The position numbers and the translations under genes are program-made. Below, piece after piece: positions 1 through 64,000 of a stretch of 64,000 nt of DNA. Location: positions 1-64,000 of the forward strand of contig NZ_BDEL01000001.1 in the NCBI RefSeq assembly GCF_001685485.1. Reading direction: 5' to 3'. Source of the stretch: Formosa haliotis. Lineage in GTDB: Bacteria > Bacteroidota > Bacteroidia > Flavobacteriales > Flavobacteriaceae. Numbering within the stretch: the first letter of the stretch is position 1; each line of letters opens with the position of its first letter. A model generated the notes under the pieces. That model did not search any database. It was not told the origin of the DNA and saw nothing but the letters and a program-made list of their open reading frames with translations.

Positions 1-2
1 GT

Positions 3-134
3 GGTGCCATAGGCGGATTTGTTACACGCTTATTTTAAGACCATCCCTTTCAAACCGACTTGTTAATGATTGGTTTACTGTCTATCCCGATTATCGTTCT
101 TTTTGTTATGCATAAAACAGGACGATTAAATTAA
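3..134 (+). pseudogene. C-terminal end of a membrane transporter-like gene (partial, interrupted)
   Basis: The frame is open from the window edge. It reads GAIGGFVTRLF, meets TAA at 36-38, and continues in the same frame as DHPFQTDLLMIGLLSIPIIVLF to a second stop at 132-134. The hydrophobic stretch after the first stop looks like a last transmembrane helix with a short basic tail (MHKTGRLN), as in MFS-type transporters. The family is a guess, because only about 40 residues are visible. Either the in-frame stop is real, or this is another base error of the kind common in the first 4.5 kb. Confidence 0.35.
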
Positions 135-356
135 ATTTTTTTGTTCTGCTTTTAAAATGAAGATCTTTTCTGTTTTAGAGATTAAATGTTTCAGATATAA
201 AAAGGTGTAGGTAAGAGTAATAATTTTCGGATAAATCCAGGCATAAGTTTTATAATGTGTTTACAGTATTCAATAATAGTCAATATTATAAATTGCATAT
301 ATTTGTGGCTGCCAAATCATTGAGATTTAAGTATTCAATCAATTTCTATTTTTCAA

Positions 357-2646
357 ATGTGTAACCTATTTCGTTCATTTTTTTTATTATGTCTTGCTAT
401 ACTTCCCATGTGTACTTATGCACAAGAAGAAGAAAACCAAAAGTTGCTTTAGTATTAAGTGGAGGAGGCGCTTTAGGGATAGCACATATACCAACTCTTC
501 AAAAATTAGACTCCTTAGGGATTGTTCCCGATTTAATTGTTGGAACCAGTATGGGGAGTATAGTTGGAGCCTTGTATTCTATAGGATATACAGGCGATCA
601 AATAGCCGAAATTTCTCGTACAACAGATTGGAAGTCTTTATTTAGTGGAAAAGTTTCTATAAACAGTGTAAGTAACGAAGAGAAAAGTGAATTCGGACGA
701 TATAATATAGGTTTCGAGGTGGTCGATAAAAGCCAAAACCTGTGTTGGCCATATTAAACGATCAAAACTTAAGAGAGTTTTTTACAGTACTCACATTTCC
801 GGTTTATAACCTTAATAATTTTGACGATTTTCCAATTCCGTTTAGAGCAATGGCTACCGATATTGTTAATGGAAAACAAGTGGTTCTAGATCACGGATCG
901 TTGGTGACGGCCATGCGTGCCAGTATGTCTATTCCTGGGGTTTTTAAACCTGTAGACTATAAAAACACATTGCTTGTAGATGGAGGGGTTTTAAATAATT
1001 TTCCTGTAGATGTAGCAAAAGAGATGGGAGCCGATTTTAATTGGTAGTGAAGTGGGGGCGGACTCCAGCCCAAAGAAAAATTAGGGAATTTGAAACTTTA
1101 TTGTTTCAAACTGGGATGTTATCTAGTAATGTCGTGGCAGAAGAACATAAAAAAGAGTGTAATATTTTATTAGATCATGTTCCGAACTTAACCTATACAC
1201 CAGGCGATTTTGACAAGAGTAATATAATTTATGAAGAGGGTAAAAAAGCGGTTGAAGCTAACAATGATAAGTTTATTGAATTAGCCGAAAAGTTAAAACC
1301 GTTTAAGCAACTTAAGCCTAAAATGCCAGAGGTTCCTAAATATGTAGAGTTAGACACTATTGTTTATAAAGGTTTTAGTAAGAATAATTTACGATTAGTA
1401 ACAACACGTTCGGGATTAGAACCGAAGAAAAAATATACCATAGAGGAGGCCAAGAATCATATAAACAGAATTTTAGGAACAAATTTATTTAATGCTATTT
1501 CTACAAATCCGATTATAAACGGAGATAAATTAGGTATGGAAATAGTTGGTGTAGAGAAGGCGAATAACCAAGTTAAATTAGCCGCTCATTTCGATAATTA
1601 TAGAGGGGTTGGTTTATTATTAAATTACCCGGAAGAAATATTGTAGGATCCTCATCAGGTTTTTAGTGAATGCAGACATTGCGAGCAGCCTAAATTCAAG
1701 ATACAATACCAAAGATATTTGGAGAAAAAGACTGGTGGTTTAGGTCAGAAATGTTTGGTCAAAACTAGATCAAGACGTTATTGTTAGGGGAGATCTGCCG
1801 ACGGAAATGGATTATAGATATTTTCAATTGATAACGAAATTAATAGAATATACATACCCTAAAAAGTTACGCTGGTTTTGGTTTAGATTATCAGCATACT
1901 ATCCTTAAACCCGATGCCGATCCAGAGATTGTTAGCAATGTGCTTAACTGGTAAACTATAGGTTTACAACCTTTGAGTTTATGGACAGTAGTTTATAACA
2001 CTTTAAATGAAGTGTTTTACCCTACAAAGGAATGGATTTAGAGGTTAGATTAGGGCGTGCATTAACCAATAATGTTAGTGTAAATTATATAGACCATGAT
2101 ATTAATGAGAACGCAGAGGGCATGTAAATGGGTTTACGAATTGCGACTTAACTACGAATATGTAAAATCGTTTAAAGACTAAATTCACTTTAATTTAGGG
2201 TCCAATGTAGGATTTACCTTTTTAGATAATTTACAAGGAGACGTCTTTCTTATGAAGATATGGTTATGGTGCCAATTATTATCTAGGAGGTAATTTAAGA
2301 CGGCCTAGAAAGATGACTTTGTGTTTTATGGATTATTAGAGGGATGAATTGCCTGTCAGTCAATTTATCAGCGGAAGATTAGCGCTGCAATATGAAGTTT
2401 TAAGTAAAATTTATATTACACCCATGCAGATCTAGCTTCGGTAGGTTTGGAGGATTTAACGATTATATTAAGGATGCCTTTACGCATCGGAGAGTGGCAA
2501 GATAATGTAGATACTAGTAGCCTAGTTCTTTTGGAACAAAATTATCGTACAATTCTTTAATAGGTCCAATAGATTTAGATTTACTTGGGTAATGGAACTA
2601 ATAATTTCGTGTGTTTTTTGGTGTAGGAATCCCAATAGGAAGATAG
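357..2646 (+). pseudogene. Patatin-like phospholipase with C-terminal outer-membrane barrel, broken by many indels
   Basis: A signal peptide starts at ATG 357 (MCNLFRSFFLLCLAILPMCTYAQ). The patatin domain follows, with the oxyanion loop GGGALG, nucleophile motif GTSMG and catalytic motif DGG (VDGGVLNNFPVD), so it should be a Ser-Asp acyl hydrolase. The family (PlpD/RssA-like with POTRA and surface-antigen barrel, about 740 residues) matches the overall 2.3 kb length. The reading frame shifts near 440, 735 and 1040 and repeatedly after 1640. Barrel-like fragments reach a final FFGVGIPIGR and stop at 2644-2646. The barrel half is so scrambled that no single frame holds for more than about 100 bases. 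This is either a true pseudogene or a very poor consensus. The neighbouring conserved genes are damaged in the same way, which favours poor consensus. Confidence 0.75.
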
Positions 2647-2710
2647 TTTAAAAGTTTGGGTTTTTACCTATTTAAGCACTATTAACTTGAGTTAAGGAAG
2701 TTGTACTTAC

Positions 2711-2995
2711 TTATCTTAAATCAATTTTTTATAACTTCCTTGCCTAATTCTTCATTAAGCATTTTTATTATTTTTCTTTCCCATAACTATTCTTCTCGTA
2801 AACACTAGAACTTAGTTGTACATAAGCGTTCGCGTTCTAAACTATAGCAGTAGTGTAGTTGTTACACCATTTCCCATGAGGGCGGCCCAGGCATCGCGCA
2901 CATTCACTTGTCTAAACCACGTTCTAATTTATGGTTTCTACAAATTCTTTTAACACATCAGAAATGCTTAAATGGTCGTTGCTACGTTTGGCCAT
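2711..2995 (-). pseudogene. dciA: DciA-like DUF721 protein (frameshifted)
   Basis: The minus-strand translation begins MAKRSNDHLSISDVLKEFVE. After small frame shifts it continues with recognisable DUF721 segments: ERGLDKVNVRDAW, LMGNGVNNYT, VQLSSSVLREE and MLNEELGKEVIKK. DUF721/DciA proteins help load the replicative helicase, and in Bacteroidota the gene lies next to recF, as here. It starts 2 bases after the stop of the lipoprotein gene, so the three minus-strand genes form one operon. At least three single-base losses are needed to restore a roughly 97-residue protein. The exact end is uncertain, because a T-run at 2725-2730 decides whether the tail is VIKN or VIKKLI(LR). Confidence 0.7.
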
Positions 2996-2997
2996 GA

Positions 2998-3408
2998 TTA
3001 TAAGTTTAAAGGGATATATCGTTTGTAAATATATACGTTTTGATGTTTGTTAACGACTTTTAAACGGTTAGAATTTAATTCTAATATAGTTTCTTTCCAT
3101 TCCGCAAAGGAGTTTTGTACTGTATTTTTAAACTGTCGTTTTCTGTAATTAATTTAATGTTTTCCTTTTTAGTAACCGGGGTATAATTGTTATCGGCATC
3201 GGTTTTCATTTTTTGTCTGTAACCCAACAAACTGTCGTTAATCGAAAGTAATCTACCGTTTCATTTATTTTATAAACATGAGATGTGCCATCGGGAAGAA
3301 TTACTTCCTCAATTTCCCAATACCCGTTTATATTCGAGGTGTCTATTTGTTGTGTATGCGAACAACTGCTTAAAAGGATAAGACTTAAAATTACAAAATA
3401 TGTTTCAT
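2998..3408 (-). pseudogene. Small lipoprotein between recF and dciA (frameshifted)
   Basis: It starts MKHI and, after a one-base shift, reads VILSLILLSSCSHTQQ, a lipoprotein signal with lipobox LSSC. Downstream pieces in shifting frames (NGYWEIEEVILPDGTSHVYKINETVDYF, NDSLLGYRQKMKTDADN, ETILELNSNRLKVVN, YKRYIPLNL) give a protein of about 135 residues resembling the small lipocalin-like lipoproteins found beside recF in flavobacteria. At least three single-base losses must be repaired. It lies 20 bases downstream of recF and 2 bases before dciA. The function is unknown. The assignment rests on the lipobox and the conserved position. Confidence 0.6.
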
Positions 3409-3427
3409 AAGACTAGATTTTAGGCTC

Positions 3428-4503
3428 CTATATTAAAATTTGATAGGTTTGATGTACTTGTTTAATAGCATTTTCGGTACGGTCGGCATGCGTGTCACTA
3501 ATAAATAACTGACCGAAATTGGAGTCGTCTACTAGTTTTATAATTTGCCCTACGCGTTGTTCGTCCAATTTGTCAAATATATCATCTAATAATAAAATGG
3601 GATTTACGCCGCTTAATTCCTTTATAAAATCGAATTGAGCTAATTTTAAAGCGATTAAAAAGGACTTTTGTTGTCCCTGACTTCCAAATTTTTAATGGGA
3701 TGGCCATCAATTTCAAATAGCAAATCGTCTTTATGTATCCCTGTAGAGGTGTATTGCACAGCTCGATCTTTTGCTAAATTTTGTTCTAAAAGCTGTTTTA
3801 ATTCACCATCAAATAAATCGCTTTTATAATTTAAATCTACCGGTTCTTGGTTGTTACTAATTATTTTATGGCGTGCTTTAAAAATAGGAATAAAGGTTTC
3901 TAAGAAGGCTTTTCTTTTTTCGAAAATAGACGTTCCTAAAACGTTTAATTGTTCGTTGTAAACCTCCAGTGTATCTTTGTTAAAGGTGTGGTTTAAGGCA
4001 AAATATTTTAAGAGTGCATTACGCTGAGTAACCGTTTTGTTATAATTTATTAAATCGTTTAAATAGGTTTTATCACTTTGTGAAATAACACTATCCATAA
4101 ATTTCCGACGTGTTTCACTACCTTCAATTATAAGATCGCGATCTGCTGGCGAAATAATTACCAAAGGAATAAATCCAATATGATCGCTAAATTTTTCGTA
4201 AGATTTTCCGTTACGTTTAATTACTTTTTTTTGCCCACTTTTTAAACTAACAATAATTTTTTCGGGATGCTCATGCTTTTCAAAATCACCATGAACAACG
4301 AAAAAATCTTCATTATGTCTAATATTTTGAGATGCAACAGGGTTAAAATAACTTTTTCCGAAGGATAAATGATAAATAGCGTCTAATATGTTGGTTTTTC
4401 CTACTCCATTTTGACCAACAAAACAATTAATTTTGTCATCGAACTCAAAAGATTCAGTTTCAAAATTTTTGTAATTTATTAGATATAAGGATTTTAGGAT
4501 CAT
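3428..4503 (-). CDS. recF: DNA replication and repair protein RecF (one frameshift)
   Basis: RecF is an SMC-like ATPase that loads RecA at single-strand gaps. The N-terminus [15 protein letters not shown] leads to the Walker A motif GQNGVGKTN near residue 30. The continuous frame breaks near 3690 after GHPIKN. Adding one A to the A-run restores [21 protein letters not shown] (signature region), then [14 protein letters not shown] (Walker B and D-loop) and a tail ending HQTYQILI with a stop at 3428-3430. The repaired length is about 358 residues, normal for RecF. It is the first gene of the recF-lipoprotein-dciA operon and is divergent from the TPR gene at 4634. The break is most likely a sequencing error, because the whole C-terminal half is intact in the next frame. 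Confidence 0.93.
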
Positions 4504-4633
4504 AAAAAAAATAATATAGTTTTATTTGTAGGACACTATCTGTAAGTCTCGCAAATTATTGAAAATAACAAATAAATAACCTTTTATTTCAGCAGAAAAA
4601 TTTTATTTTTGCGCGGATTAATTAATAGAATAT

Positions 4634-5422
4634 ATGGCAACTTATAAAAAGAGAGGTTACAAACCTACCACAAAAGCAGAAATAGATAACGATATTGAGA
4701 ATTTTGATAATGTTGAAGAAAACTCAACTACAGCAGAAGTTTTTAATACGTTAGACGAAACGGCTTCTAAAACAGAAGACTGGGTAGCTAGTAATCAAAA
4801 ATATATTTTTGTAATTATAGGTGTAGTAGCAGCTTTAGTTCTTGGATATTTGGGGTACAACGAGTTTGTGGCACAACCAAAAGAGAGCGAAGCGATGAAC
4901 GATATGTCTCAAGCTAAAATATATTTTAACGAGGCCGTTAACGGTACAGAAAAAGATTCTTTATATACTTTAGCATTAAATGGTGGTGAAGGTAAATACG
5001 GGATGTTAGATATTATTAATGAGCACGGTGGAACGCCTGCAGCTAACTTAGCTCAGTATTATGCTGGAATGGCGTATTTAAATTTAAAAGATTATAAAAA
5101 AGCCATCGATCATTTAAGCGATTTTAAAAGCGAAGATCAAGCTTTAGCACCTTTAGCAAAAGGCGCTATTGGAGATGCATTTGTACAGTTAAACCAATTA
5201 GATGATGCTTTAGATTATTACAGACAGGCTGCCGATATTCGTGAAAACGAATTTACCACGCCAATGTACTTGAACAAAGCAGGATTAATTTCTTTAGAAT
5301 TAGGAAAGGCTAAAGATGCTCTTGGATATTTTGAAACCATTAAAAACGAATATCCGTCATCAACTGAAGCTGCTACTGTAGATGTATTTATTGGTAAAGC
5401 TCAAGTTTTAGCAAGCAAGTAA
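4634..5422 (+). CDS. Tetratricopeptide-repeat single-pass membrane protein
   Basis: A 262-residue protein with an acidic cytoplasmic N-terminus, one membrane helix near residues 57-76 (KYIFVIIGVVAALVLGYLGY) and a C-terminal TPR region of about residues 95-260 (for example AQYYAGMAYLNLKDYKKAIDHL). The layout resembles YfgM-type ancillary proteins that meet the Sec translocon or periplasmic chaperones, but that role is inferred. It ends one base before ribH and is probably co-transcribed with it. A TATTTTTG minus-7 element at 4604-4611 is followed by the ATG about 23 bases later. The TPR-ribH pair opposite recF is a familiar flavobacterial arrangement. Confidence 0.85.
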   Translation: MATYKKRGYKPTTKAEIDNDIENFDNVEENSTTAEVFNTLDETASKTEDWVASNQKYIFVIIGVVAALVLGYLGYNEFVAQPKESEAMNDMSQAKIYFNEAVNGTEKDSLYTLALNGGEGKYGMLDIINEHGGTPAANLAQYYAGMAYLNLKDYKKAIDHLSDFKSEDQALAPLAKGAIGDAFVQLNQLDDALDYYRQAADIRENEFTTPMYLNKAGLISLELGKAKDALGYFETIKNEYPSSTEAATVDVFIGKAQVLASK

Positions 5423-5423
5423 T

Positions 5424-5908
5424 ATGGCAACAGCAAATAAAAATTTATCTGATTACGATAAAACTACAATCCCAAACGCGAGCAACTTTCGGTTTGGGAT
5501 TGTTGTTTCTGAATGGAATGATACCGTTACTGAAGGGCTTTTTGAAGGCGCATACAACACCCTATTAGAACAAGGTGTAGAGCCTAGTAATATTAAACGT
5601 TGGAATGTTCCTGGGAGTTTTGAATTGATTTACGGGAGTAAAAAAATGCAAGAACAGTTGGTTGATGCAGTAATTGCAATTGGCTGTGTTATTCAAGGTG
5701 AAACTAAGCATTTCGATTTGTTTGCGAAGGTGTAACACAAGGAATAAAAGACTTAAACGTAATACACGATGTTCCGGTTATTTTCTGTGTTTTAACCGAT
5801 AATAATATGCAACAGTCTATAGATCGTTCAGGCGGAATCCACGGAAATAAAGGTACGGAAGCTGCCATAGCAGCTATTAAAATGGCCGATTTACGTAGTA
5901 ATGCTTAA
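5424..5908 (+). CDS. ribH: 6,7-dimethyl-8-ribityllumazine synthase (one frameshift)
   Basis: RibH condenses 5-amino-6-ribitylamino-uracil with 3,4-dihydroxybutanone phosphate to make the riboflavin precursor lumazine. The visible parts are [18 protein letters not shown] (substrate site), [13 protein letters not shown] and [14 protein letters not shown]. The frame then breaks near 5717. Restoring one T in a T-run gives [27 protein letters not shown] and a tail ending MADLRSNA with a stop at 5906-5908, 161 residues in all, normal for the family. It starts one base after the TPR gene. The break removes a strongly conserved block of an essential enzyme, so an assembly error is far likelier than a null allele. 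Confidence 0.93.
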
Positions 5909-5934
5909 ACAGATTTAAATTACTTTATATACTT

Positions 5935-5967
5935 AAAACTCTCAACCTTGGTTGGGAGTTTTTTAGT
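5935..5967. terminator. Bidirectional terminator between ribH and the serine hydrolase
   Basis: The arm ACTCTCAACC pairs with GGTTGGGAGT (one G-U pair) around a short loop. It is flanked by A-runs on one side and a T-run on the other, so it can stop transcription from both converging genes. Confidence 0.75.
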
Positions 5968-7306
5968 TTATAGCAGCGAGTATTCCAGAAAGAAAATCGT
6001 TGAAACTAAATATAGGGTCTTCTATCAGCCCAAAGCGCACTATAACCACATCTTTAGATGGGATTATGCTTACTTGCTGCCCTTGATACCCATTGCAAGA
6101 AAATAAATCTTTGGGAACATCTGGATAGCGTCCACCAGCATTTAACCAAAATTGAGCACCGTAAATCCCGTCCGATGTGTTTGTTGGTGTTTTTGTGTAA
6201 TCTACCCAGTCTTTAGTTAAAATTTGCTCGCCGTTCCAATTACCGTTGTGTAAATAGAGTAGTCCAAATTTACTCCAATCTCTGGCTGTAGCCCAACCGT
6301 AAGACGACCCTACAAAATGACCTTTCAAATCGGTTTCTATGGTCATAGAATGCATTCCTATTTTATCTATTAATTCGGTATACCAAAAATCTAAATAATC
6401 TTGATCGGTTTTAAATTGATCTCGAATAAATCCTGAAATTAGGTTCGTGGTTCCAGACGAGTAGTTCCAGCTATTATTTGGTATGCCTTCTAGATTCTTT
6501 TCTCGAGGAATCTTTGGCATATCTGCTCTTAGAAATAACATTTTTGTGACATCGGAAATGTTATTATAATCTTCTTCCCAAGCCAAACCGCTATTCATTT
6601 GCAACAAATTGTTTAATGTAATATCTGCACGTTTATCACCTTCCCAAGATTCAAATAAATGCGATTGATTTCGGTTTACACGTCCTTGTTTTTCTAACAC
6701 TCCAACAATTGCACTTGTTATACTTTTGGTCATAGACCAACCTAAAATTTTGGTGTCCTTATTGAAGTCTTTCGAATATTTTTCGGCAATAATATGATCT
6801 TTATAAACCACTAAAACAGCACGAGACCCTTTTATTCTGTCGTTACCAGAATCGAAAGCATCTGTGACAGCTTGGTTTAAAACGTCATAATTTATATTTG
6901 AAAAAATAGTGTCCTTTTGTGGTAAATCGCCATACGGAAAAGCTAGTGGTTTTGGTGTTATATCCCGGTTTGGTTTTACAGTTAAAGCAGCCGGATCTGC
7001 CCCTTCAGGAATTAAAATACAGCCCAATCCAGGTTTGAAAACGGCGGTCCTCGCTTTAAGTCCGAAGACCGTAGAAGTTACCGATTTGTTTTCAAAATCT
7101 ATTTTGTTTGTAGCTAAATCGATAGGAGAAAAATCGTTGTCTTGAGCCTCGATAGATGCTAAACTTCTATCGGCTAAAAAGGTACAAGAGCATACACTTT
7201 TAGACGCAAATCCTGTTATAAAATTTAACTTCGGATAATTTAAATATATAGCAACGGTTAAAAGTACAACTAATAAAAGACCGAATAATTTTAGGAATTT
7301 TCTCAT
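5963..7306 (-). CDS. Membrane-anchored serine hydrolase of the class C beta-lactamase/NylB type
   Basis: A 447-residue protein with one N-terminal membrane helix (residues 5-23), a linker domain, and a beta-lactamase-like fold from about residue 135. The catalytic Ser191 and Lys194 lie in SMTK, and Tyr282 in the YSS motif is the second-motif equivalent. YGWATARDWSKFGLLYLHNG is typical of the 6-aminohexanoate-dimer hydrolase and esterase branch. The substrate is not predictable. It is probably an esterase, amidase or peptidase acting outside the cytoplasmic membrane. It is a single-gene unit that shares a terminator with ribH and is divergent from the sulfur transporter genes. Confidence 0.85.
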   Translation of the reverse strand: MRKFLKLFGLLLVVLLTVAIYLNYPKLNFITGFASKSVCSCTFLADRSLASIEAQDNDFSPIDLATNKIDFENKSVTSTVFGLKARTAVFKPGLGCILIPEGADPAALTVKPNRDITPKPLAFPYGDLPQKDTIFSNINYDVLNQAVTDAFDSGNDRIKGSRAVLVVYKDHIIAEKYSKDFNKDTKILGWSMTKSITSAIVGVLEKQGRVNRNQSHLFESWEGDKRADITLNNLLQMNSGLAWEEDYNNISDVTKMLFLRADMPKIPREKNLEGIPNNSWNYSSGTTNLISGFIRDQFKTDQDYLDFWYTELIDKIGMHSMTIETDLKGHFVGSSYGWATARDWSKFGLLYLHNGNWNGEQILTKDWVDYTKTPTNTSDGIYGAQFWLNAGGRYPDVPKDLFSCNGYQGQQVSIIPSKDVVIVRFGLIEDPIFSFNDFLSGILAAIN

Positions 7307-7401
7307 GAATTCTAATTTGAATAGGAAAGCAATTTAAAAGATTTATTGGGTTTGTCTTCATCATTAAAAAAATATTCCCGAATTTTTTAATTTAAATAGA
7401 A

Positions 7402-7415
7402 GTAACTTAAGTTAC
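7402..7415. promoter_or_regulatory. Perfect palindrome upstream of the YeeE/YedE genes (putative operator)
   Basis: GTAACTTAAGTTAC is a perfect 14-base inverted repeat ending 2 bases before the minus-33 TTG. Half-sites GTAAC and GTTAC separated by four bases resemble operator layouts of Crp/Fnr-type dimeric regulators, but no such regulator is in the window, so the binding protein is unknown. Confidence 0.5.
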
Positions 7416-7417
7416 AG

Positions 7418-7445
7418 TTGAACGATTAACTTCGGCATATATTTG
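7418..7445 (+). promoter_or_regulatory. Flavobacterial promoter for the YeeE/YedE genes
   Basis: TTG at 7418-7420, 17 bases, then TATATTTG at 7438-7445, an exact match to the Bacteroidota pattern TTG-N17-19-TAnnTTTG. The predicted transcript starts about 50 bases before the ATG at 7502. Confidence 0.75.
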
Positions 7446-7501
7446 TCTCGACTTACAGAGCTAGAGGGTTTTGCTAAGTTTTAATTAATTAAATATTATT
7501 T

Positions 7502-8055
7502 ATGGAAATTATTTATCAACCTTGGTCATGGTTTGTTTCTGGCTTTCTAATTGCACTTTTTATGTTTTTATTGCTGCTTTTAGGAAAACGTTTTGGCATG
7601 TCTTCTAACTTACGTGCTTTTTGTAGTATGTGTGGCGGCGGTAAAGTCAGTTCGTTTTTAATTACGATTGGAAAAAAGACAGTTGGAATTTATTTATTGT
7701 GGTGGGTACCATTTTAGGAGGGTATCTAGCCGCGCATTATTTGTCTCATGGAGCCATGCCACATATTAATGAATCTACTCAATTAGCGCTTCAGGATTTA
7801 AATATATCTTCTGAAAATGCCTATTTACCAAACGAATTATTTTCTATAGCAGCCTTGTCTAATGTAAAAACATGGGCCATTTTAATTGTAGGTGGTTTTT
7901 TAATTGGGTTTGGAGCTCGTTATGCAGGAGGTTGTACTTCTGGTCATGCGATTTCAGGCTTAAGTAATTTGCAATTACCATCTTTAATTGCGGTAATAGG
8001 TTTCTTTATTGGTGGTTTGTTTATGGTTCACGTGTTATTCCCTTTAATATTTTAA
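7502..8055 (+). CDS. YeeE/YedE family sulfur transporter, first component (one frameshift)
   Basis: An integral membrane protein related to the thiosulfate importer TsuA/YeeE. The frame is broken near 7677. Adding one A to the six-A run restores GKKDSWNLFIVVGTILGGYLA and a protein of about 184 residues. Visible features are hydrophobic helices throughout, a Cys pair in RAFCSMCGGG, and the conserved motif GARYAGGCTSGHAISG, whose Cys corresponds to those used in YeeE for relaying thiosulfate. It ends 4 bases before the partner gene. The two half-size proteins together match the duplicated fold, as in other Bacteroidota. The exact substrate (thiosulfate or another reduced sulfur species) is inferred from the family. 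Confidence 0.88.
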
Positions 8056-8059
8056 GAAG

Positions 8060-8473
8060 ATGAAAAAAATTATATATATATTATTAGGATTGATTTTTGG
8101 TGTGGTGATGTACAAATCTGAAGCGGCATCTTGGTTTCGTATTTACGAGATGTTTCGATTTGAATCGTTTCATATGTACGGGATTATAGGAACGGCTTTA
8201 GTGTTTGGAATTATTTTTATACAACTTATAAAACGTTTCCATATAAAGACTTTTGATGGACAAGCCATAACTATTGAAGATAAAGATAAATCGGTTTACA
8301 GATACTTGTTTGGTGGCATCATTTTCGGATTAGGTTGGGCATTGGCAGGAGCTTGCCCGGGACCAATATTTGTGCTAATAGGAGCAGGTTTTTTACCGGT
8401 GTTAATTGTCTTGATATCGGCGGTTTTAGGGACTTTTGTATACGGACTTTTAAGAGATAAATTACCACATTAA
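8060..8473 (+). CDS. YeeE/YedE family sulfur transporter, second component (DUF6691-type)
   Basis: A 137-residue membrane protein with about four helices. The diagnostic motif LGWALAGACPGPIFVLIGAG holds the Cys-Pro-Gly-Pro that matches the second conserved half of the YeeE fold. It follows the first component by 4 bases, so the two are translated from one message and probably form one channel-like transporter. In many bacteria such pairs accompany sulfide or thiosulfate detoxification enzymes, but none is present here. Confidence 0.87.
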   Translation: MKKIIYILLGLIFGVVMYKSEAASWFRIYEMFRFESFHMYGIIGTALVFGIIFIQLIKRFHIKTFDGQAITIEDKDKSVYRYLFGGIIFGLGWALAGACPGPIFVLIGAGFLPVLIVLISAVLGTFVYGLLRDKLPH

Positions 8474-8537
8474 AAAAGTTGTGTAACAATTTTATAAGTT
8501 TATCGTCTTATAAGTATCAATCAAAATCAAAACAATC

Positions 8538-8876
8538 ATGAGACAAGATAAACAGCTTTTAGTCATTACACATTTAAGTCAGTTAGTTACCTTAATTACT
8601 GGATTTGGAAGTTTATTAATTCCGTTAATTTTATGGGTTACACAAAAAGAACGCGTTTTTGGTATGGATGAAGAAGGGAAGAAGATTATAAACTTTCAAA
8701 TAAGCTTAATTGTTTACTGTATTATATGTGTGCCATTAATTTTAGTGTTTGGTTTAGGACTTTTAGGCTTTCTTGTTTTAGGACTTGTAAGCGTAATTTT
8801 TCCTGTTATTAATGCTATAAAAGTAAGTAATGGTGAAACACCACGATATCCTTTATCTTTCAATTTTATTAGTTAA
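8538..8876 (+). CDS. DUF4870 small membrane protein
   Basis: A 112-residue protein with three predicted helices (about residues 15-33, 52-70 and 74-95) and the family pattern of a short polar segment MDEEGKKIINFQISLIVY between helix 1 and helix 2. DUF4870 (Tic20-like) proteins are widespread small membrane proteins of unknown function. It lies 64 bases after the sulfur transporter genes and may be read separately. IS1182 copy 1 begins 20 bases past its stop. Confidence 0.8.
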   Translation: MRQDKQLLVITHLSQLVTLITGFGSLLIPLILWVTQKERVFGMDEEGKKIINFQISLIVYCIICVPLILVFGLGLLGFLVLGLVSVIFPVINAIKVSNGETPRYPLSFNFIS

Positions 8877-8896
8877 AAATTTAGTAGATAAAATGG

Positions 8897-10637
8897 AAAG
8901 AGGTTGTCTAAAAAGGCAGCCTCTTTTTTTGGTTTAGATTTTATCAAAAGTTCAGTTTTTCGTATTTTAAAAGTATGAAAAGCAACATTGTATGGAAGAC
9001 CAATAGTCAGACACAATTGAGTCTTCTTCCTCCGAGTTATGATGATTTTGTTCCAGAACATCACCCTGTGCGTATTGTAAATAGTATTTTAAATCAGATA
9101 GACATTCGTTCTATAGAAAACACCTATAAAGGAGGTGGTACTTCTAGCTATCACCCAAGAGATTTACTCAAAATTTTAATCTACGCCTATCTTCGTAATT
9201 TATATTCTTCTCGCAAAATAGAACAAGCCTTGGGAGAAAACGTTCATTTTATGTGGCTTAGTGGTTGTATCCAACCCGATCATAATACCATCAGTAATTT
9301 TCGTTCAGGAAAACTCAAAGGGAATTTTAAAAAGATATTTAATCAAGTTGTTATTCTCCTTGCTAAGGAAGGTTACTTGAGTTTAAAAGATATTTATGTT
9401 GATGGCACCAAAATAGAAGCCAATGCTAATCGCTATACTTTTGTATGGGGCAAAAGCATTAAAACCTCACGCTCACGTATTGAAAAACAACTCAAAGAAC
9501 TATGGCGTTATGTAGAGACGGTATATGCAGAAGAAGAACAAAAGCCTAACGAGCCAGATAATTTTAAAGCGATAAATCCTGAGCAAGTCTCCCAAACCAT
9601 AGATAAAATTAATCAAGCACTCCAAGGAAAAGAGATTGATAAAAAAGTGAAGCAAAAGCTTAACTATGCCAAAAAGAACTGGCCTGGGAATATAGCAAAA
9701 TATAATACCTACCAGCAGCACATGGGGAGTCGCAACTCAATGAGCAAGACAGATCCTGATGCTACTTTTATGAAAATGAAAGAAGACCATATGCTAAATG
9801 GACAGCTCAAACCAGGATATAATTTGCAAGCATCTACCAACAATCAGTTTATTACCAATTACACCCTTGCACAAACTACGGCAGATACCACCACACTTAT
9901 AGAGCATACAGAAGATTTTATTAAGGGATATGGCAAAGCTCCACAAGCCTTAACAGCAGATGCAGGTTATGGTAGTGATGAAAATTACACCTATCTGGAA
10001 GATCAGAATATCGAAGCTTTTGTTAAGTACAATTACTTCCATAAAGAACAGTTAGATGAGAAACGAGGTAAGACTAAAAATCCATTTGCAGCAGATAAAC
10101 TTTTTTATAACCATAATACAGATACGTATTACTGTCCTATGGGACAACCTATGGAAAATATTGGTAGCTACATAAGACAAACAGCTACAGGATATGAACA
10201 AAAAATCGATAGATATCAGGCTAAGAATTGCTTCGGATGCCAGCTCCGGAGTCTCTGTCATCAATCAAAATACAACCGCATTATAGAGAGGAATCACAAA
10301 TTGGTTAGACTCAAAGCAAAAGCCAAACAAAAATTATTAAGCCCAGAAGGAGTTGCTCATAGAAAACAGCGTTGCTGGGATGTTGAAGCTGTTTTTGGTA
10401 ATATTAAACACAATATGAACTTCAAAAGGTTTATGTTAAGAGGACTTGATAAAGTAATTACCGAAATAGGACTTATTGCAATGGCACATAACCTTAAAAA
10501 AGTGAGTTTAGCCATATAAAATCACAGTGCCTATTTTTAACTAGACTCGAATTACTAAGTAAAAAAGAAAATCCTGATTAAACCCAAAATGTTCAAAAAA
10601 TAAAAGGTCGCCTAATTGGTTTTTAGACGACCTCTTT
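8897..10637 (+). mobile_element. IS1182-family insertion sequence, copy 1
   Basis: The ends were fixed by comparing the two copies. Both share everything from AAAGAGG to CCTCTTT and diverge outside. The imperfect terminal inverted repeats are AAAGAGGTTGTCTAAAAA (left) and AAAGAGGTCGTCTAAAAA (right, read inward). The length is 1741 bp, one base shorter than copy 2 because of a T-run next to the left end. Each end also folds into its own hairpin with T-runs. No clear target duplication is visible. The element lies between the converging DUF4870 and decarboxylase genes. Confidence 0.9.
8975..10519 (+). CDS. IS1182-family transposase
   Basis: A 514-residue DDE transposase. The N-terminal domain (LLPPSYDDFVPEHHPVRIVNSI, residues 15-36, then SSYHPRDLLKILIYAYL) is the typical IS1182/IS5-like region. 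The catalytic core includes the first acidic residue in YVDGTKIEANANRYTF, the second in TADAGYGSDENY and the C-terminal glutamate region RCWDVEAVFGNIKHNM, after a Cys-rich insert (CPMG, CFGCQLRSLCHQ) often seen in this family. The protein is identical to that of copy 2 at 51687-53231. The frame is intact, so the element may be active. Confidence 0.95.
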   Translation: MKSNIVWKTNSQTQLSLLPPSYDDFVPEHHPVRIVNSILNQIDIRSIENTYKGGGTSSYHPRDLLKILIYAYLRNLYSSRKIEQALGENVHFMWLSGCIQPDHNTISNFRSGKLKGNFKKIFNQVVILLAKEGYLSLKDIYVDGTKIEANANRYTFVWGKSIKTSRSRIEKQLKELWRYVETVYAEEEQKPNEPDNFKAINPEQVSQTIDKINQALQGKEIDKKVKQKLNYAKKNWPGNIAKYNTYQQHMGSRNSMSKTDPDATFMKMKEDHMLNGQLKPGYNLQASTNNQFITNYTLAQTTADTTTLIEHTEDFIKGYGKAPQALTADAGYGSDENYTYLEDQNIEAFVKYNYFHKEQLDEKRGKTKNPFAADKLFYNHNTDTYYCPMGQPMENIGSYIRQTATGYEQKIDRYQAKNCFGCQLRSLCHQSKYNRIIERNHKLVRLKAKAKQKLLSPEGVAHRKQRCWDVEAVFGNIKHNMNFKRFMLRGLDKVITEIGLIAMAHNLKKVSLAI

Positions 10638-10660
10638 TTTTGGACTAATTCAATATTAAA

Positions 10661-11794
10661 CTAAGCTATTACAGCTTCAAATTCTGTTGGTATTTCAAAT
10701 AATTCTGTTTTTAAATCTTCAAGAAAAGCATCTATTTGCTTAAACGTTATTCCAGGAATACAAATAATGTGTGCGATATCATCTTGCGATGCTAACTGAT
10801 ATTTTTTACAAATACGTTCGCTAGGTTTAGGTAAAACAACAGTTAATCCTTCGTTATTTCTCCAGGCCTTAATACCTAACCCGTTTAATTTATGTTCGGT
10901 GTAGGCTGCAATTTCTTGAGAGGCTTTAACACGATCTTTTAATCCTTCATGTCCGTGCTTTTGGATGAAATCCCAAATAAATAGAGGGGTTAATCCGTTT
11001 CTAGAACCTGTAATAGTAGTATCCATAGTGCCAACATACGACACCGAATTTGCAATTCTATCTCTGTGCTTACGCTTTACTAATACGGCACCGCATGGAA
11101 TAGGACTTCCCATAAATTTATGTCCAGAAATAGCTATACTGTCTATTCCTTCGGCAAAATCAAATTTAGGTTTCGGATCGATATAAGGAGCAATTGTTCC
11201 TAAAAAAGCAGCATCGCAATGAATGAAATAATCTTTAATGGCATATTTTTTAATGATGCGTTTAATTTCCGATATTTTATCTACAGCTTCCGTCATGGTT
11301 GTACCAATGTTCAAAAAGAAAATGGCTGGTTTATCACGACGTAAGGCTACGGTTTGCTCTAAATCTTCATAATCCATTTCGCCATTGTCTTGAGATCGGA
11401 TTACGATGTTAGGAATATTTAATAAATGTAAATTCTTTTTTACACTATAGTGTGTGCTTTCGCTATAATACACCATAGCATTTGGGAAACTCTCTCGTGC
11501 TAAATATAAGGCGTATAAATTACCTTCTGTACCACCATTTGTAACATACCCCCAAACATCTTTCATGCTACTCGATAACATTTCTGCAAAGAATGCGATG
11601 CATTGACGTTCGATATCTTTAGTATCGATAGCGAATGTAGAAGGACTTTCAGGATCTCCAACATTATTAATGCAGATATCTAAAAATGGGGCATAATCGC
11701 TATAAGAAAAATCTTTAGCTACAGGATAGCCTAAAAATGATTCAGAATTTGCTTTAATTCTGTCGTAAACTGCTTTTATTTCTGTTGTGTTCAT
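10661..11794 (-). CDS. hdc: Pyridoxal-phosphate histidine decarboxylase-like enzyme
   Basis: A 377-residue group II PLP decarboxylase that aligns along its length with the Gram-negative histidine decarboxylase of Morganella (378 residues). Shared segments include WGYVTNGGTEGN (residues 81-92), THYSVKK with the ring-stacking His115, NIGTT, HCDAA with the PLP-nitrogen Asp194, SGHKFMGSPIPCG with the PLP Lys226, and TITGSRNG. Histidine to histamine plus CO2 is the likely reaction. Another aromatic or small amino acid cannot be excluded. It is divergent from an Lrp-type regulator across about 150 bases, with a TATCTTTG minus-7 element on the minus strand at 11814-11821. No amine antiporter lies nearby. 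Confidence 0.85.
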   Translation of the reverse strand: MNTTEIKAVYDRIKANSESFLGYPVAKDFSYSDYAPFLDICINNVGDPESPSTFAIDTKDIERQCIAFFAEMLSSSMKDVWGYVTNGGTEGNLYALYLARESFPNAMVYYSESTHYSVKKNLHLLNIPNIVIRSQDNGEMDYEDLEQTVALRRDKPAIFFLNIGTTMTEAVDKISEIKRIIKKYAIKDYFIHCDAAFLGTIAPYIDPKPKFDFAEGIDSIAISGHKFMGSPIPCGAVLVKRKHRDRIANSVSYVGTMDTTITGSRNGLTPLFIWDFIQKHGHEGLKDRVKASQEIAAYTEHKLNGLGIKAWRNNEGLTVVLPKPSERICKKYQLASQDDIAHIICIPGITFKQIDAFLEDLKTELFEIPTEFEAVIA

Positions 11795-11878
11795 GTCTTA
11801 AATATTTCTTCTGCAAAGATATTATTTAATTGATTTATTTTGTATTTTTTGAAATGTTTGAAAAATTATACTTTTAAA

Positions 11879-11907
11879 TTGTATTTATAAAGAATATATT
11901 ACTTTTG
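11879..11907 (+). promoter_or_regulatory. Promoter of the Lrp-family regulator
   Basis: TTG at 11879-11881, 18 bases, then TACTTTTG at 11900-11907. The predicted transcription start, about 11914, lies downstream of the ATG at 11905, so that upstream start cannot be used. This supports translation from 11947. Confidence 0.75.
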
Positions 11908-11946
11908 TTGAAGTTATATATTAATGTTTTAGAAATTCTTACCAAT

Positions 11947-12405
11947 ATGAAGTTAGATACCATCGATTTTAAGCTGATTGAAGCCCTGCAAAAAGATAGT
12001 AAACAGAGTATAAAACAACTTGCCGAAGGAGTGAGCTTGTCTATAACTCCCGTTCACGAACGCATTAAAAAGTTGGAGGCATCGGGCATAATTAATGGTT
12101 ATACTGCCGTGGTAGATTATAGTAAATTAGGGAAAACTTTGGCCGTGTATTGCCAAGTAACCTTAACCACACACCAAGATGAACCTTTTCGGAATTTTGA
12201 AGCTTATATTAATACTTTAGAAGATGTTGTGGAGGCGAATTATATTGCAGGAACCTACGACGTGCTATTAAAAATTCTATTGAAAGATATGAACGAATAT
12301 CAAGAGTTTATTTTAAAGCGAATCTCTAAAATGAGTATAGTGTCGAATATTCAAAGTTCGTTTGTGATAAAGAACATAAAGGACGGAAAAAATAAAGTCA
12401 TGTAA
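11947..12405 (+). CDS. Lrp/AsnC-family transcriptional regulator
   Basis: A 152-residue regulator with an N-terminal winged helix-turn-helix (MKLDTIDFKLIEALQKDSK, then SLSITPVHERIKKLEASGII) and a C-terminal RAM/ligand-binding domain (VYCQVTLTT, EANYIAGTYDVLLKIL). I chose the ATG at 11947 because homologues start at MKLDxID and because the promoter at 11879-11907 excludes the in-frame ATG at 11905. It is divergent from the histidine-decarboxylase gene, the usual position for a local amino-acid-responsive regulator of its neighbour, so it may sense histidine or a related amino acid (inference). Confidence 0.9.
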   Translation: MKLDTIDFKLIEALQKDSKQSIKQLAEGVSLSITPVHERIKKLEASGIINGYTAVVDYSKLGKTLAVYCQVTLTTHQDEPFRNFEAYINTLEDVVEANYIAGTYDVLLKILLKDMNEYQEFILKRISKMSIVSNIQSSFVIKNIKDGKNKVM

Positions 12406-12440
12406 ATTCCATTTGGTTATGGAGTCTACATGACTTTTTA
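12398..12440. terminator. Bidirectional terminator between the Lrp gene and dnaN
   Basis: The outer arms TCATGTA and TACATGA and the inner arms TCCAT and ATGGA form a nested hairpin overlapping the regulator stop codon. A T-run follows on the plus side and A-rich sequence precedes, so it serves both converging genes. Confidence 0.7.
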
Positions 12441-12460
12441 TATCGTGATATGAGTTATAT

Positions 12461-13579
12461 CTAACTATTTAGCATAACCGGCATAACAAGCATAGTAACT
12501 TGTTCGCCTTCATCTAAACCATCGATAGGGGTTAAAATTCCAGCACGATTAGGTAAACTCATTTCAAGTTGAACGTCGTCTGAATTTAAGTTGTTTAGCA
12601 TTTCGGTTAAAAAGCGAGAGTTGAATCCGATTTGCATATCGTCACCCTGATAGTCACATGTTAAACGCTCTTCAGCCTTGTTGCTGTAATCTATATCTTC
12701 TGCAGAAATATTTAATTCTGCACCTGCAATTTTTAAACGGATTTGGTGTGTGGTTTTGTTCGAGAAAATACTAACACGTTTTACAGAGCTTAAAAACTGG
12801 TTTCTAGCAATGGTAAGTTTATTTGGATTCTCTTTAGGAATTACAGCCTCGTAATTAGGATACTTTCCATCAATTAAACGACAAATTAATTCTACATTAT
12901 CAAATGTGAATTTTGCGTTAGAATCGTTGTATTCTACAATAACATCATCTTCACTTCCCGCTAAAATTCCTTTTAATAAATTTAAAGGTTTTTTTGGCAT
13001 AATGAATTCGGCAACTTCTGTGGCAGAAACATCGGCTCGTGTATATTTTACTAGTTTATGAGCATCTGTAGCAACAAAGGTTAGGCCTTCTGTAGAGAAT
13101 TGAAAAAATACCCCACTCATTACCGGACGTAAATCATCGTTTCCAGCCGCAAATATAGTTTTGCTAATAGCAGTGGCTAAAATATCGCCTACAATAGTGG
13201 TTGTACTTGGATTGTCTAAAGATACAGCTTTAGGAAATTCATTTCCGTTAGCATAGGCCAAGGCATATTTACCGTGATTAGAACTAATTTCTATGGTGTT
13301 ATTATCTTCAATAATAAACGTTAAGGGTTGTTCTGGAAAAGTTTTTAAAGTATCTAAAAGTAAACGCGCCGGAATAGCCACACTACCATCACTATCGCTT
13401 TCAACTTCAAGCTTTGCAGACATGGTTGTTTCTAAATCGCTAGCCGAAACTGTAAGTTCAGAATGGCTCAGTTCAAAAAGAAAATTGTCTAAAATAGGTA
13501 AAGTGTTCGAACTATTAATTACGCCTCCTAGAACTTGTAATTGCTTTAATAAATAGGTGCTTGATACTATAAATTTCAT
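12461..13579 (-). CDS. dnaN: DNA polymerase III beta sliding clamp
   Basis: A 372-residue ring-forming processivity clamp that tethers the replicative polymerase to DNA. It starts MKFIVSSTYLLKQLQVLGGVI, contains the three-domain pattern with typical segments (ATDAHKLVKYTR, GKYPNYEAVIPKENPN, SRFLTEMLNNL), and ends in the conserved partner-binding tail VTMLVMPVMLNS. It is a single minus-strand gene. A TATATTTG minus-7 element lies on the minus strand at 13610-13617. Nothing unusual is seen in it. Confidence 0.97.
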   Translation of the reverse strand: MKFIVSSTYLLKQLQVLGGVINSSNTLPILDNFLFELSHSELTVSASDLETTMSAKLEVESDSDGSVAIPARLLLDTLKTFPEQPLTFIIEDNNTIEISSNHGKYALAYANGNEFPKAVSLDNPSTTTIVGDILATAISKTIFAAGNDDLRPVMSGVFFQFSTEGLTFVATDAHKLVKYTRADVSATEVAEFIMPKKPLNLLKGILAGSEDDVIVEYNDSNAKFTFDNVELICRLIDGKYPNYEAVIPKENPNKLTIARNQFLSSVKRVSIFSNKTTHQIRLKIAGAELNISAEDIDYSNKAEERLTCDYQGDDMQIGFNSRFLTEMLNNLNSDDVQLEMSLPNRAGILTPIDGLDEGEQVTMLVMPVMLNS

Positions 13580-13656
13580 CTGTATCTAAAGAGTTTATTT
13601 TAATAATTACAAATATATCTTTAAAAGCATTAAATAAGAAACAAACTTATTAACAT

Positions 13657-15324
13657 TTAGGCGCCATACTTCTTCTTTCTGATGTAATTAAATACAAATC
13701 CGAAACCAGCCAATAAGGCCAAAGGTATCAATGTATTAAGGAGTTGCCAGCTTAATTTAGACGTCGCGATTTTTTCTTGATCAAGAAAAGGAACGGTAAT
13801 TTCTTTAGACCGAATGTTTATAAGTCCGTTATCCTCTAAGAGGTAATTTACAGAATTTAATAAGAATTCTTTATTTCCGAAAAGCTGCCCCGTCCATCGA
13901 TCGAATCCTAATTCTTGCGGAACATTCTTGATAACATCATTTTTAATGAGATCGCCATCTGCAATAACAATCATTTTAGTAGCTGTACTTAGCTCTTTAT
14001 TAGAAGCCATTTTAAAGGGTTTAATTCGGTTTTTATAAGCCGAAGTAAATTCGCCTTCAATTAAAACTGCAAGCGGCTGACTCCCTTTGTTGAATGATTT
14101 AGGGTCGGGTTCTTGGGTTACCACATCTAAACTAATCTCTTTGGGTGCGCCTTCAAGCTTTGTCAGTTTAGCACTTTCCAAAAGAATGGTCTTTTTAAGA
14201 TTGTTTTTTAAGGTATCTATCGGACTAGCAAAATCGAATTTAATAATATTTACATTGTTTACGATGGGATGCGTGTTACTTGTATTTACTAGAGGTGAAT
14301 AGGGCCAACGTACATTTTGAAATTGAGAATTACTACCTTCTCCCATGGCCAAAGTAATGGGGGCCGAGTACGGAGTACTTATTAAAAAAGGGTTAACACG
14401 AACACCGTATTTAAAGAATAAATCGGTAAGGTTTAAATCTCTAGGCAAAGCAATAGCGCGTCCAGAGGCATTGTATAGACTGTCTTTTTCCATAGCAACA
14501 GCATCTATGAGCCAAAGGCTTTTTCCGCCATTCATGGTATATTGATCTAGCACTAATTTTTCTTCTTCAGTAAAGGCTTCGGTAGGTTTTGCGGCTATAA
14601 TTAAATCGTAAGCATTTAATTTATTAAGCGTTTGCTCTGGTTTATTCGCTACACTATCTAAAGTAAAAGGCGCAATAAAATAGTAATCGCGAAGGGTTGT
14701 TAAAAAGTCGGCGAGGTATTGATCTTCTAGCTCTCCATTCCCTTTTAAAATGGCAATTTTTTTACTTTTTCCGTATACTAACTTACTAATACCATCTGCA
14801 AAGGCGTATTCTAAATGCTGAACAGAATTAGTAACAAGTTCCTGTTGTGAAGCTCCTAATTTGTTTTTAACTAACGGAATTTTTACCGTAACATCGTTGT
14901 AGCTAGCCAAGGCCCAAGGAAAAATAATTTCTTGGCTGCTTTTACCTTGCTCCTGAACGGTAAGTTGCATTGGTGTTAAGCCACGATTGTTTAATTGTTG
15001 AATAACTAAATCTCGATTGGTTTCGTCTTCTAGCGGATTTATAAAATTGAATTTAATATTGCTGTTTTGTGCATAAAATTCTTCTAAAAGTTGCTTCGTT
15101 TCCGATTGAAGTCTTCTAAATTCTGAAGGAAACCCTTCGCCTTCTAAAAATACATCTATAAGTATGGGAGAATTCGCATCTGCCACTATTTGTTTTGTGG
15201 CTTCACTTAAGGTGTAGCGTTGGTCTTGTGTTAAATCGAAACGCTTATACACGGTGTTTCCAATAAAATTCAACGCGATAAGCCCCAAGACTAATACTAG
15301 TATATATTTAAGATTTTTACTCAT
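13657..15324 (-). CDS. gldG: Gliding motility ABC transporter auxiliary protein GldG
   Basis: A 555-residue protein with one membrane helix at each end (residues 7-24 and about 530-548) and a large periplasmic region between them, the GldG/ABC-transporter auxiliary layout. Family segments include LTQDQRYTLSEATKQIV, SPILIDVFLEGEGFPSEFRRLQSET and GGKSLWLIDAV. With GldF and the ATPase GldA (not in this window) it forms an ABC transporter needed for gliding in Flavobacterium johnsoniae. Its start overlaps the end of the preceding small membrane gene by 8 bases, so the three genes are one translationally coupled unit. Confidence 0.93.
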   Translation of the reverse strand: MSKNLKYILVLVLGLIALNFIGNTVYKRFDLTQDQRYTLSEATKQIVADANSPILIDVFLEGEGFPSEFRRLQSETKQLLEEFYAQNSNIKFNFINPLEDETNRDLVIQQLNNRGLTPMQLTVQEQGKSSQEIIFPWALASYNDVTVKIPLVKNKLGASQQELVTNSVQHLEYAFADGISKLVYGKSKKIAILKGNGELEDQYLADFLTTLRDYYFIAPFTLDSVANKPEQTLNKLNAYDLIIAAKPTEAFTEEEKLVLDQYTMNGGKSLWLIDAVAMEKDSLYNASGRAIALPRDLNLTDLFFKYGVRVNPFLISTPYSAPITLAMGEGSNSQFQNVRWPYSPLVNTSNTHPIVNNVNIIKFDFASPIDTLKNNLKKTILLESAKLTKLEGAPKEISLDVVTQEPDPKSFNKGSQPLAVLIEGEFTSAYKNRIKPFKMASNKELSTATKMIVIADGDLIKNDVIKNVPQELGFDRWTGQLFGNKEFLLNSVNYLLEDNGLINIRSKEITVPFLDQEKIATSKLSWQLLNTLIPLALLAGFGFVFNYIRKKKYGA

Positions 15325-15805
15325 TAAATTGTTGTTCTAATTGATAGTGTTCTATGCCTTTTGCAACATTATTCTCGAAAGTAATTTTAATACATTCTTG
15401 AGTTTTATTGAATGCTCCAGGTTTGATTCCTAAATTATAATTCCAAAAATTTGTATCGTTAGCTTTTATAGCATCGTTCCAGCTAAACCATTCCGGTTTG
15501 CCCAGTAGAGTCGTTATTTCCGATTTGCTTTTTCCTAAAAGGAGTTTAGAATGTTCTAAATCGTAAGCCATTTCGTAGCGATATGCCGGTGTTTTTTTCC
15601 AGGCTTTCGCTTCAAAATGTTTTTCATGATGATAATCGCTAAAGATATTTATTAACGGATAAAGCACATAAAAATAAAGAACCGGTGTAAGTACAATACT
15701 AATTATAAGGGACACCCAAATGCGCTTGTCTATGGTTCTTGCAAACAAAAAAACAAGGACAAAAAGCAAACTAATTATGATAATAAAAGGCACTGTGAAT
15801 ATCAT
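15317..15805 (-). CDS. Unknown membrane protein inserted between gldF and gldG
   Basis: A 162-residue protein with two N-terminal membrane helices (residues 4-22 and 30-53) and a soluble domain of about 105 residues. I do not recognise a named family. The domain has a BamE/SmpA-like look: LLLGKSKSEITTLLGKPEW resembles the helix that opens those folds, followed by FWNYNLGI and the strand-like CIKITFENNVAKGIEHYQ. It starts 2 bases after the gldF stop and overlaps gldG by 8 bases, so it is made together with the gliding transporter. In F. johnsoniae gldF and gldG are adjacent, which makes this gene a lineage-specific addition. Confidence 0.75.
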   Translation of the reverse strand: MIFTVPFIIIISLLFVLVFLFARTIDKRIWVSLIISIVLTPVLYFYVLYPLINIFSDYHHEKHFEAKAWKKTPAYRYEMAYDLEHSKLLLGKSKSEITTLLGKPEWFSWNDAIKANDTNFWNYNLGIKPGAFNKTQECIKITFENNVAKGIEHYQLEQQFNE

Positions 15806-15807
15806 GC

Positions 15808-16520
15808 TTACTTATTATTAATATTGAATTGGGTTAAGGCGATAAATAATGTTGAAACACTTAAAAAATAAACGATATCCCGTGTGTCTAAAACGCCACG
15901 ACTCATACTTTTAAAATGAAAACTCATACCCAAAGTATCTATAAAATTACTCGATAAAGCATCTGCAATGCCTTCAAAACCAATATAAAAAAAGAAACAT
16001 AAAAATACGGCAATTATAAAAGTTACGATTTGATTGTCTGAAAGGGTAGAGGCAAATACCCCCATTGCGGTGTAAGCGGCTACTAAAAATAGTAAACCAA
16101 AATAAGATCCTAAAGTACTTCCTAAATCTAAGTTACCTTCAGGGCTTCCTAGTTTATAAACTGTAAATACATATAATAAAGTGGGTAATAAGGCAATAAG
16201 AATAAGTATAAAGGCTCCAAAATATTTTCCTAAAACAATTTGTAATCGGGTTACCGGTTTTGTTAACAATAACTCTAAAGTACCTTGTTTTTTTTCGTCA
16301 GCAAAGCTACGCATGGTCACTGCGGGAATTAAGAACATTAAAATCCAAGGTGCTAAAAGGAAAAATGAAGACAGGTCTGCAAAACCATTATCTAAAATGT
16401 TGAAGTCTCCTTTAAAAAACCATAAAAATAATCCGTTTAACAATAAAAATAAGGCAATAACCAAGTAGCCAATAGGTGAGGCGAAAAATGAATTAATTTC
16501 TTTTTTAATATGGCAAACAT
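15808..16520 (-). CDS. gldF: Gliding motility ABC transporter permease GldF (one frameshift)
   Basis: A multi-helix ABC-2 type permease. The long frame covers most of the protein (MRSFADEKKQGTLELLLTKPVTRLQIVLGKYFGAF is the classic ABC-2 coupling region). The true start is ATG at 16518-16520, reading MFAILKKEINSFFASPIGYL after one A is restored in a six-A run near 16501-16506. The repaired length is about 237 residues, as in other GldF proteins. It heads the gldF-unknown-gldG unit. The break is probably a base-calling error, since the lost N-terminus is conserved. Confidence 0.92.
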
Positions 16521-16560
16521 TCTTTTTTTGTTATAATTTGAAGTTGTTTTGTGCGTTATT

Positions 16561-16857
16561 TTACGGTAAACTTACCATTTTATCTACACTCCAAGCTTCA
16601 GGTTTATGGTTAAATAATTGTTTTGTTTTAGACCAAAGATCCTTAAATAAATCAGATTGTCTATAGTGTTCTAAATGCTGTTCTTCGTCCCAATAACTAT
16701 AGGTGAAAAATATAGAGTCGTTTTGTTTGTCGCGATACAATTCTAAAAAGTTACAGCCTTCAAAATTTCTAATCAGTTCTTTTTTTGAATCGAACAAACT
16801 TAAAAATTCATCAACTTTAGAAGGCTCAAAACTCATTTTTACTATACGTACAAACAT
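16561..16857 (-). CDS. ABM-domain (antibiotic biosynthesis monooxygenase-like) protein
   Basis: A 98-residue single-domain ferredoxin-like protein of the ABM/YgiN type: MFVRIVKMSFEPSKVDEFLSLF, NFEGCNFLELYRDK, and FFTYSYWDEEQHLEHYRQSDLFKDLW. Such dimeric proteins include quinol monooxygenases and haem-degrading enzymes, but many have no known substrate and I do not assign one. It begins 5 bases after the stop of the SAM hydrolase and is co-transcribed with it. Confidence 0.82.
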   Translation of the reverse strand: MFVRIVKMSFEPSKVDEFLSLFDSKKELIRNFEGCNFLELYRDKQNDSIFFTYSYWDEEQHLEHYRQSDLFKDLWSKTKQLFNHKPEAWSVDKMVSLP

Positions 16858-16861
16858 ACCA

Positions 16862-17698
16862 CTAGTCTTTTAAAAAGTTAACGGTTATCGTGTCCATTAA
16901 GGTTAATCCCATTAATGTAGATGCGCCTCCCACTGTCGTGGTGTTACTTTTGTAAATCGCAATTTCTAAATAATTAGAAGAGTTAAAAACCACTAAACCT
17001 TTTCCTTCTGCTTGGCGGTCGGAAACAGGTTTTGAAAAATCGACCACATCGCTATATTTATTATATATGGTATTAAACGAATGATTTCTAGCAGAAATTT
17101 TATAAGTACGTCCTTTTTGAATATTCTCGAAAAACTTTCGTTTAATATTGGTAATCACATTCCCGTAATTATCAATATAAATGATGCTCCCTATAATTTG
17201 ATTTTGATCGTCGTTAATATAAGGTCTTAAATTTTGAATCGGTTTTATATGCTCTATAGTTTTTCCAATAACATCAAGCGTCCCGCCACGAGCAATATGG
17301 CAAGCCACTTTTACAAACACATCTAGTACTGGAAAACTCGTTTGAATTTTATTGTGAATATTAATTTCGACAATTTTTTCCGGATTAATTTCGGCACAAA
17401 TCATACTCATTATTCCGTTGTTCGCACAAATAAAATAATGGCCATCTAACAGTACGGCTATATGTGTGTTTTCCGGATTAATTTCGGCATCAATGCCTAT
17501 AATATGTATGGAACCTTTTGGGAAACTTGTGTATGCATTTTGAATGATATATGCCGCTTCAGAGATGCTAAATGGAGACACAGAATGCGAGATATCAACA
17601 ATTCTAACATCTGGTAATTCACTATAGATAGCGCCTTTAATTGCCCCAGCGAAGTGGTCTTTTTCACCAAAATCTGTTGTTAAAGTTATTATAGCCAT
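16862..17698 (-). CDS. S-adenosylmethionine hydrolase (DUF62, SAM hydroxide adenosyltransferase)
   Basis: A 278-residue protein of the fluorinase/chlorinase superfamily. The N-terminus has ITLTTDFGEKDHFAGAIKG with the Asp of TTDFG that holds the ribose, followed by DISHSVSPFSISEAAYI. The C-terminal domain shows YIDNYGNVITNI. Prokaryotic members without the halogenase signature use water to split SAM into adenosine and methionine, the likely activity here. It is divergent from phoH, with about 110 bases between them, a neighbour pair seen in other flavobacteria. Confidence 0.9.
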   Translation of the reverse strand: MAIITLTTDFGEKDHFAGAIKGAIYSELPDVRIVDISHSVSPFSISEAAYIIQNAYTSFPKGSIHIIGIDAEINPENTHIAVLLDGHYFICANNGIMSMICAEINPEKIVEINIHNKIQTSFPVLDVFVKVACHIARGGTLDVIGKTIEHIKPIQNLRPYINDDQNQIIGSIIYIDNYGNVITNIKRKFFENIQKGRTYKISARNHSFNTIYNKYSDVVDFSKPVSDRQAEGKGLVVFNSSNYLEIAIYKSNTTTVGGASTLMGLTLMDTITVNFLKD

Positions 17699-17809
17699 AC
17701 GTGAATTGTTGATATGTTTTTCACATATCTGAAATAAATTTCATTAAGTTTGTTAGAAGCACAAAACTAATAAAACTTAACTGATATATTTAATTAAATC
17801 TACCTGCTT

Positions 17810-18763
17810 TTGAACGAAATAATTATAGAACTTGAAGAGATAACTCCTAAGGAGTTTTTTGGAGCACAAAACGTAAATATTGAACTACTTAAAAAATATT
17901 TTCCCAAATTAAAAATTGTTGCTCGCGGAAATAAAATTAAAGCCTATGGCGAAGAAGATCTCTTAGAAGAGTTCGACAGGCGATTAACCATGTTGCTAAA
18001 TCACTTCGGAAAATATAATAAGCTAGACGAAAATACGATTGAGCGCGTGCTAACTAGTCAGAGTAGCGACGATTATACCACTTCTAAGCAAAGTGGCGAA
18101 GTTATTGTTCATGGGGTAAACGGAAAGTTGATTCGCGCCCAAACGGCCAACCAAAGAAAATTGGTTGAAAGTATGAGGAAAAACGATATGGTTTTTGCCA
18201 TTGGTCCGGCAGGTACGGGTAAAACTTATACTGGGGTTGCTTTAGCGGTACAGGCTTTGAAAAACAAAGAAGTTAAACGTATTATTTTAACGCGACCAGC
18301 TGTAGAAGCTGGAGAAAATTTAGGGTTTTTGCCAGGTGATTTAAAGGAAAAATTAGATCCGTATATGCAACCACTTTACGATGCCTTACGGGATATGATT
18401 GCTCCTGAAAAATTAGCTTTGTATATAGAAAACGGAACCATTCAAATAGCTCCTTTGGCCTTTATGCGTGGTCGTACTCTTGATAATGCTTTTGTTATTT
18501 TAGATGAAGGTCAAAACACAACACATGCCCAAATGAAGATGTTTTTAACACGTATGGGTAAAAATGCTAAATTCTTACTTACGGGAGACCCTGGTCAAGT
18601 AGATTTACCAAGACGTACTACATCTGGATTAAAGGAAGCCTTGTTAATATTAAGAAATGTAGAGGGAGTTGGCATGATTTATTTAGACGATAAAGATGTT
18701 ATTCGCCATAAATTGGTTAAAAAGGTGATAGAAGCTTATAAAAGTATAGAAAATCAAGAGTAG
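17810..18763 (+). CDS. PhoH-family ATPase
   Basis: A 317-residue PhoH-like P-loop protein. An N-terminal KH-like region (residues 1-80) is followed by Walker A GPAGTGKT at residues 132-139 and Walker B AFVILDEGQN near residue 230. Family blocks LTRPAVEAGENLGFLPGDL and KFLLTGDPGQVDLPR are intact. PhoH proteins are linked to RNA handling and stress, with the precise activity still debated. The start is TTG at 17810-17812 (MNEIIIELEEITPKEFFG), which fits flavobacterial homologues beginning MNE. No in-frame ATG lies upstream of the conserved block. A strong terminator follows. Confidence 0.93.
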   Translation: MNEIIIELEEITPKEFFGAQNVNIELLKKYFPKLKIVARGNKIKAYGEEDLLEEFDRRLTMLLNHFGKYNKLDENTIERVLTSQSSDDYTTSKQSGEVIVHGVNGKLIRAQTANQRKLVESMRKNDMVFAIGPAGTGKTYTGVALAVQALKNKEVKRIILTRPAVEAGENLGFLPGDLKEKLDPYMQPLYDALRDMIAPEKLALYIENGTIQIAPLAFMRGRTLDNAFVILDEGQNTTHAQMKMFLTRMGKNAKFLLTGDPGQVDLPRRTTSGLKEALLILRNVEGVGMIYLDDKDVIRHKLVKKVIEAYKSIENQE

Positions 18764-18789
18764 ATATAGTTTGATTTTTTAGATATAAT

Positions 18790-18823
18790 ACACATGAGGT
18801 TTTATAATCTCATGTGTTTTTTA
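18790..18823 (+). terminator. Terminator downstream of phoH
   Basis: Stem ACACATGAG with CTCATGTGT around a 10-base AT-rich loop, followed by a T-run. It lies about 27 bases past the phoH stop. Confidence 0.85.
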
Positions 18824-18844
18824 TAGCTTTTAAAAGCTATAAAA
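18817..18844. terminator. Perfect 28-base palindrome, second (two-way) terminator
   Basis: T5, then ATAGCTTTT paired with AAAAGCTAT, then A5, directly after the phoH terminator. With T-runs on both strands it could stop minus-strand transcripts arriving from the small ORFs at 18.9-19.2 kb. Confidence 0.65.
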
Positions 18845-18887
18845 AAATTTAGTTTTTCGAGATCGATTTTCTGTCTTTAATAACCTA

Positions 18888-19034
18888 CTAAGAAAACCCA
18901 GCGATTATTATTAGGGCAGCAATTATACTCGTTATATTTTCATGTTCTTTTTCAATAATAAGGCAAGAAACAACAATCCATAAACAGACAGAAGAAACGA
19001 TCTTTATAATTAAGAAGCGAGAAAGGTTTTTTAT
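18888..19034 (-). CDS. Possible small two-helix membrane protein (no standard start)
   Basis: The frame IKNLSRFLIIKIVSSVCLWIVVSCLIIEKEHENITSIIAALIIIAGFS is open between two stops on the minus strand and has two clear membrane helices joined by a charged loop. The first codon of the frame is ATA at 19034. There is no ATG, GTG or TTG before the first helix. Given the single-base errors elsewhere, ATA could be a misread ATG, or the frame may be entered from upstream by a lost base. It lies 24 bases after the 40-residue ORF on the same strand. The function is unknown and its existence is only plausible. Confidence 0.3.
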   Translation of the reverse strand: MKNLSRFLIIKIVSSVCLWIVVSCLIIEKEHENITSIIAALIIIAGFS

Positions 19035-19058
19035 TTAAATAGAATTTCTGTTGAATGT

Positions 19059-19181
19059 TTATAATCCTAGTAAACCAGCTTTAAAATGGTCCCAATCAGA
19101 AAGTATTAGTGTTGTTAAAATAAATGAGATAAGCATGATCACTATACTGTAAACCTCTTTTCTTGTTAATTCTCTTTTCAT
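19059..19181 (-). CDS. Small single-helix membrane protein (40 residues)
   Basis: ATG at 19179-19181 opens MKRELTRKEVYSIVIMLISF, continuing ILTTLILSDWDHFKAGLLGL to a stop at 19059-19061. A basic N-terminus, one strong membrane helix (residues 11-28) and the ending SDWDHFKAGLLG look like the short membrane proteins annotated as hypothetical in many flavobacteria. I recognise the style but not a named family. It was found by reading the strand directly. The amphipathic pattern supports a real gene, though proof needs homologues. Confidence 0.5.
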   Translation of the reverse strand: MKRELTRKEVYSIVIMLISFILTTLILSDWDHFKAGLLGL

Positions 19182-19431
19182 ATTATAAGTTAGTTATTTA
19201 CCCTTCGTATGGATTTCATCGGCAAAAACTTAAATCTAAAGAAATACCTGCCTGAATAGAATTTAAAAGTAAGAAATTTTTCTAATCAATCTAGTTATAC
19301 TTATTGTTTTTAGAATTCCATTACTTAAAATGTCTTTTTATTTGTTTTAAAAAAGTGAAATGAAGTATCTTTAGCGCAGCCAAACTAAGAATATGAAATA
19401 ATGCCAATACGGTATTAGAAAATTAACCTTT

Positions 19432-19947
19432 ATGAAAACTCCCAGTGTTTCATGCGTAGCTTTTATGCTGCTAACCCTCTTTTTGCTAGTAAGTTGTGTT
19501 GATGGAACTAAAAAAGAAAGTGAATCAGAATTTGTTCACCCTCAAGTGTTAAGAGAAAAGCCAAGCCGATCACCATCGAAAGGAATTGGCCCTATAAAAG
19601 AAATTGAATTAGCAGATTCTCTAGACCCAGAAAAGGTTAAAAAAGGCAAATTGCTTTTCCAAATGAAATGTGCTTCCTGTCATAAATTAACCGATCAACG
19701 TCTTGTGGGCCCAGGTTGGGAAGGTATAACCAATACTAGACAACCAGAGTGGATCATGAATATGATTACCAATACCGAAGAAATGCTGGAAAAAGATAGA
19801 TTAGCAAAAATTCAACTTGAAGAATGTGTTACACGCATGCCTAATCAAAATGTTACCATTGAAGAGGCAAGATCTATTCTTGAGTTTATGAGACAAAACG
19901 ATTTAGATCAAGTCAATAAAAAAGATGGTGCACTTCAAGAAAAATAA
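19432..19947 (+). CDS. Cytochrome c domain lipoprotein
   Basis: A 171-residue lipoprotein (lipobox LVSC near residue 22) with a single class I cytochrome c domain from about residue 68. Haem is attached at CASCH, and an axial Met is expected in the segment CVTRMPNQNVTIEEARSILEFM. The spacing VGPGWEGITNTRQPEWIMNMI is typical of small electron-shuttle cytochromes in Bacteroidota. It probably sits in the periplasmic leaflet or outer membrane and passes electrons between respiratory enzymes, but the partner is unknown. A 2H phosphoesterase gene follows after 24 bases on the same strand. Confidence 0.85.
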   Translation: MKTPSVSCVAFMLLTLFLLVSCVDGTKKESESEFVHPQVLREKPSRSPSKGIGPIKEIELADSLDPEKVKKGKLLFQMKCASCHKLTDQRLVGPGWEGITNTRQPEWIMNMITNTEEMLEKDRLAKIQLEECVTRMPNQNVTIEEARSILEFMRQNDLDQVNKKDGALQEK

Positions 19948-19971
19948 TTTAAAGGAAGGTTGACGGTTTAA

Positions 19972-20655
19972 ATGGAATTAAAAGCACAATATAATGCCAT
20001 GTATTATGAAGCTATTCTGCAAATAAAACAAGATGCCTATGTTGTTGATGATCTTTTGCACTCCCAACACGATAAGCGTTTAGGAATTACGTTATTAATC
20101 CGACCACCGGAAGCTGTAAAGCAACAAATTCAAAAATTTTTATCAGAAATAAAAGCAGTAGATGCCAATCAATATTATTACCCAAATTCCGATATTCATA
20201 TTACCGTACTGTCAATAATATCGTGTTATAACGGATTTCAATTAGATCAGATTTCTGTAGAAGATTATATCCAAGTTATTGAAACAAGCCTGAAGGATAT
20301 GCCTGCATTTCGTATTCAATTTAAAGGTATTACAGCATCGCCTTCTTGTGTAATGATTCAAGGGTTTTTAGAAACAGATACCCTTAACCTAATTCGAGAT
20401 CGCCTCAGATTTCATTTTAAAAACACTGCTCTAGAGCAGTCTATAGATATTCGGTATGCCGTACAAACGGCTCACTCAACTGTAGTGCGTTTTACGAATA
20501 CCTTGCAACACAAAAATGAATTTTTAAATGTTATAGAAGCGTATAGACATTTTGATTTTGGTAGTTTTAAAGTACAGGGTTTAGAACTCGTGTATAACGA
20601 TTGGTATCAGCGGGAAGACCGTGTAAAATGTTTGCACCGGTTTAATTTGGAATAA
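19972..20655 (+). CDS. 2H phosphoesterase (LigT/2'-5' RNA ligase-like)
   Basis: A 227-residue protein with the two HxTx/HxSx motifs that define 2H phosphoesterases: DIHITVLSI near residue 83 and AHSTVVRF near residue 165. Members hydrolyse 2',3'-cyclic or 2'-5' phosphodiester bonds in small RNAs or nucleotides. The natural substrate here is not predictable. The opening MELKAQYNAMYYEAI is not part of the core fold, and the ATG at 19972 is the first available after the cytochrome gene. No other RNA-repair gene lies nearby. Confidence 0.8.
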   Translation: MELKAQYNAMYYEAILQIKQDAYVVDDLLHSQHDKRLGITLLIRPPEAVKQQIQKFLSEIKAVDANQYYYPNSDIHITVLSIISCYNGFQLDQISVEDYIQVIETSLKDMPAFRIQFKGITASPSCVMIQGFLETDTLNLIRDRLRFHFKNTALEQSIDIRYAVQTAHSTVVRFTNTLQHKNEFLNVIEAYRHFDFGSFKVQGLELVYNDWYQREDRVKCLHRFNLE

Positions 20656-20775
20656 AAATATTTTCTCAATTTAAATATCCAATAAAGCATTTTGTGAATT
20701 ATTGTTTACTTTTACCCTTTATTTATATTACTAATTAAAGCATCATCATGTTGTAAAGATGCAATTTTTCAAACC

Positions 20776-21723
20776 ATGACAATTACAGATACTAATTTCA
20801 ATTTTCCAGGACAACAAAGTGTTTATAAAGGAAAAGTTAGAGCCGTTTATACAATTAATGACGATTTATTGGTAATGATTGCCACAGATCGATTAAGTGC
20901 CTTCGATGTTGTAATGCCAAAAGGAATTCCTTATAAAGGTCAGATTTTAAATCAGATTGCTACAAAATTTATGGCGCAAACAGAAGATTTGGTTCCAAAT
21001 TGGTTGATTGCTACGCCAGACCCTAATGTTGCAGTTGGTCATTTATGCGAGCCTTTTAAAGTAGAAATGGTAATTCGTGGTTATATGTCTGGACATGCAG
21101 CACGAGAATACAAAGCTGGTAAACGATTACTTTGTGGTGTGGCCATGCCAGAAGGGATGAAAGAAAACGATAAGTTTCCAGAGCCCATAATTACACCTGC
21201 AACGAAAGCCGAAATGGGAGACCATGACGAGGATATTTCTAGGGAAGATATTATTAAAAAGGGAATTGTTTCTGAAGAAGATTATCTAATTCTTGAAGAT
21301 TATACGCGAAAATTATTTGCTCGTGGAACTGAAATTGCAGCAGAACGAGGATTGATTTTAGTCGATACAAAATATGAATTTGGTAAAACGAAAGATGGAA
21401 AAATAGTATTGATTGATGAGATCCACACCCCGGATTCTTCTCGATATTTTTATAAAGACGGTTACCAAGAGCGTCAAGAAAAAGGAGAGCCACAAAAGCA
21501 ATTATCTAAAGAATTTGTTCGTCAGTGGTTAATATCTCATGGATTTCAAGGTTTAGAAGGCCAAGAATTACCAGTTATGAGCGATGAATATATTGACACG
21601 GTTAGTGAGCGCTATATAGAATTATATGAAAATATTATGGGCGAACCATTTGTAAAGGCAGATGTTTCAAACATTGAAGACCGTATTAAAACAAATGTAG
21701 AAGCGTATTTAGCGTCTGTTTAA
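20776..21723 (+). CDS. purC: Phosphoribosylaminoimidazole-succinocarboxamide synthase
   Basis: A 315-residue SAICAR synthase, the purine pathway step joining CAIR and aspartate. Visible motifs are [11 protein letters not shown] (ATP binding), [36 protein letters not shown] segments, and the signature [14 protein letters not shown]. The longer Bacteroidota form (about 315 against 240 residues in enterobacteria) is normal. It converges on, and overlaps by 15 bases, the DUF1624 gene on the other strand. Confidence 0.97.
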
Positions 21724-22862
21724 TCGCGATTTAATACCAGTATTTCCTATAAAATTTAAAGCCTTTCTAGTAGCATCATACAGGAAGGCTTTTGTTTTTT
21801 CTTCAAGCAGTACAATAACACACACGCTAATCATAAAAAACAGAGCACCAATTATTGCCGTCCACGGTTCTAAAGCCTTATTGTAATAGGCGTAGAGCCC
21901 GATACCGGTAAAACTGCCATACAGTATTATAAAATGTACCACATAAATAGAAAGGGTGTTGTTTCCTATTTTTGAAATTACCTTGTGTTTTAAATAGGAT
22001 TCTAAAGCATAAAACACGCCAAAGGTTATACCTACTGCTCCTAATCTAGAAAATAAGTAATTGTAATCTGCAGCCCGTTGTAAGAGCTGAATGTTCGTGA
22101 TTTCACTAAGCATGCTTAGGGTAGGCGATGATAAAAATTGAAGAAAAAAGCCTCCTATTAAAAACGAACCAATCGCAATTTGTTTAAAATTGGTTTTAGC
22201 TTGGTATTTAAAAAAATGTTACCTAAAACAGCACCGTACGCGACATAACCAAACCAAGGAAAAATTGTAAATACAGATCCGTTTTCTTTAGTGAGATAGT
22301 TTACAAATACATCTGGAATTTGAGGTAATGTTAAATTTCTATATAGCGGTTCCGATATAAATATAAGCGTTCCTACTACAGTCAAAACTATAGATAATAA
22401 AGTGGTTTTTGATTTTAAAACGTAAAATAATCCGGTTAAAAGTAAAAGGGAGACACCTATAATTTGAAGCACATCTATAATTAAAAAGTAACTATTAAAA
22501 TGCCCGTTTAACCAATGAAAAAATGGAATTCTTAAGGCATAGCCTATTACAATTAAGGAGAGACCTCGTTTTAAACTTTTGTGTATTCTAAACGATGCTT
22601 TACCTTTTGCTTGGGCGGTTTGTAAAATATACATGATCACCAAGCCCGTTATTGTAAAAAATAAAGGGGCAGTATTTCCTCTTAGTTCAGACCAAATATT
22701 AAACGCAGTATACGCCGTAGATTTATAAACAGGGTTCAGTAAACCATCAATAAAATGCCCTTGAAGCATCATTAAAATAGCAAAGGCCCTTACGGCATCT
22801 AGAAAGTATAATCTATTGTTTTTCAAAAGAGATGTAATAAAACAGGTGTAAAAGTACAACAA
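21709..22862 (-). CDS. DUF1624/heparan-glucosaminide acetyltransferase-like membrane protein (one frameshift)
   Basis: A multi-pass acyltransferase-3-like protein of about 384 residues. The N-terminal part shows [26 protein letters not shown] with the conserved His after helix 1, and [22 protein letters not shown], both typical of DUF1624. The frame breaks near 22205. One extra T in a seven-T run restores [22 protein letters not shown] and joins the two halves. The C-terminal half ends with further helices. It likely moves an acyl group across the membrane onto a sugar or glycan, with substrate unknown. The start at 22862 is the first ATG. A shorter start cannot be excluded. Confidence 0.8.
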
Positions 22863-23015
22863 TTTTATATTTCTTATTTCTAGACCATAAATTTTACAGG
22901 AGTTAGGTGGTGTGAAAAAGAAATTAATCGATTTGATTAAAAAGGATAGGGTTTTGAATATATACGCTAAAGGTTTAATATTGAAATGGAATATATTTAA
23001 CCCGTTGTATAGCTT

Positions 23016-24395
23016 ATGAAACTATTAGATCATTTTATTTCTGAATTTGCCTCCTTTGTATGGGGATTACCCTTATTAATACTATTAATAGGAGGTGGAT
23101 TATATCTGTTGATTTATTCAAGATTTCTACCATTTCGCTTCTTATGGCATGCCATTCAAGTTTTACGAGGAACCTACGACAACCCCAACGATCCGGGAGA
23201 AATCTCACATTTTCAAGCCCTCACAACAGCGCTTTCAGCTACAGTAGGAATGGGGAATATTGCAGGTGTAGCCGTAGCTATAGCCATTGGCGGACCAGGA
23301 GCTGTATTTTGGATGTGGGTGAGTGCCATTATTGGGATGGCCACTAAATTTTTCACCTCGGCATTAGCGATTATGTACCGTGGGAAAGATAGTGAAGGTA
23401 AATTACAAGGAGGGCCCATGTATTTTATAACAGAAGGTTTGGGTAAAACCTGGAAACCACTAGCAGTAATGTTTAGTGTTTGCGGTTTGGTTGGTGCTTT
23501 ACCCATTTTTAATGTAAATCAATTAACACAGGCTATAAACGATATTTTGTTGGTGCCCAACCATGTTGAGGTTAGTTTAACCTCTAACCTTATTATAGGT
23601 CTGGTTTTAGTCTCGATTACAAGCCTGGTAATTTTAGGCGGCTTAGATAGAATTAGTAAAACAGCATCAAAATTGGTTCCCGCTATGGTTGGACTATATT
23701 TTGTATTGGTTTTGTTTATTCTCGCTGTTAATATAGAAGAAGTGCCTAAATATTTCGGAATGATTTTTTCAAATGCATTTACAGCACAAAATTTTAAAGG
23801 CGATACCTTTTTGGGAGGCGCTTTAGGAGGTTTAATTCTATTAGGAATTCGTAGAGCTGCATTTTCTAACGAAGCAGGAATTGGAACGGCCCCTATGGCT
23901 CATGGCGCTGCAAAAACAGCCGAGCCTATTCGTGAAGGTTTAGTAGCTATGTTAGGTCCAGCTATAGATACTTTATTAGTTTGTACTCTTACCGCGCTGG
24001 CCATTTTAGTTACTGGAGTATGGCAAACCTCTGATGCGAATGGCGTGAGTTTAACGGCAACGGCTTTTGGACATGCCATGCCAGTCTTGGGAAAGTATTT
24101 ATTGCTGATTTGTATTTTTGTGTTTAGCATATCGTCTCTATTTTCTTATTCTTATTACGGTACAAAATGTATGTCCTTTCTTTTTGGGGCAGACAAAAAA
24201 CACCTTTATAATTACATCTATATAGCAAGTATTATTTTAGGAGCGACCACTTCCTTAAGTATGATGATAAATTTAATTGACGGTTTTTTCGCGTTAATGG
24301 CAATTCCTACCATGGTGTCTACCTTAATTATGGCACCTCGAGTAATGGCACGGGTTAAAACATATTTTTTAACACTAAAGAATAATAACGTATGA
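23016..24395 (+). CDS. AGCS-family sodium/alanine symporter
   Basis: A 459-residue multi-helix carrier with the family signatures ATVGMGNIAGVAVAIAIGGP, FFTSALAIMYRGKDSEGKLQGGP and RRAAFSNEAGIGTAPMAHG. These proteins import alanine or glycine with sodium. The gene overlaps the following glucosidase by 4 bases (ATGA), so the two are translationally coupled, an odd pairing that could mean the carrier moves another solute here. The usual size is 450-480 residues. Confidence 0.9.
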   Translation: MKLLDHFISEFASFVWGLPLLILLIGGGLYLLIYSRFLPFRFLWHAIQVLRGTYDNPNDPGEISHFQALTTALSATVGMGNIAGVAVAIAIGGPGAVFWMWVSAIIGMATKFFTSALAIMYRGKDSEGKLQGGPMYFITEGLGKTWKPLAVMFSVCGLVGALPIFNVNQLTQAINDILLVPNHVEVSLTSNLIIGLVLVSITSLVILGGLDRISKTASKLVPAMVGLYFVLVLFILAVNIEEVPKYFGMIFSNAFTAQNFKGDTFLGGALGGLILLGIRRAAFSNEAGIGTAPMAHGAAKTAEPIREGLVAMLGPAIDTLLVCTLTALAILVTGVWQTSDANGVSLTATAFGHAMPVLGKYLLLICIFVFSISSLFSYSYYGTKCMSFLFGADKKHLYNYIYIASIILGATTSLSMMINLIDGFFALMAIPTMVSTLIMAPRVMARVKTYFLTLKNNNV

Positions 24396-25762
24396 AATTT
24401 CCAAAGGCATTTATTTGGGGTACTGCAACCTCGGCTTATCAAATAGAAGGGGCTTGGAATACCGATGGGCGTGGACCATCAATTTGGGATGCCTTTTGTC
24501 ACGAACCAAATAATGTTTATAATAATCATACTGGGAATATAGCGTGCGACCATTATAATAAGATGAAACAAGATGTCGCCTTAATGAAAACGATGGGATT
24601 AAAAGCCTATCGGTTTTCTATTTCGTGGTCTCGAATTTTTCCTCAAGGACAGGGAGAAATAAATGAAAAAGGAGTGCAGTTTTATTCAGAATTAATTGAT
24701 GAACTCATACAGAACGATATTGAACCTTGGGTAACTTTATATCATTGGGATTTACCATTAGCCATACACAACGAATTAAATGGTTGGTTAAATAAAGAGG
24801 TCACAGATTTGTTTGTTAAGTATGCTAAACTGTGTTTTGAGCGTTTTGGAAACCGGGTAAAACATTGGATTACATTTAATGAACCTTGGGTTGTTTCTAT
24901 TTTGGGTTACGGACAAGGGGTTTTTGCGCCCGGAAAAATATCTAATTCAGAACCTTATTTGGTAGGGCACCACTTGCTAATTGCCCATGCAAAAACAGTA
25001 AAATTATATCGCAATCTGTTTCAAAAATCTCAACAAGGAAAAATAGGAATTACAAATAATTGCGATTGGCGAGAGCCTTTAACTAATAAAAAAGAAGATA
25101 AAGAAGCTGCTCAACGTGCTTTAGAATTTTTCTTGTCCTGGTTCGCCGATCCCGTCTATTTTGGAAGCTATCCGCAATCTATGGTAGATAGGCTGGGAGC
25201 TAGGCTACCTGAATTTACCATTGAAGAACGCAAGATGCTTAGAGGAAGCTCAGATTTTTTTGGGTTAAATCATTATACAACCATGTTAGCTTCAGAGGCT
25301 AAAGATTTGGAACAAATTTCGGTGTACGGAAATGGTGGTTTATCTGAAGATCAAAATGTGAATTTAACTTTAGATCCGAGTTGGGAACTTACAGCCATGA
25401 AATGGGCCGTTGTGCCATGGGGTTGTAGAAAACTTCTAGAATGGATTTCTAATCGTTACGATTTTCCAGACATCATTATTACAGAAAATGGTTGTGCTTA
25501 CGATGATGTTTTAGAAAATGGCGAAGTTCACGATATAAAACGTATTGCTTTTTTTAAGAATTATCTAGAAGAATGTGCAATTGCAATAAATAATGGCGTG
25601 CAATTAAAAGGATATTTCTGTTGGTCTTTATTAGATAATTTTGAATGGGCTTCTGGCTATAGTAAACGCTTTGGTATACACTATGTGAATTTTGAAACTT
25701 TAGAGCGTACACCAAAAGCATCTTCAAAATGGCTTAAATTATTTCTAGAATCGCAGCCTTAA
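24392..25762 (+). CDS. Glycoside hydrolase family 1 beta-glucosidase
   Basis: A 456-residue GH1 enzyme. The acid/base Glu164 lies in TFNEPW and the nucleophile Glu365 in ITENG. WGTATSAYQIEGAW at the N-terminus and FCWSLLDNFEWASGYSKRFG near the C-terminus form the minus-1 subsite. No signal peptide is visible, so it acts in the cytoplasm on imported beta-glucosides or oligosaccharides such as those from laminarin or cellulose. It overlaps the AGCS symporter by 4 bases and converges on an AraC regulator 29 bases away that may control sugar use. Confidence 0.94.
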   Translation: MKFPKAFIWGTATSAYQIEGAWNTDGRGPSIWDAFCHEPNNVYNNHTGNIACDHYNKMKQDVALMKTMGLKAYRFSISWSRIFPQGQGEINEKGVQFYSELIDELIQNDIEPWVTLYHWDLPLAIHNELNGWLNKEVTDLFVKYAKLCFERFGNRVKHWITFNEPWVVSILGYGQGVFAPGKISNSEPYLVGHHLLIAHAKTVKLYRNLFQKSQQGKIGITNNCDWREPLTNKKEDKEAAQRALEFFLSWFADPVYFGSYPQSMVDRLGARLPEFTIEERKMLRGSSDFFGLNHYTTMLASEAKDLEQISVYGNGGLSEDQNVNLTLDPSWELTAMKWAVVPWGCRKLLEWISNRYDFPDIIITENGCAYDDVLENGEVHDIKRIAFFKNYLEECAIAINNGVQLKGYFCWSLLDNFEWASGYSKRFGIHYVNFETLERTPKASSKWLKLFLESQP

Positions 25763-25791
25763 CACGACTTGATATTTTTCGAAAATAAACT

Positions 25792-26673
25792 TTAGCCGTT
25801 AGATACAAATCGACTAAAACTACGATATTCGTGTCTAAACTCACTAGGCGTAGTGTTTTTGTTTTTCTTAAAAACACGATTAAAGTTTGCAATATTATTG
25901 AAACCACATTTAAACGAGATTTCGCTTACGGTTAAATCTGTTTCAATTAAATATTTTGTTGCGTGGATAATTCTAAAATCGTTAATATAATTAATAAACG
26001 TTTTTCCGGTACGTTTCTTTATAAATCGGTTAAACGAACTCGGACTCATATTAATAAGGTTAGAGATTTCGTTTAGGGAGATTTTGGTATGAAAATTCAT
26101 TTCAACATAATCTTTAATCTTCATAATCTTCTTGCTATTTTCAAATTCTCCAGCCAAATTATCGCTATGCGATAGTAATCTATAGTCTTTTTCTTGAGCT
26201 AAACTTTCTAATAAATCTAATAATTGTGTGTGGTCTGCAATGGTATTTGTGTTTTTTAAAGCCATAATTTTCGATTGTAGCTTTAAGGCGGTTTCTTTCG
26301 AAAATTGTATGCCTTCTTTCGATTTAGATAATAAATCTTTAATTTTTTTAAAAACGCTTGTCGATAAAATTTTATCAGTAAATAACCAATTATGAAATTG
26401 AATGGTAATTTCTTTTATTTCGTTGCTTTTACAACGATGCATTTCCCAACCATGTTCTACGTTCGACCCTATTAAGGTTAATTCTACATCGTCTATCTCT
26501 TCAATATTATCACCAACAATACGTTTTATACCTTTCCCGTTTAGTATAAAATTGAGTTCTAATTCCGGATGAAAATGAATGGGGAAATTAAATTGCTTCT
26601 TTAATCTATTGATGATTAAAAACAATTCATCCTGATTTAATAGCGTTAATTCTCTATGTATATTTTCACACAT
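25792..26673 (-). CDS. AraC-family regulator with cupin sensor domain
   Basis: A 293-residue regulator. The N-terminal cupin part (FPIHFHPELELNFILNGKGIKRIVGD, residues 28-55) should bind a small ligand such as a sugar. The C-terminal AraC domain has two helix-turn-helix units (KISLNEISNLINMSPSSFNRFIKKRTGKTF and LTVSEISFKCGFNNIANFNRVFKK). It is convergent with the symporter-glucosidase pair, a common position for a local carbohydrate regulator, though the target is inferred. A 387-base non-coding stretch separates it from acs. Confidence 0.9.
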   Translation of the reverse strand: MCENIHRELTLLNQDELFLIINRLKKQFNFPIHFHPELELNFILNGKGIKRIVGDNIEEIDDVELTLIGSNVEHGWEMHRCKSNEIKEITIQFHNWLFTDKILSTSVFKKIKDLLSKSKEGIQFSKETALKLQSKIMALKNTNTIADHTQLLDLLESLAQEKDYRLLSHSDNLAGEFENSKKIMKIKDYVEMNFHTKISLNEISNLINMSPSSFNRFIKKRTGKTFINYINDFRIIHATKYLIETDLTVSEISFKCGFNNIANFNRVFKKNKNTTPSEFRHEYRSFSRFVSNG

Positions 26674-27060
26674 GATAGTTAATTTGTTTGGTTAGACGAA
26701 ACGATTTGTAATAAAGAGGATTTAAACTCGGTATTACATTGTGATTATTACAATATACAATAATATTTGTAGTTTAAGTATGTTGTTTTAGGTAAATTCG
26801 TAATGTTAGTGTTAAAAAAATAAGGTATTTTAAATATTTGTCAATTTTATAATATGGTGTGTGGAATTATCTAGGTTTCGGTTGAATATGGGGTAGTCAA
26901 ATATTACGAATAAGGCTTTAAAGTTGTTAATATGTAAATTCATTATTATTTAGCGATATTTTTATGTTATCAGTAGAAAAAATGCTAATAATGCGATTAG
27001 TTTTTATATTTTAGGAGAGCACTAACTAAAATGTATTAAAAATTAAAACCATAGTATCGC
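26674..27060. other. Intergenic region between the AraC regulator and acs
   Basis: A 387-base AT-rich divergent gap. It must hold the promoters of both genes. I see no exact TTG-N17-19-TAnnTTTG match, no structured RNA and no [15 protein letters not shown] ORF. A weak ATATTTTAGGAG stretch near 27007-27017 precedes acs. Confidence 0.5.
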
Positions 27061-28968
27061 ATGAGTAATTATCATATAAAACATTTAGAAGAATATTATC
27101 AAGTTTACAGGAAATCGGTTAGAGAACCCGAAAATTTTTGGGCCGAAGTTGCAGAAGAACATTTTATGTGGCGTAAACGATGGGATAAGGTGTTAAGTTG
27201 GGATTTTAAGAAACCAGAAATAAAATGGTTTGAAGGTGCCCAGTTAAATATTACCGAAAATTGTATAGACAGACACCTTAGAACAAAAGGCGATAAAACT
27301 GCTATTATTTTTGAACCGAATGACCCGAATGATCCCGCAGAACATATTTCGTATCAACAATTACATGATCGCGTTTGCCAAATGGCTAATGTGCTAAAGC
27401 GTAAAGGAATTAAAAAGGGAGATCGTGTGTGTATTTATTTACCCATGATTCCAGAATTAGCTATTTCACTTTTGGCTTGTGCTAGAATAGGAGCCATACA
27501 CTCTGTGGTTTTTGCAGGATTTTCATCGAAAGCATTATCCTCTCGTGTAAACGATAGTGAGTGTAAAATGGTAATTACTGCAGATGGATCTTATCGTGGT
27601 TCTAAAACTATCGATTTAAAAGGTATCGTAGATGGTGGCTTAGAATCGTGCCCTTGTGTAGAACATGTTTTGGTGGTGAATAGAATTAATTCGGAAATAA
27701 CCATGAAAGAAGGACGCGATGAGTGGTTACAACCTTTATTAGATGCCGCATCTCCAGTATGTGAACCCGAAATTATGAACGCAGAAGACCCTTTATTTAT
27801 TCTATATACATCGGGATCTACCGGAAAACCAAAAGGGATGGTACATACCACTGGAGGATATATGGTATATACCGCTTATACTTTTAAAAATGTATTTCAA
27901 TATAAAGATGGCGATGTGTACTGGTGTACGGCAGACATTGGTTGGATTACCGGACATAGTTATATTGTTTACGGTCCATTAGCAAACGGCGCAACTACAC
28001 TTATGTTTGAAGGCGTACCTCATTATCCAGATTTCGGAAGATTCTGGCAAATTGTAGAAAAACATAAAGTCAATCAATTTTATACGGCTCCTACAGCAAT
28101 TCGAGCTTTAGGAAAACAAAATATTAATTTTGTTGAAAACAGCGATTTATCATCTTTAAAAGTTTTAGGGTCTGTAGGAGAACCCATAAACGAAGAAGCA
28201 TGGCACTGGTATAACGATAATATTGGAAAACATAAAAGTCCGATTGTTGATACTTGGTGGCAAACCGAAACAGGAGGGATCATGATTACACCAATACCTT
28301 TTGTAACACCAACAAAACCAACGTATGCTACCTTACCATTTATAGGGATCCAACCCGCCTTGTTAGATGAGGTTGGGGAAGAGCTTAAGGGCAATCAGGT
28401 AGATGGTCGTTTGTGTATTAAGTTTCCTTGGCCATCTATTGCTCGTACCATTTGGGGAGATCATGCCCGATATAAAGACACTTATTTTTCTGCCTTCGAA
28501 AATATGTATTTTACAGGTGATGGCGCTTTAAGAGACGAGGTTGGATATTACAGAATTACTGGTCGCGTGGATGATGTTATCATTGTTTCTGGACATAATT
28601 TAGGAACGGCTCCTATAGAAGATGCCATAAACGAACATCCAGCAGTTGCAGAATCTGCCATTGTAGGATTCCCTCACGATGTAAAAGGAAATGCACTTTA
28701 CGGGTATGTTACTTTAAAAGAAACTGGGGAGTCTAGAGATCAGAATAACTTAAGAAACGAGATTAACCAATTAATTACAGATCGTATTGGAGCTATTGCT
28801 AAATTAGAAAAGATTCAGTTTACAGATGGCCTACCTAAAACGCGCTCTGGAAAAATTATGCGTCGTATTCTTAGAAAAATAGCAAGTAACGATCTTAGTA
28901 ATTTAGGAGATACAAGTACCTTGTTAAATCCGGAATGTGTACAAGATATTATAGATAAAAGTCTTTAA
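27061..28968 (+). CDS. acs: Acetyl-CoA synthetase
   Basis: A 635-residue AMP-forming acetate-CoA ligase that activates acetate via acetyl-AMP. Motifs are LYTSGSTGKPKGMVHTTGGY (P-loop-like A3), DTWWQTETGG (A5), YFTGDGA (A7), and the acetylation-regulated lysine in PKTRSGKIMRRILRK. The length is normal (630-650). It stands alone after a 387-base gap and is followed by a MITE-like repeat that separates it from the converging fahA. Confidence 0.97.
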   Translation: MSNYHIKHLEEYYQVYRKSVREPENFWAEVAEEHFMWRKRWDKVLSWDFKKPEIKWFEGAQLNITENCIDRHLRTKGDKTAIIFEPNDPNDPAEHISYQQLHDRVCQMANVLKRKGIKKGDRVCIYLPMIPELAISLLACARIGAIHSVVFAGFSSKALSSRVNDSECKMVITADGSYRGSKTIDLKGIVDGGLESCPCVEHVLVVNRINSEITMKEGRDEWLQPLLDAASPVCEPEIMNAEDPLFILYTSGSTGKPKGMVHTTGGYMVYTAYTFKNVFQYKDGDVYWCTADIGWITGHSYIVYGPLANGATTLMFEGVPHYPDFGRFWQIVEKHKVNQFYTAPTAIRALGKQNINFVENSDLSSLKVLGSVGEPINEEAWHWYNDNIGKHKSPIVDTWWQTETGGIMITPIPFVTPTKPTYATLPFIGIQPALLDEVGEELKGNQVDGRLCIKFPWPSIARTIWGDHARYKDTYFSAFENMYFTGDGALRDEVGYYRITGRVDDVIIVSGHNLGTAPIEDAINEHPAVAESAIVGFPHDVKGNALYGYVTLKETGESRDQNNLRNEINQLITDRIGAIAKLEKIQFTDGLPKTRSGKIMRRILRKIASNDLSNLGDTSTLLNPECVQDIIDKSL

Positions 28969-29044
28969 TACTTTTAAGTCCCGGCTAGAAAGATGTAGAC
29001 CGTATTATAGCTGAAGGCTTAAAAAGTAGAGATGATAAAGCAAA

Positions 29045-29182
29045 AAAAGAGGCTGTCCAAAAAGAATTAAAATCCGTCATTCTGAACTTGATTCAGAATC
29101 TCATGATATTGATAACCAATTATGTGAGAACCTGAATCAAGTTCAGGTTGACGAAAACTCTTCTTTTATGACAGCCTCTTTT
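29045..29182. repeat. MITE-like nested-hairpin repeat A
   Basis: The outer arms AAAAGAGGCTGTC (29045-29057) and GACAGCCTCTTTT (29170-29182) are exact inverted repeats. Inside, CGTC and GACG bracket two hairpins with arms ATTCTGAA/TTCAGAAT and AACCTGAA/TTCAGGTT joined by an AT-rich linker. The left outer end (AAAGAGGCTGTCCAAAAAG) differs by two C/T changes from the left end of the IS1182 element. It lies between the converging acs and fahA, 7 bases from the fahA stop. Confidence 0.85.
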
Positions 29183-29189
29183 CTTTATA

Positions 29190-30479
29190 TTACTTTTTCT
29201 TTGGTTTAAATACAGGTAGTAATTCGGTTTTAACTTCTCCGAAACCAATTCGGGTACCATCATTTTCGCAATACCCTCGCATGATCACCGTATCGTAATC
29301 GTTTATAAATTTACGTTCTGTTCCGTCTTTTAAAGTTATGGGTTTAGAACCTCTCCAAGTTAATTCTAGCATAGACCCTAAAGAATCTGGAGTTGGACCA
29401 GAAATCGTACCACTTCCCATTAAATCGCCAGAATTTACTGGGCAACCATTTATGGTATGGTGCGCTAATTGTTGCGACATATTCCAATACATATATTTGA
29501 AATTAGAATGACAAACAACAGTTTCTTTTGCCGTTTTAGGTTGAATAGCAACTTCTAAATTAATATCGAAACTCTTTTTGCCTTTTGTTTGTAAATAAGG
29601 CATTTGTGCTTTTACAGGTTTCGGACCTTGAACTCTAAATGGTTCTAAAGCATCAAGTGTTACAATCCATGGCGACATAGAAGAAGCAAAATTCTTTGAT
29701 AAAAATGGTCCTAGAGGCACATATTCCCAACTCTGAATATCTCTAGCACTCCAGTCGTTAAATAATACTAGTCCGAAAATATATTCTTCAGCTTCATTTG
29801 CTGGAATAGGTTCTCCTAAATCATTAGCATCAGTAGTAATGAACCCCATTTCTAATTCAAAATCAACAAATTTTGAAGGTCCAAATACTGGTTCTGTAGC
29901 ATCAGGAGGTAAGGTTTGTCCTTGTGGTCTGTGAATAGGAATTCCAGATGGAATAATAGACGAACTTCTTCCGTGATATCCTACAGGTATATGTAACCAA
30001 TTAGGTAATAAGGCATTTTCAGGATCTCTAAACATGGCCCCAACATTTGTGGCATGTTCAATGCTTGAATAAAAATCGGTATAATCTCCTATTAAAACGG
30101 GCAGTTGCATTTCTATTTCATCTAAACGAAATAGTACAATTTCTTTATGTTGTTTATTATCTTTTAAAATATCGTTTTCAGCATCAAAAATTTCGGCAAT
30201 TCTATTACGTACTGCTCTCCAAGTTTTTCTACCGTCGGCAATAAAGTCATTTAAAGTATCTTGAAGAAATATATCGTCTGTTAAAGGAATATCGTTAAAG
30301 TAGCCTAATTGATGCAGGGCACCAAGATCGATGGCCGTATCTCCAATTCGGGTTCCTATAGTAATAATGTCGTCTCGGGTAAGAAATACACCGAAAGGAA
30401 TATTCTGAATAGGAAAATCCGAATTTTTGTCGACATGTAGCCATGTCTTACGATCTGGATTGTTGGCTGATATTTGCAT
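29190..30479 (-). CDS. fahA: Fumarylacetoacetase
   Basis: A 429-residue FAH enzyme that splits fumarylacetoacetate into fumarate and acetoacetate, the last step of tyrosine breakdown. Visible motifs are DYTDFYSSIEHATNVGAMFR (metal and substrate site), VGYHGRSSSIIPSG (catalytic His-Gly-Arg), DFELEMGFI (metal-binding acidic residues), and NDWSARDIQSWEYVPLGPFL. The length matches the eukaryote-like form. It converges on acs and is divergent from glyA, separated by about 110 bases. No other tyrosine-pathway gene is in the window. Confidence 0.96.
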   Translation of the reverse strand: MQISANNPDRKTWLHVDKNSDFPIQNIPFGVFLTRDDIITIGTRIGDTAIDLGALHQLGYFNDIPLTDDIFLQDTLNDFIADGRKTWRAVRNRIAEIFDAENDILKDNKQHKEIVLFRLDEIEMQLPVLIGDYTDFYSSIEHATNVGAMFRDPENALLPNWLHIPVGYHGRSSSIIPSGIPIHRPQGQTLPPDATEPVFGPSKFVDFELEMGFITTDANDLGEPIPANEAEEYIFGLVLFNDWSARDIQSWEYVPLGPFLSKNFASSMSPWIVTLDALEPFRVQGPKPVKAQMPYLQTKGKKSFDINLEVAIQPKTAKETVVCHSNFKYMYWNMSQQLAHHTINGCPVNSGDLMGSGTISGPTPDSLGSMLELTWRGSKPITLKDGTERKFINDYDTVIMRGYCENDGTRIGFGEVKTELLPVFKPKKK

Positions 30480-30590
30480 AACGTTGTTGTTAGTTAATTG
30501 TTTAATAAATTCTATTCAAATATATGTTTTTTGATGTATTTAACTAATCTATTTGTTATTTTTGAGGAATTTTTAACGATAATTATAATG

Positions 30591-31865
30591 ATGCAACGCG
30601 ACGAACAAATTTTTGAATTAATAGAAGCCGAAAAACAACGCCAATTACATGGTTTAGAGTTAATTGCTTCGGAAAACTTTGTAAGCGACCAAGTAATGGA
30701 AGCTGCAGGTTCTGTTTTAACTAATAAATACGCAGAAGGCTACCCAGGTAAGCGCTATTATGGTGGCTGTGAGGTAGTTGATGAGGTAGAACAAATCGCG
30801 ATTGATCGTGCAAAAGCTCTTTTTGGAGCGGCCTATGTAAACGTACAACCACACTCTGGAAGTCAGGCAAACACAGCTGTTTTTGCGGCTTGTTTAAAAC
30901 CTGGAGATAAAATTTTAGGTTTCGATCTTTCTCATGGTGGACATTTAACGCACGGTTCTCCGGTAAACTTTTCAGGAAAATTATACAATCCTTCGTTTTA
31001 TGGTGTAGACCAAGAAACAGGAATTTTAAACTACGATAAAATTCAAAAGGTAGCTACAAAAGAGCAACCTAAGTTAATTATTGCTGGTGCTTCAGCATAT
31101 TCTCGTGATATCGATTTTAAACGTTTCCGTGAAATAGCAGATAGTGTAGGGGCAATTTTAATGGCCGATATTTCTCATCCTGCTGGATTAATTGCAAAAG
31201 GAATTTTAAACGATCCAATTCCGCATTGTCATGTAGTTACAACGACAACGCATAAAACCTTAAGAGGTCCAAGAGGAGGAATGATTATGATGGGTGAAGA
31301 TTTTGATAACCCATTTGGATTAAAACTTAAAAATGGAAGTTTAAGAAAGATGTCTTCTTTATTCGATTCTGCCGTATTTCCAGGAAACCAAGGAGGCCCA
31401 TTAGAGCATATTATTGCCGCTAAGGCGATTGCTTTTGGTGAAGCTCTTACAGACGACTACCTTAATTATATGCTACAAGTAAAGAAAAATGCATCGGCAA
31501 TGGCAGACGCATTTGTAGCCAAAGGTTATAATATTATTTCTGGAGGAACAGATAACCACATGATGCTTATCGACCTTAGAAATAAAAATGTTTCTGGAAA
31601 ACAAGCTGAAGAAGCCTTGGTGAAAGCAGATATTACAGTAAATAAAAACATGGTACCTTTTGATGATAAATCACCTTTTGTAACTTCAGGTATTCGTATT
31701 GGTGCTGCCGCAATTACAACTAGAGGTTTAAAAGAAAGCGATATGCAAACTATTGTTGATTTAGTTGACGAAGTTATTGTAAACTTAGAAGATGATGCTG
31801 TTTTAGCGTCTGTAGCAACTAAAGTAAATGCATTAATGGCAGAACGTCCGTTATTTGTATCTTAA
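30591..31865 (+). CDS. glyA: Serine hydroxymethyltransferase
   Basis: A 424-residue PLP enzyme interconverting serine plus tetrahydrofolate and glycine plus methylene-tetrahydrofolate. The PLP lysine is in [35 protein letters not shown] and [13 protein letters not shown] are typical. I chose ATG 30591 ([18 protein letters not shown]), since homologues start there. An adjacent ATG lies at 30588, and the frame extends upstream to 30498 without conserved sequence. It is followed by a short MITE-like repeat. Confidence 0.96.
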
Positions 31866-31892
31866 AAAGATAACAAACAGTTTATATAAATA

Positions 31893-31977
31893 AAAAGGCT
31901 GTCCTAAAATTTAAATTTTCGTCAACCTGAACATGATTCAGAATGACGGTTTTAAATACTTTTAGGATAGCCCTTTT
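31893..31977. repeat. MITE-like nested-hairpin repeat B (short form)
   Basis: The outer arms AAAAGGCTGTCCTAAAA (31893-31909) and TTTTAGGATAGCCCTTTT (31960-31977) enclose CGTCAACCTGAAC and ATTCAGAATGACG. One internal hairpin remains instead of two, as if the middle of the longer form had been deleted. It lies between the converging glyA and ppnP and can serve as a two-way terminator. Confidence 0.75.
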
Positions 31978-32029
31978 TTATGGGTGTTAGAAAAAAAATA
32001 TGTAACCGTATTTAATACAGGTTACATTT

Positions 32030-32311
32030 TTATTTATACTGACATAAATAGGAGGTTTGCTCTGAAACCTTTACTTGAAACGTTTTATTAGCATCGATCT
32101 CGTAAGATTCTCCCGCTTTAAAATTTTCCCAATTGCTAGATTCTGGTAATAACACGGTCATACTTCCTTCTATAACATTCATGGTTTCATGTTTGTTGGT
32201 GGCAAATTCGTACGTTCCAGCTTCCATAACCCCTAAAGTTGATGCTCCTGTAGCCGATTGATAGCCTAAAGATTTTACATTTCCTTCAAAGTAGGTGTTG
32301 CTTGATATCAT
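32030..32311 (-). CDS. ppnP: Pyrimidine/purine nucleoside phosphorylase (PpnP)
   Basis: A 93-residue cupin-like protein of the YaiE/PpnP family: ISSNTYFEGNVKSLGYQS, TLGVMEAGTYEFATNKHETM and a C-terminal VKVSEQTSYLCQYK. The characterised homologue splits a broad set of nucleosides with phosphate. The full length is normal for the family (about 93 residues). It is a single gene, 156 bases from the end of the B12 receptor operon. Confidence 0.9.
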   Translation of the reverse strand: MISSNTYFEGNVKSLGYQSATGASTLGVMEAGTYEFATNKHETMNVIEGSMTVLLPESSNWENFKAGESYEIDANKTFQVKVSEQTSYLCQYK

Positions 32312-32405
32312 AATATATGGTTTTAATGAACCTTAAAAGTATAACAATGCTTTATTAAGGCCAAGAGAACTGCCAAGAAACCGAAAATTCCTTAACGACA
32401 ACAAA

Positions 32406-32447
32406 TAAAAAATCGCCTAAAAATTGCTTTCTAGACGATCTCTCTTT
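32406..32447 (-). terminator. Terminator of the btuB-btuG operon, resembling the IS1182 right end
   Basis: Read on the minus strand, ATCGTCTA pairs with TAGGCGAT (one G-U) and a T-run follows. The IS1182 right end has stem GGTCGTCTA/TAGGCGACC with the G-U at the same place. It lies 21 bases past the btuG-like stop. Confidence 0.7.
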
Positions 32448-32467
32448 GTAAATGATACATTTGGGAA

Positions 32468-33538
32468 TTAATCGTTGAAATAGAATCCGTTTGGACCAAC
32501 ACCCACAGTATAGGTATTTATTAATGATCCAGATAACGAATATTCGTAAGTGGTTCCGGCAGAAGCAAAATCACCAGCATCTGCGATGTAAATTTTATCA
32601 TCTTCTACAGCAAACCCGTACATCGCTCCGTATTCTGAAGTTGATTCGTATTCTAACACTTGAGCGAAAGAATTTTCGTCGGCATTTGTGTTTAGTTTAA
32701 ATACAGAAGTTGCATTTGTAAAATACATAATGTCATCTTCAATATGTAATTGTTTTGCATTTTGAAGTTCTGCAGGTAAATCAATTTTTAAAGCAATAGT
32801 ATTTGTGCTTAAGTTGATTTTAAAAATAGAAGAACTAGTTGAAACGGCATTATTAGTTAAAACATATAAACTTCCGTCTTCTTCCTCAAGAGAATTAGGA
32901 GAATTTCCTTCACCTAAATCAATTTCTGTAGTCGATTCTGTATTTGGGTCTAATACCGTAACACGGTTTCCAGCACCAAAATATCCATTAGCAAAATAGA
33001 TCATGTCATCGTCTTCAATAACACGCTCTGCATTCTTCATATTAAATGTAGAGGTAGAATAATCTGTTAAATCTATAACTGTAACAAAGTCGTCTGAACC
33101 ATCATCCCATCCGTTAGAGTTGGTTACATAGGCCTTACCTTCTGCAATAGCACCATATCTAGGAGATGCAAGATCTGAATCTATAGTTGCAATATATTCG
33201 AAAGAATAACGGTCTACTACTGTAATTTGATTTGAGGCTCCCGAAATTATATAGGCATGGTCATCATCAAAAAACATACTTTGTAAAGCATCTCCAAGTT
33301 CTGAAGCTGTAGGGTTCACATTTTCAAAAATATCATTGTCTTGAGAACCATCTTCTCCTATAAATGTAACTCCAGAAGTTCTAGGGTTTCCAAATTGTCC
33401 TTCGTTTAAAACAAAATAACCATGGTCGTAAATGCCATTTGGTACATCGGGTGTATTATCGTCATCGTCTTTGCTACAAGAGCTAAACATAGCTGCACTA
33501 ACTAAGGCAACTGCAAAAAATTTGTGTATCTGTTTCAT
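32468..33538 (-). CDS. BtuG-like surface lipoprotein, beta-propeller (DUF5074/YncE type)
   Basis: A 356-residue lipoprotein. The signal peptide ends in lipobox FSSC, directly followed by SKDDDDN, an acidic surface-export signal of the Bacteroidota kind (K then D/E). The rest shows repeated propeller blade strands (HAYIISGASNQITVVDRYSFEYIATI, KAYVTNSNG, DDDMIYFANGYFGAGNRVTVLDPNT). BtuG in Bacteroides thetaiotaomicron is a propeller lipoprotein that binds cobalamin tightly and hands it to BtuB. This gene directly follows a btuB-like receptor by 10 bases under the same cobalamin riboswitch, so the same role is likely. Confidence 0.82.
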   Translation of the reverse strand: MKQIHKFFAVALVSAAMFSSCSKDDDDNTPDVPNGIYDHGYFVLNEGQFGNPRTSGVTFIGEDGSQDNDIFENVNPTASELGDALQSMFFDDDHAYIISGASNQITVVDRYSFEYIATIDSDLASPRYGAIAEGKAYVTNSNGWDDGSDDFVTVIDLTDYSTSTFNMKNAERVIEDDDMIYFANGYFGAGNRVTVLDPNTESTTEIDLGEGNSPNSLEEEDGSLYVLTNNAVSTSSSIFKINLSTNTIALKIDLPAELQNAKQLHIEDDIMYFTNATSVFKLNTNADENSFAQVLEYESTSEYGAMYGFAVEDDKIYIADAGDFASAGTTYEYSLSGSLINTYTVGVGPNGFYFND

Positions 33539-33548
33539 AGTGTAATAA

Positions 33549-35380
33549 TTAAAAATTTATATTTAAGTAAATTGAATAATTTCGTCCAGGCATATATCTA
33601 CTAGAAACACTTTGGTAGTTTTCGTTCCATATATTATTAAGCTGTCCTCCTAAAGTAAAGGTGTTACAGAAGGTGTAATCTAATCCGATATTTGAGATTT
33701 GATAGCCATCTAATTCATATTTTGAAATATTATCTGTAGTTGTAAATACGTTTCCTACATACATAAACTGATAAAAGCAGATATATTTTTAAAGCTATAA
33801 CCTAAACTTGCAGTTGCTTTATGATAAGGCACATAAATAAGTTGTTTATTGGTAGCTTGGTTTTCTGAAACCGTGTACGCATAGGTGCTATTAACGGTTA
33901 TTTGATGTTGGTTAAATGTTTTTGTATACTGTAGGAGTCCTTCTAAACCGTAGGTAATTACATGATCTGTATTAATAGGTTGCCAATTAGAACCGTTTGG
34001 TAGCCATCTAATCATATTTGTAATGTCGTTATAATAGGCGGTTAACGACAGGTTTATATTTTTAAATTTAAGATGATTTCCTAGTTCTGCTTGATAGGAT
34101 GTTTCTGGTTTTAAGTCGGGATTACCACTGCCTTCCCAATACAAATCGTTAAAGGTTGGAATTCTAAAATTTTTAGACCCATTAATCGTGATATAATAAG
34201 GCGAACTAATTTGAATTTGTAGGCCTAAATTATATAAAAACGGACTGTTATAACTATCTGTAAGCTCTTGCCTGAAACCTAATTCGTATAAAAACCACGT
34301 GGTTAATTGATGCTTGTAAAGAAGATTAAAACTTGCTATTTGTCGTTTTTCATCATCTATGCTTGAGCCTTCACCTTTGTTTTGTGTATAATCGGCAATC
34401 GCATTAAGCGTTATTTTTTCTGAAGGGGTATAGGTAAAATCGTATTTTGCGATTATAGAGTTTACACCCCCAAAAGCATTCGAGTTGGTATTTATATTAT
34501 CGAAATATTTATAATCTTCGGTAATATAAGCTAGTTTCAATTTCGATATTATGTTATTGTAGAACCCATTCCATTCAATTAAATTTCGGGTATTAAAATC
34601 CTGATATTTAGTAGGCGTTTCATTAGGAAGAATTAAAGAAAAATGGCGCTCCCCATCAAAAGCATAACTATACAATTTTAGTATATTTTTGGTGTTTAAT
34701 CTATAACTAATATTAGCATTTAAACTGGTATTGTAATAGGCGCCGTTGCGATTATAATTATCGGAATCTACAAATTCATAATCGTTATCTGAGCTGTTTC
34801 TACTAATACTAATATTGGCGCTTAAATTATTTACCACTATGTTACTTTTATAATTAAATAATAGGGTATTAAAACTTCCGTAACGGCTATGTATGGTATT
34901 TTTAAAACCTTCAGAATAGTCGAATGCATTATTTAAATGAATACTTCCGCCAATCGCACCACTCCCGTAAATAACACTACCGCCACCACTTCTTACGCTA
35001 ATCGCATTAAAATCTGAAGTGTTTAAGGTGTTAAAATCTGTTTGTCCGTTAAGCTGAGAATTTATATTTATCCCATTCCAAATAACAGCGGTTTGTTGCG
35101 CAGTTGTGCCTCTAAAAGAAGGTGAGGATACCATGCCCAAACCATTTTCTTTAAAATAAATAGGTGTGTTATAATTTAAAAGCGAAGTTAAAGAGGGCTT
35201 ATTTATTGAGATGATACTATCCGATAAGACTAAAATAGATTGAGTATTACTAAATGTTTTTAGTTGCGAGTCGGTGGTGATTAAAACTTCTTCTAAATTT
35301 TGAACCGCATCGGTTTGCGCAGCAAGAGTTGCTGAAAAACACAAGGAAATTAAAAAATAGAGTGATAGTTTTTGTTTCAT
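33549..35380 (-). CDS. btuB: TonB-dependent cobalamin receptor, BtuB-like (one frameshift)
   Basis: An outer-membrane TonB-dependent receptor of about 610 residues. The signal peptide ends near AQTDAVQ. The plug (LEEVLITTDSQ, SLTSLLNYNTPIYFKENGLGM, SSPSFRGTTAQQTAVIWNGI, SVRSGGGSVIYGSGAIGGSIHL) is followed by a 22-strand-type barrel. The frame breaks near 33764. One extra T restores FISFMYVGNVFTTTDNISKYEL and a barrel end at SIYLNINF with the expected C-terminal Phe. The cobalamin riboswitch ends about 45 bases before the ATG, and the btuG-like gene follows after 10 bases. The B12 specificity therefore rests on the RNA and the neighbours. Confidence 0.9.
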
Positions 35381-35424
35381 ATATCTTAAGACCTTTTTCC
35401 CGAAAGCCGTTCGTTTATGCTGAA

Positions 35425-35612
35425 TTTGGCAGGTCTCCTGACTTTCGTCTTGTTAATTCACCTTCCCAATTTAAAATTAAAATCAGTGGTATGTTGAAGT
35501 ATCAATAACAAGCATTTTGCTAAGCAAAACTAAGATTACAGTTGCGGGAACAGTTTGAGATTTGCACTCAATTCCCATTTAATCCATCACTTAAAGTAAT
35601 ATGAACCAAAAT
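35425..35612 (-). ncRNA. Cobalamin (AdoCbl-type) riboswitch
   Basis: Read on the minus strand, the leader has AAATGGGAATTGAGTGCAAA at its 5' side, the B12-box core TTCCCGCAACTGTAATC in the middle, and CGAAAGTCAGGAGACCTGCC at its 3' side. These three blocks, in this order, are the conserved core of cobalamin riboswitches. It precedes the btuB-like gene and should lower its expression when cobalamin is plentiful. A TATTTTTG minus-7 element on the minus strand (35619-35626) would start the transcript right at the aptamer. Confidence 0.94.
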
Positions 35613-35724
35613 TCGCAGCAAAAATAAGGATTTTATTATTATTGGAATGTAAATCCCACTTTTTTTGTAGAGTAGTTTGTAAGGAGACAGATATAACCTT
35701 TCAAAAAAAATAAATATTTTTATT

Positions 35725-35752
35725 TTGACTGAAATTTATATGCTTACATTTG
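35725..35752 (+). promoter_or_regulatory. Promoter of the btuF/btuC/btuD-like operon
   Basis: TTG at 35725-35727, 17 bases, then TACATTTG at 35745-35752, an exact flavobacterial consensus. There is no second riboswitch between it and the ATG at 35835. Confidence 0.75.
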
Positions 35753-35834
35753 AAGTGTTTTTAATGTTAAAATTCTTGATTCTTATCGGTGTTTAAAAAC
35801 CATTTTACAGTCCGTTTTAATTAATATTTAAACT

Positions 35835-36986
35835 ATGTCTTTACAGTTAAAATCTTTATTATTAGTCTTTTTAGTGTTTGTTTTCAGTTGTAAAAACGAA
35901 GCAAAACAAGTTAAAGAAGTTCAAGATCCAGGTGTTGATTTACCTTTAAAACACGCTAAAGGATTTTCTGTTAAAACGTATAAAAATTACAAAGTTTTAG
36001 AGATTTATAGTCCGTGGCCAAAAGCAGAAAAGACCTATAAATTTGCTTTGGTAGATAGAGCTTTTCAGGATAAGGTAGATTTAAAATCATCCGATTTTGA
36101 GGCGGTAATTCCAATTCCTATTGAGCGCATTGTAGTAACATCTACTACACATTTACCAGGATTGGAATTGTTAGATGAAGCGCATAAATTAGTTGGTTTT
36201 CCAGGCACTCAATATGTGTCTTCAGAGCATATTAGACATCGTATAGATAATAATGAAATTCGGGAACTTGGAAAAAACGAAGGTATAAATACCGAGGTGT
36301 TGTTAGAATTGCGACCTGAGTTAGTAATGGCTTTTGGTGTAGATGGGAATAATCGCGCTTTAGAGCAAGTAAAAAATGCAAATATTCCTGTGATGTACAA
36401 TGGCGACTGGGTGGAAACATCTCCACTAGCCAAAGCCGAATGGATAAAACTTTTTGGTGTACTTTTTAAAAAGGAAGCCCAAGCCGATCAGGTTTATAAT
36501 ATTATAGAAACCGAATATGTAAACGCTAAAAAATTAGCAGCTACGGTAAGTGATAAGCCGAGTATTTTAAGCGGTGCTATGCATAAGGATGTGTGGTATT
36601 TACCTAACGGGACGAGTGCCGAGGCCCAATTGCTACAAGATGCGAATACCAATTATTTATGGAAAAACACACAAGGAGCAGGGAGTTTAGCGCTTAATTT
36701 TGAAACCGTTTTTAATAAAGCAAAAGCGGCAGATATTTGGGTAAACCCGTCGTTTTATGCAAGTTTAGAAGATTTAAAAACGGCGAATCAACATTATTCT
36801 AAATTTACTGCATTTAAAGCTAAGCAAATCTACACCATGGCAAATACTAAGGGTGAAACCGGTGGTGTTTTGTATTATGAATTGGGTCAATCTAGACCAG
36901 ACTTGGTGTTGAAAGATTTAATTAAAATTTGTCACCCAGAATTACTTCCAGATTACGAACTTTATTTTTATCAAAAACTAAACTAA
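35835..36986 (+). CDS. ABC transporter substrate-binding lipoprotein, BtuF-like
   Basis: A 383-residue lipoprotein (lipobox FSC at residues 17-19) with a class III periplasmic-binding fold. Typical pieces are IERIVVTSTTHLPGLELL, ELRPELVMAFGVDG, and a C-terminal SRPDLVLKDLIKICHPEL. Such proteins bind siderophores, haem or cobalamin. Cobalamin is inferred here because the gene faces a riboswitch-controlled btuB/btuG pair. It leads directly into a FecCD-type permease (0-base gap) and an ATPase, forming a complete importer. Confidence 0.85.
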   Translation: MSLQLKSLLLVFLVFVFSCKNEAKQVKEVQDPGVDLPLKHAKGFSVKTYKNYKVLEIYSPWPKAEKTYKFALVDRAFQDKVDLKSSDFEAVIPIPIERIVVTSTTHLPGLELLDEAHKLVGFPGTQYVSSEHIRHRIDNNEIRELGKNEGINTEVLLELRPELVMAFGVDGNNRALEQVKNANIPVMYNGDWVETSPLAKAEWIKLFGVLFKKEAQADQVYNIIETEYVNAKKLAATVSDKPSILSGAMHKDVWYLPNGTSAEAQLLQDANTNYLWKNTQGAGSLALNFETVFNKAKAADIWVNPSFYASLEDLKTANQHYSKFTAFKAKQIYTMANTKGETGGVLYYELGQSRPDLVLKDLIKICHPELLPDYELYFYQKLN

Positions 36987-38015
36987 TTGCCTAATCAACC
37001 CAAATATAAACAGGCCTTTTTTGTGCTTTTTGTACTGCTTGTATGTTGCTTTTTTATCAACATAAGTTTGGGGTCTGTTTCTATTCCTATACGAGGCGTT
37101 ATTAATAGTGTTTTTGCGCATTCATCTCACGAATCATGGACTTATATTATTCAAAATTATAGATTACCAAAGGCTGTTACAGCCATATTAGTAGGGTCGG
37201 GATTGGGCGTGTCGGGCCTTTTAATGCAAACATTATTTAGAAATCCTCTTGCCGGACCTTTTGTTTTAGGCATAAGCTCTGGGGCAAGTTTAGGCGTGGC
37301 TTTAGTTATATTAGGGTCGGGCCTTTTTGGAGGTGTATTTGCCGGTATTTTAATTTCGAAATGGAGTGTGGTTATTGCAGCCAGTTTAGGTAGTTTTTTA
37401 GTTTTGTTGGCGGTACTTATTGTGTCTTCGAGGGTTCGCGATACCATGGCCATTTTAATTATAGGACTCATGTTTGCAAGTATTACAGGAGCCATTGTAG
37501 GTGTGTTATCTTATTTTAGTTCGGCAGAACAATTACAGCGCTATGTGTTTTGGGGCTTTGGGAGTTTAGGCAATTTATCTTGGCAAGAACTCCTTGTTTT
37601 TGGACTCATTTATAGTGTTGGTTTGGTTTTAAGTTTAGCTTCTGTAAAAGCCTTAAATACCTTGTTATTAGGCGAAAATTATGCCAAAAGTTTAGGCTTA
37701 CACCTAAAGCGAAGCAGATTGTATATTATTTTAGCAACAAGTTTATTGGCAGGTACGATTACCGCGTTCGCAGGGCCGATTGCTTTTATAGGTTTGGCCA
37801 TTCCGCATGTTGCGCGTTTGGTTTTTAATACGTCTAATCATAAAATATTATTACCGGCAGTGGTACTATTTGGGGCTATTATTATGTTGATTTGCGATAC
37901 GATTGCTCAAATTCCGAATAGCGATTACACATTACCTATCAATGCAATTACCTCGTTGGTAGGCGCTCCAATGGTGATTTGGTTATTAGTACGGAAACGA
38001 AATTTAATGTTTTAA
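36987..38015 (+). CDS. FecCD-family ABC permease, BtuC-like
   Basis: A 342-residue permease with about ten helices. The diagnostic blocks YRLPKAVTAILVGSGLGVSGLLMQTLFRNPLAGPFVLGISSGASLG and GPIAFIGLAIPHVARL are intact. It starts with TTG at 36987-36989, immediately after the TAA of the binding-protein gene. No Met occurs before the first membrane helix, so this start is favoured. Its stop overlaps the ATG of the ATPase gene in TAATG. Confidence 0.9.
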   Translation: MPNQPKYKQAFFVLFVLLVCCFFINISLGSVSIPIRGVINSVFAHSSHESWTYIIQNYRLPKAVTAILVGSGLGVSGLLMQTLFRNPLAGPFVLGISSGASLGVALVILGSGLFGGVFAGILISKWSVVIAASLGSFLVLLAVLIVSSRVRDTMAILIIGLMFASITGAIVGVLSYFSSAEQLQRYVFWGFGSLGNLSWQELLVFGLIYSVGLVLSLASVKALNTLLLGENYAKSLGLHLKRSRLYIILATSLLAGTITAFAGPIAFIGLAIPHVARLVFNTSNHKILLPAVVLFGAIIMLICDTIAQIPNSDYTLPINAITSLVGAPMVIWLLVRKRNLMF

Positions 38016-38809
38016 TGGAAGAAAATCAGAAACATATAATTTTAAGAACGGAAGATTTAACCATTGGATATCGATCTACATCGGAGAAAACCATAATCGC
38101 GGAACATATAAATATTACCCTTGGTAAAGGAGAACTTGTTAGCTTAGTGGGAGGTAATGGTATAGGAAAATCTACGATGTTACGTACACTTACTAACACA
38201 CAGCCAGCCTTAAGCGGTCAAGTTTTTATTAATAATAAAGCCGTAGTAACTTATGATGCTCTAGCTTTAGCACAAGTGCTTAGCATTGTATTTACTGAAA
38301 AATTGACCTCGAAAAATTTATCGGTTTTCGAATTGGTAGCCTTGGGGCGCCATCCTTATACCAATTGGATTGGAAGCCTATCTGACTTGGATGTTGAAAA
38401 AATTAATAATGCGTTGCAGTTAACGCATATTGAACATTTAAAGCATAAAAAGTGTTTTGAATTAAGCGATGGCCAACTTCAAAAAGTGATGATTTCTCGC
38501 GCTTTAGCTCAAGATACCGATTTGATTATTCTCGATGAACCTACCACGCATCTAGATATGTATCATAAAGCCTATGTTTTAAAATTGCTTCAACGCTTAA
38601 CCAAAGAAACAGGAAAAACCATTTTGTTTTCGTCTCACGAAATTGATTTAGCCATTCAGCTTTGTGACAAAATGATAGTGATGACTCCAGAATGGGTGGT
38701 TTCAGATTCGCCATGTAACCTTATAGAACAAGGGGTGTTTTCTACATTATTCCCAGACGATTTAATTAAGTTTGATCCGTCAACAGGAAGTTTTCGGGTG
38801 AATAAATAG
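38015..38809 (+). CDS. ABC transporter ATP-binding protein, BtuD-like
   Basis: A 264-residue ATPase of the iron-siderophore/cobalamin class. Walker A is GGNGIGKST (residues 46-54), the signature is LSDGQLQK, Walker B is LIILDEPTTHLD, and the switch His is in SSHEID. I use ATG 38015 (MEENQKHIILRTEDL), which overlaps the permease stop by one base. A longer in-frame start at 37979 would sit inside the permease gene and adds no conserved sequence. With the two preceding genes it completes the importer. Confidence 0.92.
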   Translation: MEENQKHIILRTEDLTIGYRSTSEKTIIAEHINITLGKGELVSLVGGNGIGKSTMLRTLTNTQPALSGQVFINNKAVVTYDALALAQVLSIVFTEKLTSKNLSVFELVALGRHPYTNWIGSLSDLDVEKINNALQLTHIEHLKHKKCFELSDGQLQKVMISRALAQDTDLIILDEPTTHLDMYHKAYVLKLLQRLTKETGKTILFSSHEIDLAIQLCDKMIVMTPEWVVSDSPCNLIEQGVFSTLFPDDLIKFDPSTGSFRVNK

Positions 38810-38884
38810 GCGAAGTTTCTTTAGTTTTCAAGCTATTTTTTTCCATTAAAAACAAGTATATTTGAGTGTTTTCAACCAAATTTC

Positions 38885-40273
38885 ATGAGCGATACTATCA
38901 TATTATTAACGTCTATAGGCCTTTCGTCTGCAATAGGATTTTTTATAGGATTTACCATTTCAAAATTAAAAAGTAAAGGGGAATATGGCCGATTGGAGGA
39001 ACGAAATGCACAATTGCTTCAGCAGTATAATGATTTTAAATCCGATGCTGCTGCTCAAAATCTAAAGCAGGAAGAGGCATTTAAAGCACAGTTAGAAGAC
39101 CTCCAGAAATACAATGCTAAAATTGAAAGTGATCGTGAAAGTATTAGACGAGAAAAGGATTTTTTAAATGAAGCGTTTACACGTAAATCTACCGAATTTC
39201 AAAATTTGCAAGAACAAAATGTACAGCGCGATAAAGATATGGTGAAGCAACAAGAACAACTCCGAAAGGATTTCGAGTTGCTTGCTGCTAAAATATTAGA
39301 AGAGAAGTCTGAAAAGTTTACCCATCAGAATAAAGAAAATCTAAAACTTATTTTAAATCCGTTGCACGAAAAAATTCAAGGTTTCGAGAAACGAGTAGAA
39401 GAATCTCAAAAGGAAAATATAGGTATGCATTCTGCCTTGAAAGAGCAATTGTTAGGATTAAAAGATTTAAACCTTCAAATGTCTAAAGAGGCAACCAATT
39501 TAACACGGGCTTTAAAAGGCGATAGTAAAATGCAAGGCAATTGGGGCGAATTGGTGCTTGAACGCGTGCTAGAAAAATCTGGTTTAGAGAAAGACCGCGA
39601 GTATTTTGTACAGCAACATTTTACACGTCCAGATGGTACACGTGTGTTGCCAGATGTGGTTTTACATTTGCCAGATAACAAACGCATGATTATAGATTCG
39701 AAAGTGTCGTTAGTGGATTATGAACGGTTTGTAAACGCCAACGAAGCCGAGCGTATATTGCATTTAAAGGCGCATGTAAACTCTATCCGCCGACATGTCG
39801 ATCAGCTTTCAGCTAAAAATTATCAGGATTTATACGATATCGATTCGCCAGATTTCGTCTTGCTTTTTATTCCTATAGAACCTGCTTTTGCCGTTGCGAT
39901 AAATGAGGATAATGCACTGTATAATCGAGCTTTCGAGAAGAATATCGTGATCGTTACGCCGGCGACCTTATTAGCCACGTTACGAACGGTGGACACCATG
40001 TGGAACAACGAAAAACAACAGCGAAATTCATTAGAAATTGCAAGACAAGCGGGAGCGTTATACGATAAATTTGAAGGCTTGTTAAAAGATTTAACTGGGG
40101 TGGGAAAGAAGTTAGACGATGCTAAAAAAGATTATGCGTCTGCCATGAATAAATTGGTAGATGGCCGAGGAAATTTAGTAACAAGTGTTGAGAAATTAAA
40201 AAAGATGGGCGCTAAAGCGAAAAAGCAATTGCCTGAAGCCGTTTTAAATCGGGCTATAAACGAAGAGGAATAA
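38885..40273 (+). CDS. rmuC: RmuC-family DNA recombination protein
   Basis: A 462-residue protein with an N-terminal membrane helix (residues 6-26), a long coiled coil (about 35-180) and the RmuC nuclease-like domain (GNWGELVLERVLEKSGLEK, LPDVVLHLPDNKRMIIDSKVSL, with a PD-(D/E)xK-like IDSK). RmuC limits DNA inversion and other rearrangements in E. coli. The length and domain order are normal. A TATATTTG minus-7 element lies at 38857-38864. A MITE-like repeat begins 1 base after the stop. Confidence 0.93.
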   Translation: MSDTIILLTSIGLSSAIGFFIGFTISKLKSKGEYGRLEERNAQLLQQYNDFKSDAAAQNLKQEEAFKAQLEDLQKYNAKIESDRESIRREKDFLNEAFTRKSTEFQNLQEQNVQRDKDMVKQQEQLRKDFELLAAKILEEKSEKFTHQNKENLKLILNPLHEKIQGFEKRVEESQKENIGMHSALKEQLLGLKDLNLQMSKEATNLTRALKGDSKMQGNWGELVLERVLEKSGLEKDREYFVQQHFTRPDGTRVLPDVVLHLPDNKRMIIDSKVSLVDYERFVNANEAERILHLKAHVNSIRRHVDQLSAKNYQDLYDIDSPDFVLLFIPIEPAFAVAINEDNALYNRAFEKNIVIVTPATLLATLRTVDTMWNNEKQQRNSLEIARQAGALYDKFEGLLKDLTGVGKKLDDAKKDYASAMNKLVDGRGNLVTSVEKLKKMGAKAKKQLPEAVLNRAINEEE

Positions 40274-40274
40274 A

Positions 40275-40412
40275 AAAAGAGGCTGTATAAAATGTTGAGT
40301 TTTCGTCGACCTGAACTTGATTCAGGTTCTCACATATCGTGTTATCCATGTGATGAGATTCTGAACTAAATTCAGAATGACGAGTTTTAATACTTTTTAA
40401 ACAGCCTCTTTT
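40275..40412. repeat. MITE-like nested-hairpin repeat C (opposite orientation to A)
   Basis: The outer arms AAAAGAGGCTGT (40275-40286) and ACAGCCTCTTTT (40401-40412) are exact. Internal CGTC and GACG bracket two hairpins in the reverse order of repeat A, first ACCTGAA/TTCAGGT, then ATTCTGAA/TTCAGAAT. It fills the gap between the converging rmuC and the small membrane gene at 40435, so it can terminate both. Confidence 0.85.
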
Positions 40413-40434
40413 ATTGAATTGTGTGATTTAACAC

Positions 40435-40650
40435 TTAGTATGCTTCAAAATCTTCTTTACGAGTTTGTGGTTTTTCGTAGTCTTCAATTTGAACTTTATC
40501 GTGAGTAAATAAATTGGCAACAACCAAAATAAATCCTAACATTAAAAGTGTAATCACTACAAAATTATCTAATATATCTAACATACCCGAGATGGCGAAT
40601 CCGAAAGAAACGACAATGGTGAGTATGAATGACATTTTATCTGAAAGCAT
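40435..40650 (-). CDS. Small two-helix membrane protein of unknown function
   Basis: A 71-residue protein with two membrane helices (residues 6-24 and 27-46) and a charged tail (HDKVQIEDYEKPQTRKEDFEAY). I recognise no family. It is 14 bases downstream of purB on the same strand and probably co-transcribed with it. Confidence 0.65.
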   Translation of the reverse strand: MLSDKMSFILTIVVSFGFAISGMLDILDNFVVITLLMLGFILVVANLFTHDKVQIEDYEKPQTRKEDFEAY

Positions 40651-40664
40651 AATGTGTTTAGGTT

Positions 40665-42008
40665 TTAAATTCCTGTATAGTTACTAGGTGTAATAGCTTT
40701 TAATTCTGTTTTAATAGCATCTGATACCTCTAAGGTATCAATAAAATTTGCAATAGACAACTGATTGATTTTTTCGTTTGTTCGTGTTAAACCTTTTAAA
40801 GCTTCATAAGGATTTGCATAGCCTTCACGACGTAAAATAGTTTGAATCGCTTCTGCCACTACTGCCCAGTTATTTTCTAAATCTTCGGCAAATTTATCCG
40901 TGTTTAAAAGTAATTTATTCAATCCTTTTAAAGTCGATTCAAAGCCAATTAATGTATGGCCAAATGGCACACCAATATTTCTTAAAACCGTACTATCTGT
41001 TAAATCACGTTGTAACCTAGACACAGGTAATTTGGATGAAAGGTATTCAAAAACCGCATTTGCCATACCTAAGTTTCCTTCACTATTTTCAAAATCGATT
41101 GGATTAACTTTATGTGGCATAGCAGAGCTTCCTACTTCACCTTTTTTAATACGTTGTTTAAAATAATCCATAGACACATAGGTCCAAACATCGCGATCTA
41201 AATCGATAAAAATATTGTTGATACGCTTTATATTATCAAATAAAGCAGCCATATGGTCGTAATGCTCAATTTGTGTAGTTGGGAATGAATGGTGTAATCC
41301 TAATACATCTTGTACAAAGTTACGTCCGAAAACTTTCCAGTCGATATGGCTATAAGCGACATTATGAGCATTGAAATTCCCTGTAGCTCCACCAAATTTG
41401 GCAGCATGAGGAATAGTTTCTAATAATTGATATTGCTGATTTAAACGTGCCACAAAAACTTCAACTTCTTTTCCTAAACGTGTAGGAGAAGCTGGTTGGC
41501 CGTGAGTTCTTGCCAACATTGGTACATCTTTCCACTCAATCGCTAAATCTTTTAATTTCTCTTTTAGTGCAAGAAATTTAGGGATATAAACGTTGTTTAA
41601 AGCTTCTTTAATGCTTAAAGGAATAGCTGTATTATTAATATCTTGAGAAGTTAGTCCGAAATGGATAAACTCTTTGTATTGTGAAATGTTTAAAGCATCG
41701 AATTTTTCTTTAATGAAATATTCTACGGCTTTAACATCGTGATTAGTTACACTTTCAATTTTTTTAATAGACAAAGCATCTTCAGTAGAAAACGACTTGT
41801 AAATAGTACGTAAATCTTCGAATAAATTACTATTAAAATCTTTAAGTTGCGGTAATGGAATTTCGCAAAGCGCAATAAAATATTCAATTTCTACTTGAAC
41901 TCTATATTTTATTAAAGCTTCTTCAGAAAAATAAGGTGCTAGTGAATTTGTTTTACTTCTGTAACGACCATCAATTGGTGAAATAGCATTAAGTGTTGTT
42001 ATTGGCAT
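40665..42008 (-). CDS. purB: Adenylosuccinate lyase
   Basis: A 447-residue fumarase-superfamily enzyme that removes fumarate from SAICAR and adenylosuccinate in purine synthesis. It has TSQDINNTAIPL, the TARTHGQPASPTRLG catalytic His region and the flexible-loop signature GSSAMPHKVNP. I start at ATG 42008 (MPITTLNAISPIDGRY), where homologues begin. The 11 upstream residues of the open frame are not conserved. The longer PurB form, as in E. coli (about 456 residues), fits. purC is 19 kb away. Confidence 0.96.
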   Translation of the reverse strand: MPITTLNAISPIDGRYRSKTNSLAPYFSEEALIKYRVQVEIEYFIALCEIPLPQLKDFNSNLFEDLRTIYKSFSTEDALSIKKIESVTNHDVKAVEYFIKEKFDALNISQYKEFIHFGLTSQDINNTAIPLSIKEALNNVYIPKFLALKEKLKDLAIEWKDVPMLARTHGQPASPTRLGKEVEVFVARLNQQYQLLETIPHAAKFGGATGNFNAHNVAYSHIDWKVFGRNFVQDVLGLHHSFPTTQIEHYDHMAALFDNIKRINNIFIDLDRDVWTYVSMDYFKQRIKKGEVGSSAMPHKVNPIDFENSEGNLGMANAVFEYLSSKLPVSRLQRDLTDSTVLRNIGVPFGHTLIGFESTLKGLNKLLLNTDKFAEDLENNWAVVAEAIQTILRREGYANPYEALKGLTRTNEKINQLSIANFIDTLEVSDAIKTELKAITPSNYTGI

Positions 42009-42120
42009 AGTGTAAATTTTTTCAAGTGCAAATATAAGCATTTCGTTGCCTTTGTTAGCCGATATTTTAAAAGGATTTCGTTAAATATTTCGGAATAATA
42101 ACACCAATTTTTACTTTAAT

Positions 42121-42687
42121 TTACGGAATCTTAATTTTCTTTAAAATATGTCTGGCTCGTGCTTTAAAAGCAGCACTTTGCACATGATAATCACGACTTA
42201 AAATATCGGCGAGTTCAGGGTAAATCCAATCATATTCCTTGCCAAACAAATAAAGAGTTTGCATGGCGTAGGCTTTTGTGGCTACTTTTTCATCTTTTAT
42301 TAAATAATCGAAACACACAGAAATGATACGCTCTTTTATTTCTGGAGTTAAAGCGTTTCTTAAATAAAAGTTCATTTTATCGGTATTGGCTTTTGCTAGA
42401 TATTCGCAAATTTTAGCCACCGGACGTACAGCAGAATCTAAATGTACAGTATGCATCTTTGCAGTGAAAGTATCTAAATAAGGATAGATAATAGCTAAGT
42501 GTTCGGCACAAGCAAATTCTAAAACCCAAGCGGCTTTACACGATATTTTATCATCTATTTTAAACAAAATGTCTAAAAGCGTAGGCATTAAATCGGGGTG
42601 TTCAAAAACAAGGGAAGCAAATTTTAATCGGTTTTCACGGGAGTGATTAACATAATTTAATTGCTCGTAAAGTTGCTCTGTAGTCAC
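42121..42687 (-). CDS. Hypothetical HEAT-like helical protein
   Basis: A 188-residue all-helical protein with repeated two-helix units (RLKFASLVFEHPDLMPTLLDILFK, CKAAWVLEFACAEHLAIIYPYLDTF, ERIISVCFDYLIKDEKVATKAYAMQTLYLFGKEYDWIYPEL), which suggest HEAT-type repeats for protein binding. I know of no function. It lies 112 bases upstream of purB on the same strand and is divergent from the haem-binding protein. Confidence 0.7.
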   Translation of the reverse strand: MTTEQLYEQLNYVNHSRENRLKFASLVFEHPDLMPTLLDILFKIDDKISCKAAWVLEFACAEHLAIIYPYLDTFTAKMHTVHLDSAVRPVAKICEYLAKANTDKMNFYLRNALTPEIKERIISVCFDYLIKDEKVATKAYAMQTLYLFGKEYDWIYPELADILSRDYHVQSAAFKARARHILKKIKIP

Positions 42688-42723
42688 TTAATTTTTATAT
42701 TTTTAAGTCTTAAATTTAATAAA

Positions 42724-43197
42724 ATGAAAAGTCTTAAGAAAATATTGTTACTACTATTGGTGCTGTTTGTAATTGCTCAGTTTTTTGGACCAGAAAAAAA
42801 CACTGGAGATTTAACTTCGGTAGAACCTTTTCTTGAAGCTACGAATCCGCCCGAAAATGTTGCAGCTATTTTAAAAGAAAGCTGTTACGATTGCCATAGC
42901 AGTCATACACGATACCCATGGTATAGTAATATTACACCCGTAAATTATTGGTTGGCAGACCATGTTAACGATGGTAAAAAACATTTTGATTTTAGTAAGT
43001 GGAATGCTTATTCTGTAAAGAAAAAAGATCATAAAATTGAAGAATTAATTAAGATGGTTGAAGAAAAAGAGATGCCATTAAAATCGTATACGCTGGCACA
43101 TAGCGAAGCTAAATTATCGGCTTCAGATATAGAAGCGGTAAAAGAATGGGCAGAACATGTGCGTATTCAGTTAACTTTAATTCCGAAGCCACAATAA
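42724..43197 (+). CDS. Haem-binding domain protein with CxxCH motif
   Basis: A 157-residue protein with an N-terminal membrane helix or signal (residues 3-20) and the haem-binding domain common in Bacteroidota: ESCYDCHSSHTRYPWYSNITP (CxxCH at about residue 57), then EMPLKSYTLAHSEAKLS and a C-terminal helix. The haem is probably bound covalently in the periplasm. The redox partner is unknown. I start at ATG 42724 (MKSLKKILLLLL), because it gives a proper signal sequence. The open frame extends upstream to 42661 without one. Confidence 0.85.
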   Translation: MKSLKKILLLLLVLFVIAQFFGPEKNTGDLTSVEPFLEATNPPENVAAILKESCYDCHSSHTRYPWYSNITPVNYWLADHVNDGKKHFDFSKWNAYSVKKKDHKIEELIKMVEEKEMPLKSYTLAHSEAKLSASDIEAVKEWAEHVRIQLTLIPKPQ

Positions 43198-43200
43198 TTT

Positions 43201-44436
43201 ATGACCAACATATTAATTATTGGTTTTGTTTGGCCAGAGCCTAAATCGTCTGCTGCCGGAAGTCGGATGATGCAACTTATTGAAGCCTTTAAAATTAATA
43301 AAGCGCAAATCACTTTTGCGAGTCCAAGTAGTAAAAGCGAACAAGCCGTATCATTAAAAGAATTAGGTATTGCCGAGCAACATATTGTTTTAAACGATAC
43401 CAGTTTCGACCAATTTATAAAGGAATTACAACCCGATGTTGTGATGTTTGATCGCTTTATGATGGAAGAACAATTTGGGTGGCGAGTTACCGAACAGTGT
43501 CCAGATGCTATAAAAATATTAGATACAGAAGATTTACATTGTTTAAGAAAAGGGCGCCAGCAAGCCTATAAAGAAAAAACAGAATTTAATGATCGCTATT
43601 TATTTAATGACATTGCGGTTAGAGAAATTGCAAGCATTTACAGGTGCGATTTGAGTTTAATGATTTCTGAAGTTGAAATAGATCTTTTAAAAACCAAATT
43701 TAATGTGCCATCAAATCTTTTGGTTTATGTTCCTTTTTTATTCGAAGATTTACCAGTAGAAGATCAAAATAAACTACCTAATTTTCAAGATCGTCAACAT
43801 GTAGTAACGATTGGTAATTTTTTACATGAGCCCAATTACCAATCGGTTTTGTATTTAAAACAAACGCTTTGGCCACTTATAAAAACAAAATTACCAAAAG
43901 CAGAGCTTCATATTTATGGGGCTTATGCCTCACAAAAAGTAAATCAGTTACAAAATATTAAGGAACGTTTTTTTATTAAAGGTTTTGCTAATGATGTTAA
44001 TGAGGTGATGAAACATGCCAGAATTTGTGTGGCGCCATTGGTGTTTGGTGCAGGATTAAAAGGGAAATTAACCGATGCTATGGCACACGGAACGCCTTGT
44101 GCCATGTCTACAATTGCGGCAGAAGGCATGTTTGGCAATATGGAACCCAATGGTTTTATAGAAGATGATGCCGAGCAATTTGCATTAAAAGTTTCAGAAT
44201 TATACACTAATGAAACCCTTTGGAAAGAAAAACAATATTTCGGATTTAAAAATTATAATTCTCGATTTAATAAGTCGTATTTTCAACAACAGTTTTTAGA
44301 GCGTGTACATCAGGTTCAGAAACAATTAGAAATTCATCGTTTGACTAACTTTACTGGAACCATGCTACAACATCACAGCATGCAAAGTACTAAGTTTATG
44401 TCGCGATGGATTGAAGAAAAAAATAAACAACATTAG
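43201..44436 (+). CDS. Glycosyltransferase (GT4-like, GT-B fold)
   Basis: A 411-residue protein. The N-terminal domain opens ILIIGFVWPEPKSSAAGSRMMQLIEAF, a glycine-containing acceptor loop. The C-terminal donor domain has NFLHEPNYQSVLYLKQ, AELHIYGAYAS, FIKGFANDVNEVMKHARICVAPLVFGAGLKGKLTDAMAHGTPC, with the GxGxKGK donor site of GT4 enzymes. Sugar and acceptor are not predictable. It starts 3 bases after the haem-binding gene and ends 13 bases before cardiolipin synthase. Confidence 0.85.
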   Translation: MTNILIIGFVWPEPKSSAAGSRMMQLIEAFKINKAQITFASPSSKSEQAVSLKELGIAEQHIVLNDTSFDQFIKELQPDVVMFDRFMMEEQFGWRVTEQCPDAIKILDTEDLHCLRKGRQQAYKEKTEFNDRYLFNDIAVREIASIYRCDLSLMISEVEIDLLKTKFNVPSNLLVYVPFLFEDLPVEDQNKLPNFQDRQHVVTIGNFLHEPNYQSVLYLKQTLWPLIKTKLPKAELHIYGAYASQKVNQLQNIKERFFIKGFANDVNEVMKHARICVAPLVFGAGLKGKLTDAMAHGTPCAMSTIAAEGMFGNMEPNGFIEDDAEQFALKVSELYTNETLWKEKQYFGFKNYNSRFNKSYFQQQFLERVHQVQKQLEIHRLTNFTGTMLQHHSMQSTKFMSRWIEEKNKQH

Positions 44437-44449
44437 CTAGCATTGTAGT

Positions 44450-45907
44450 ATGAATTGGATTCTAATTTCGGAAATTGCATATATTATTCTTGTTCTATTT
44501 GTATGCTTGCGCATCATTTACGACACCCACCACATCACCAAAACGCTTTCGTATTTATTACTTGTGGTATTTGTTCCTGTGTTTGGAATGTTCTTTTATT
44601 TCTCCTTCGGAATAAATTATCGGAACCGAAAAATGTACAGTAAAAAACTTTTCAAAAATGTAAAATTTGAAAGGCAATTAACTGTAGAGTTACGAAAATA
44701 TGCAAGGGAGATTATTTCTAACAAAGGGGACCTGTTAGCGTCTAATAAGAAGTTGGTTAAACTTTTACTTACCGAAATTGCAAGTCCGTTAACCAACAAT
44801 AACGAAGTAGATTTGCTAATAAACGGAGAACAGAAATTTCCAGAAGTTTTAAAAGCTATTGAAGCAGCTAAATATCATATTCATCTAGAATATTATATTT
44901 TTAATAATGATAAAATAGGGCAACAAATAGAGGAAGCACTGATTAAAAAAGCTAAAGAAGGGGTAACTGTTCGTTTTATGTACGACGATTATGGAAGTAG
45001 TTCCATTAGGAAAAGTCTAGTGTTACGTTTGCGAGAAGCGGGTATCGAGGCCTTTCCGTTTTATAAAATTAAACTTATTTATTTAGCTAACCGCATGAAC
45101 TATAGAAACCACAGAAAAATTATTGTTATCGATGGTCGTGTTGGTTTTGTGGGCGGAATAAATGTTAGCGATAAATACATAAACTCTATAGAAACAGAAC
45201 CTTTTTCGTATTGGCGAGATACACATTTAAAAATTCATGGACCAGCGGTTTGGTATTTGCAATATCTGTTTTTATGCGATTGGAATTTTTGTGCAGATTG
45301 TAGTTTAGAACCGTCTGATCATTATTTCCCAGAATTAGAATCTTTTAAAACAACCGATAGCATTGCGGTACAAATAGCAGCTAGCGGACCAGATTCAAGC
45401 ACGCCAACCATATTATATTCTTTGCTTCAAGCGATTAGTTTAGCCGATTCCGAAATTTTAATAACCACACCTTATTTTATACCAAACGAGAGTATCATGG
45501 ATGCGTTGTGTATTGCTTCTATGAGTGGTGTAAAAGTGAAATTATTGGTGCCTTTTACTTCGGATACCAATTTAGTTAACGCAGCGTCTCGATCGTATTA
45601 TTTAGAATTGCTAAATGCAGGGGTAGAAATTTACCGTTACAAAAAGGGATTTGTACATGCTAAAACCTTAACCATAGATGATGAAATTGCAATTGTAGGT
45701 TCGGCCAATTTAGATTTACGTAGCTTCGATTTAAATTTTGAAGTAAACGCTATTGTATACGACCGAGGTATCAATAAAGCACTGAAAGAGGCTTATTATA
45801 ATGATTTAAAAGACGCTGATAAAATTGAATTAGAACGCTGGAAACAACGGTCTTGGTACCATGGGTTTATCGAGAACTTAGCTCGTTTAATGTCACCTTT
45901 ATTATAG
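44450..45907 (+). CDS. cls: Cardiolipin synthase (phospholipase D superfamily)
   Basis: A 485-residue membrane enzyme with two N-terminal helices (about residues 5-22 and 33-54) and two HKD sites: NHRKIIVIDGRVGFVGG (His221, Lys223, Asp228) and FVHAKTLTIDDEIAIVGSANLD near residue 400. It joins two phosphatidylglycerol molecules to give cardiolipin and glycerol. The length is normal for bacterial Cls. It converges with the protease gene, with only 11 bases between. Confidence 0.95.
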   Translation: MNWILISEIAYIILVLFVCLRIIYDTHHITKTLSYLLLVVFVPVFGMFFYFSFGINYRNRKMYSKKLFKNVKFERQLTVELRKYAREIISNKGDLLASNKKLVKLLLTEIASPLTNNNEVDLLINGEQKFPEVLKAIEAAKYHIHLEYYIFNNDKIGQQIEEALIKKAKEGVTVRFMYDDYGSSSIRKSLVLRLREAGIEAFPFYKIKLIYLANRMNYRNHRKIIVIDGRVGFVGGINVSDKYINSIETEPFSYWRDTHLKIHGPAVWYLQYLFLCDWNFCADCSLEPSDHYFPELESFKTTDSIAVQIAASGPDSSTPTILYSLLQAISLADSEILITTPYFIPNESIMDALCIASMSGVKVKLLVPFTSDTNLVNAASRSYYLELLNAGVEIYRYKKGFVHAKTLTIDDEIAIVGSANLDLRSFDLNFEVNAIVYDRGINKALKEAYYNDLKDADKIELERWKQRSWYHGFIENLARLMSPLL

Positions 45908-45918
45908 TTTGAACTGAA

Positions 45919-47154
45919 TTATTTTCGTTTTAAATGCTTTATTCTACTGTATAATGTAGGATGAGAATAGTGCATAAACACATAAGCTGGATGTGGGGTA
46001 AGATTGCTTAAACTGTGTTTAGATAATTTTTTTAACGAGCTAATAAGCGATTCAGAATTATAAGTGTGCTTAGCATAATCGTCTGCTTGATATTCGAATT
46101 TTCTCGAGAATACGTTCATAATCAAACCGGTGATTTCACTAATCGGACTATAAAGTAACCCAAAAGCAATTAAGCCGACATGGAAACTTGGAATGCTTAC
46201 CCCAATGGCATGCGATAATATAGGCTTGGCTATAAATAGCGATAAGATATATAGCGTTAATCCGGTAAGTAAAATGGAGGTTACCAAATTAATAATAATG
46301 TGTTTCTTTTTATAGTGTCCAACTTCATGGGCCAATACAGCTACAATTTCATCTTCGTCTAAGTCATTCACTAAAGTGTCGTAAAGGGTAACCCGTTTTT
46401 CGCTGCCAAAACCAGAAAAATAAGCATTTGCTTTGGTGCTTCGTTTAGAGCCATCTATAATAAAAATATTATCTAACTGAAAGCCCACCGTTTTAGCATA
46501 CTCAGAAATCTTATCTCTTAATGATCCCGACTCTAAAGGCGTTTGTTTATTGAATAACGGTACAATGAGTTTGGCATAAAACATATTTACTAAAAGACTA
46601 AAAACGGCAACTAAAGCCCAAGCATATAACCAAAAATGATTTCCAGCGATATCGTAAAACCAGATAATTAGTGCTAAAATACCACCACCAATTACGGCAA
46701 TCATGAGCCAGCCTTTAAGTTTATCTATAAAAAAAGTTGCTTTTGTGGTTTTGTTAAATCCAAATTGCTCTTCGATTACAAAGGTTTGATAGTAAGAAAA
46801 AGGCGTTGTTAATAGGTCGCTTCCTAGCATAATAATTCCGAAGAAAATTAAGGATATTACAATGTTGTTATCGCTAAATTGTCGGGCTATACCATCGATA
46901 TATTCAAAGCCACCAAAAAACAAAAAGGCTAAGGTGAGTATTAAAGAAAAACTCGAAGTAAATAAGTTAAATTTATAATTTACGGCTTTATAGCGTTGCG
47001 ATTTTTTATACTCCGCTTCATCGTAAACATCCTGCAATGCTGTTGGTAAGGGATCATTAAAATGTTTCGCATTTAAAGCATCTAGAATTTTATCGACTAT
47101 AAAATCGATTACAATAATGGCAATAATAATATAGAATAGGGTAGTAGCTGTCAT
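45919..47154 (-). CDS. M48 zinc metalloprotease, Ste24/CAAX protease-like
   Basis: A 411-residue membrane protease with about seven helices. The zinc site HExxH is in VLAHEVGHYKKKH (His276, Glu277, His280), and the third ligand lies in the downstream EYQADDYA. The N-terminal DUF-like part (RYKAVNYKFNLFTSSFSLI) and SKRSTKANAYFSGFGSEKRVTLYDTL match Ste24 proteins. Bacteria lack CAAX prenylation, so it probably acts in membrane protein quality control (inference). The methyltransferase gene lies 29 bases upstream on the same strand. Confidence 0.9.
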   Translation of the reverse strand: MTATTLFYIIIAIIVIDFIVDKILDALNAKHFNDPLPTALQDVYDEAEYKKSQRYKAVNYKFNLFTSSFSLILTLAFLFFGGFEYIDGIARQFSDNNIVISLIFFGIIMLGSDLLTTPFSYYQTFVIEEQFGFNKTTKATFFIDKLKGWLMIAVIGGGILALIIWFYDIAGNHFWLYAWALVAVFSLLVNMFYAKLIVPLFNKQTPLESGSLRDKISEYAKTVGFQLDNIFIIDGSKRSTKANAYFSGFGSEKRVTLYDTLVNDLDEDEIVAVLAHEVGHYKKKHIIINLVTSILLTGLTLYILSLFIAKPILSHAIGVSIPSFHVGLIAFGLLYSPISEITGLIMNVFSRKFEYQADDYAKHTYNSESLISSLKKLSKHSLSNLTPHPAYVFMHYSHPTLYSRIKHLKRK

Positions 47155-47183
47155 AGCAAAAAGGATAATTAAATCTTGAAAGA

Positions 47184-47978
47184 TTAAGCGAATTGTCTTT
47201 GGCGTTTGGCTTCGAAAACTAAAATTCCGGCAGCTACAGATACGTTCATAGAATCTATTTCGCCTTGCATAGGAATTATAATATTTTGTGTCGATTGGTT
47301 AAGCCATTCGTTGCTTAAACCCGTTGCTTCTGTACCAACCACCAAAGCTGTTGCTGTTGTAAAATCTTGTGTATGGTAGGGTTTAGAGGCTTGTAAGGCA
47401 GCACAAAAAATAGGAATGTCTTTAGATTTTAAAAAGGAAATAATTTCTGCGGTGCTTCCAGAAGCCACCTGATTTGTAAAAACGCAGCCCACACTAGAAC
47501 GGATAATATTTGGGTTGTACAAATCGGTTTTAGGATTGGCAATAATAAAGGCGTCTACATTGGCAGCATCGGCGGTACGTAATAATGCTCCAATATTTCC
47601 TGGTTTTTCAGGAGCTTCGGCAATTAAAATTAACGGATTTGGTTTATTAAATTCGAGTTCGTTAAGACCTAAGGTTTTTGTTTTTGCTACAGCTAAAACG
47701 CCCTCGGTCGTATCTCGATACGCCAGTTTTTGATATACATCTTTAGTGACTTGAATGAGTTGTGTGCTTGCTGTTTGCAGGACTTCTATTTGATTAGTTT
47801 CAATAAAATCATTGCAAAACAGTAAGGTTTCAATGTCATATTTTCCTTTTATAGCAAGCGAAATTTCACGCTGACCTTCAATTAAAAATAAGCCAGATTT
47901 CTTACGTTCTCTAGACTTGTCTTTTAATTGAACCAATTGTTTTATGTAACTATTTTGGGTACTTGTTATTTCTTTCAT
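47184..47978 (-). CDS. TrmH/SpoU-family RNA 2'-O-methyltransferase
   Basis: A 264-residue SPOUT enzyme. An N-terminal substrate-binding domain (SYIKQLVQLKDKSRERKKSGLFLIEGQREI) is followed by the knotted SAM domain with motif 1 EAPEKPGNIGALLRTADAA, motif 2 VGTEATGLSNEW and motif 3 IPMQGEIDSMNVSVAAGILVFEA. It methylates a ribose in rRNA or tRNA. The specific target cannot be read from sequence. Confidence 0.92.
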   Translation of the reverse strand: MKEITSTQNSYIKQLVQLKDKSRERKKSGLFLIEGQREISLAIKGKYDIETLLFCNDFIETNQIEVLQTASTQLIQVTKDVYQKLAYRDTTEGVLAVAKTKTLGLNELEFNKPNPLILIAEAPEKPGNIGALLRTADAANVDAFIIANPKTDLYNPNIIRSSVGCVFTNQVASGSTAEIISFLKSKDIPIFCAALQASKPYHTQDFTTATALVVGTEATGLSNEWLNQSTQNIIIPMQGEIDSMNVSVAAGILVFEAKRQRQFA

Positions 47979-48064
47979 AACTTAAAAAAAGCAAAAGTAA
48001 ATGTTTTATATGTAATTAATGGCTTTTGCATTCGTCCAAAAGGTATAAATCATTAAAAGAAACC

Positions 48065-48868
48065 ATGAAAAACACTTTACTACTATTACTATTAGTTGCT
48101 TTTGCTTCTTGTAAGCAAACAACAGAAACAAAGACAGCGGAAGAGAAAATTACAGAAGAAGTTGAAACCACAAAGGTTATAGAAAAACAATATCCAGAGT
48201 CTATTGCTAAGGTATTTGAAGCACATGGCGGACTGTCTACCTGGAAAAGTATGAATACTTTAGAGTTTACTATGGAAAAACCAGACGGACCAGAAATTAC
48301 CACCACCGATTTAAAAAGTAGAAAAGCACGTATTGAAATGCCAAATCATGCCTTAGGCTTTAATGGAAATACGGTATGGGTACAAAATAAAGGTGAAGCA
48401 GACTACGAAGGAAAACCTAAATTTTATTATAACTTAATGTTCTATTTCTATGCTATGCCTTTTGTATTGGCTGATGATGGTATTACATACAGCGAAGCAG
48501 AACCTTTAACATTTGAAGGGGTAGCCTACCCCGGAATTAAAATTTCTTATGGTGCTGGCGTGGGCTCTTCACCAGATGATGAATATATTATTTATTACGA
48601 TGCCAATACTAACCAAATGGCCTGGTTAGCTTACACCGTTACATTTTTTGCTAAAGAAAAAAGCGAAAAATTTAGTTATATAAAATACGGAACTTGGCAA
48701 GATGTAAATGGTGTAAAATTACCGAAAGCCATAACATGGTATAACGTAGTAGATGGAAAACCTGTAGATGTAAAAAGAGAGGTTGAGTTTTCAGACGTAA
48801 AACTAGCAAAAGACAAAAAGGCTGCTTCTTTTTATGAAGCTCCAGAAGGATCTCAAATTATAGAATAA
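48065..48868 (+). CDS. Lipoprotein of unknown function (possibly DUF6503)
   Basis: A 267-residue lipoprotein (MKNTLLLLLLVAFASCKQTTETK, lipobox FASC) with an all-beta look similar to LolA-like or DUF6503 proteins: AHGGLSTWKSMNTLEFTMEKPDGPEI and WLAYTVTFFAKEKSEKFSYIKYG. I chose ATG 48065, since it begins the signal peptide. An in-frame ATG at 48026 adds 13 residues that spoil it. The name DUF6503 is from memory and uncertain. It is divergent from the methyltransferase and convergent with DUF3810. Confidence 0.75.
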   Translation: MKNTLLLLLLVAFASCKQTTETKTAEEKITEEVETTKVIEKQYPESIAKVFEAHGGLSTWKSMNTLEFTMEKPDGPEITTTDLKSRKARIEMPNHALGFNGNTVWVQNKGEADYEGKPKFYYNLMFYFYAMPFVLADDGITYSEAEPLTFEGVAYPGIKISYGAGVGSSPDDEYIIYYDANTNQMAWLAYTVTFFAKEKSEKFSYIKYGTWQDVNGVKLPKAITWYNVVDGKPVDVKREVEFSDVKLAKDKKAASFYEAPEGSQIIE

Positions 48869-48899
48869 TCTAGAAATTATAGGTCTAGAGGATATTAAA

Positions 48900-48942
48900 A
48901 ATGTTAACAGCTCAATTAATTTGTGTGGTTAGCATTTTTTTT
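48900..48942 (+). terminator. Terminator after the lipoprotein gene
   Basis: AATGTTAAC pairs with GTTAGCATT (one G-U) around a 19-base AT-rich loop, followed by eight T. It lies in the gap to the converging DUF3810 gene. Confidence 0.5.
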
Positions 48943-48947
48943 ATGAC

Positions 48948-50006
48948 TTATTTATCAAAATAGTTCACTAAAAGGGCTACTACGTAACTGTAACTTTCCA
49001 TACCACCTTCTTGGTTATTGGCTTCTAAATAAGAATTATAGGTCATTTTAAATACCGGTTCTAGTGGATTTGTATACGATTCCCAAAATACGCGTGTTTC
49101 TTCATAATTTTTTAAAATACCAAGGTTTACGTTTTGCACGGTGCTTTCGTAAAGGTCGGGGTCTCGACGATAAATTTCATTTAAACAATGACGTAATCCA
49201 AAGGCATACCCAGAGTATTTCATATATATATCATCATTATTTATAGTTGCTAAACAACCTATAAAATTGGCTTCGTTTTCTGCTGCATAACCTAGTTGAT
49301 GCGCCATTTCGTGGGCTGTAGTCGTAGGGAATTTATACGATGGTATTAAATAATCGACTTGCGCTTCGTTGGTTAAGGGGTTTAAATACCCACTAAATCC
49401 CATATAGGTTAACGGCACACTAAATAATGATTTTTTAATGCTTGCAGGATGATATTCTAAATGCGGAAATTGGCTTTCTAAATTTTTATATCCTGTCTCG
49501 GCACGTTTCATAATTTCAGATTTGCTATAAGGCATATCTACTTTTATTGTGTCGTTTTTCGTGATGTCTAATTGCAGGGCATTTGTTTTTTCAATTAATA
49601 CCTGGGTTACCGAAATAAGTTGTTCGGTAGTATAATCGGCTTCTAAATTAAGATTATGGTGTAGGGGTAAACGGTAATAATTCATTCCCCAAAATAAATG
49701 GAATGCAAAATAAAGCAGGGTCACTGCTGCCAAAATATCTATAAGCCATGCTTGCGTATCTGTAAAAAATCGCTTTCTATGTTTAACAATCCACCGAATC
49801 ATGTAAATAACACCAAAGGCATATACAAAATCACCAAACGAAAACGGAATCCAACCCAGGCCGTAACGTAACGTTTTAGAAATTATAGGGTAAATACCAT
49901 TACTATAATAATGCTCTATAATTTCGGGGTAATTCGATAAAAATTTCACAAGGAAATAAACCGGTAATAGCGAAAACGCTAGATATGTTTTTGGGTTTTT
50001 AAGCAT
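48948..50006 (-). CDS. DUF3810 membrane protein with zinc-protease motif
   Basis: A 352-residue protein with three N-terminal helices and a soluble domain containing TTAHEMAHQLGYAAENEANFIG, an HExxH site with a downstream glutamate as in gluzincin-like peptidases. DUF3810 proteins are common in Bacteroidota and uncharacterised. Proteolysis is likely but unproven. Conserved segments are GMNYYRLPLHHNLNLE and FSVPLTYMGFSGYLNPLTNEAQVDYL. It is divergent from pepD. Confidence 0.85.
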   Translation of the reverse strand: MLKNPKTYLAFSLLPVYFLVKFLSNYPEIIEHYYSNGIYPIISKTLRYGLGWIPFSFGDFVYAFGVIYMIRWIVKHRKRFFTDTQAWLIDILAAVTLLYFAFHLFWGMNYYRLPLHHNLNLEADYTTEQLISVTQVLIEKTNALQLDITKNDTIKVDMPYSKSEIMKRAETGYKNLESQFPHLEYHPASIKKSLFSVPLTYMGFSGYLNPLTNEAQVDYLIPSYKFPTTTAHEMAHQLGYAAENEANFIGCLATINNDDIYMKYSGYAFGLRHCLNEIYRRDPDLYESTVQNVNLGILKNYEETRVFWESYTNPLEPVFKMTYNSYLEANNQEGGMESYSYVVALLVNYFDK

Positions 50007-50081
50007 GCTTCAAAAATAAGTAAATGTTTGTAATACCTTGCCGCTAATATGTACCTTTGTGTAACATTATAAAACGAAAGT

Positions 50082-51545
50082 ATGAATTCAGAAATAAGAG
50101 TACTAGAACCAAAAGCAATTTGGAATAAATTTGCAGATTTAAATGCAGTTCCAAGAGCTTCAAAAAAAGAAGAGCAAGTTATTGCCTTTATGAAAGATTT
50201 TGGAACGTCTTTAGGATTGGAAACTATAGAAGATGAAGTTGGAAATGTAATAATTAGGAAACCTGCTACTGCGGGTATGGAAGACCGAGAAACCATTGTT
50301 ATGCAATCGCATTTAGATATGGTGCATCAAAAGAATAACGATACCGAATTCGATTTTGCAACTCAAGGTATCGATATGTTTGTTGATGGCGATTGGGTTC
50401 GTGCTAAAGGAACAACTTTAGGAGCAGATAACGGATTAGGCGTGGCTACCATTATGGCTATCCTTGAAAGTAAAGACATTGTTCACCCTGAAATTGAAGC
50501 TTTATTTACTATAGATGAGGAAACTGGAATGACAGGGGCTCAAGGTTTAAAAGGCGGCGTGTTAAAAGGAAATATTCTTTTAAATTTAGATACCGAGGAA
50601 GATGATGAAATTGGCGTAGGTTGTGCAGGAGGAATTGATGTTACTGCCACACGAACCTATAATCTAGAAGATACGCCGGAATTTAAAATTGGTTATAAAA
50701 TTACGGTAAAAGGCTTGCAAGGCGGACATTCGGGAATGCAAATTCATGAAGGGTTAGGAAACTCGAATAAGATTTTAAACCGTTTATTATTTGATGGCTT
50801 TGAAAATTTTGGTTTACGTATTTCTGAAATTGATGGCGGTAGTTTACGTAATGCAATTCCTAGAGAAAGTAAAGCTATTGTTGCTATAGATGAAATCCAT
50901 AAAGCGGCTTTCGAATTAGAAATAAAGCAACTAGGGGATGCTATAAGAGAAGAATTAAAAACTATGGAGCCCGATTTAACGATTCTTGTTGAAGCCACAG
51001 AACTTCCGGAAACCATAATGGATTTAGGTGTTCAGGAAGGATTTACAAGAGCCTTATATGCGGCACATAATGGCGTATTTCGTATGAGTGCCGATATTCC
51101 AGGTTTGGTGGAAACCTCTAACAATATTGCCCGTGTTATTGTAAAAGACGGAACGATAAAAGTTGGATGCTTAACACGCTCTTCGGTAGAGAGTTCTAAA
51201 TTAGATCTGGCTAATACATTACGTGCTTGTTTTGAATTAACAGGATGCGAAGTTGAATGCTCTGGCGATTATCCTGGATGGGCGCCAAATATGGAATCTT
51301 CAATATTAAAAGTGTTAGATAGTACTTACGAGCGATTACATGGCGAAAAAGCACATGTAGCGGCATGTCATGCGGGATTAGAATGTGGTATTATAGGTTC
51401 GAATTACCCAGATATGGAAATGATTAGTTTTGGACCAACTATTAAAGGGGCACATTCTCCAGACGAACGTGCTAGTATTACTTCGGTTCAGAAATATTGG
51501 AACTTTGTTCTTGAAATTTTAAAGGAGATTCCTAAAAAGAAATAA
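50082..51545 (+). CDS. pepD: Aminoacyl-histidine dipeptidase (M20 family)
   Basis: A 487-residue metallopeptidase that hydrolyses Xaa-His dipeptides such as carnosine. Metal and catalytic motifs are QSHLDMVHQ, GTTLGADNGLG, TIDEETGMTGAQGL and NLDTEEDDEIGVGCAGG. The lid domain includes GLQGGHSGMQIHEG. No signal peptide, so it is cytosolic. A TACCTTTG minus-7 element at 50052-50059 precedes the ATG. IS1182 copy 2 begins 24 bases after the stop. Confidence 0.94.
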   Translation: MNSEIRVLEPKAIWNKFADLNAVPRASKKEEQVIAFMKDFGTSLGLETIEDEVGNVIIRKPATAGMEDRETIVMQSHLDMVHQKNNDTEFDFATQGIDMFVDGDWVRAKGTTLGADNGLGVATIMAILESKDIVHPEIEALFTIDEETGMTGAQGLKGGVLKGNILLNLDTEEDDEIGVGCAGGIDVTATRTYNLEDTPEFKIGYKITVKGLQGGHSGMQIHEGLGNSNKILNRLLFDGFENFGLRISEIDGGSLRNAIPRESKAIVAIDEIHKAAFELEIKQLGDAIREELKTMEPDLTILVEATELPETIMDLGVQEGFTRALYAAHNGVFRMSADIPGLVETSNNIARVIVKDGTIKVGCLTRSSVESSKLDLANTLRACFELTGCEVECSGDYPGWAPNMESSILKVLDSTYERLHGEKAHVAACHAGLECGIIGSNYPDMEMISFGPTIKGAHSPDERASITSVQKYWNFVLEILKEIPKKK

Positions 51546-51568
51546 TCTTAGTATAAGGATGAACTAAA

Positions 51569-53310
51569 AAAGAGGTCGTCTAAAAACCAATTAGGCGACC
51601 TTTTATTTTTTGAACATTTTGGGTTTAATCAGGATTTTCTTTTTTACTTAGTAATTCGAGTCTAGTTAAAAATAGGCACTGTGATTTTATATGGCTAAAC
51701 TCACTTTTTTAAGGTTATGTGCCATTGCAATAAGTCCTATTTCGGTAATTACTTTATCAAGTCCTCTTAACATAAACCTTTTGAAGTTCATATTGTGTTT
51801 AATATTACCAAAAACAGCTTCAACATCCCAGCAACGCTGTTTTCTATGAGCAACTCCTTCTGGGCTTAATAATTTTTGTTTGGCTTTTGCTTTGAGTCTA
51901 ACCAATTTGTGATTCCTCTCTATAATGCGGTTGTATTTTGATTGATGACAGAGACTCCGGAGCTGGCATCCGAAGCAATTCTTAGCCTGATATCTATCGA
52001 TTTTTTGTTCATATCCTGTAGCTGTTTGTCTTATGTAGCTACCAATATTTTCCATAGGTTGTCCCATAGGACAGTAATACGTATCTGTATTATGGTTATA
52101 AAAAAGTTTATCTGCTGCAAATGGATTTTTAGTCTTACCTCGTTTCTCATCTAACTGTTCTTTATGGAAGTAATTGTACTTAACAAAAGCTTCGATATTC
52201 TGATCTTCCAGATAGGTGTAATTTTCATCACTACCATAACCTGCATCTGCTGTTAAGGCTTGTGGAGCTTTGCCATATCCCTTAATAAAATCTTCTGTAT
52301 GCTCTATAAGTGTGGTGGTATCTGCCGTAGTTTGTGCAAGGGTGTAATTGGTAATAAACTGATTGTTGGTAGATGCTTGCAAATTATATCCTGGTTTGAG
52401 CTGTCCATTTAGCATATGGTCTTCTTTCATTTTCATAAAAGTAGCATCAGGATCTGTCTTGCTCATTGAGTTGCGACTCCCCATGTGCTGCTGGTAGGTA
52501 TTATATTTTGCTATATTCCCAGGCCAGTTCTTTTTGGCATAGTTAAGCTTTTGCTTCACTTTTTTATCAATCTCTTTTCCTTGGAGTGCTTGATTAATTT
52601 TATCTATGGTTTGGGAGACTTGCTCAGGATTTATCGCTTTAAAATTATCTGGCTCGTTAGGCTTTTGTTCTTCTTCTGCATATACCGTCTCTACATAACG
52701 CCATAGTTCTTTGAGTTGTTTTTCAATACGTGAGCGTGAGGTTTTAATGCTTTTGCCCCATACAAAAGTATAGCGATTAGCATTGGCTTCTATTTTGGTG
52801 CCATCAACATAAATATCTTTTAAACTCAAGTAACCTTCCTTAGCAAGGAGAATAACAACTTGATTAAATATCTTTTTAAAATTCCCTTTGAGTTTTCCTG
52901 AACGAAAATTACTGATGGTATTATGATCGGGTTGGATACAACCACTAAGCCACATAAAATGAACGTTTTCTCCCAAGGCTTGTTCTATTTTGCGAGAAGA
53001 ATATAAATTACGAAGATAGGCGTAGATTAAAATTTTGAGTAAATCTCTTGGGTGATAGCTAGAAGTACCACCTCCTTTATAGGTGTTTTCTATAGAACGA
53101 ATGTCTATCTGATTTAAAATACTATTTACAATACGCACAGGGTGATGTTCTGGAACAAAATCATCATAACTCGGAGGAAGAAGACTCAATTGTGTCTGAC
53201 TATTGGTCTTCCATACAATGTTGCTTTTCATACTTTTAAAATACGAAAAACTGAACTTTTGATAAAATCTAAACCAAAAAAAAGAGGCTGCCTTTTTAGA
53301 CAACCTCTTT
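51569..53310 (-). mobile_element. IS1182-family insertion sequence, copy 2 (opposite orientation)
   Basis: A 1742-base element with the same ends and the same encoded protein as copy 1. The visible length difference is one T in a run beside the left inverted repeat (eight here, seven there). It lies between the converging pepD and the dual isomerase gene, 22 bases from the latter's stop. No clear target duplication is visible. Confidence 0.9.
51687..53231 (-). CDS. IS1182-family transposase (second copy)
   Basis: A 514-residue transposase identical in sequence to the product at 8975-10519, with the same DDE segments (YVDGTKIEANANRYTF, TADAGYGSDENY, RCWDVEAVFGNIKHNM). The open frame runs on upstream to 53339, but that 36-residue extension is only a translation of the IS end and lies before the shared start MKSNIVWKTNSQ. 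The real start is ATG 53229-53231, the same as copy 1. Confidence 0.95.
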   Translation of the reverse strand: MKSNIVWKTNSQTQLSLLPPSYDDFVPEHHPVRIVNSILNQIDIRSIENTYKGGGTSSYHPRDLLKILIYAYLRNLYSSRKIEQALGENVHFMWLSGCIQPDHNTISNFRSGKLKGNFKKIFNQVVILLAKEGYLSLKDIYVDGTKIEANANRYTFVWGKSIKTSRSRIEKQLKELWRYVETVYAEEEQKPNEPDNFKAINPEQVSQTIDKINQALQGKEIDKKVKQKLNYAKKNWPGNIAKYNTYQQHMGSRNSMSKTDPDATFMKMKEDHMLNGQLKPGYNLQASTNNQFITNYTLAQTTADTTTLIEHTEDFIKGYGKAPQALTADAGYGSDENYTYLEDQNIEAFVKYNYFHKEQLDEKRGKTKNPFAADKLFYNHNTDTYYCPMGQPMENIGSYIRQTATGYEQKIDRYQAKNCFGCQLRSLCHQSKYNRIIERNHKLVRLKAKAKQKLLSPEGVAHRKQRCWDVEAVFGNIKHNMNFKRFMLRGLDKVITEIGLIAMAHNLKKVSLAI

Positions 53311-53331
53311 TTTAGGTTTTTAATAAAAATA

Positions 53332-54462
53332 TTATTCAACTAAACCAACAATTTCTAAATCGAAAATTAGGTTTGTGTTTGGCTTAATTACTGGAGGAGC
53401 ACCACGCTCTCCGTAAGCTAAATACGATGGGATAAATACACGAGCTTTATCTCCTAAATTCATGTTTAACATGGCTTCTCTAAATCCTGGTACTAAGCCA
53501 GCACGCTCGTTATAAATCATAGCGAATGGCTTATAACCACCTTGAGCATCACGTTGTTCGTTATATTTACCGTATTTTTCGGCAACTTCTTTAATACAGG
53601 TGTCAAATAACTCACCGTTTTCAAAATATCCTGCATAGTTAATTAATACATGGTCGGCTACCGTTGGTTTTGTTCCGTCTCCACGCTCGGTGAAAATCAT
53701 AACCACTCCGGTATCTAGTTTTTTAACTTCACCATCTAAAGCTTTGTTTTCTTCAATAAAGTCAGCTTTAGCCTTTTCTAATTGTGCTTTAGCTTCTTCT
53801 TTTTTACGCTCTATTTCAGCAAAACTATTTAAGAAAACTGCGCTAGCATCAAAGTCTTTTGCATCTTTTCCTTTTCTAATAATGTTTATCGTTTCTATAG
53901 CAACATCTTCTAATGGCTTGTCGTTAGCATCGCGTTCTACATTAGAAATTGAATCTTGAACTTCTAATCCAGAAACTAATTCCCCGAATACAGAATGTCT
54001 GTTATCTAAGTTTGGTGTTTCAACTTCTGTGATAAAAAACTGACTACCGTTACCGTTAGGGCCAGCATTTGCCATAGATAAAATTCCTGGCTTATCGTGC
54101 TTTAAGTCTTCACTAAATTCATCTGCGAATTTATAACCAGGACCACCCATTCCTGAACCTGTTGGGTCTCCAGTTTGAATCATAAATCCATCTATAACAC
54201 GGTGAAAAATAATACCGTCAAAGTATTTTTTTCCTCTGTACATACTGTCTACCATAGTGTTTGTGCCTTCTGCAAGTGTTACAAAATTGGCAACCGTTAC
54301 AGGTGCTTTTTTGTACTCTAAGTTGGCTAACATGGTGCCTTTTGTGGTAATAATTTCAGCATAAAGACCATCTGGTAAATCAGGGTATTTTTCGTTACAT
54401 GCTGTAAAACTTACGACTAACGCAAGTAAAATTAATTTTAAAGAGTGTTTGAATAATGTCAT
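53332..54462 (-). CDS. Dual-family peptidyl-prolyl isomerase: cyclophilin plus FKBP lipoprotein
   Basis: A 376-residue lipoprotein (lipobox FTAC at residues 19-22). A cyclophilin domain spans about residues 35-195 (FDGIIFHRVIDGFMIQTGDP with the catalytic Arg, GNGSQFFITEVETPNLDNRHSVFGELVSG). A charged helical linker follows (ERKKEEAKAQLEKAKADFIEEN), then an FKBP domain from about residue 250 (VADHVLINYAGYFENGELFDTC, GLVPGFREAMLNMNLGDKARVFIPSYLAYGERG, NTNLIFDLEIVGLVE). Such cyclophilin-FKBP fusions have been described in Flavobacterium. It probably folds secreted or outer-membrane proteins in the periplasm, together with GldI, encoded just upstream by 9 bases. Confidence 0.92.
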   Translation of the reverse strand: MTLFKHSLKLILLALVVSFTACNEKYPDLPDGLYAEIITTKGTMLANLEYKKAPVTVANFVTLAEGTNTMVDSMYRGKKYFDGIIFHRVIDGFMIQTGDPTGSGMGGPGYKFADEFSEDLKHDKPGILSMANAGPNGNGSQFFITEVETPNLDNRHSVFGELVSGLEVQDSISNVERDANDKPLEDVAIETINIIRKGKDAKDFDASAVFLNSFAEIERKKEEAKAQLEKAKADFIEENKALDGEVKKLDTGVVMIFTERGDGTKPTVADHVLINYAGYFENGELFDTCIKEVAEKYGKYNEQRDAQGGYKPFAMIYNERAGLVPGFREAMLNMNLGDKARVFIPSYLAYGERGAPPVIKPNTNLIFDLEIVGLVE

Positions 54463-54471
54463 GTGTTGTAA

Positions 54472-55011
54472 TTAATTTTCTGTTATTGAATGTATTGTTA
54501 CTTTGCAAATTAGGGGGATATTCGTACCTATTTTATTTTGATCGCCATAATAGCCATATGCTTGAGATGATGGGAACAGGAAGGTTGCAGTTTCTCCTGC
54601 TTTCATTAATTTCAGTCCTTCGCGTAATCCCGTAAATAATTCCTGCTTGTCCATAATATAGGTGTCAGGTTTGGTTTCTTCAAAAGAATATAAAAGTTTG
54701 CCATCGATGGTTTTTACGTTGTAATCGAAGTTTACAACATCTCCAAAATCGGGTTTCGCAATAGAATCTGCTTCTATTTTGGTATTATAGGTATACCAAA
54801 ATCCGTTTTGCGATAATTCGTAATCCTGATTAGGATTGGCATCCATAACTACTTGAAAACGTGTTTTTTCGTCTTCGTATAATTTAATGTTACGAGCTAT
54901 AGATTCATCTATATACGAACCGCTTTTTACAGATACGGGGCGTCTGGCTTCGGGCGATTTGCAGCTTAGGATGCTGAAAATTACCAAACAACATAAACCT
55001 AGTTTTTTCAT
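54472..55011 (-). CDS. gldI: Gliding motility lipoprotein GldI (FKBP-type isomerase)
   Basis: A 179-residue lipoprotein (lipobox LSC near residue 17) with an FKBP domain in the C-terminal half (FGDVVNFDYNVKTIDGKLLYSFEE, LFTGLREGLKLMKAGETATFLFPSSQAYGYYGD). GldI is required for gliding in F. johnsoniae, presumably by folding gliding or secretion components. The gene overlaps nrnA by 4 bases and is followed 9 bases later by the dual isomerase, so the three form one operon. Confidence 0.93.
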   Translation of the reverse strand: MKKLGLCCLVIFSILSCKSPEARRPVSVKSGSYIDESIARNIKLYEDEKTRFQVVMDANPNQDYELSQNGFWYTYNTKIEADSIAKPDFGDVVNFDYNVKTIDGKLLYSFEETKPDTYIMDKQELFTGLREGLKLMKAGETATFLFPSSQAYGYYGDQNKIGTNIPLICKVTIHSITEN

Positions 55012-56024
55012 GAGGTTAATTCATTTTTATGGCTTGGTAATATACTAATAAATTTTTCAATGGTTTCATCTAAATTTAAATCGCTTTTTCCTCCCGCCGC
55101 ATTTGTATGTCCGCCACCTTCAAAATACTGTCTAGAAAATTCATTTACAGAAAAATCACCTTTAGATCGTAACGAGATTTTTATAATATTTTCCTTTTTG
55201 TGCTCTATAAATATGGCGGCAAAAACAATATTATTTAAGGATAAGCCATAGTTTACAAAACCTTCTGTATCTCCCTTTTTAAAGTCGAACTGATTTAATT
55301 CGTCTTGAGATAAGGTAATATACGCTGTTCTTAATTCTGGAATTACCTTTAGGTTTCTAAGAGCACAACCTAAAAGTTGAAGCTTTTCGTAACTATTGGT
55401 GTCGTATATCGCATTGTGAATTTTTGCATTATTGGCTCCGCGATCTATAAGTTTACCAATAATATAGTGCGTCTGACTTGTGGTTGAAGGGAATCTGAAC
55501 GATCCGGTATCGGTCATTATTCCCGTATATAAACACGTCGCTATTTCTGGAGTTACTAATTCGTCATCGCCTAAAAGATCTATAAACCGGTAAACCATTT
55601 CGCAAGTAGAACTCATGGAAACATCAGAATAGACATACATAGCATAATCATCGGGTTGTTGATGATGGTCTATCATTAACTTTATAGCCTTACTATTAGC
55701 AATATCATCGCCCATGGGGCCAACGCGATGTAAGGCATTAAAATCTAGGGTGAAAATTAGATCTGCTTGATGGATTAATTTTTGGCAATTATCTGTATCC
55801 GATTCGTATTTTAAAACGGTATCATCGCCCGGTAACCATTTTAAAAAGTCAGGATAATCGTTAGGTGCTATAACTAGCGCTTCGTGATTATACTGTTTTA
55901 AATAATGATATAATGCAAGTGTAGACCCCATGGCATCGCCATCTGGGTTTTTATGAGGAACAATTACAATGTGTTTTGGTGTGCTTAAAAGCACCTGAAT
56001 TTCGTTAATTTCTGCTGATGTCAT
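55008..56024 (-). CDS. nrnA: Bifunctional oligoribonuclease/PAP phosphatase NrnA (DHH family)
   Basis: A 338-residue DHH/DHHA1 phosphoesterase. Metal-binding motifs are [28 protein letters not shown] (the DHH) and the downstream [11 protein letters not shown]. The C-terminal DHHA1 domain ends in [12 protein letters not shown]. NrnA degrades short RNA oligonucleotides and dephosphorylates 3'-phosphoadenosine 5'-phosphate. It heads the nrnA-gldI-isomerase operon and is divergent from ndk. Confidence 0.94.
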
Positions 56025-56061
56025 AAGGGGCGAATATACGATTTTTTAATATGTGATAATA

Positions 56062-56091
56062 TTGTATTTATTAAGAAATACATTACTTTTG
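56062..56091 (+). promoter_or_regulatory. Promoter of ndk
   Basis: TTG at 56062-56064, 19 bases, then TACTTTTG at 56084-56091, the flavobacterial consensus. The predicted start is about 14 bases before the ATG. Confidence 0.72.
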
Positions 56092-56111
56092 CAGCAAATT
56101 TAAAAAAACAA

Positions 56112-56531
56112 ATGGCAACAAATAGAACTTTTACAATGCTTAAACCAGATGCTGTTGAAAACGGACACATCGGTGCAATTTTAGAAAAAATTAATGCTTC
56201 AGGATTTAGAATTGTAGCGTTAAAATTAACGCAAATGACAACTGCTGATGCTCAAGCATTTTACGCTGTGCATAAGGAAAGACCTTTTTTTGGTGAATTA
56301 GTGGAATTTATGACACGCGGACCAATCGTTGCTGCTATTTTAGAAAAAGAAAATGCTGTTGAAGATTTTAGAACCTTAATTGGAGCTACAAATCCTGCAG
56401 AAGCTGCAGAAGGTACAATTCGTAAATTATTTGCTGCATCTATAGGCGAAAATGCTGTACATGGTAGTGATAGTGACGAAAATGCTGCTATAGAAGGTGC
56501 TTTCCATTTTGCAGGAAGAGAGCAGTTTTAA
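56112..56531 (+). CDS. ndk: Nucleoside diphosphate kinase
   Basis: A 139-residue enzyme that passes phosphate from ATP to other nucleoside diphosphates through a phospho-histidine. The active-site His117 lies in [10 protein letters not shown], and the N-terminus is [17 protein letters not shown]. The length is normal. It has its own promoter and terminator and is divergent from nrnA. Confidence 0.97.
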
Positions 56532-56556
56532 TGACTATATTTCAAACAAATTTTAG

Positions 56557-56581
56557 AGCCTGTAATTGTTACAGGCTTTTA
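56557..56581 (+). terminator. Terminator of ndk
   Basis: Stem AGCCTGTAA with TTACAGGCT around loop TTG, followed by a T-run, 25 bases past the ndk stop. Confidence 0.88.
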
Positions 56582-56638
56582 TTTTTAAAATACCCTTTAA
56601 AGTTTGAATCTTTTTAAAGATTTATTTAATTTGCTTTT

Positions 56639-57181
56639 ATGGAATTGCTGAGTTTACCAAAACAGCCAAGTGCATTTGTTTCTTATCTAAGGGTAGGTAA
56701 ACTGCTTTATTATTCACTTATTCTATTTATTTTAGAATCGTGGATTTATTGGGTGCAATTAAAAGCCTCGCTGCTGCAACCTAATTTATGGATCCAAGGA
56801 TTTTGGGTTTGGTGTTTTCTGTTTTCGTTTGTCCATATTTTTTTGGTTATCATGGATGGTTGGTCGCGATACCAAAATTATAAACGTGCAAAAGACCAAT
56901 TTTTCGAATATGGATTTAGAAAGCGAATTGCAGCAAACTATATAGTGTCTAAATGCCAACGCGAAGCTGCATTAGTCGCGGCAAGCGAATTGGGAATAGA
57001 AGATAAAGTGTTGCGATTTTATGAGCAAAAAGGTGTGAAATGGTATCATTATGTGCCCTATTTTATGGTAAAAGATCCTTTGTTTTTATTTAGAAAAGCC
57101 TTTTGGTCTCGTACCTTTTTAGAGCGTTCATACACTGCAAAATTCGATTTTAAAAAACTACAACCCAAGTTAACTTCATGA
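56639..57181 (+). CDS. Unknown membrane protein leading an ABC transporter operon
   Basis: A 180-residue protein with two membrane helices (about residues 26-45 and 53-73) and a C-terminal soluble part rich in basic and aromatic residues (YQNYKRAKDQFFEYGFRKRIAANYIVSKCQREAAL, YYHYVPYFMVKDPLFLFRKAF-like). I do not recognise a family. The final codons overlap the ATG of the ABC ATPase by 4 bases, so it is translated with it and may be part of, or regulate, the transporter. Confidence 0.75.
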   Translation: MELLSLPKQPSAFVSYLRVGKLLYYSLILFILESWIYWVQLKASLLQPNLWIQGFWVWCFLFSFVHIFLVIMDGWSRYQNYKRAKDQFFEYGFRKRIAANYIVSKCQREAALVAASELGIEDKVLRFYEQKGVKWYHYVPYFMVKDPLFLFRKAFWSRTFLERSYTAKFDFKKLQPKLTS

Positions 57182-58023
57182 TATTATCGGCTACAGATTT
57201 ATGTAAATCGTACGGCAAATTACAAGTTCTTAAATCTGTAACTATAGCATGTAAAGCAGGAGAGATTTGTGGTTTGTTAGGGGCTAATGGCGCAGGTAAA
57301 ACAACGCTTTTTAAAATTATTTTAGGCTTAGTAAAACCCAATTCAGGCAGCGTAAACCTTCAGACACAAGGGATAAAACCAATTGGAGGAATTATTGAAA
57401 AACCGGCACTTTATGAGTATTTAAATGCTTACGATAATTTAAAATTGTTTTGTAAAATACAAGGTTTAAAGGTTTCCGAAACCGAAATTAATACCCGTTT
57501 ATTACAAGTGGGGCTACCTATAAATAGGAAAGATCCTGTTCGGAATTTTTCTATGGGAATGAAGCAACGATTAGGTATAGCAATCGCATTGCTTAACAAC
57601 CCGAAATGCTTGGTGTTAGACGAGCCGTTTTCTGGTTTAGATCCGCTAGGAATTTCGGCCTTACGAAAATTAATTATAGATTTAGCCGAAAATCAGAAAT
57701 TGGCGATTCTTATTTCTTCACATATTATTGAAGAGCTTAGTAAAATTTGCAACACCATGTATGTGATGAAGCAAGGCCAAATTATTAAATCGGGATTAGC
57801 TCAAGACATTATTTTAGAAAATACAACGAGTTTTAGTTTTAGTGCGCCAAATATTAAGTCGTCTAAAACTTTAAAACACTACGATGTGATTTTTAAAGGA
57901 GAAATTGCTCATGTTACCCTAACTACTAATCAAGTTCCAAAATTAATTCAGGAATTATCAGACGAAGAGATATTTATCACTTCTTGTGTTCCCGAATTAG
58001 ATATGGATAAATTGTTTCAATAA
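57178..58023 (+). CDS. ABC-2 transporter ATP-binding protein
   Basis: A 281-residue ATPase with Walker A GANGAGKT (residues 35-42), signature NFSMGMKQRL, Walker B KCLVLDEPFSGLDPLG and switch His in SSHIIEE. It resembles exporters of the ABC-2 class (drug, lantibiotic, lipid or polysaccharide). The C-terminal 70 residues are a small extra domain. It overlaps the unknown membrane gene by 4 bases and is followed by its permease after 8 bases. Confidence 0.92.
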   Translation: MILSATDLCKSYGKLQVLKSVTIACKAGEICGLLGANGAGKTTLFKIILGLVKPNSGSVNLQTQGIKPIGGIIEKPALYEYLNAYDNLKLFCKIQGLKVSETEINTRLLQVGLPINRKDPVRNFSMGMKQRLGIAIALLNNPKCLVLDEPFSGLDPLGISALRKLIIDLAENQKLAILISSHIIEELSKICNTMYVMKQGQIIKSGLAQDIILENTTSFSFSAPNIKSSKTLKHYDVIFKGEIAHVTLTTNQVPKLIQELSDEEIFITSCVPELDMDKLFQ

Positions 58024-58031
58024 GCCTAAAC

Positions 58032-58861
58032 ATGCTCGCACTAATTTCAACAGAATTTTATAAACTTTTTAAACAAAGTAAAACTTACTATGCGCTAGCA
58101 GCACTTTTTATTATAGAAGCTGTGGTGTTGGTTAGCGCGTATTTTCAAGGGACTAATATTATAGACATTCTATTAGATAATCTTAAACAAACCTTTTATT
58201 TTGAAGGGACTTTGCTAAATGGTAATCTTTTAGTATATCTAATTTTAAACACCTTGTGGTTTCATTTGCCATTAATATTAATGATTATTGTTTCGGGAAC
58301 CTTAACCTCCGAATATAAAGACAGAACCCTACAGGCCGTTATGTTGCAACCTATAAGTAAATGGAAATTTATAGCTAGTAAATACATTGTGTCTATTATT
58401 TTTACAATAATAGTAGTGTTTTTTGTGGCCTTATCGGCTTTTGTTCTGTCGTATAGTATATTTGGAACAGGCGATTTAATTGTGTATTTAAACGCTTTAA
58501 ATTTCTTTGAACAAGCCGATGCGTTTTACCGCCTAAAATGGGCTTTTGTATCAGGTGCTTTTTCTATGGTATTCTTCTCTGTAGCGAGTTTAACCATTGC
58601 TGTTTTTTTAAGGAGGCCACGAAAACATGGATAGTTTCGGCTTTCTTTTTAATTCTTTCGAATATTTTACTGAAAGTCGATTTTGGTGTAGAATGGTTTA
58701 ACAGATTGTTTTTTGCCAAGTTAAACGACACATGGCAATACTTTTTCTACAATACAATTCACTGGGATGCCATATTTCAAAACACATTAGTATTAACACT
58801 GTATATTGGGTTAATTATGTGGCTTGGAATTTATGTTTTTAATAAAAAAGATATAGGATGA
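58032..58861 (+). CDS. ABC-2 transporter permease (one frameshift)
   Basis: A permease with about six helices, 276 residues when repaired. It opens MLALISTEFYKLFKQSKTYYALAALF and has the ABC-2 motif GTLTSEYKDRTLQAVMLQPISKWKFIASKY. The frame breaks near 58610 in a seven-T run. One extra T gives VFFKEATKTWIVSAFFLILSNILLKVDFG and a final helix ending IYVFNKKDIG. It overlaps the LolA-like gene by 4 bases. The break is probably a base error like the others. Confidence 0.88.
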
Positions 58862-59505
58862 TACGATTTTTACTTTTGTTTTTATGTGCTTCTTCTTTGT
58901 ATGCACAAGAGATTGATGCCGATTTGTTAGCTATTAAATCTCGTATGGATGCTGTAGAAGCCTTTACGGCAGATATAGAATTAAATGTAGATGTTAGTTT
59001 TATTAACATGCCCACTAAGCATGCCAAAATGAAATATGTAAAAGGGAAACGCGCGGAATTTGAGTCTGATGATTTTGTGATGATTCCGAAACGAGGTTTA
59101 GATTTTTCGCTACAACAATTATTTGAATACCCCTTTATTACGGTCGATCGTGGTGAAGAAACCAAAAACGGAATCGCATATAAAGTTATCAATGTTATTC
59201 CTACAGATAAACGTGCCGACTTTTCTATTGCTACGCTATATTTAGATACCCAGCGTGTGCGTATAGTGGAATCTGAAATTAATACCAAAAAGAACGGAAC
59301 TTATAATCTAGAGTTTTATTTCGAGAATGACGATATGTTGTTACCGGAAATGGTGAATGTGAATTTTGAAATAGAACGTGTTAAAATTCCGCTTAATTAT
59401 ATGGGAAAAGACACGTCTATAGATAGAAAGCAAATGAAAGAGGATGGTGTAAAAACCGGAAAAATCATGTTGAAAATGACGAATTATAATCTTGAAACGC
59501 TATAA
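58858..59505 (+). CDS. LolA-like outer-membrane lipoprotein-sorting protein
   Basis: A 215-residue secreted protein (signal MIRFLLLFLCASSLYAQ) with a LolA/LolB-like fold: AVEAFTADIELNVDVSFINMPTKHAKMKYVKGKRAEFESDDFVMIPKRG, then strands IATLYLDTQRVRIVESEI and YNLEFYFEND. Such proteins carry lipoproteins or other lipids across the periplasm. It is the last gene of the ABC operon by a 4-base overlap, so it may take over the substrate the transporter exports (inference). It converges with the next gene by a 6-base overlap. Confidence 0.75.
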   Translation: MIRFLLLFLCASSLYAQEIDADLLAIKSRMDAVEAFTADIELNVDVSFINMPTKHAKMKYVKGKRAEFESDDFVMIPKRGLDFSLQQLFEYPFITVDRGEETKNGIAYKVINVIPTDKRADFSIATLYLDTQRVRIVESEINTKKNGTYNLEFYFENDDMLLPEMVNVNFEIERVKIPLNYMGKDTSIDRKQMKEDGVKTGKIMLKMTNYNLETL

Positions 59506-59973
59506 CAGCTTTTCGAGTTCTAATTGGTAGTCATATTGTAAATCTTCGTGAAGTGTAGCAATACTTTTTTTTATGCTTTCTATGGTGCGATTATACAAAT
59601 TCATTAAAGTTACATTCCGTTTAATAGAGGGACTAAAAGCCTTTAATTCTGAGCAAAAAAACAGTAATAGTTCGACTTCGGTTTCTTTTTTGCCAGAATA
59701 TCTAGCATAGGTTTTTATCTGCCTTAATATTTTACGAACACTCTTTTTTATGTAGTGAAAGCTATTTGTGTTTATGGTTTTAAATTGCTCCGAGATTTCA
59801 GTTTTAATTTGATTTATATATTCGGCTTCGTTGTAGGATTCGAACAATAAATAGGTGAGGAGCTCTTTGTTTTCCTTTTTAAACTTAGATAAGCGTAAAC
59901 AAAGTGCAATCAATTCCTCTGGAGTTTGATCTTGTAATTCTATTTTAATTTCTCTAACGGTTGCAGCTTTCAT
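59500..59973 (-). CDS. Conserved helical protein of unknown function
   Basis: A 157-residue soluble, mostly helical protein (TPEELIALCLRLSKFKKENKELLTYLLFESYNEAEYINQIKTEISEQF, FHYIKKSVRKILRQIKTYARYSGKKETEVELLLFF). I recognise no motif. It starts 3 bases after the DUF202 gene, so the two are co-transcribed. It overlaps the end of the LolA-like gene by 6 bases. Confidence 0.7.
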   Translation of the reverse strand: MKAATVREIKIELQDQTPEELIALCLRLSKFKKENKELLTYLLFESYNEAEYINQIKTEISEQFKTINTNSFHYIKKSVRKILRQIKTYARYSGKKETEVELLLFFCSELKAFSPSIKRNVTLMNLYNRTIESIKKSIATLHEDLQYDYQLELEKLL

Positions 59974-59976
59974 TTT

Positions 59977-60255
59977 TTAAACCTTGTAATGTTTCCTAAT
60001 TAGTCTACGTACTTTAATTAATCTTATAATACCAATTGCTAAAACAATAGGGGCGAGTACCAACAGCACAATCCCGAACGATTCTAATTGAGCGAACATA
60101 TGCATTTTAATAATTGTTAGTCCGGTTCCTAGAAAAACCATAAAGGTTCTAAAATATGCCAAAAACGTACGTTCGTTTGCAAGCTTGGTACGCTCTATAG
60201 CAAGCCAATCTCTGGTAATTAAAAGGGAGGTGTTATTTTGGTTGTCGGAAGCCAT
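59977..60255 (-). CDS. DUF202 membrane protein (YidH-like)
   Basis: A 92-residue protein with the DUF202 pattern: AIERTKLANERTFLAYFRTFMVFLGTGLTIIK, then a second helix region and a basic tail. Two to three helices span the membrane. The function is unknown. It leads a two-gene unit with the helical protein downstream. Confidence 0.87.
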   Translation of the reverse strand: MASDNQNNTSLLITRDWLAIERTKLANERTFLAYFRTFMVFLGTGLTIIKMHMFAQLESFGIVLLVLAPIVLAIGIIRLIKVRRLIRKHYKV

Positions 60256-60372
60256 AATTGAGAGGGTTAGGTTTCAAAAATGAAAAAAGTTATGTAAAAG
60301 GTATTATTGAAATAAAGATAGTAAAAGCATAGTTTTTTGTACTATGTTCTCTTTTTGAATTAATGAATAGGA

Positions 60373-60405
60373 TAAAAAAAAGCCCAATCGAAAGATTGGG
60401 CTTTA
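60373..60405 (-). terminator. Terminator of the OmpA-family lipoprotein gene
   Basis: On the minus strand AGCCCAATC pairs with GATTGGGCT around a 4-base loop, and an eight-T run follows. It lies 20 bases past the stop. Confidence 0.88.
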
Positions 60406-60424
60406 TATATTTAATGAAGAAGGC

Positions 60425-61270
60425 TTATTTTTTATCAGCTTCAACTAAATTTTTCATTTCTTTTTCTACCATTTCGTAGAATTGATCAATTTTAGGAAGT
60501 ACTACAATACGAGTACGTCTGTTTGTTGCTCTGTGCTCTGCAGTATCATTATCTACTAAAGGTACATAATGGCTTCTACCAGCTGCAATTAATTGTGCAG
60601 GATTAACAGAAAGGTCTTGTAACACTCTTACAACAGATGTTGCACGTTTAACACTTAAATCCCAGTTGTCTTCAAGAATACCACCTTTTTTGTAAGGTAC
60701 GTTATCTGTATGACCTTCAACCATACACTCAAAGTCTGGCTTACTGTTTACAACTTTAGCTACTTTTGCTAACACATCTTTAGCTTTGTCTGTAACGATG
60801 TAACTTCCACTTTTAAATAATAATTTATCAGCAATAGAAATAAATACTACACCTTTTTCAACATTAATTTCAATGTCTGGGTCGTTAATACCAACTTCTT
60901 TCTTTAAGCTAGTAACTACAGCTAAAGTAACACTGTCTTTTCTAGTTAAAGCATCTTGTAATCTTGTAATTTTAAGATCTTTTTCTTTTAAACTCTCTAA
61001 AGATTTTTCTAAGTTTTCAGCACCTTTTTGAGTAAGTGTTGTTAAGTTACCTTTAGTATCAATTAAATCTGTAATTTGATCTTTTAAAGCTTCAGCTCTT
61101 GCTGTTGCTGCAGCCTTATCTGTTAAACAGCTATTTAACTTAACTGTTGCTGTATTTAATAAATCTTGAGTTTCTTTTTGTTTAGCTTCAAGGGCTGCGT
61201 ATTCTTTTTTAGATACACATGATGATAAAAGGAGTAAAGCAGCTGCACTGCTTAAAATGAGTTTCTTCAT
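60425..61270 (-). CDS. OmpA-family peptidoglycan-binding lipoprotein
   Basis: A 281-residue outer-membrane lipoprotein (MKKLILSSAAALLLLSSCVS, lipobox LSSC). A coiled-coil stalk (about residues 25-125) leads to an OmpA C-terminal domain (ECMVEGHTDNVPYKKGGILEDNWDLSVKRATSVVRVL, AAGRSHYVPLVDNDTAEHRATNRRTRIVVLPK) with the Asp and Arg that hold diaminopimelate of peptidoglycan. It probably ties the outer membrane to the wall. I start at ATG 61270, where the signal peptide begins. The open frame adds nine residues upstream. A strong terminator follows. Confidence 0.92.
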   Translation of the reverse strand: MKKLILSSAAALLLLSSCVSKKEYAALEAKQKETQDLLNTATVKLNSCLTDKAAATARAEALKDQITDLIDTKGNLTTLTQKGAENLEKSLESLKEKDLKITRLQDALTRKDSVTLAVVTSLKKEVGINDPDIEINVEKGVVFISIADKLLFKSGSYIVTDKAKDVLAKVAKVVNSKPDFECMVEGHTDNVPYKKGGILEDNWDLSVKRATSVVRVLQDLSVNPAQLIAAGRSHYVPLVDNDTAEHRATNRRTRIVVLPKIDQFYEMVEKEMKNLVEADKK

Positions 61271-61357
61271 AATAATTCTTAAATTATATTTAAACATACC
61301 AAAAATATAAAAAAAATAGTGTTAAAACGGCGTTTAACAAAACTTTTACTAACTATT

Positions 61358-62346
61358 TTATAAATCGCTGAACTTTTGTTTCTTTTTAATAAAATAATCC
61401 CAAACAATAGATCTGGTTTTAAAATAATTAGGCTTTTGTTTTAGTGTTTTTCGTTGTTTTAATAGTTTTGGTAACTGACTATAAAAACTGAAATGTGCCT
61501 TAATTATTGCCAAGCAGTGGCTAAATTTTAATCCAGTTATAAACCGAATTCCAGCTACGCCATCTAACACTAATCTACAGAGGATGATAGCCCATAAATT
61601 CCCCGAAGCATTTTTTACTAAAGTGTATAAACTATTTCTGAAATTTAAATAGGTTTTTTTCGGATTTGAAGCATTTAAGGTCGCGCCACCCACATGAAAT
61701 ACAACCGATGTGGGTATGCATTTTATTTTATAATCTAGATTGGTAGCCCGCCAACATAAATCGATCTCTTCCATGTGTGCAAAAAAAGCGTCGTCGAAAC
61801 CGTTTAAAGTTTTAAAAACATCGGCTTTAATAAATAAACAAGCCCCACTTGCCCAAGCAATATCTAGCTTAGCATTATATTGCCCTGTATCTTGTTCTAG
61901 TGTATCAAAAATACGCCCCCGACAAAACGGATAACCATACTTATCTAGAAATCCTCCCGATGCTCCTGCATATTCAAAAAAGTCTTGTTTTTAAAGTCTA
62001 AAATTTTGGGTTGGATGATAGCCGTCTTAGGGTCAGACTTAAAGCTTGATAAAATGGGTGAAAGCCAATTAGGTGTCACTTCTATATCGTTATTTAACAA
62101 GCAAAACACATCTGCTTTTATTTGCTTTAATCCGTCGTTATAACCCTTTGCGAATCCTCCGTTTTCTGTGTTTTGAATGATTTTTACACCAGGAAATTGT
62201 CTGTGTAGTATAGCAACAGAGTCGTCGGTAGAGGCATTGTCGATTACATAAACATCGGCATTTTCAGAATTAGAAATTACAGATGGCAGAAACTGTTCTA
62301 GTAATTTTTTTCCGTTCCAATTTAATATAGCAATAGCAATGTTCAT
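61358..62346 (-). CDS. GT2-family glycosyltransferase, rhamnosyltransferase-like (one frameshift)
   Basis: A GT-A enzyme of about 329 residues once repaired. The N-terminus is MNIAIAILNWNGKKLLEQFLPSVI, the nucleotide-sugar loop is YVIDNASTDDSVAIL, and the metal-binding DxD-like part is LLNNDIEVTPNWL. The frame breaks near 61980. One extra T restores KTFFEYAGASGGFLDKYGYPFCRGRIF, then ASGACLFIKADVFKTLNGFDDAFFAHMEEIDLCWR, with the catalytic ED-like acidic pair. It probably adds a deoxysugar to a surface glycan. The end of the nuclease-like gene is 6 bases upstream on the same strand. Confidence 0.9.
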
Positions 62347-62352
62347 ATTGTA

Positions 62353-62799
62353 TTAAGCTTCGTAATTAGGGATGTCTTGTAGGAAATTATATTGCTCTGC
62401 ATCAAAATCCATTTGGCAATAATAATGATTTAATCCGTTTGTTACCATCAAATAACTGGCATTAAGCGTTAAATTATAGCGTGCAATTTGATCGAATGTT
62501 GCTTGTGTAATATTTATTTTCGGAGCTTTACATTCCACAATAACGTGAATACTGCCATTAGGATTAAAAATTACAATATCGTAACGTTTTCGTAAGTTGT
62601 TTACTGTTAATTCCTTTTCAACATTAATTAACGAAATGGGATAACCTTTAACCTGCATTAAATAGTGTACACAATGTTGTCGTACCCATTCTTCGGGTTG
62701 AAGAATCACAAATTTTTTACGGATATCATCAAAAATAGAAATTTTATTTTCGCTATTTTTGAATCGAAATGAAAACTTCGGAAAGTTTAGTTCTTGCAT
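62353..62799 (-). CDS. HsdR N-terminal-domain protein (PD-(D/E)xK nuclease-like)
   Basis: A 148-residue stand-alone protein with the HsdR-N type nuclease core: RKRYDIVIFNPNGSIHVIVECKAPK carries the Asp and the E-x-K, and QATFDQIARYN follows as in type I restriction enzyme R subunits. There is no helicase domain and no methyltransferase or specificity gene, so it is not a restriction system. It is a conserved single-domain gene in Bacteroidota. I favour ATG 62799 (MQELNFPKFSFRF), where homologues begin, over ATG 62820. It is divergent from holA. Confidence 0.82.
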   Translation of the reverse strand: MQELNFPKFSFRFKNSENKISIFDDIRKKFVILQPEEWVRQHCVHYLMQVKGYPISLINVEKELTVNNLRKRYDIVIFNPNGSIHVIVECKAPKINITQATFDQIARYNLTLNASYLMVTNGLNHYYCQMDFDAEQYNFLQDIPNYEA

Positions 62800-62891
62800 T
62801 GTTAGATCTTGAATTTTCAAAGGTAGATTTCAAAATTCAAAAACCAAATTCCAAAAGGGTATTTTTGGAATAATCCTAGATAGTTTACAGT

Positions 62892-63896
62892 TTGGACGAG
62901 ATTAAACAATTAGTTGCCGATATAAAACAGAAAAAGTTAAAACCTATTTACCTGTTAATGGGAGAGGAAACCTATTTTATAGATAAACTTTCCGATTATA
63001 TTGAAACTAATGTTTTAAGCGAGGAAGAGAAGGGGTTTAATCAGATGGTTTTGTATGGTCGGGATGTTACGGTTGAAGATGTTGTTGGTCATGCTAAACG
63101 TTACCCTATGATGGCCGAATACCAAGTTATTATTGTTAAAGAAGCCCAAGATTTATCGCGCACCTTCGATAAGTTTCTTGAGTATGCAAAACAACCACAA
63201 CCGTCCACTATTTTAGTGCTTAATTATAAGTATAAAAGTGTAGATAAACGAAAGGCAATTTATAAAACGCTGAAGAAATCTGGAGTTGTTTTTGAAAGTA
63301 AAAAACTATACGAAAACCAAATTGCCGATTGGATTCGTCGGGTGCTATCTCCAAAGTCTTATAGCATTACTCCCAAAGCATCGCAAATGCTTATTGAATT
63401 TCTAGGCACTAATTTGAGTAAAATAAACAACGAGTTGGAGAAACTTCAAATTGTTTTGCCCAAAGATAGCCAAATTACACCCGAGCATATCGAGGAAAAC
63501 ATCGGGATTAGTAAAGATTATAATAATTTTGAGTTGCGTAAAGCTGTCGGGTCTCGCGATGTTTTAAAAGCGCAGCGTATCGTAAAATATTTTGCCGAAA
63601 ACCCCAAAGATAACCCTATGGTGGTTTCGGTGTCTTTGTTGTTTAGCTTCTTTTCTCAGTTGCTACATATTCACGGGATGCAAGATAAAAATCCGCGTAG
63701 TGTAGCGGCGGCTTTAAAAATTAATCCGTTTTTTGTCGATGAATATTTGGTGGCGGTTCGCAATTATCCCATGAAAAAAGTGAGTGCAAATATTGCAATC
63801 CTTAGGGAGTTCGATGTAAAAAGTAAAGGGGTGGGCTCGAATGCCGTACCTCAAGGCGATTTGTTAAAAGAACTTTTGGTGCACTTAATGTTTTAG
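62892..63896 (+). CDS. holA: DNA polymerase III delta subunit
   Basis: A 334-residue clamp-loader subunit. It opens MDEIKQLVADIKQKKLKPIYLLMGEETYFIDKLSDYI, the typical delta N-terminus, followed by LVLNYKYKSVDKRKAIYKTL and the C-terminal helical collar LLKELLVHLMF. The start is TTG at 62892-62894, since no ATG precedes the conserved block. It opens the sliding clamp (encoded by dnaN at 12.5 kb) during loading. It is divergent from the HsdR-N protein. Confidence 0.94.
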   Translation: MDEIKQLVADIKQKKLKPIYLLMGEETYFIDKLSDYIETNVLSEEEKGFNQMVLYGRDVTVEDVVGHAKRYPMMAEYQVIIVKEAQDLSRTFDKFLEYAKQPQPSTILVLNYKYKSVDKRKAIYKTLKKSGVVFESKKLYENQIADWIRRVLSPKSYSITPKASQMLIEFLGTNLSKINNELEKLQIVLPKDSQITPEHIEENIGISKDYNNFELRKAVGSRDVLKAQRIVKYFAENPKDNPMVVSVSLLFSFFSQLLHIHGMQDKNPRSVAAALKINPFFVDEYLVAVRNYPMKKVSANIAILREFDVKSKGVGSNAVPQGDLLKELLVHLMF

Positions 63897-63939
63897 CCTT
63901 AGGGTTTAAAAGCTTTTTTAATTATAGTTTGGTAATATG

Positions 63940-64000
63940 TTAATCTAAATCTGATTTCGCAGGTATCACATTTTGAAATGTAGGTAGATTCTCGGTAATA
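63940..64000 (-). CDS. Possible C-terminal end of a gene cut by the window edge
   Basis: On the minus strand a frame is open from the edge and reads ITENLPTFQNVIPAKSDLD to a stop at 63940-63942. Nineteen residues are too few to identify a family. It would converge on holA. Confidence 0.3.
   Translation of the reverse strand, partial: ITENLPTFQNVIPAKSDLD

Follow-up and report, generated by a model that had tools for sequence, protein, structure and literature searches.

Introduction

IS1272, which belongs to the IS1182 family, inserts at hairpins and removes them with no target duplication (PMC5678879). TnSha1 carries IS1272 and targets hairpins, and five of its seven sites are terminators according to RNA-seq (PMC4923244). 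An excess between convergent genes is reported for IS1182 and other families in a published survey (PMC9208149). IS1182-family MITEs have been described in Paracoccus yeei (MITEPye1, PMC11578231) and in Methanosarcina acetivorans (ISMac2-related, PMC3852290).

The CGTC REPs were reported from five phyla with no association with transposase genes, and their mobilisation by other transposases was left open. Most of their 3' tails, not all, fit CCA. In H. neapolitanus, the CGTC-1 dimers are placed within 41-bp palindromic frames (PMC3733652).

The window analysed here is the initial 64 kb of the 4.31-Mb single-contig genome of Formosa haliotis (G000). It contains three repeats (A, B and C) and two copies of a resident IS1182. 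The repeats probably represent an old MITE family, whose IS1182-type ends enclose a CGTC-REP heterodimer and which was spread in trans by IS1182-type transposases, replacing terminators and being kept as terminators.

The repeats and the resident IS1182

The features of the window are the following:

8897..10637, plus strand: IS1182 copy 1 (TIRs 8897-8915 and 10619-10637); both ends fold as hairpins with a T run behind them (pattern search, fold)
8975..10519, plus strand: IS1182 transposase of copy 1, 514 aa (ORF, profile match)
29046..29181, plus strand: repeat A, full element, arm - REP - REP - arm (pattern search, own-genome search, RNA fold)
29046..29064, plus strand: left arm of repeat A, IS1182-type end (pattern search)
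29075..29099, plus strand: CGTC-tagged REP 1 in repeat A, with the tag CGTC, an 8-bp stem and a 5-nt loop (read from the sequence)
29129..29153, minus strand: CGTC-tagged REP 2 in repeat A, inverted, with a stem unlike that of REP 1 (heterodimer; read from the sequence)
29163..29181, minus strand: right arm of repeat A, IS1182-type end (pattern search)
31892..31978, plus strand: repeat B, single-hairpin form; a short terminator occupies the site in five congeners (pattern search, congener comparison)
40276..40411, minus strand: repeat C, full element; a short terminator occupies the site in five congeners (pattern search, congener comparison)
51569..53310, minus strand: IS1182 copy 2 (TIRs 51569-51587 and 53292-53310; pattern search, comparison with copy 1)
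51687..53231, minus strand: transposase of copy 2, identical to that of copy 1 over 514 aa; the start in the ORF list is 36 aa longer, to 53339

The transposase is assigned to the IS1182 family by NF033551 (440.8 bits, cut-off 270). The two copies in the window have 100% identity over 1,717 nt, and both have the ends AAAGAGGTTGTCTAAAAAG (left) and AAAGAGGTCGTCTAAAAAC (right). The whole genome contains six copies with an identical protein and a decayed one. The identity of the six proteins indicates that the burst of this IS is recent and that the IS was recently active.

Other IS1182 subgroups were also encountered. The TIRs were sought automatically at 21 IS1182 loci, and the ends of six were read by eye. 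A second subgroup (510 aa, TIR like CAGTCTGTCTAATAAC) is found at L041-L045, near 3.89, 2.91 and 1.16 Mb of G000. The surroundings of these loci are palindromic and look like integron cassettes (attC-like by eye), and group II introns (Rfam RF02001) adjoin the IS at L041, L043 and L044. Other hairpins may be the targets of this subgroup. A third subgroup, with the ends TGTTGCACAA(G), is found at L280 (G040), L282 (G142) and L283 (G103).

The arms of repeat A are AAAGAGGCTGTCCAAAAAG and, inverted, AAAGAGGCTGTCATAAAAG. Between them are two REP hairpins with the stems ATTCTGAA/TTCAGAAT and AACCTGAA/TTCAGGTT, both of 8 bp with a 5-nt loop. The earlier note had placed the borders at 29045..29182; these need a small correction, since the element starts at about 29041-29046 and ends at about 29181-29185. 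Repeat C has the full form in the orientation opposite to A. The fixed core of these gene-less repeats, previously described as CGTC, two hairpins and GACG, is present in A and C, where the order is CGTC-hairpin...hairpin-GACG; B is a shorter form with one hairpin only between its arms. The RNA fold of repeat A has an energy of -69.9 kcal/mol (z -14.7), a value that none of 200 shuffles reaches.

The repeats are short and gene-less with terminal inverted repeats, and their dispersed copies occupy sites that are empty in relatives. By anatomy and insertion pattern, they are predicted to be a MITE of the IS1182 family. In a search of positions 28000-42000 against Rfam (E up to 1), the repeats match just two microRNA models, at 25.4 and 23.4 bits against gathering values of 83 and 109, which were taken as chance. 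A cobalamin riboswitch (95 bits) is located at 35411-35625 of the window, minus strand.

Similarity of the arms to the IS1182 ends

The window was searched with the pattern AAAGAGGYTGTCYAAAAAG, allowing up to 3 mismatches. This gave nine matches versus 0.18 expected, and none of 100 shuffles reaches nine. The matches start at 8897 and 10619 (IS1182 copy 1), 51569 and 53292 (copy 2), 29046 and 29163 (A), 40276 and 40393 (C) and 31892 (left arm of B). The 19-base end that repeat A and IS1182 had been said to have in common, with two C/T differences, was quoted exactly, and the related ends attributed to B and C are recovered as matches to both arms of C and to the left arm of B. Genome-wide, 31 of the 40 arms of 20 full-arm copies score at least 12/15 against the IS1182-end consensus. 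The same 15-position consensus reaches 12 in one of 97 element-free orthologous 3' regions and in 17 of 2000 random 30-mers. The repeat ends therefore match the IS1182-family TIRs beyond chance, a similarity that is observed directly.

The IS1182 ends differ between left and right in G068, in G011 and in the decayed copy of G103. These have the left end GAGGCTGTCTGAAAAG / GCTGTCTGAAAAG and a right end of the G(A/G)(A/G)GTCGTCTAAAAAG type. The left end in G000, G113 and G023 is of the A type at the diagnostic place, and the right end of the resident IS1182, GAGGTCGTCTAAAAAC, differs from the common repeat arm by three bases. The corresponding signature is directly visible in the repeats of G157, where all 11 sampled elements have one G arm and one A arm (10 TCTG and one TATG versus TCTA), and in part of those of G142, where 3 of 13 copies (L309, L312 and L379) have a TCTG arm opposite GAGGTCGTCTAAAAAG / GTCGTCTAAAAAG. 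The remaining 10 copies of G142 are without the full left/right form, the copies of G000, G005 and G103 are not diagnostic, and the signature is not general across the repeat copies. Such inequality would be expected if the arms are transposon ends, but not if they form a stem under selection for pairing. Relative to the left and right arms, the REP pair of G157 faces the other way from that of G142. This may reflect repeated capture; an inversion could also account for it.

Stand-alone hairpins of about 35 bp that resemble the IS1182 left end occur as plain putative terminators at L406 (G157), L405/L422 (G142), L402 (G004) and L404 (G005). The hairpin at L406 contains the first 20 bases of the IS1182 left end without a change. 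In G000, L050 (G000:95404) is a bare arm-arm hairpin, and further single-hairpin forms are present. The stand-alone hairpins, L050 included, may have been left behind by former elements, may represent minimal elements or may themselves have given rise to the IS1182 ends. L171, the native terminator of G001 at site L009 (AAAAAGAGGCTGTCTTAAATTAAGACAGCCTCTTTT), is a nearly bare arm pair, which is either an emptied element or a look-alike host terminator. The native terminator stems of the congeners resemble the repeat arm at sites B and L009. Together with the left-end-like plain terminators of several genomes, these stems indicate that some of the likeness needs no common descent.

The CGTC-REP core

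The two REPs of repeat A (29075-29099 and 29129-29153) agree with the published CGTC REPs (PMC3733652) in the CGTC tag, in the 8- or 9-bp stem that starts with A/T pairs and in the 4- or 5-nt loop. They form a head-to-head dimer, which is a heterodimer. The tail after REP 1 is CTCA and departs from CCA. The core had been regarded as a structure beyond the IS, perhaps with a role of its own; it is not new, as it fits the CGTC REP dimers already in print (PMC3733652).

An intact RAYT was sought in the genome (PF01797/Y1_Tnp) and none was found. The only two matches are weak and broken (23 and 21.8 bits, cut-off 23), and a RAYT was rejected as the mover. Arm-less CGTC REPs adjoin an intact terminator and do not replace it at L146 (G003, site L003), at L156 (G001, site L006) and at site A of G003, where the arm-less REPs form a dimer.

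Distribution in the family

A sequence model built from 20 copies has a match in 52 of 149 genomes of the family; the counts of this survey are lower bounds, with both strands counted and up to the best 21 matches per genome. Among the matches listed, at least 14 genomes have a near-full-length one (model positions <=7 to >=137), namely G000, G010, G012, G040, G047, G064, G080, G090, G103, G107, G119, G142, G149 and G157. Many other genomes match over the core alone, which indicates that REP dimers also exist without arms. The exact arm-plus-REP pattern retrieves 42 stretches from the genome collection, with titles that name Tamlana, Mesonia, Muricauda/Allomuricauda/Flagellimonas, Winogradskyella, Lutibacter, Algibacter, Salegentibacter, Seonamhaeicola or Flavobacteriaceae. 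All these genera belong to Flavobacteriaceae.

IS1182 of any subgroup is present in 32 of the 149 genomes and in 5 of the 14 listed with near-full-length repeats (G000, G040, G103, G119 and G142). Among the repeat-bearing genomes searched, the matching subgroup is intact only in G000, with fragments in G103, G040 and G080. No match of the 514-aa type (E 1e-6) was found in G005, G010, G012, G047, G064, G090, G107, G149 and G157, and G142 and G119 have only distant subgroups. Repeats are nevertheless plentiful in three genomes without the matching IS, with about 22 places in G005, at least 15 full-length places in G157 and at least 18 places in G142. The copy number, which the earlier note proposed to compare with the presence of IS1182, does not follow it at the genus or family level: G005 and G157 are rich in repeats with no IS1182 found and G142 has only other subgroups, some of the surveyed genomes being drafts, in which IS copies are often missing. 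The loss of an IS with persistence of its MITEs is common. In the IS-less genomes, the IS may have been lost in this way or may never have been present.

Genome copies, age and placement

The search of the own genome with repeat A by BLAST gave 66 matches, with both strands and partial matches counted. The best 30 of these were taken as loci and correspond to 29 distinct places. Both arms are present at 20 of the 29 (pattern test), and nine are partial copies.

At all 29 loci at least one neighbouring gene ends towards the element. The neighbours are convergent at 18 loci, codirectional at 11 and divergent at none, according to a simple call that took the longest ORF close to each edge as the neighbour. 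The background was taken from the gaps of more than 30 nt in the window, using 58 of the 66 listed ORFs (the eight dropped are the two IS genes and overlapping ORFs); it comprises 9 convergent, 15 codirectional and 11 divergent gaps. Against this small background, the convergent excess has p 4e-5 and the divergent deficit p 2e-5. The six IS1182 copies show four convergent, two codirectional and no divergent placements.

The resident IS1182 might be considered the current mover of the repeats. It has 17 of 19 end bases in common with repeat A and occupies the same niche, with a stop codon 21-26 nt away in five of the six copies, and its six identical proteins speak for recent activity. The repeats of this genome are themselves old, since the best pair among the 20 full-arm copies has an identity of 0.90 and the median is 0.82; in G103 and G157, by comparison, the best pairs are nearly identical (0.97-0.98). 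Moreover, similar copies exist in G005 without the IS, and the right end GAGGTCGTCTAAAAAC is three bases off the common arm. That the resident IS moves the repeats at present is therefore very improbable.

Elements in the place of native hairpins

Empty sites, which the earlier note suggested comparing with filled ones and whose absence it took as a refutation, were found. In the five congeners (G001-G005), no element is present at sites B and C; at site A, G005 alone has one and G001-G004 are empty. The empty sites A, B and C have a short ordinary terminator hairpin at the place of the element.

For 24 further sites (19 repeats and 5 IS), the 3' end of a neighbour gene was sought in G001-G005 and the region behind it was read. 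These are 19 of the 29 distinct repeat loci and 5 of the 6 IS sites. L012, L016, L017, L020, L024, L026, L028 and L029 were set aside because of their distance or an odd shape, L001 and L004 are sites A and C of the window, the IS site L033 was also set aside, and L014 gave no match. The 98 orthologous matches obtained at 23 sites comprise one filled region (G005 at L019) and 97 without the element, among which three matches of L021 (two in one genome) are doubtful and yet counted. A terminator hairpin was detected by a simple in-house scan in 85 of the element-free regions, and in 67 it lies within 12 nt of the place of the element. The empty regions, those with a hairpin and those with a hairpin within 12 nt are 79, 67 and 52 for the repeats and 18, 18 and 15 for the IS. 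The site medians of hairpin and element position correlate (Spearman 0.69, 22 sites), and 18 of the 22 sites agree within 12 nt against a mean of 12.8 under site permutation (p 0.0023), an agreement that is partly expected from the usual spacing.

An addition beside the terminator would leave both structures. As a rule only the element is present, which argues for replacement: no other terminator-like hairpin exists within 130 nt for 19 of the 20 full-arm copies and five of the six IS copies (the exceptions are L029 and L033). Another hairpin is nearby in four of the nine partial copies (L020, L023, L025 and L026). Of the 37 site-by-genome pairs examined, which come from 12 sites, 31 have downstream flanks that align with an offset of up to 10 nt. 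These correspond to 20 of 24 pairs for the repeats (8 sites, two of them partial copies) and 11 of 13 for the IS (4 sites); pairs were counted when they had a hairpin and a downstream anchor, and L021, L025 and L030, with no right arm, were skipped. The IS copy L034 replaces the hairpin of G004 and G002 exactly, within the resolution of the A/T runs. G004 reads CACAAAAAACCTCTTCATCTCGAAGAGGTTTTTTAATTCTTAC, with an almost identical sequence in G002, and the IS of G000 is flanked by CACAA and TTAATTCTTAC. At many sites the element or the IS is thus seen in the place of a native hairpin, a pattern that agrees with the stem-loop replacement published for IS1272. The flanks are 70-94% identical to those of the congeners, so the events would have occurred between species; no movement within a species was seen.

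Recombination between terminators could also exchange one hairpin for another. The repeats would then be RNA-level terminators copied by gene conversion with no transposase, in agreement with the swap of hairpin for hairpin between an A-tract and a T-tract. However, the exchanged hairpins share little sequence beyond short A/T runs, and at 4 sites the same exchange is found for the IS, an element with a transposase. This makes gene conversion hardly credible.

Predicted terminator role and the origin of the arms

The outer stem covaries, with changes on both sides in 8 of its 12 pairs. For the whole structure, none of 500 shuffles reaches the observed values, a control that ignores relatedness, so the covariation is support and not proof. 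The repeats have a GC-rich hairpin with a T tract behind genes, as in intrinsic terminators. Their flanking A- and T-tracts, their position behind genes and the missing native terminator fit predicted bidirectional terminators.

These properties could also be read in terms of host stems. The arms would be stems of host terminators, the CGTC-REP dimer would have inserted itself into their loop through a mechanism specific to REPs (a RAYT or an unknown one), and the likeness to IS1182 would be convergence, the IS1182 ends being terminator-like. The covariation of the outer stem agrees with such an origin, as do the core matches without arms in many genomes of the family, the stand-alone terminators like the IS1182 left end and the REP dimers inside palindromic frames in other bacteria (Di Nocera 2013, PMC3733652). 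On the other hand, 96 of the 97 empty regions score below 12/15 against the arm consensus, so that at nearly all of them the native stem differs from the arm and the arms came in together with the core, and the unequal, IS-like arms kept in G157 and part of G142 are disfavoured by stem pairing. Among the few arm-less REPs seen, three adjoin an intact terminator (L146, L156 and site A of G003), and the genome has just the two broken Y1_Tnp (RAYT-type) matches. A host origin of the arms is accordingly rather unlikely, and a MITE family with IS1182-type ends is the preferred reading.

Proposed mechanism and significance

In the proposed mechanism, a transposase of the IS1182 family would recognise both repeat ends in trans and insert the element where a hairpin is present, in this case the intrinsic terminator that follows a gene. 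The native hairpin would be removed with no target-site duplication. Both ends consist of A-tract, GC-rich stem and T-tract, so that the inserted element would fold as a long hairpin able to end transcription from both sides. With transcription ended both ways, the insertion would not cost the host a terminator, and the copy could be kept.

We infer both the transposase action in trans and the termination activity, and the movers were presumably IS1182 relatives other than the present resident copies. The suggestion of the earlier note that the repeats are a non-autonomous family movable by IS1182 is supported in part: a non-autonomous family with IS1182-type ends agrees with the end similarity, with the left/right identity of part of the copies and with a position in place of a hairpin like that of the IS. 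The support does not extend to the resident IS as mover of the present copies, as the IS is recent and the repeats are old.

A wider proposal, made tentatively, is quite possible: IS1182-type transposases would mobilise CGTC-REP dimers in Flavobacteriaceae, the IS1182 ends having captured dimers, perhaps more than once, to give composites that swap for terminators and become the host's own. The REP dimers reported within palindromic frames from H. neapolitanus and A. variabilis may belong here as well. If the proposal is true, there would be a class of mobile DNA that replaces terminators at almost no cost, and part of the answer to how the CGTC REPs move would be at hand. The CGTC REPs, reported without a dedicated transposase (PMC3733652), are here inside the ends of a hairpin-targeting transposon family. 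By this route a mobile element could put an equivalent part where regulatory DNA had been, and could thereby last for a long time.

Comparison with known systems

The earlier note knew of no published link between the repeats and IS1182. The accessible open-licence literature, including PMC3852290, PMC11578231, PMC5771137 and PMC6006769, likewise gave no link of the CGTC REPs or of a Flavobacteriaceae MITE with IS1182, IS1182-type MITEs being known elsewhere. Nor was a case that unites IS1182-type ends, a REP dimer and terminator replacement found in that literature.

The repeats resemble the REPIN/RAYT system in their inverted REP pairs spread through intergenic DNA. They differ in that no intact RAYT was found, the outer ends are those of another transposase family and the element replaces a hairpin. 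The likeness to the CGTC REP dimers (Di Nocera et al. 2013, PMC3733652) is closer and includes the tag, the 8-bp stem, the 5-nt loop, the head-to-head heterodimer and the convergent or codirectional ORFs, whereas here the dimer is enclosed by IS1182-type inverted repeats.

MITEPye1 and the ISMac2-related MITEs are, like the repeats, short and gene-less with IS1182-type terminal inverted repeats (PMC11578231, PMC3852290). MITEPye1 is also intergenic and folds as a long stem. It is reported with direct repeats and 1-3 chromosomal copies, whereas here a hairpin is replaced (PMC11578231). The accessible text on both groups makes no mention of a REP core or of terminator replacement (PMC11578231, PMC3852290).

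IS1272 and TnSha1 have in common with the repeats the IS1182-family ends, the hairpin targets, several of them terminators, the whole or partial deletion of the hairpin and the lack of a target-site duplication (PMC5678879, PMC4923244). Those elements have a transposase gene and belong to staphylococci, whereas the repeats are gene-less, measure 90-145 bp, contain a REP core and reside in Flavobacteriaceae.
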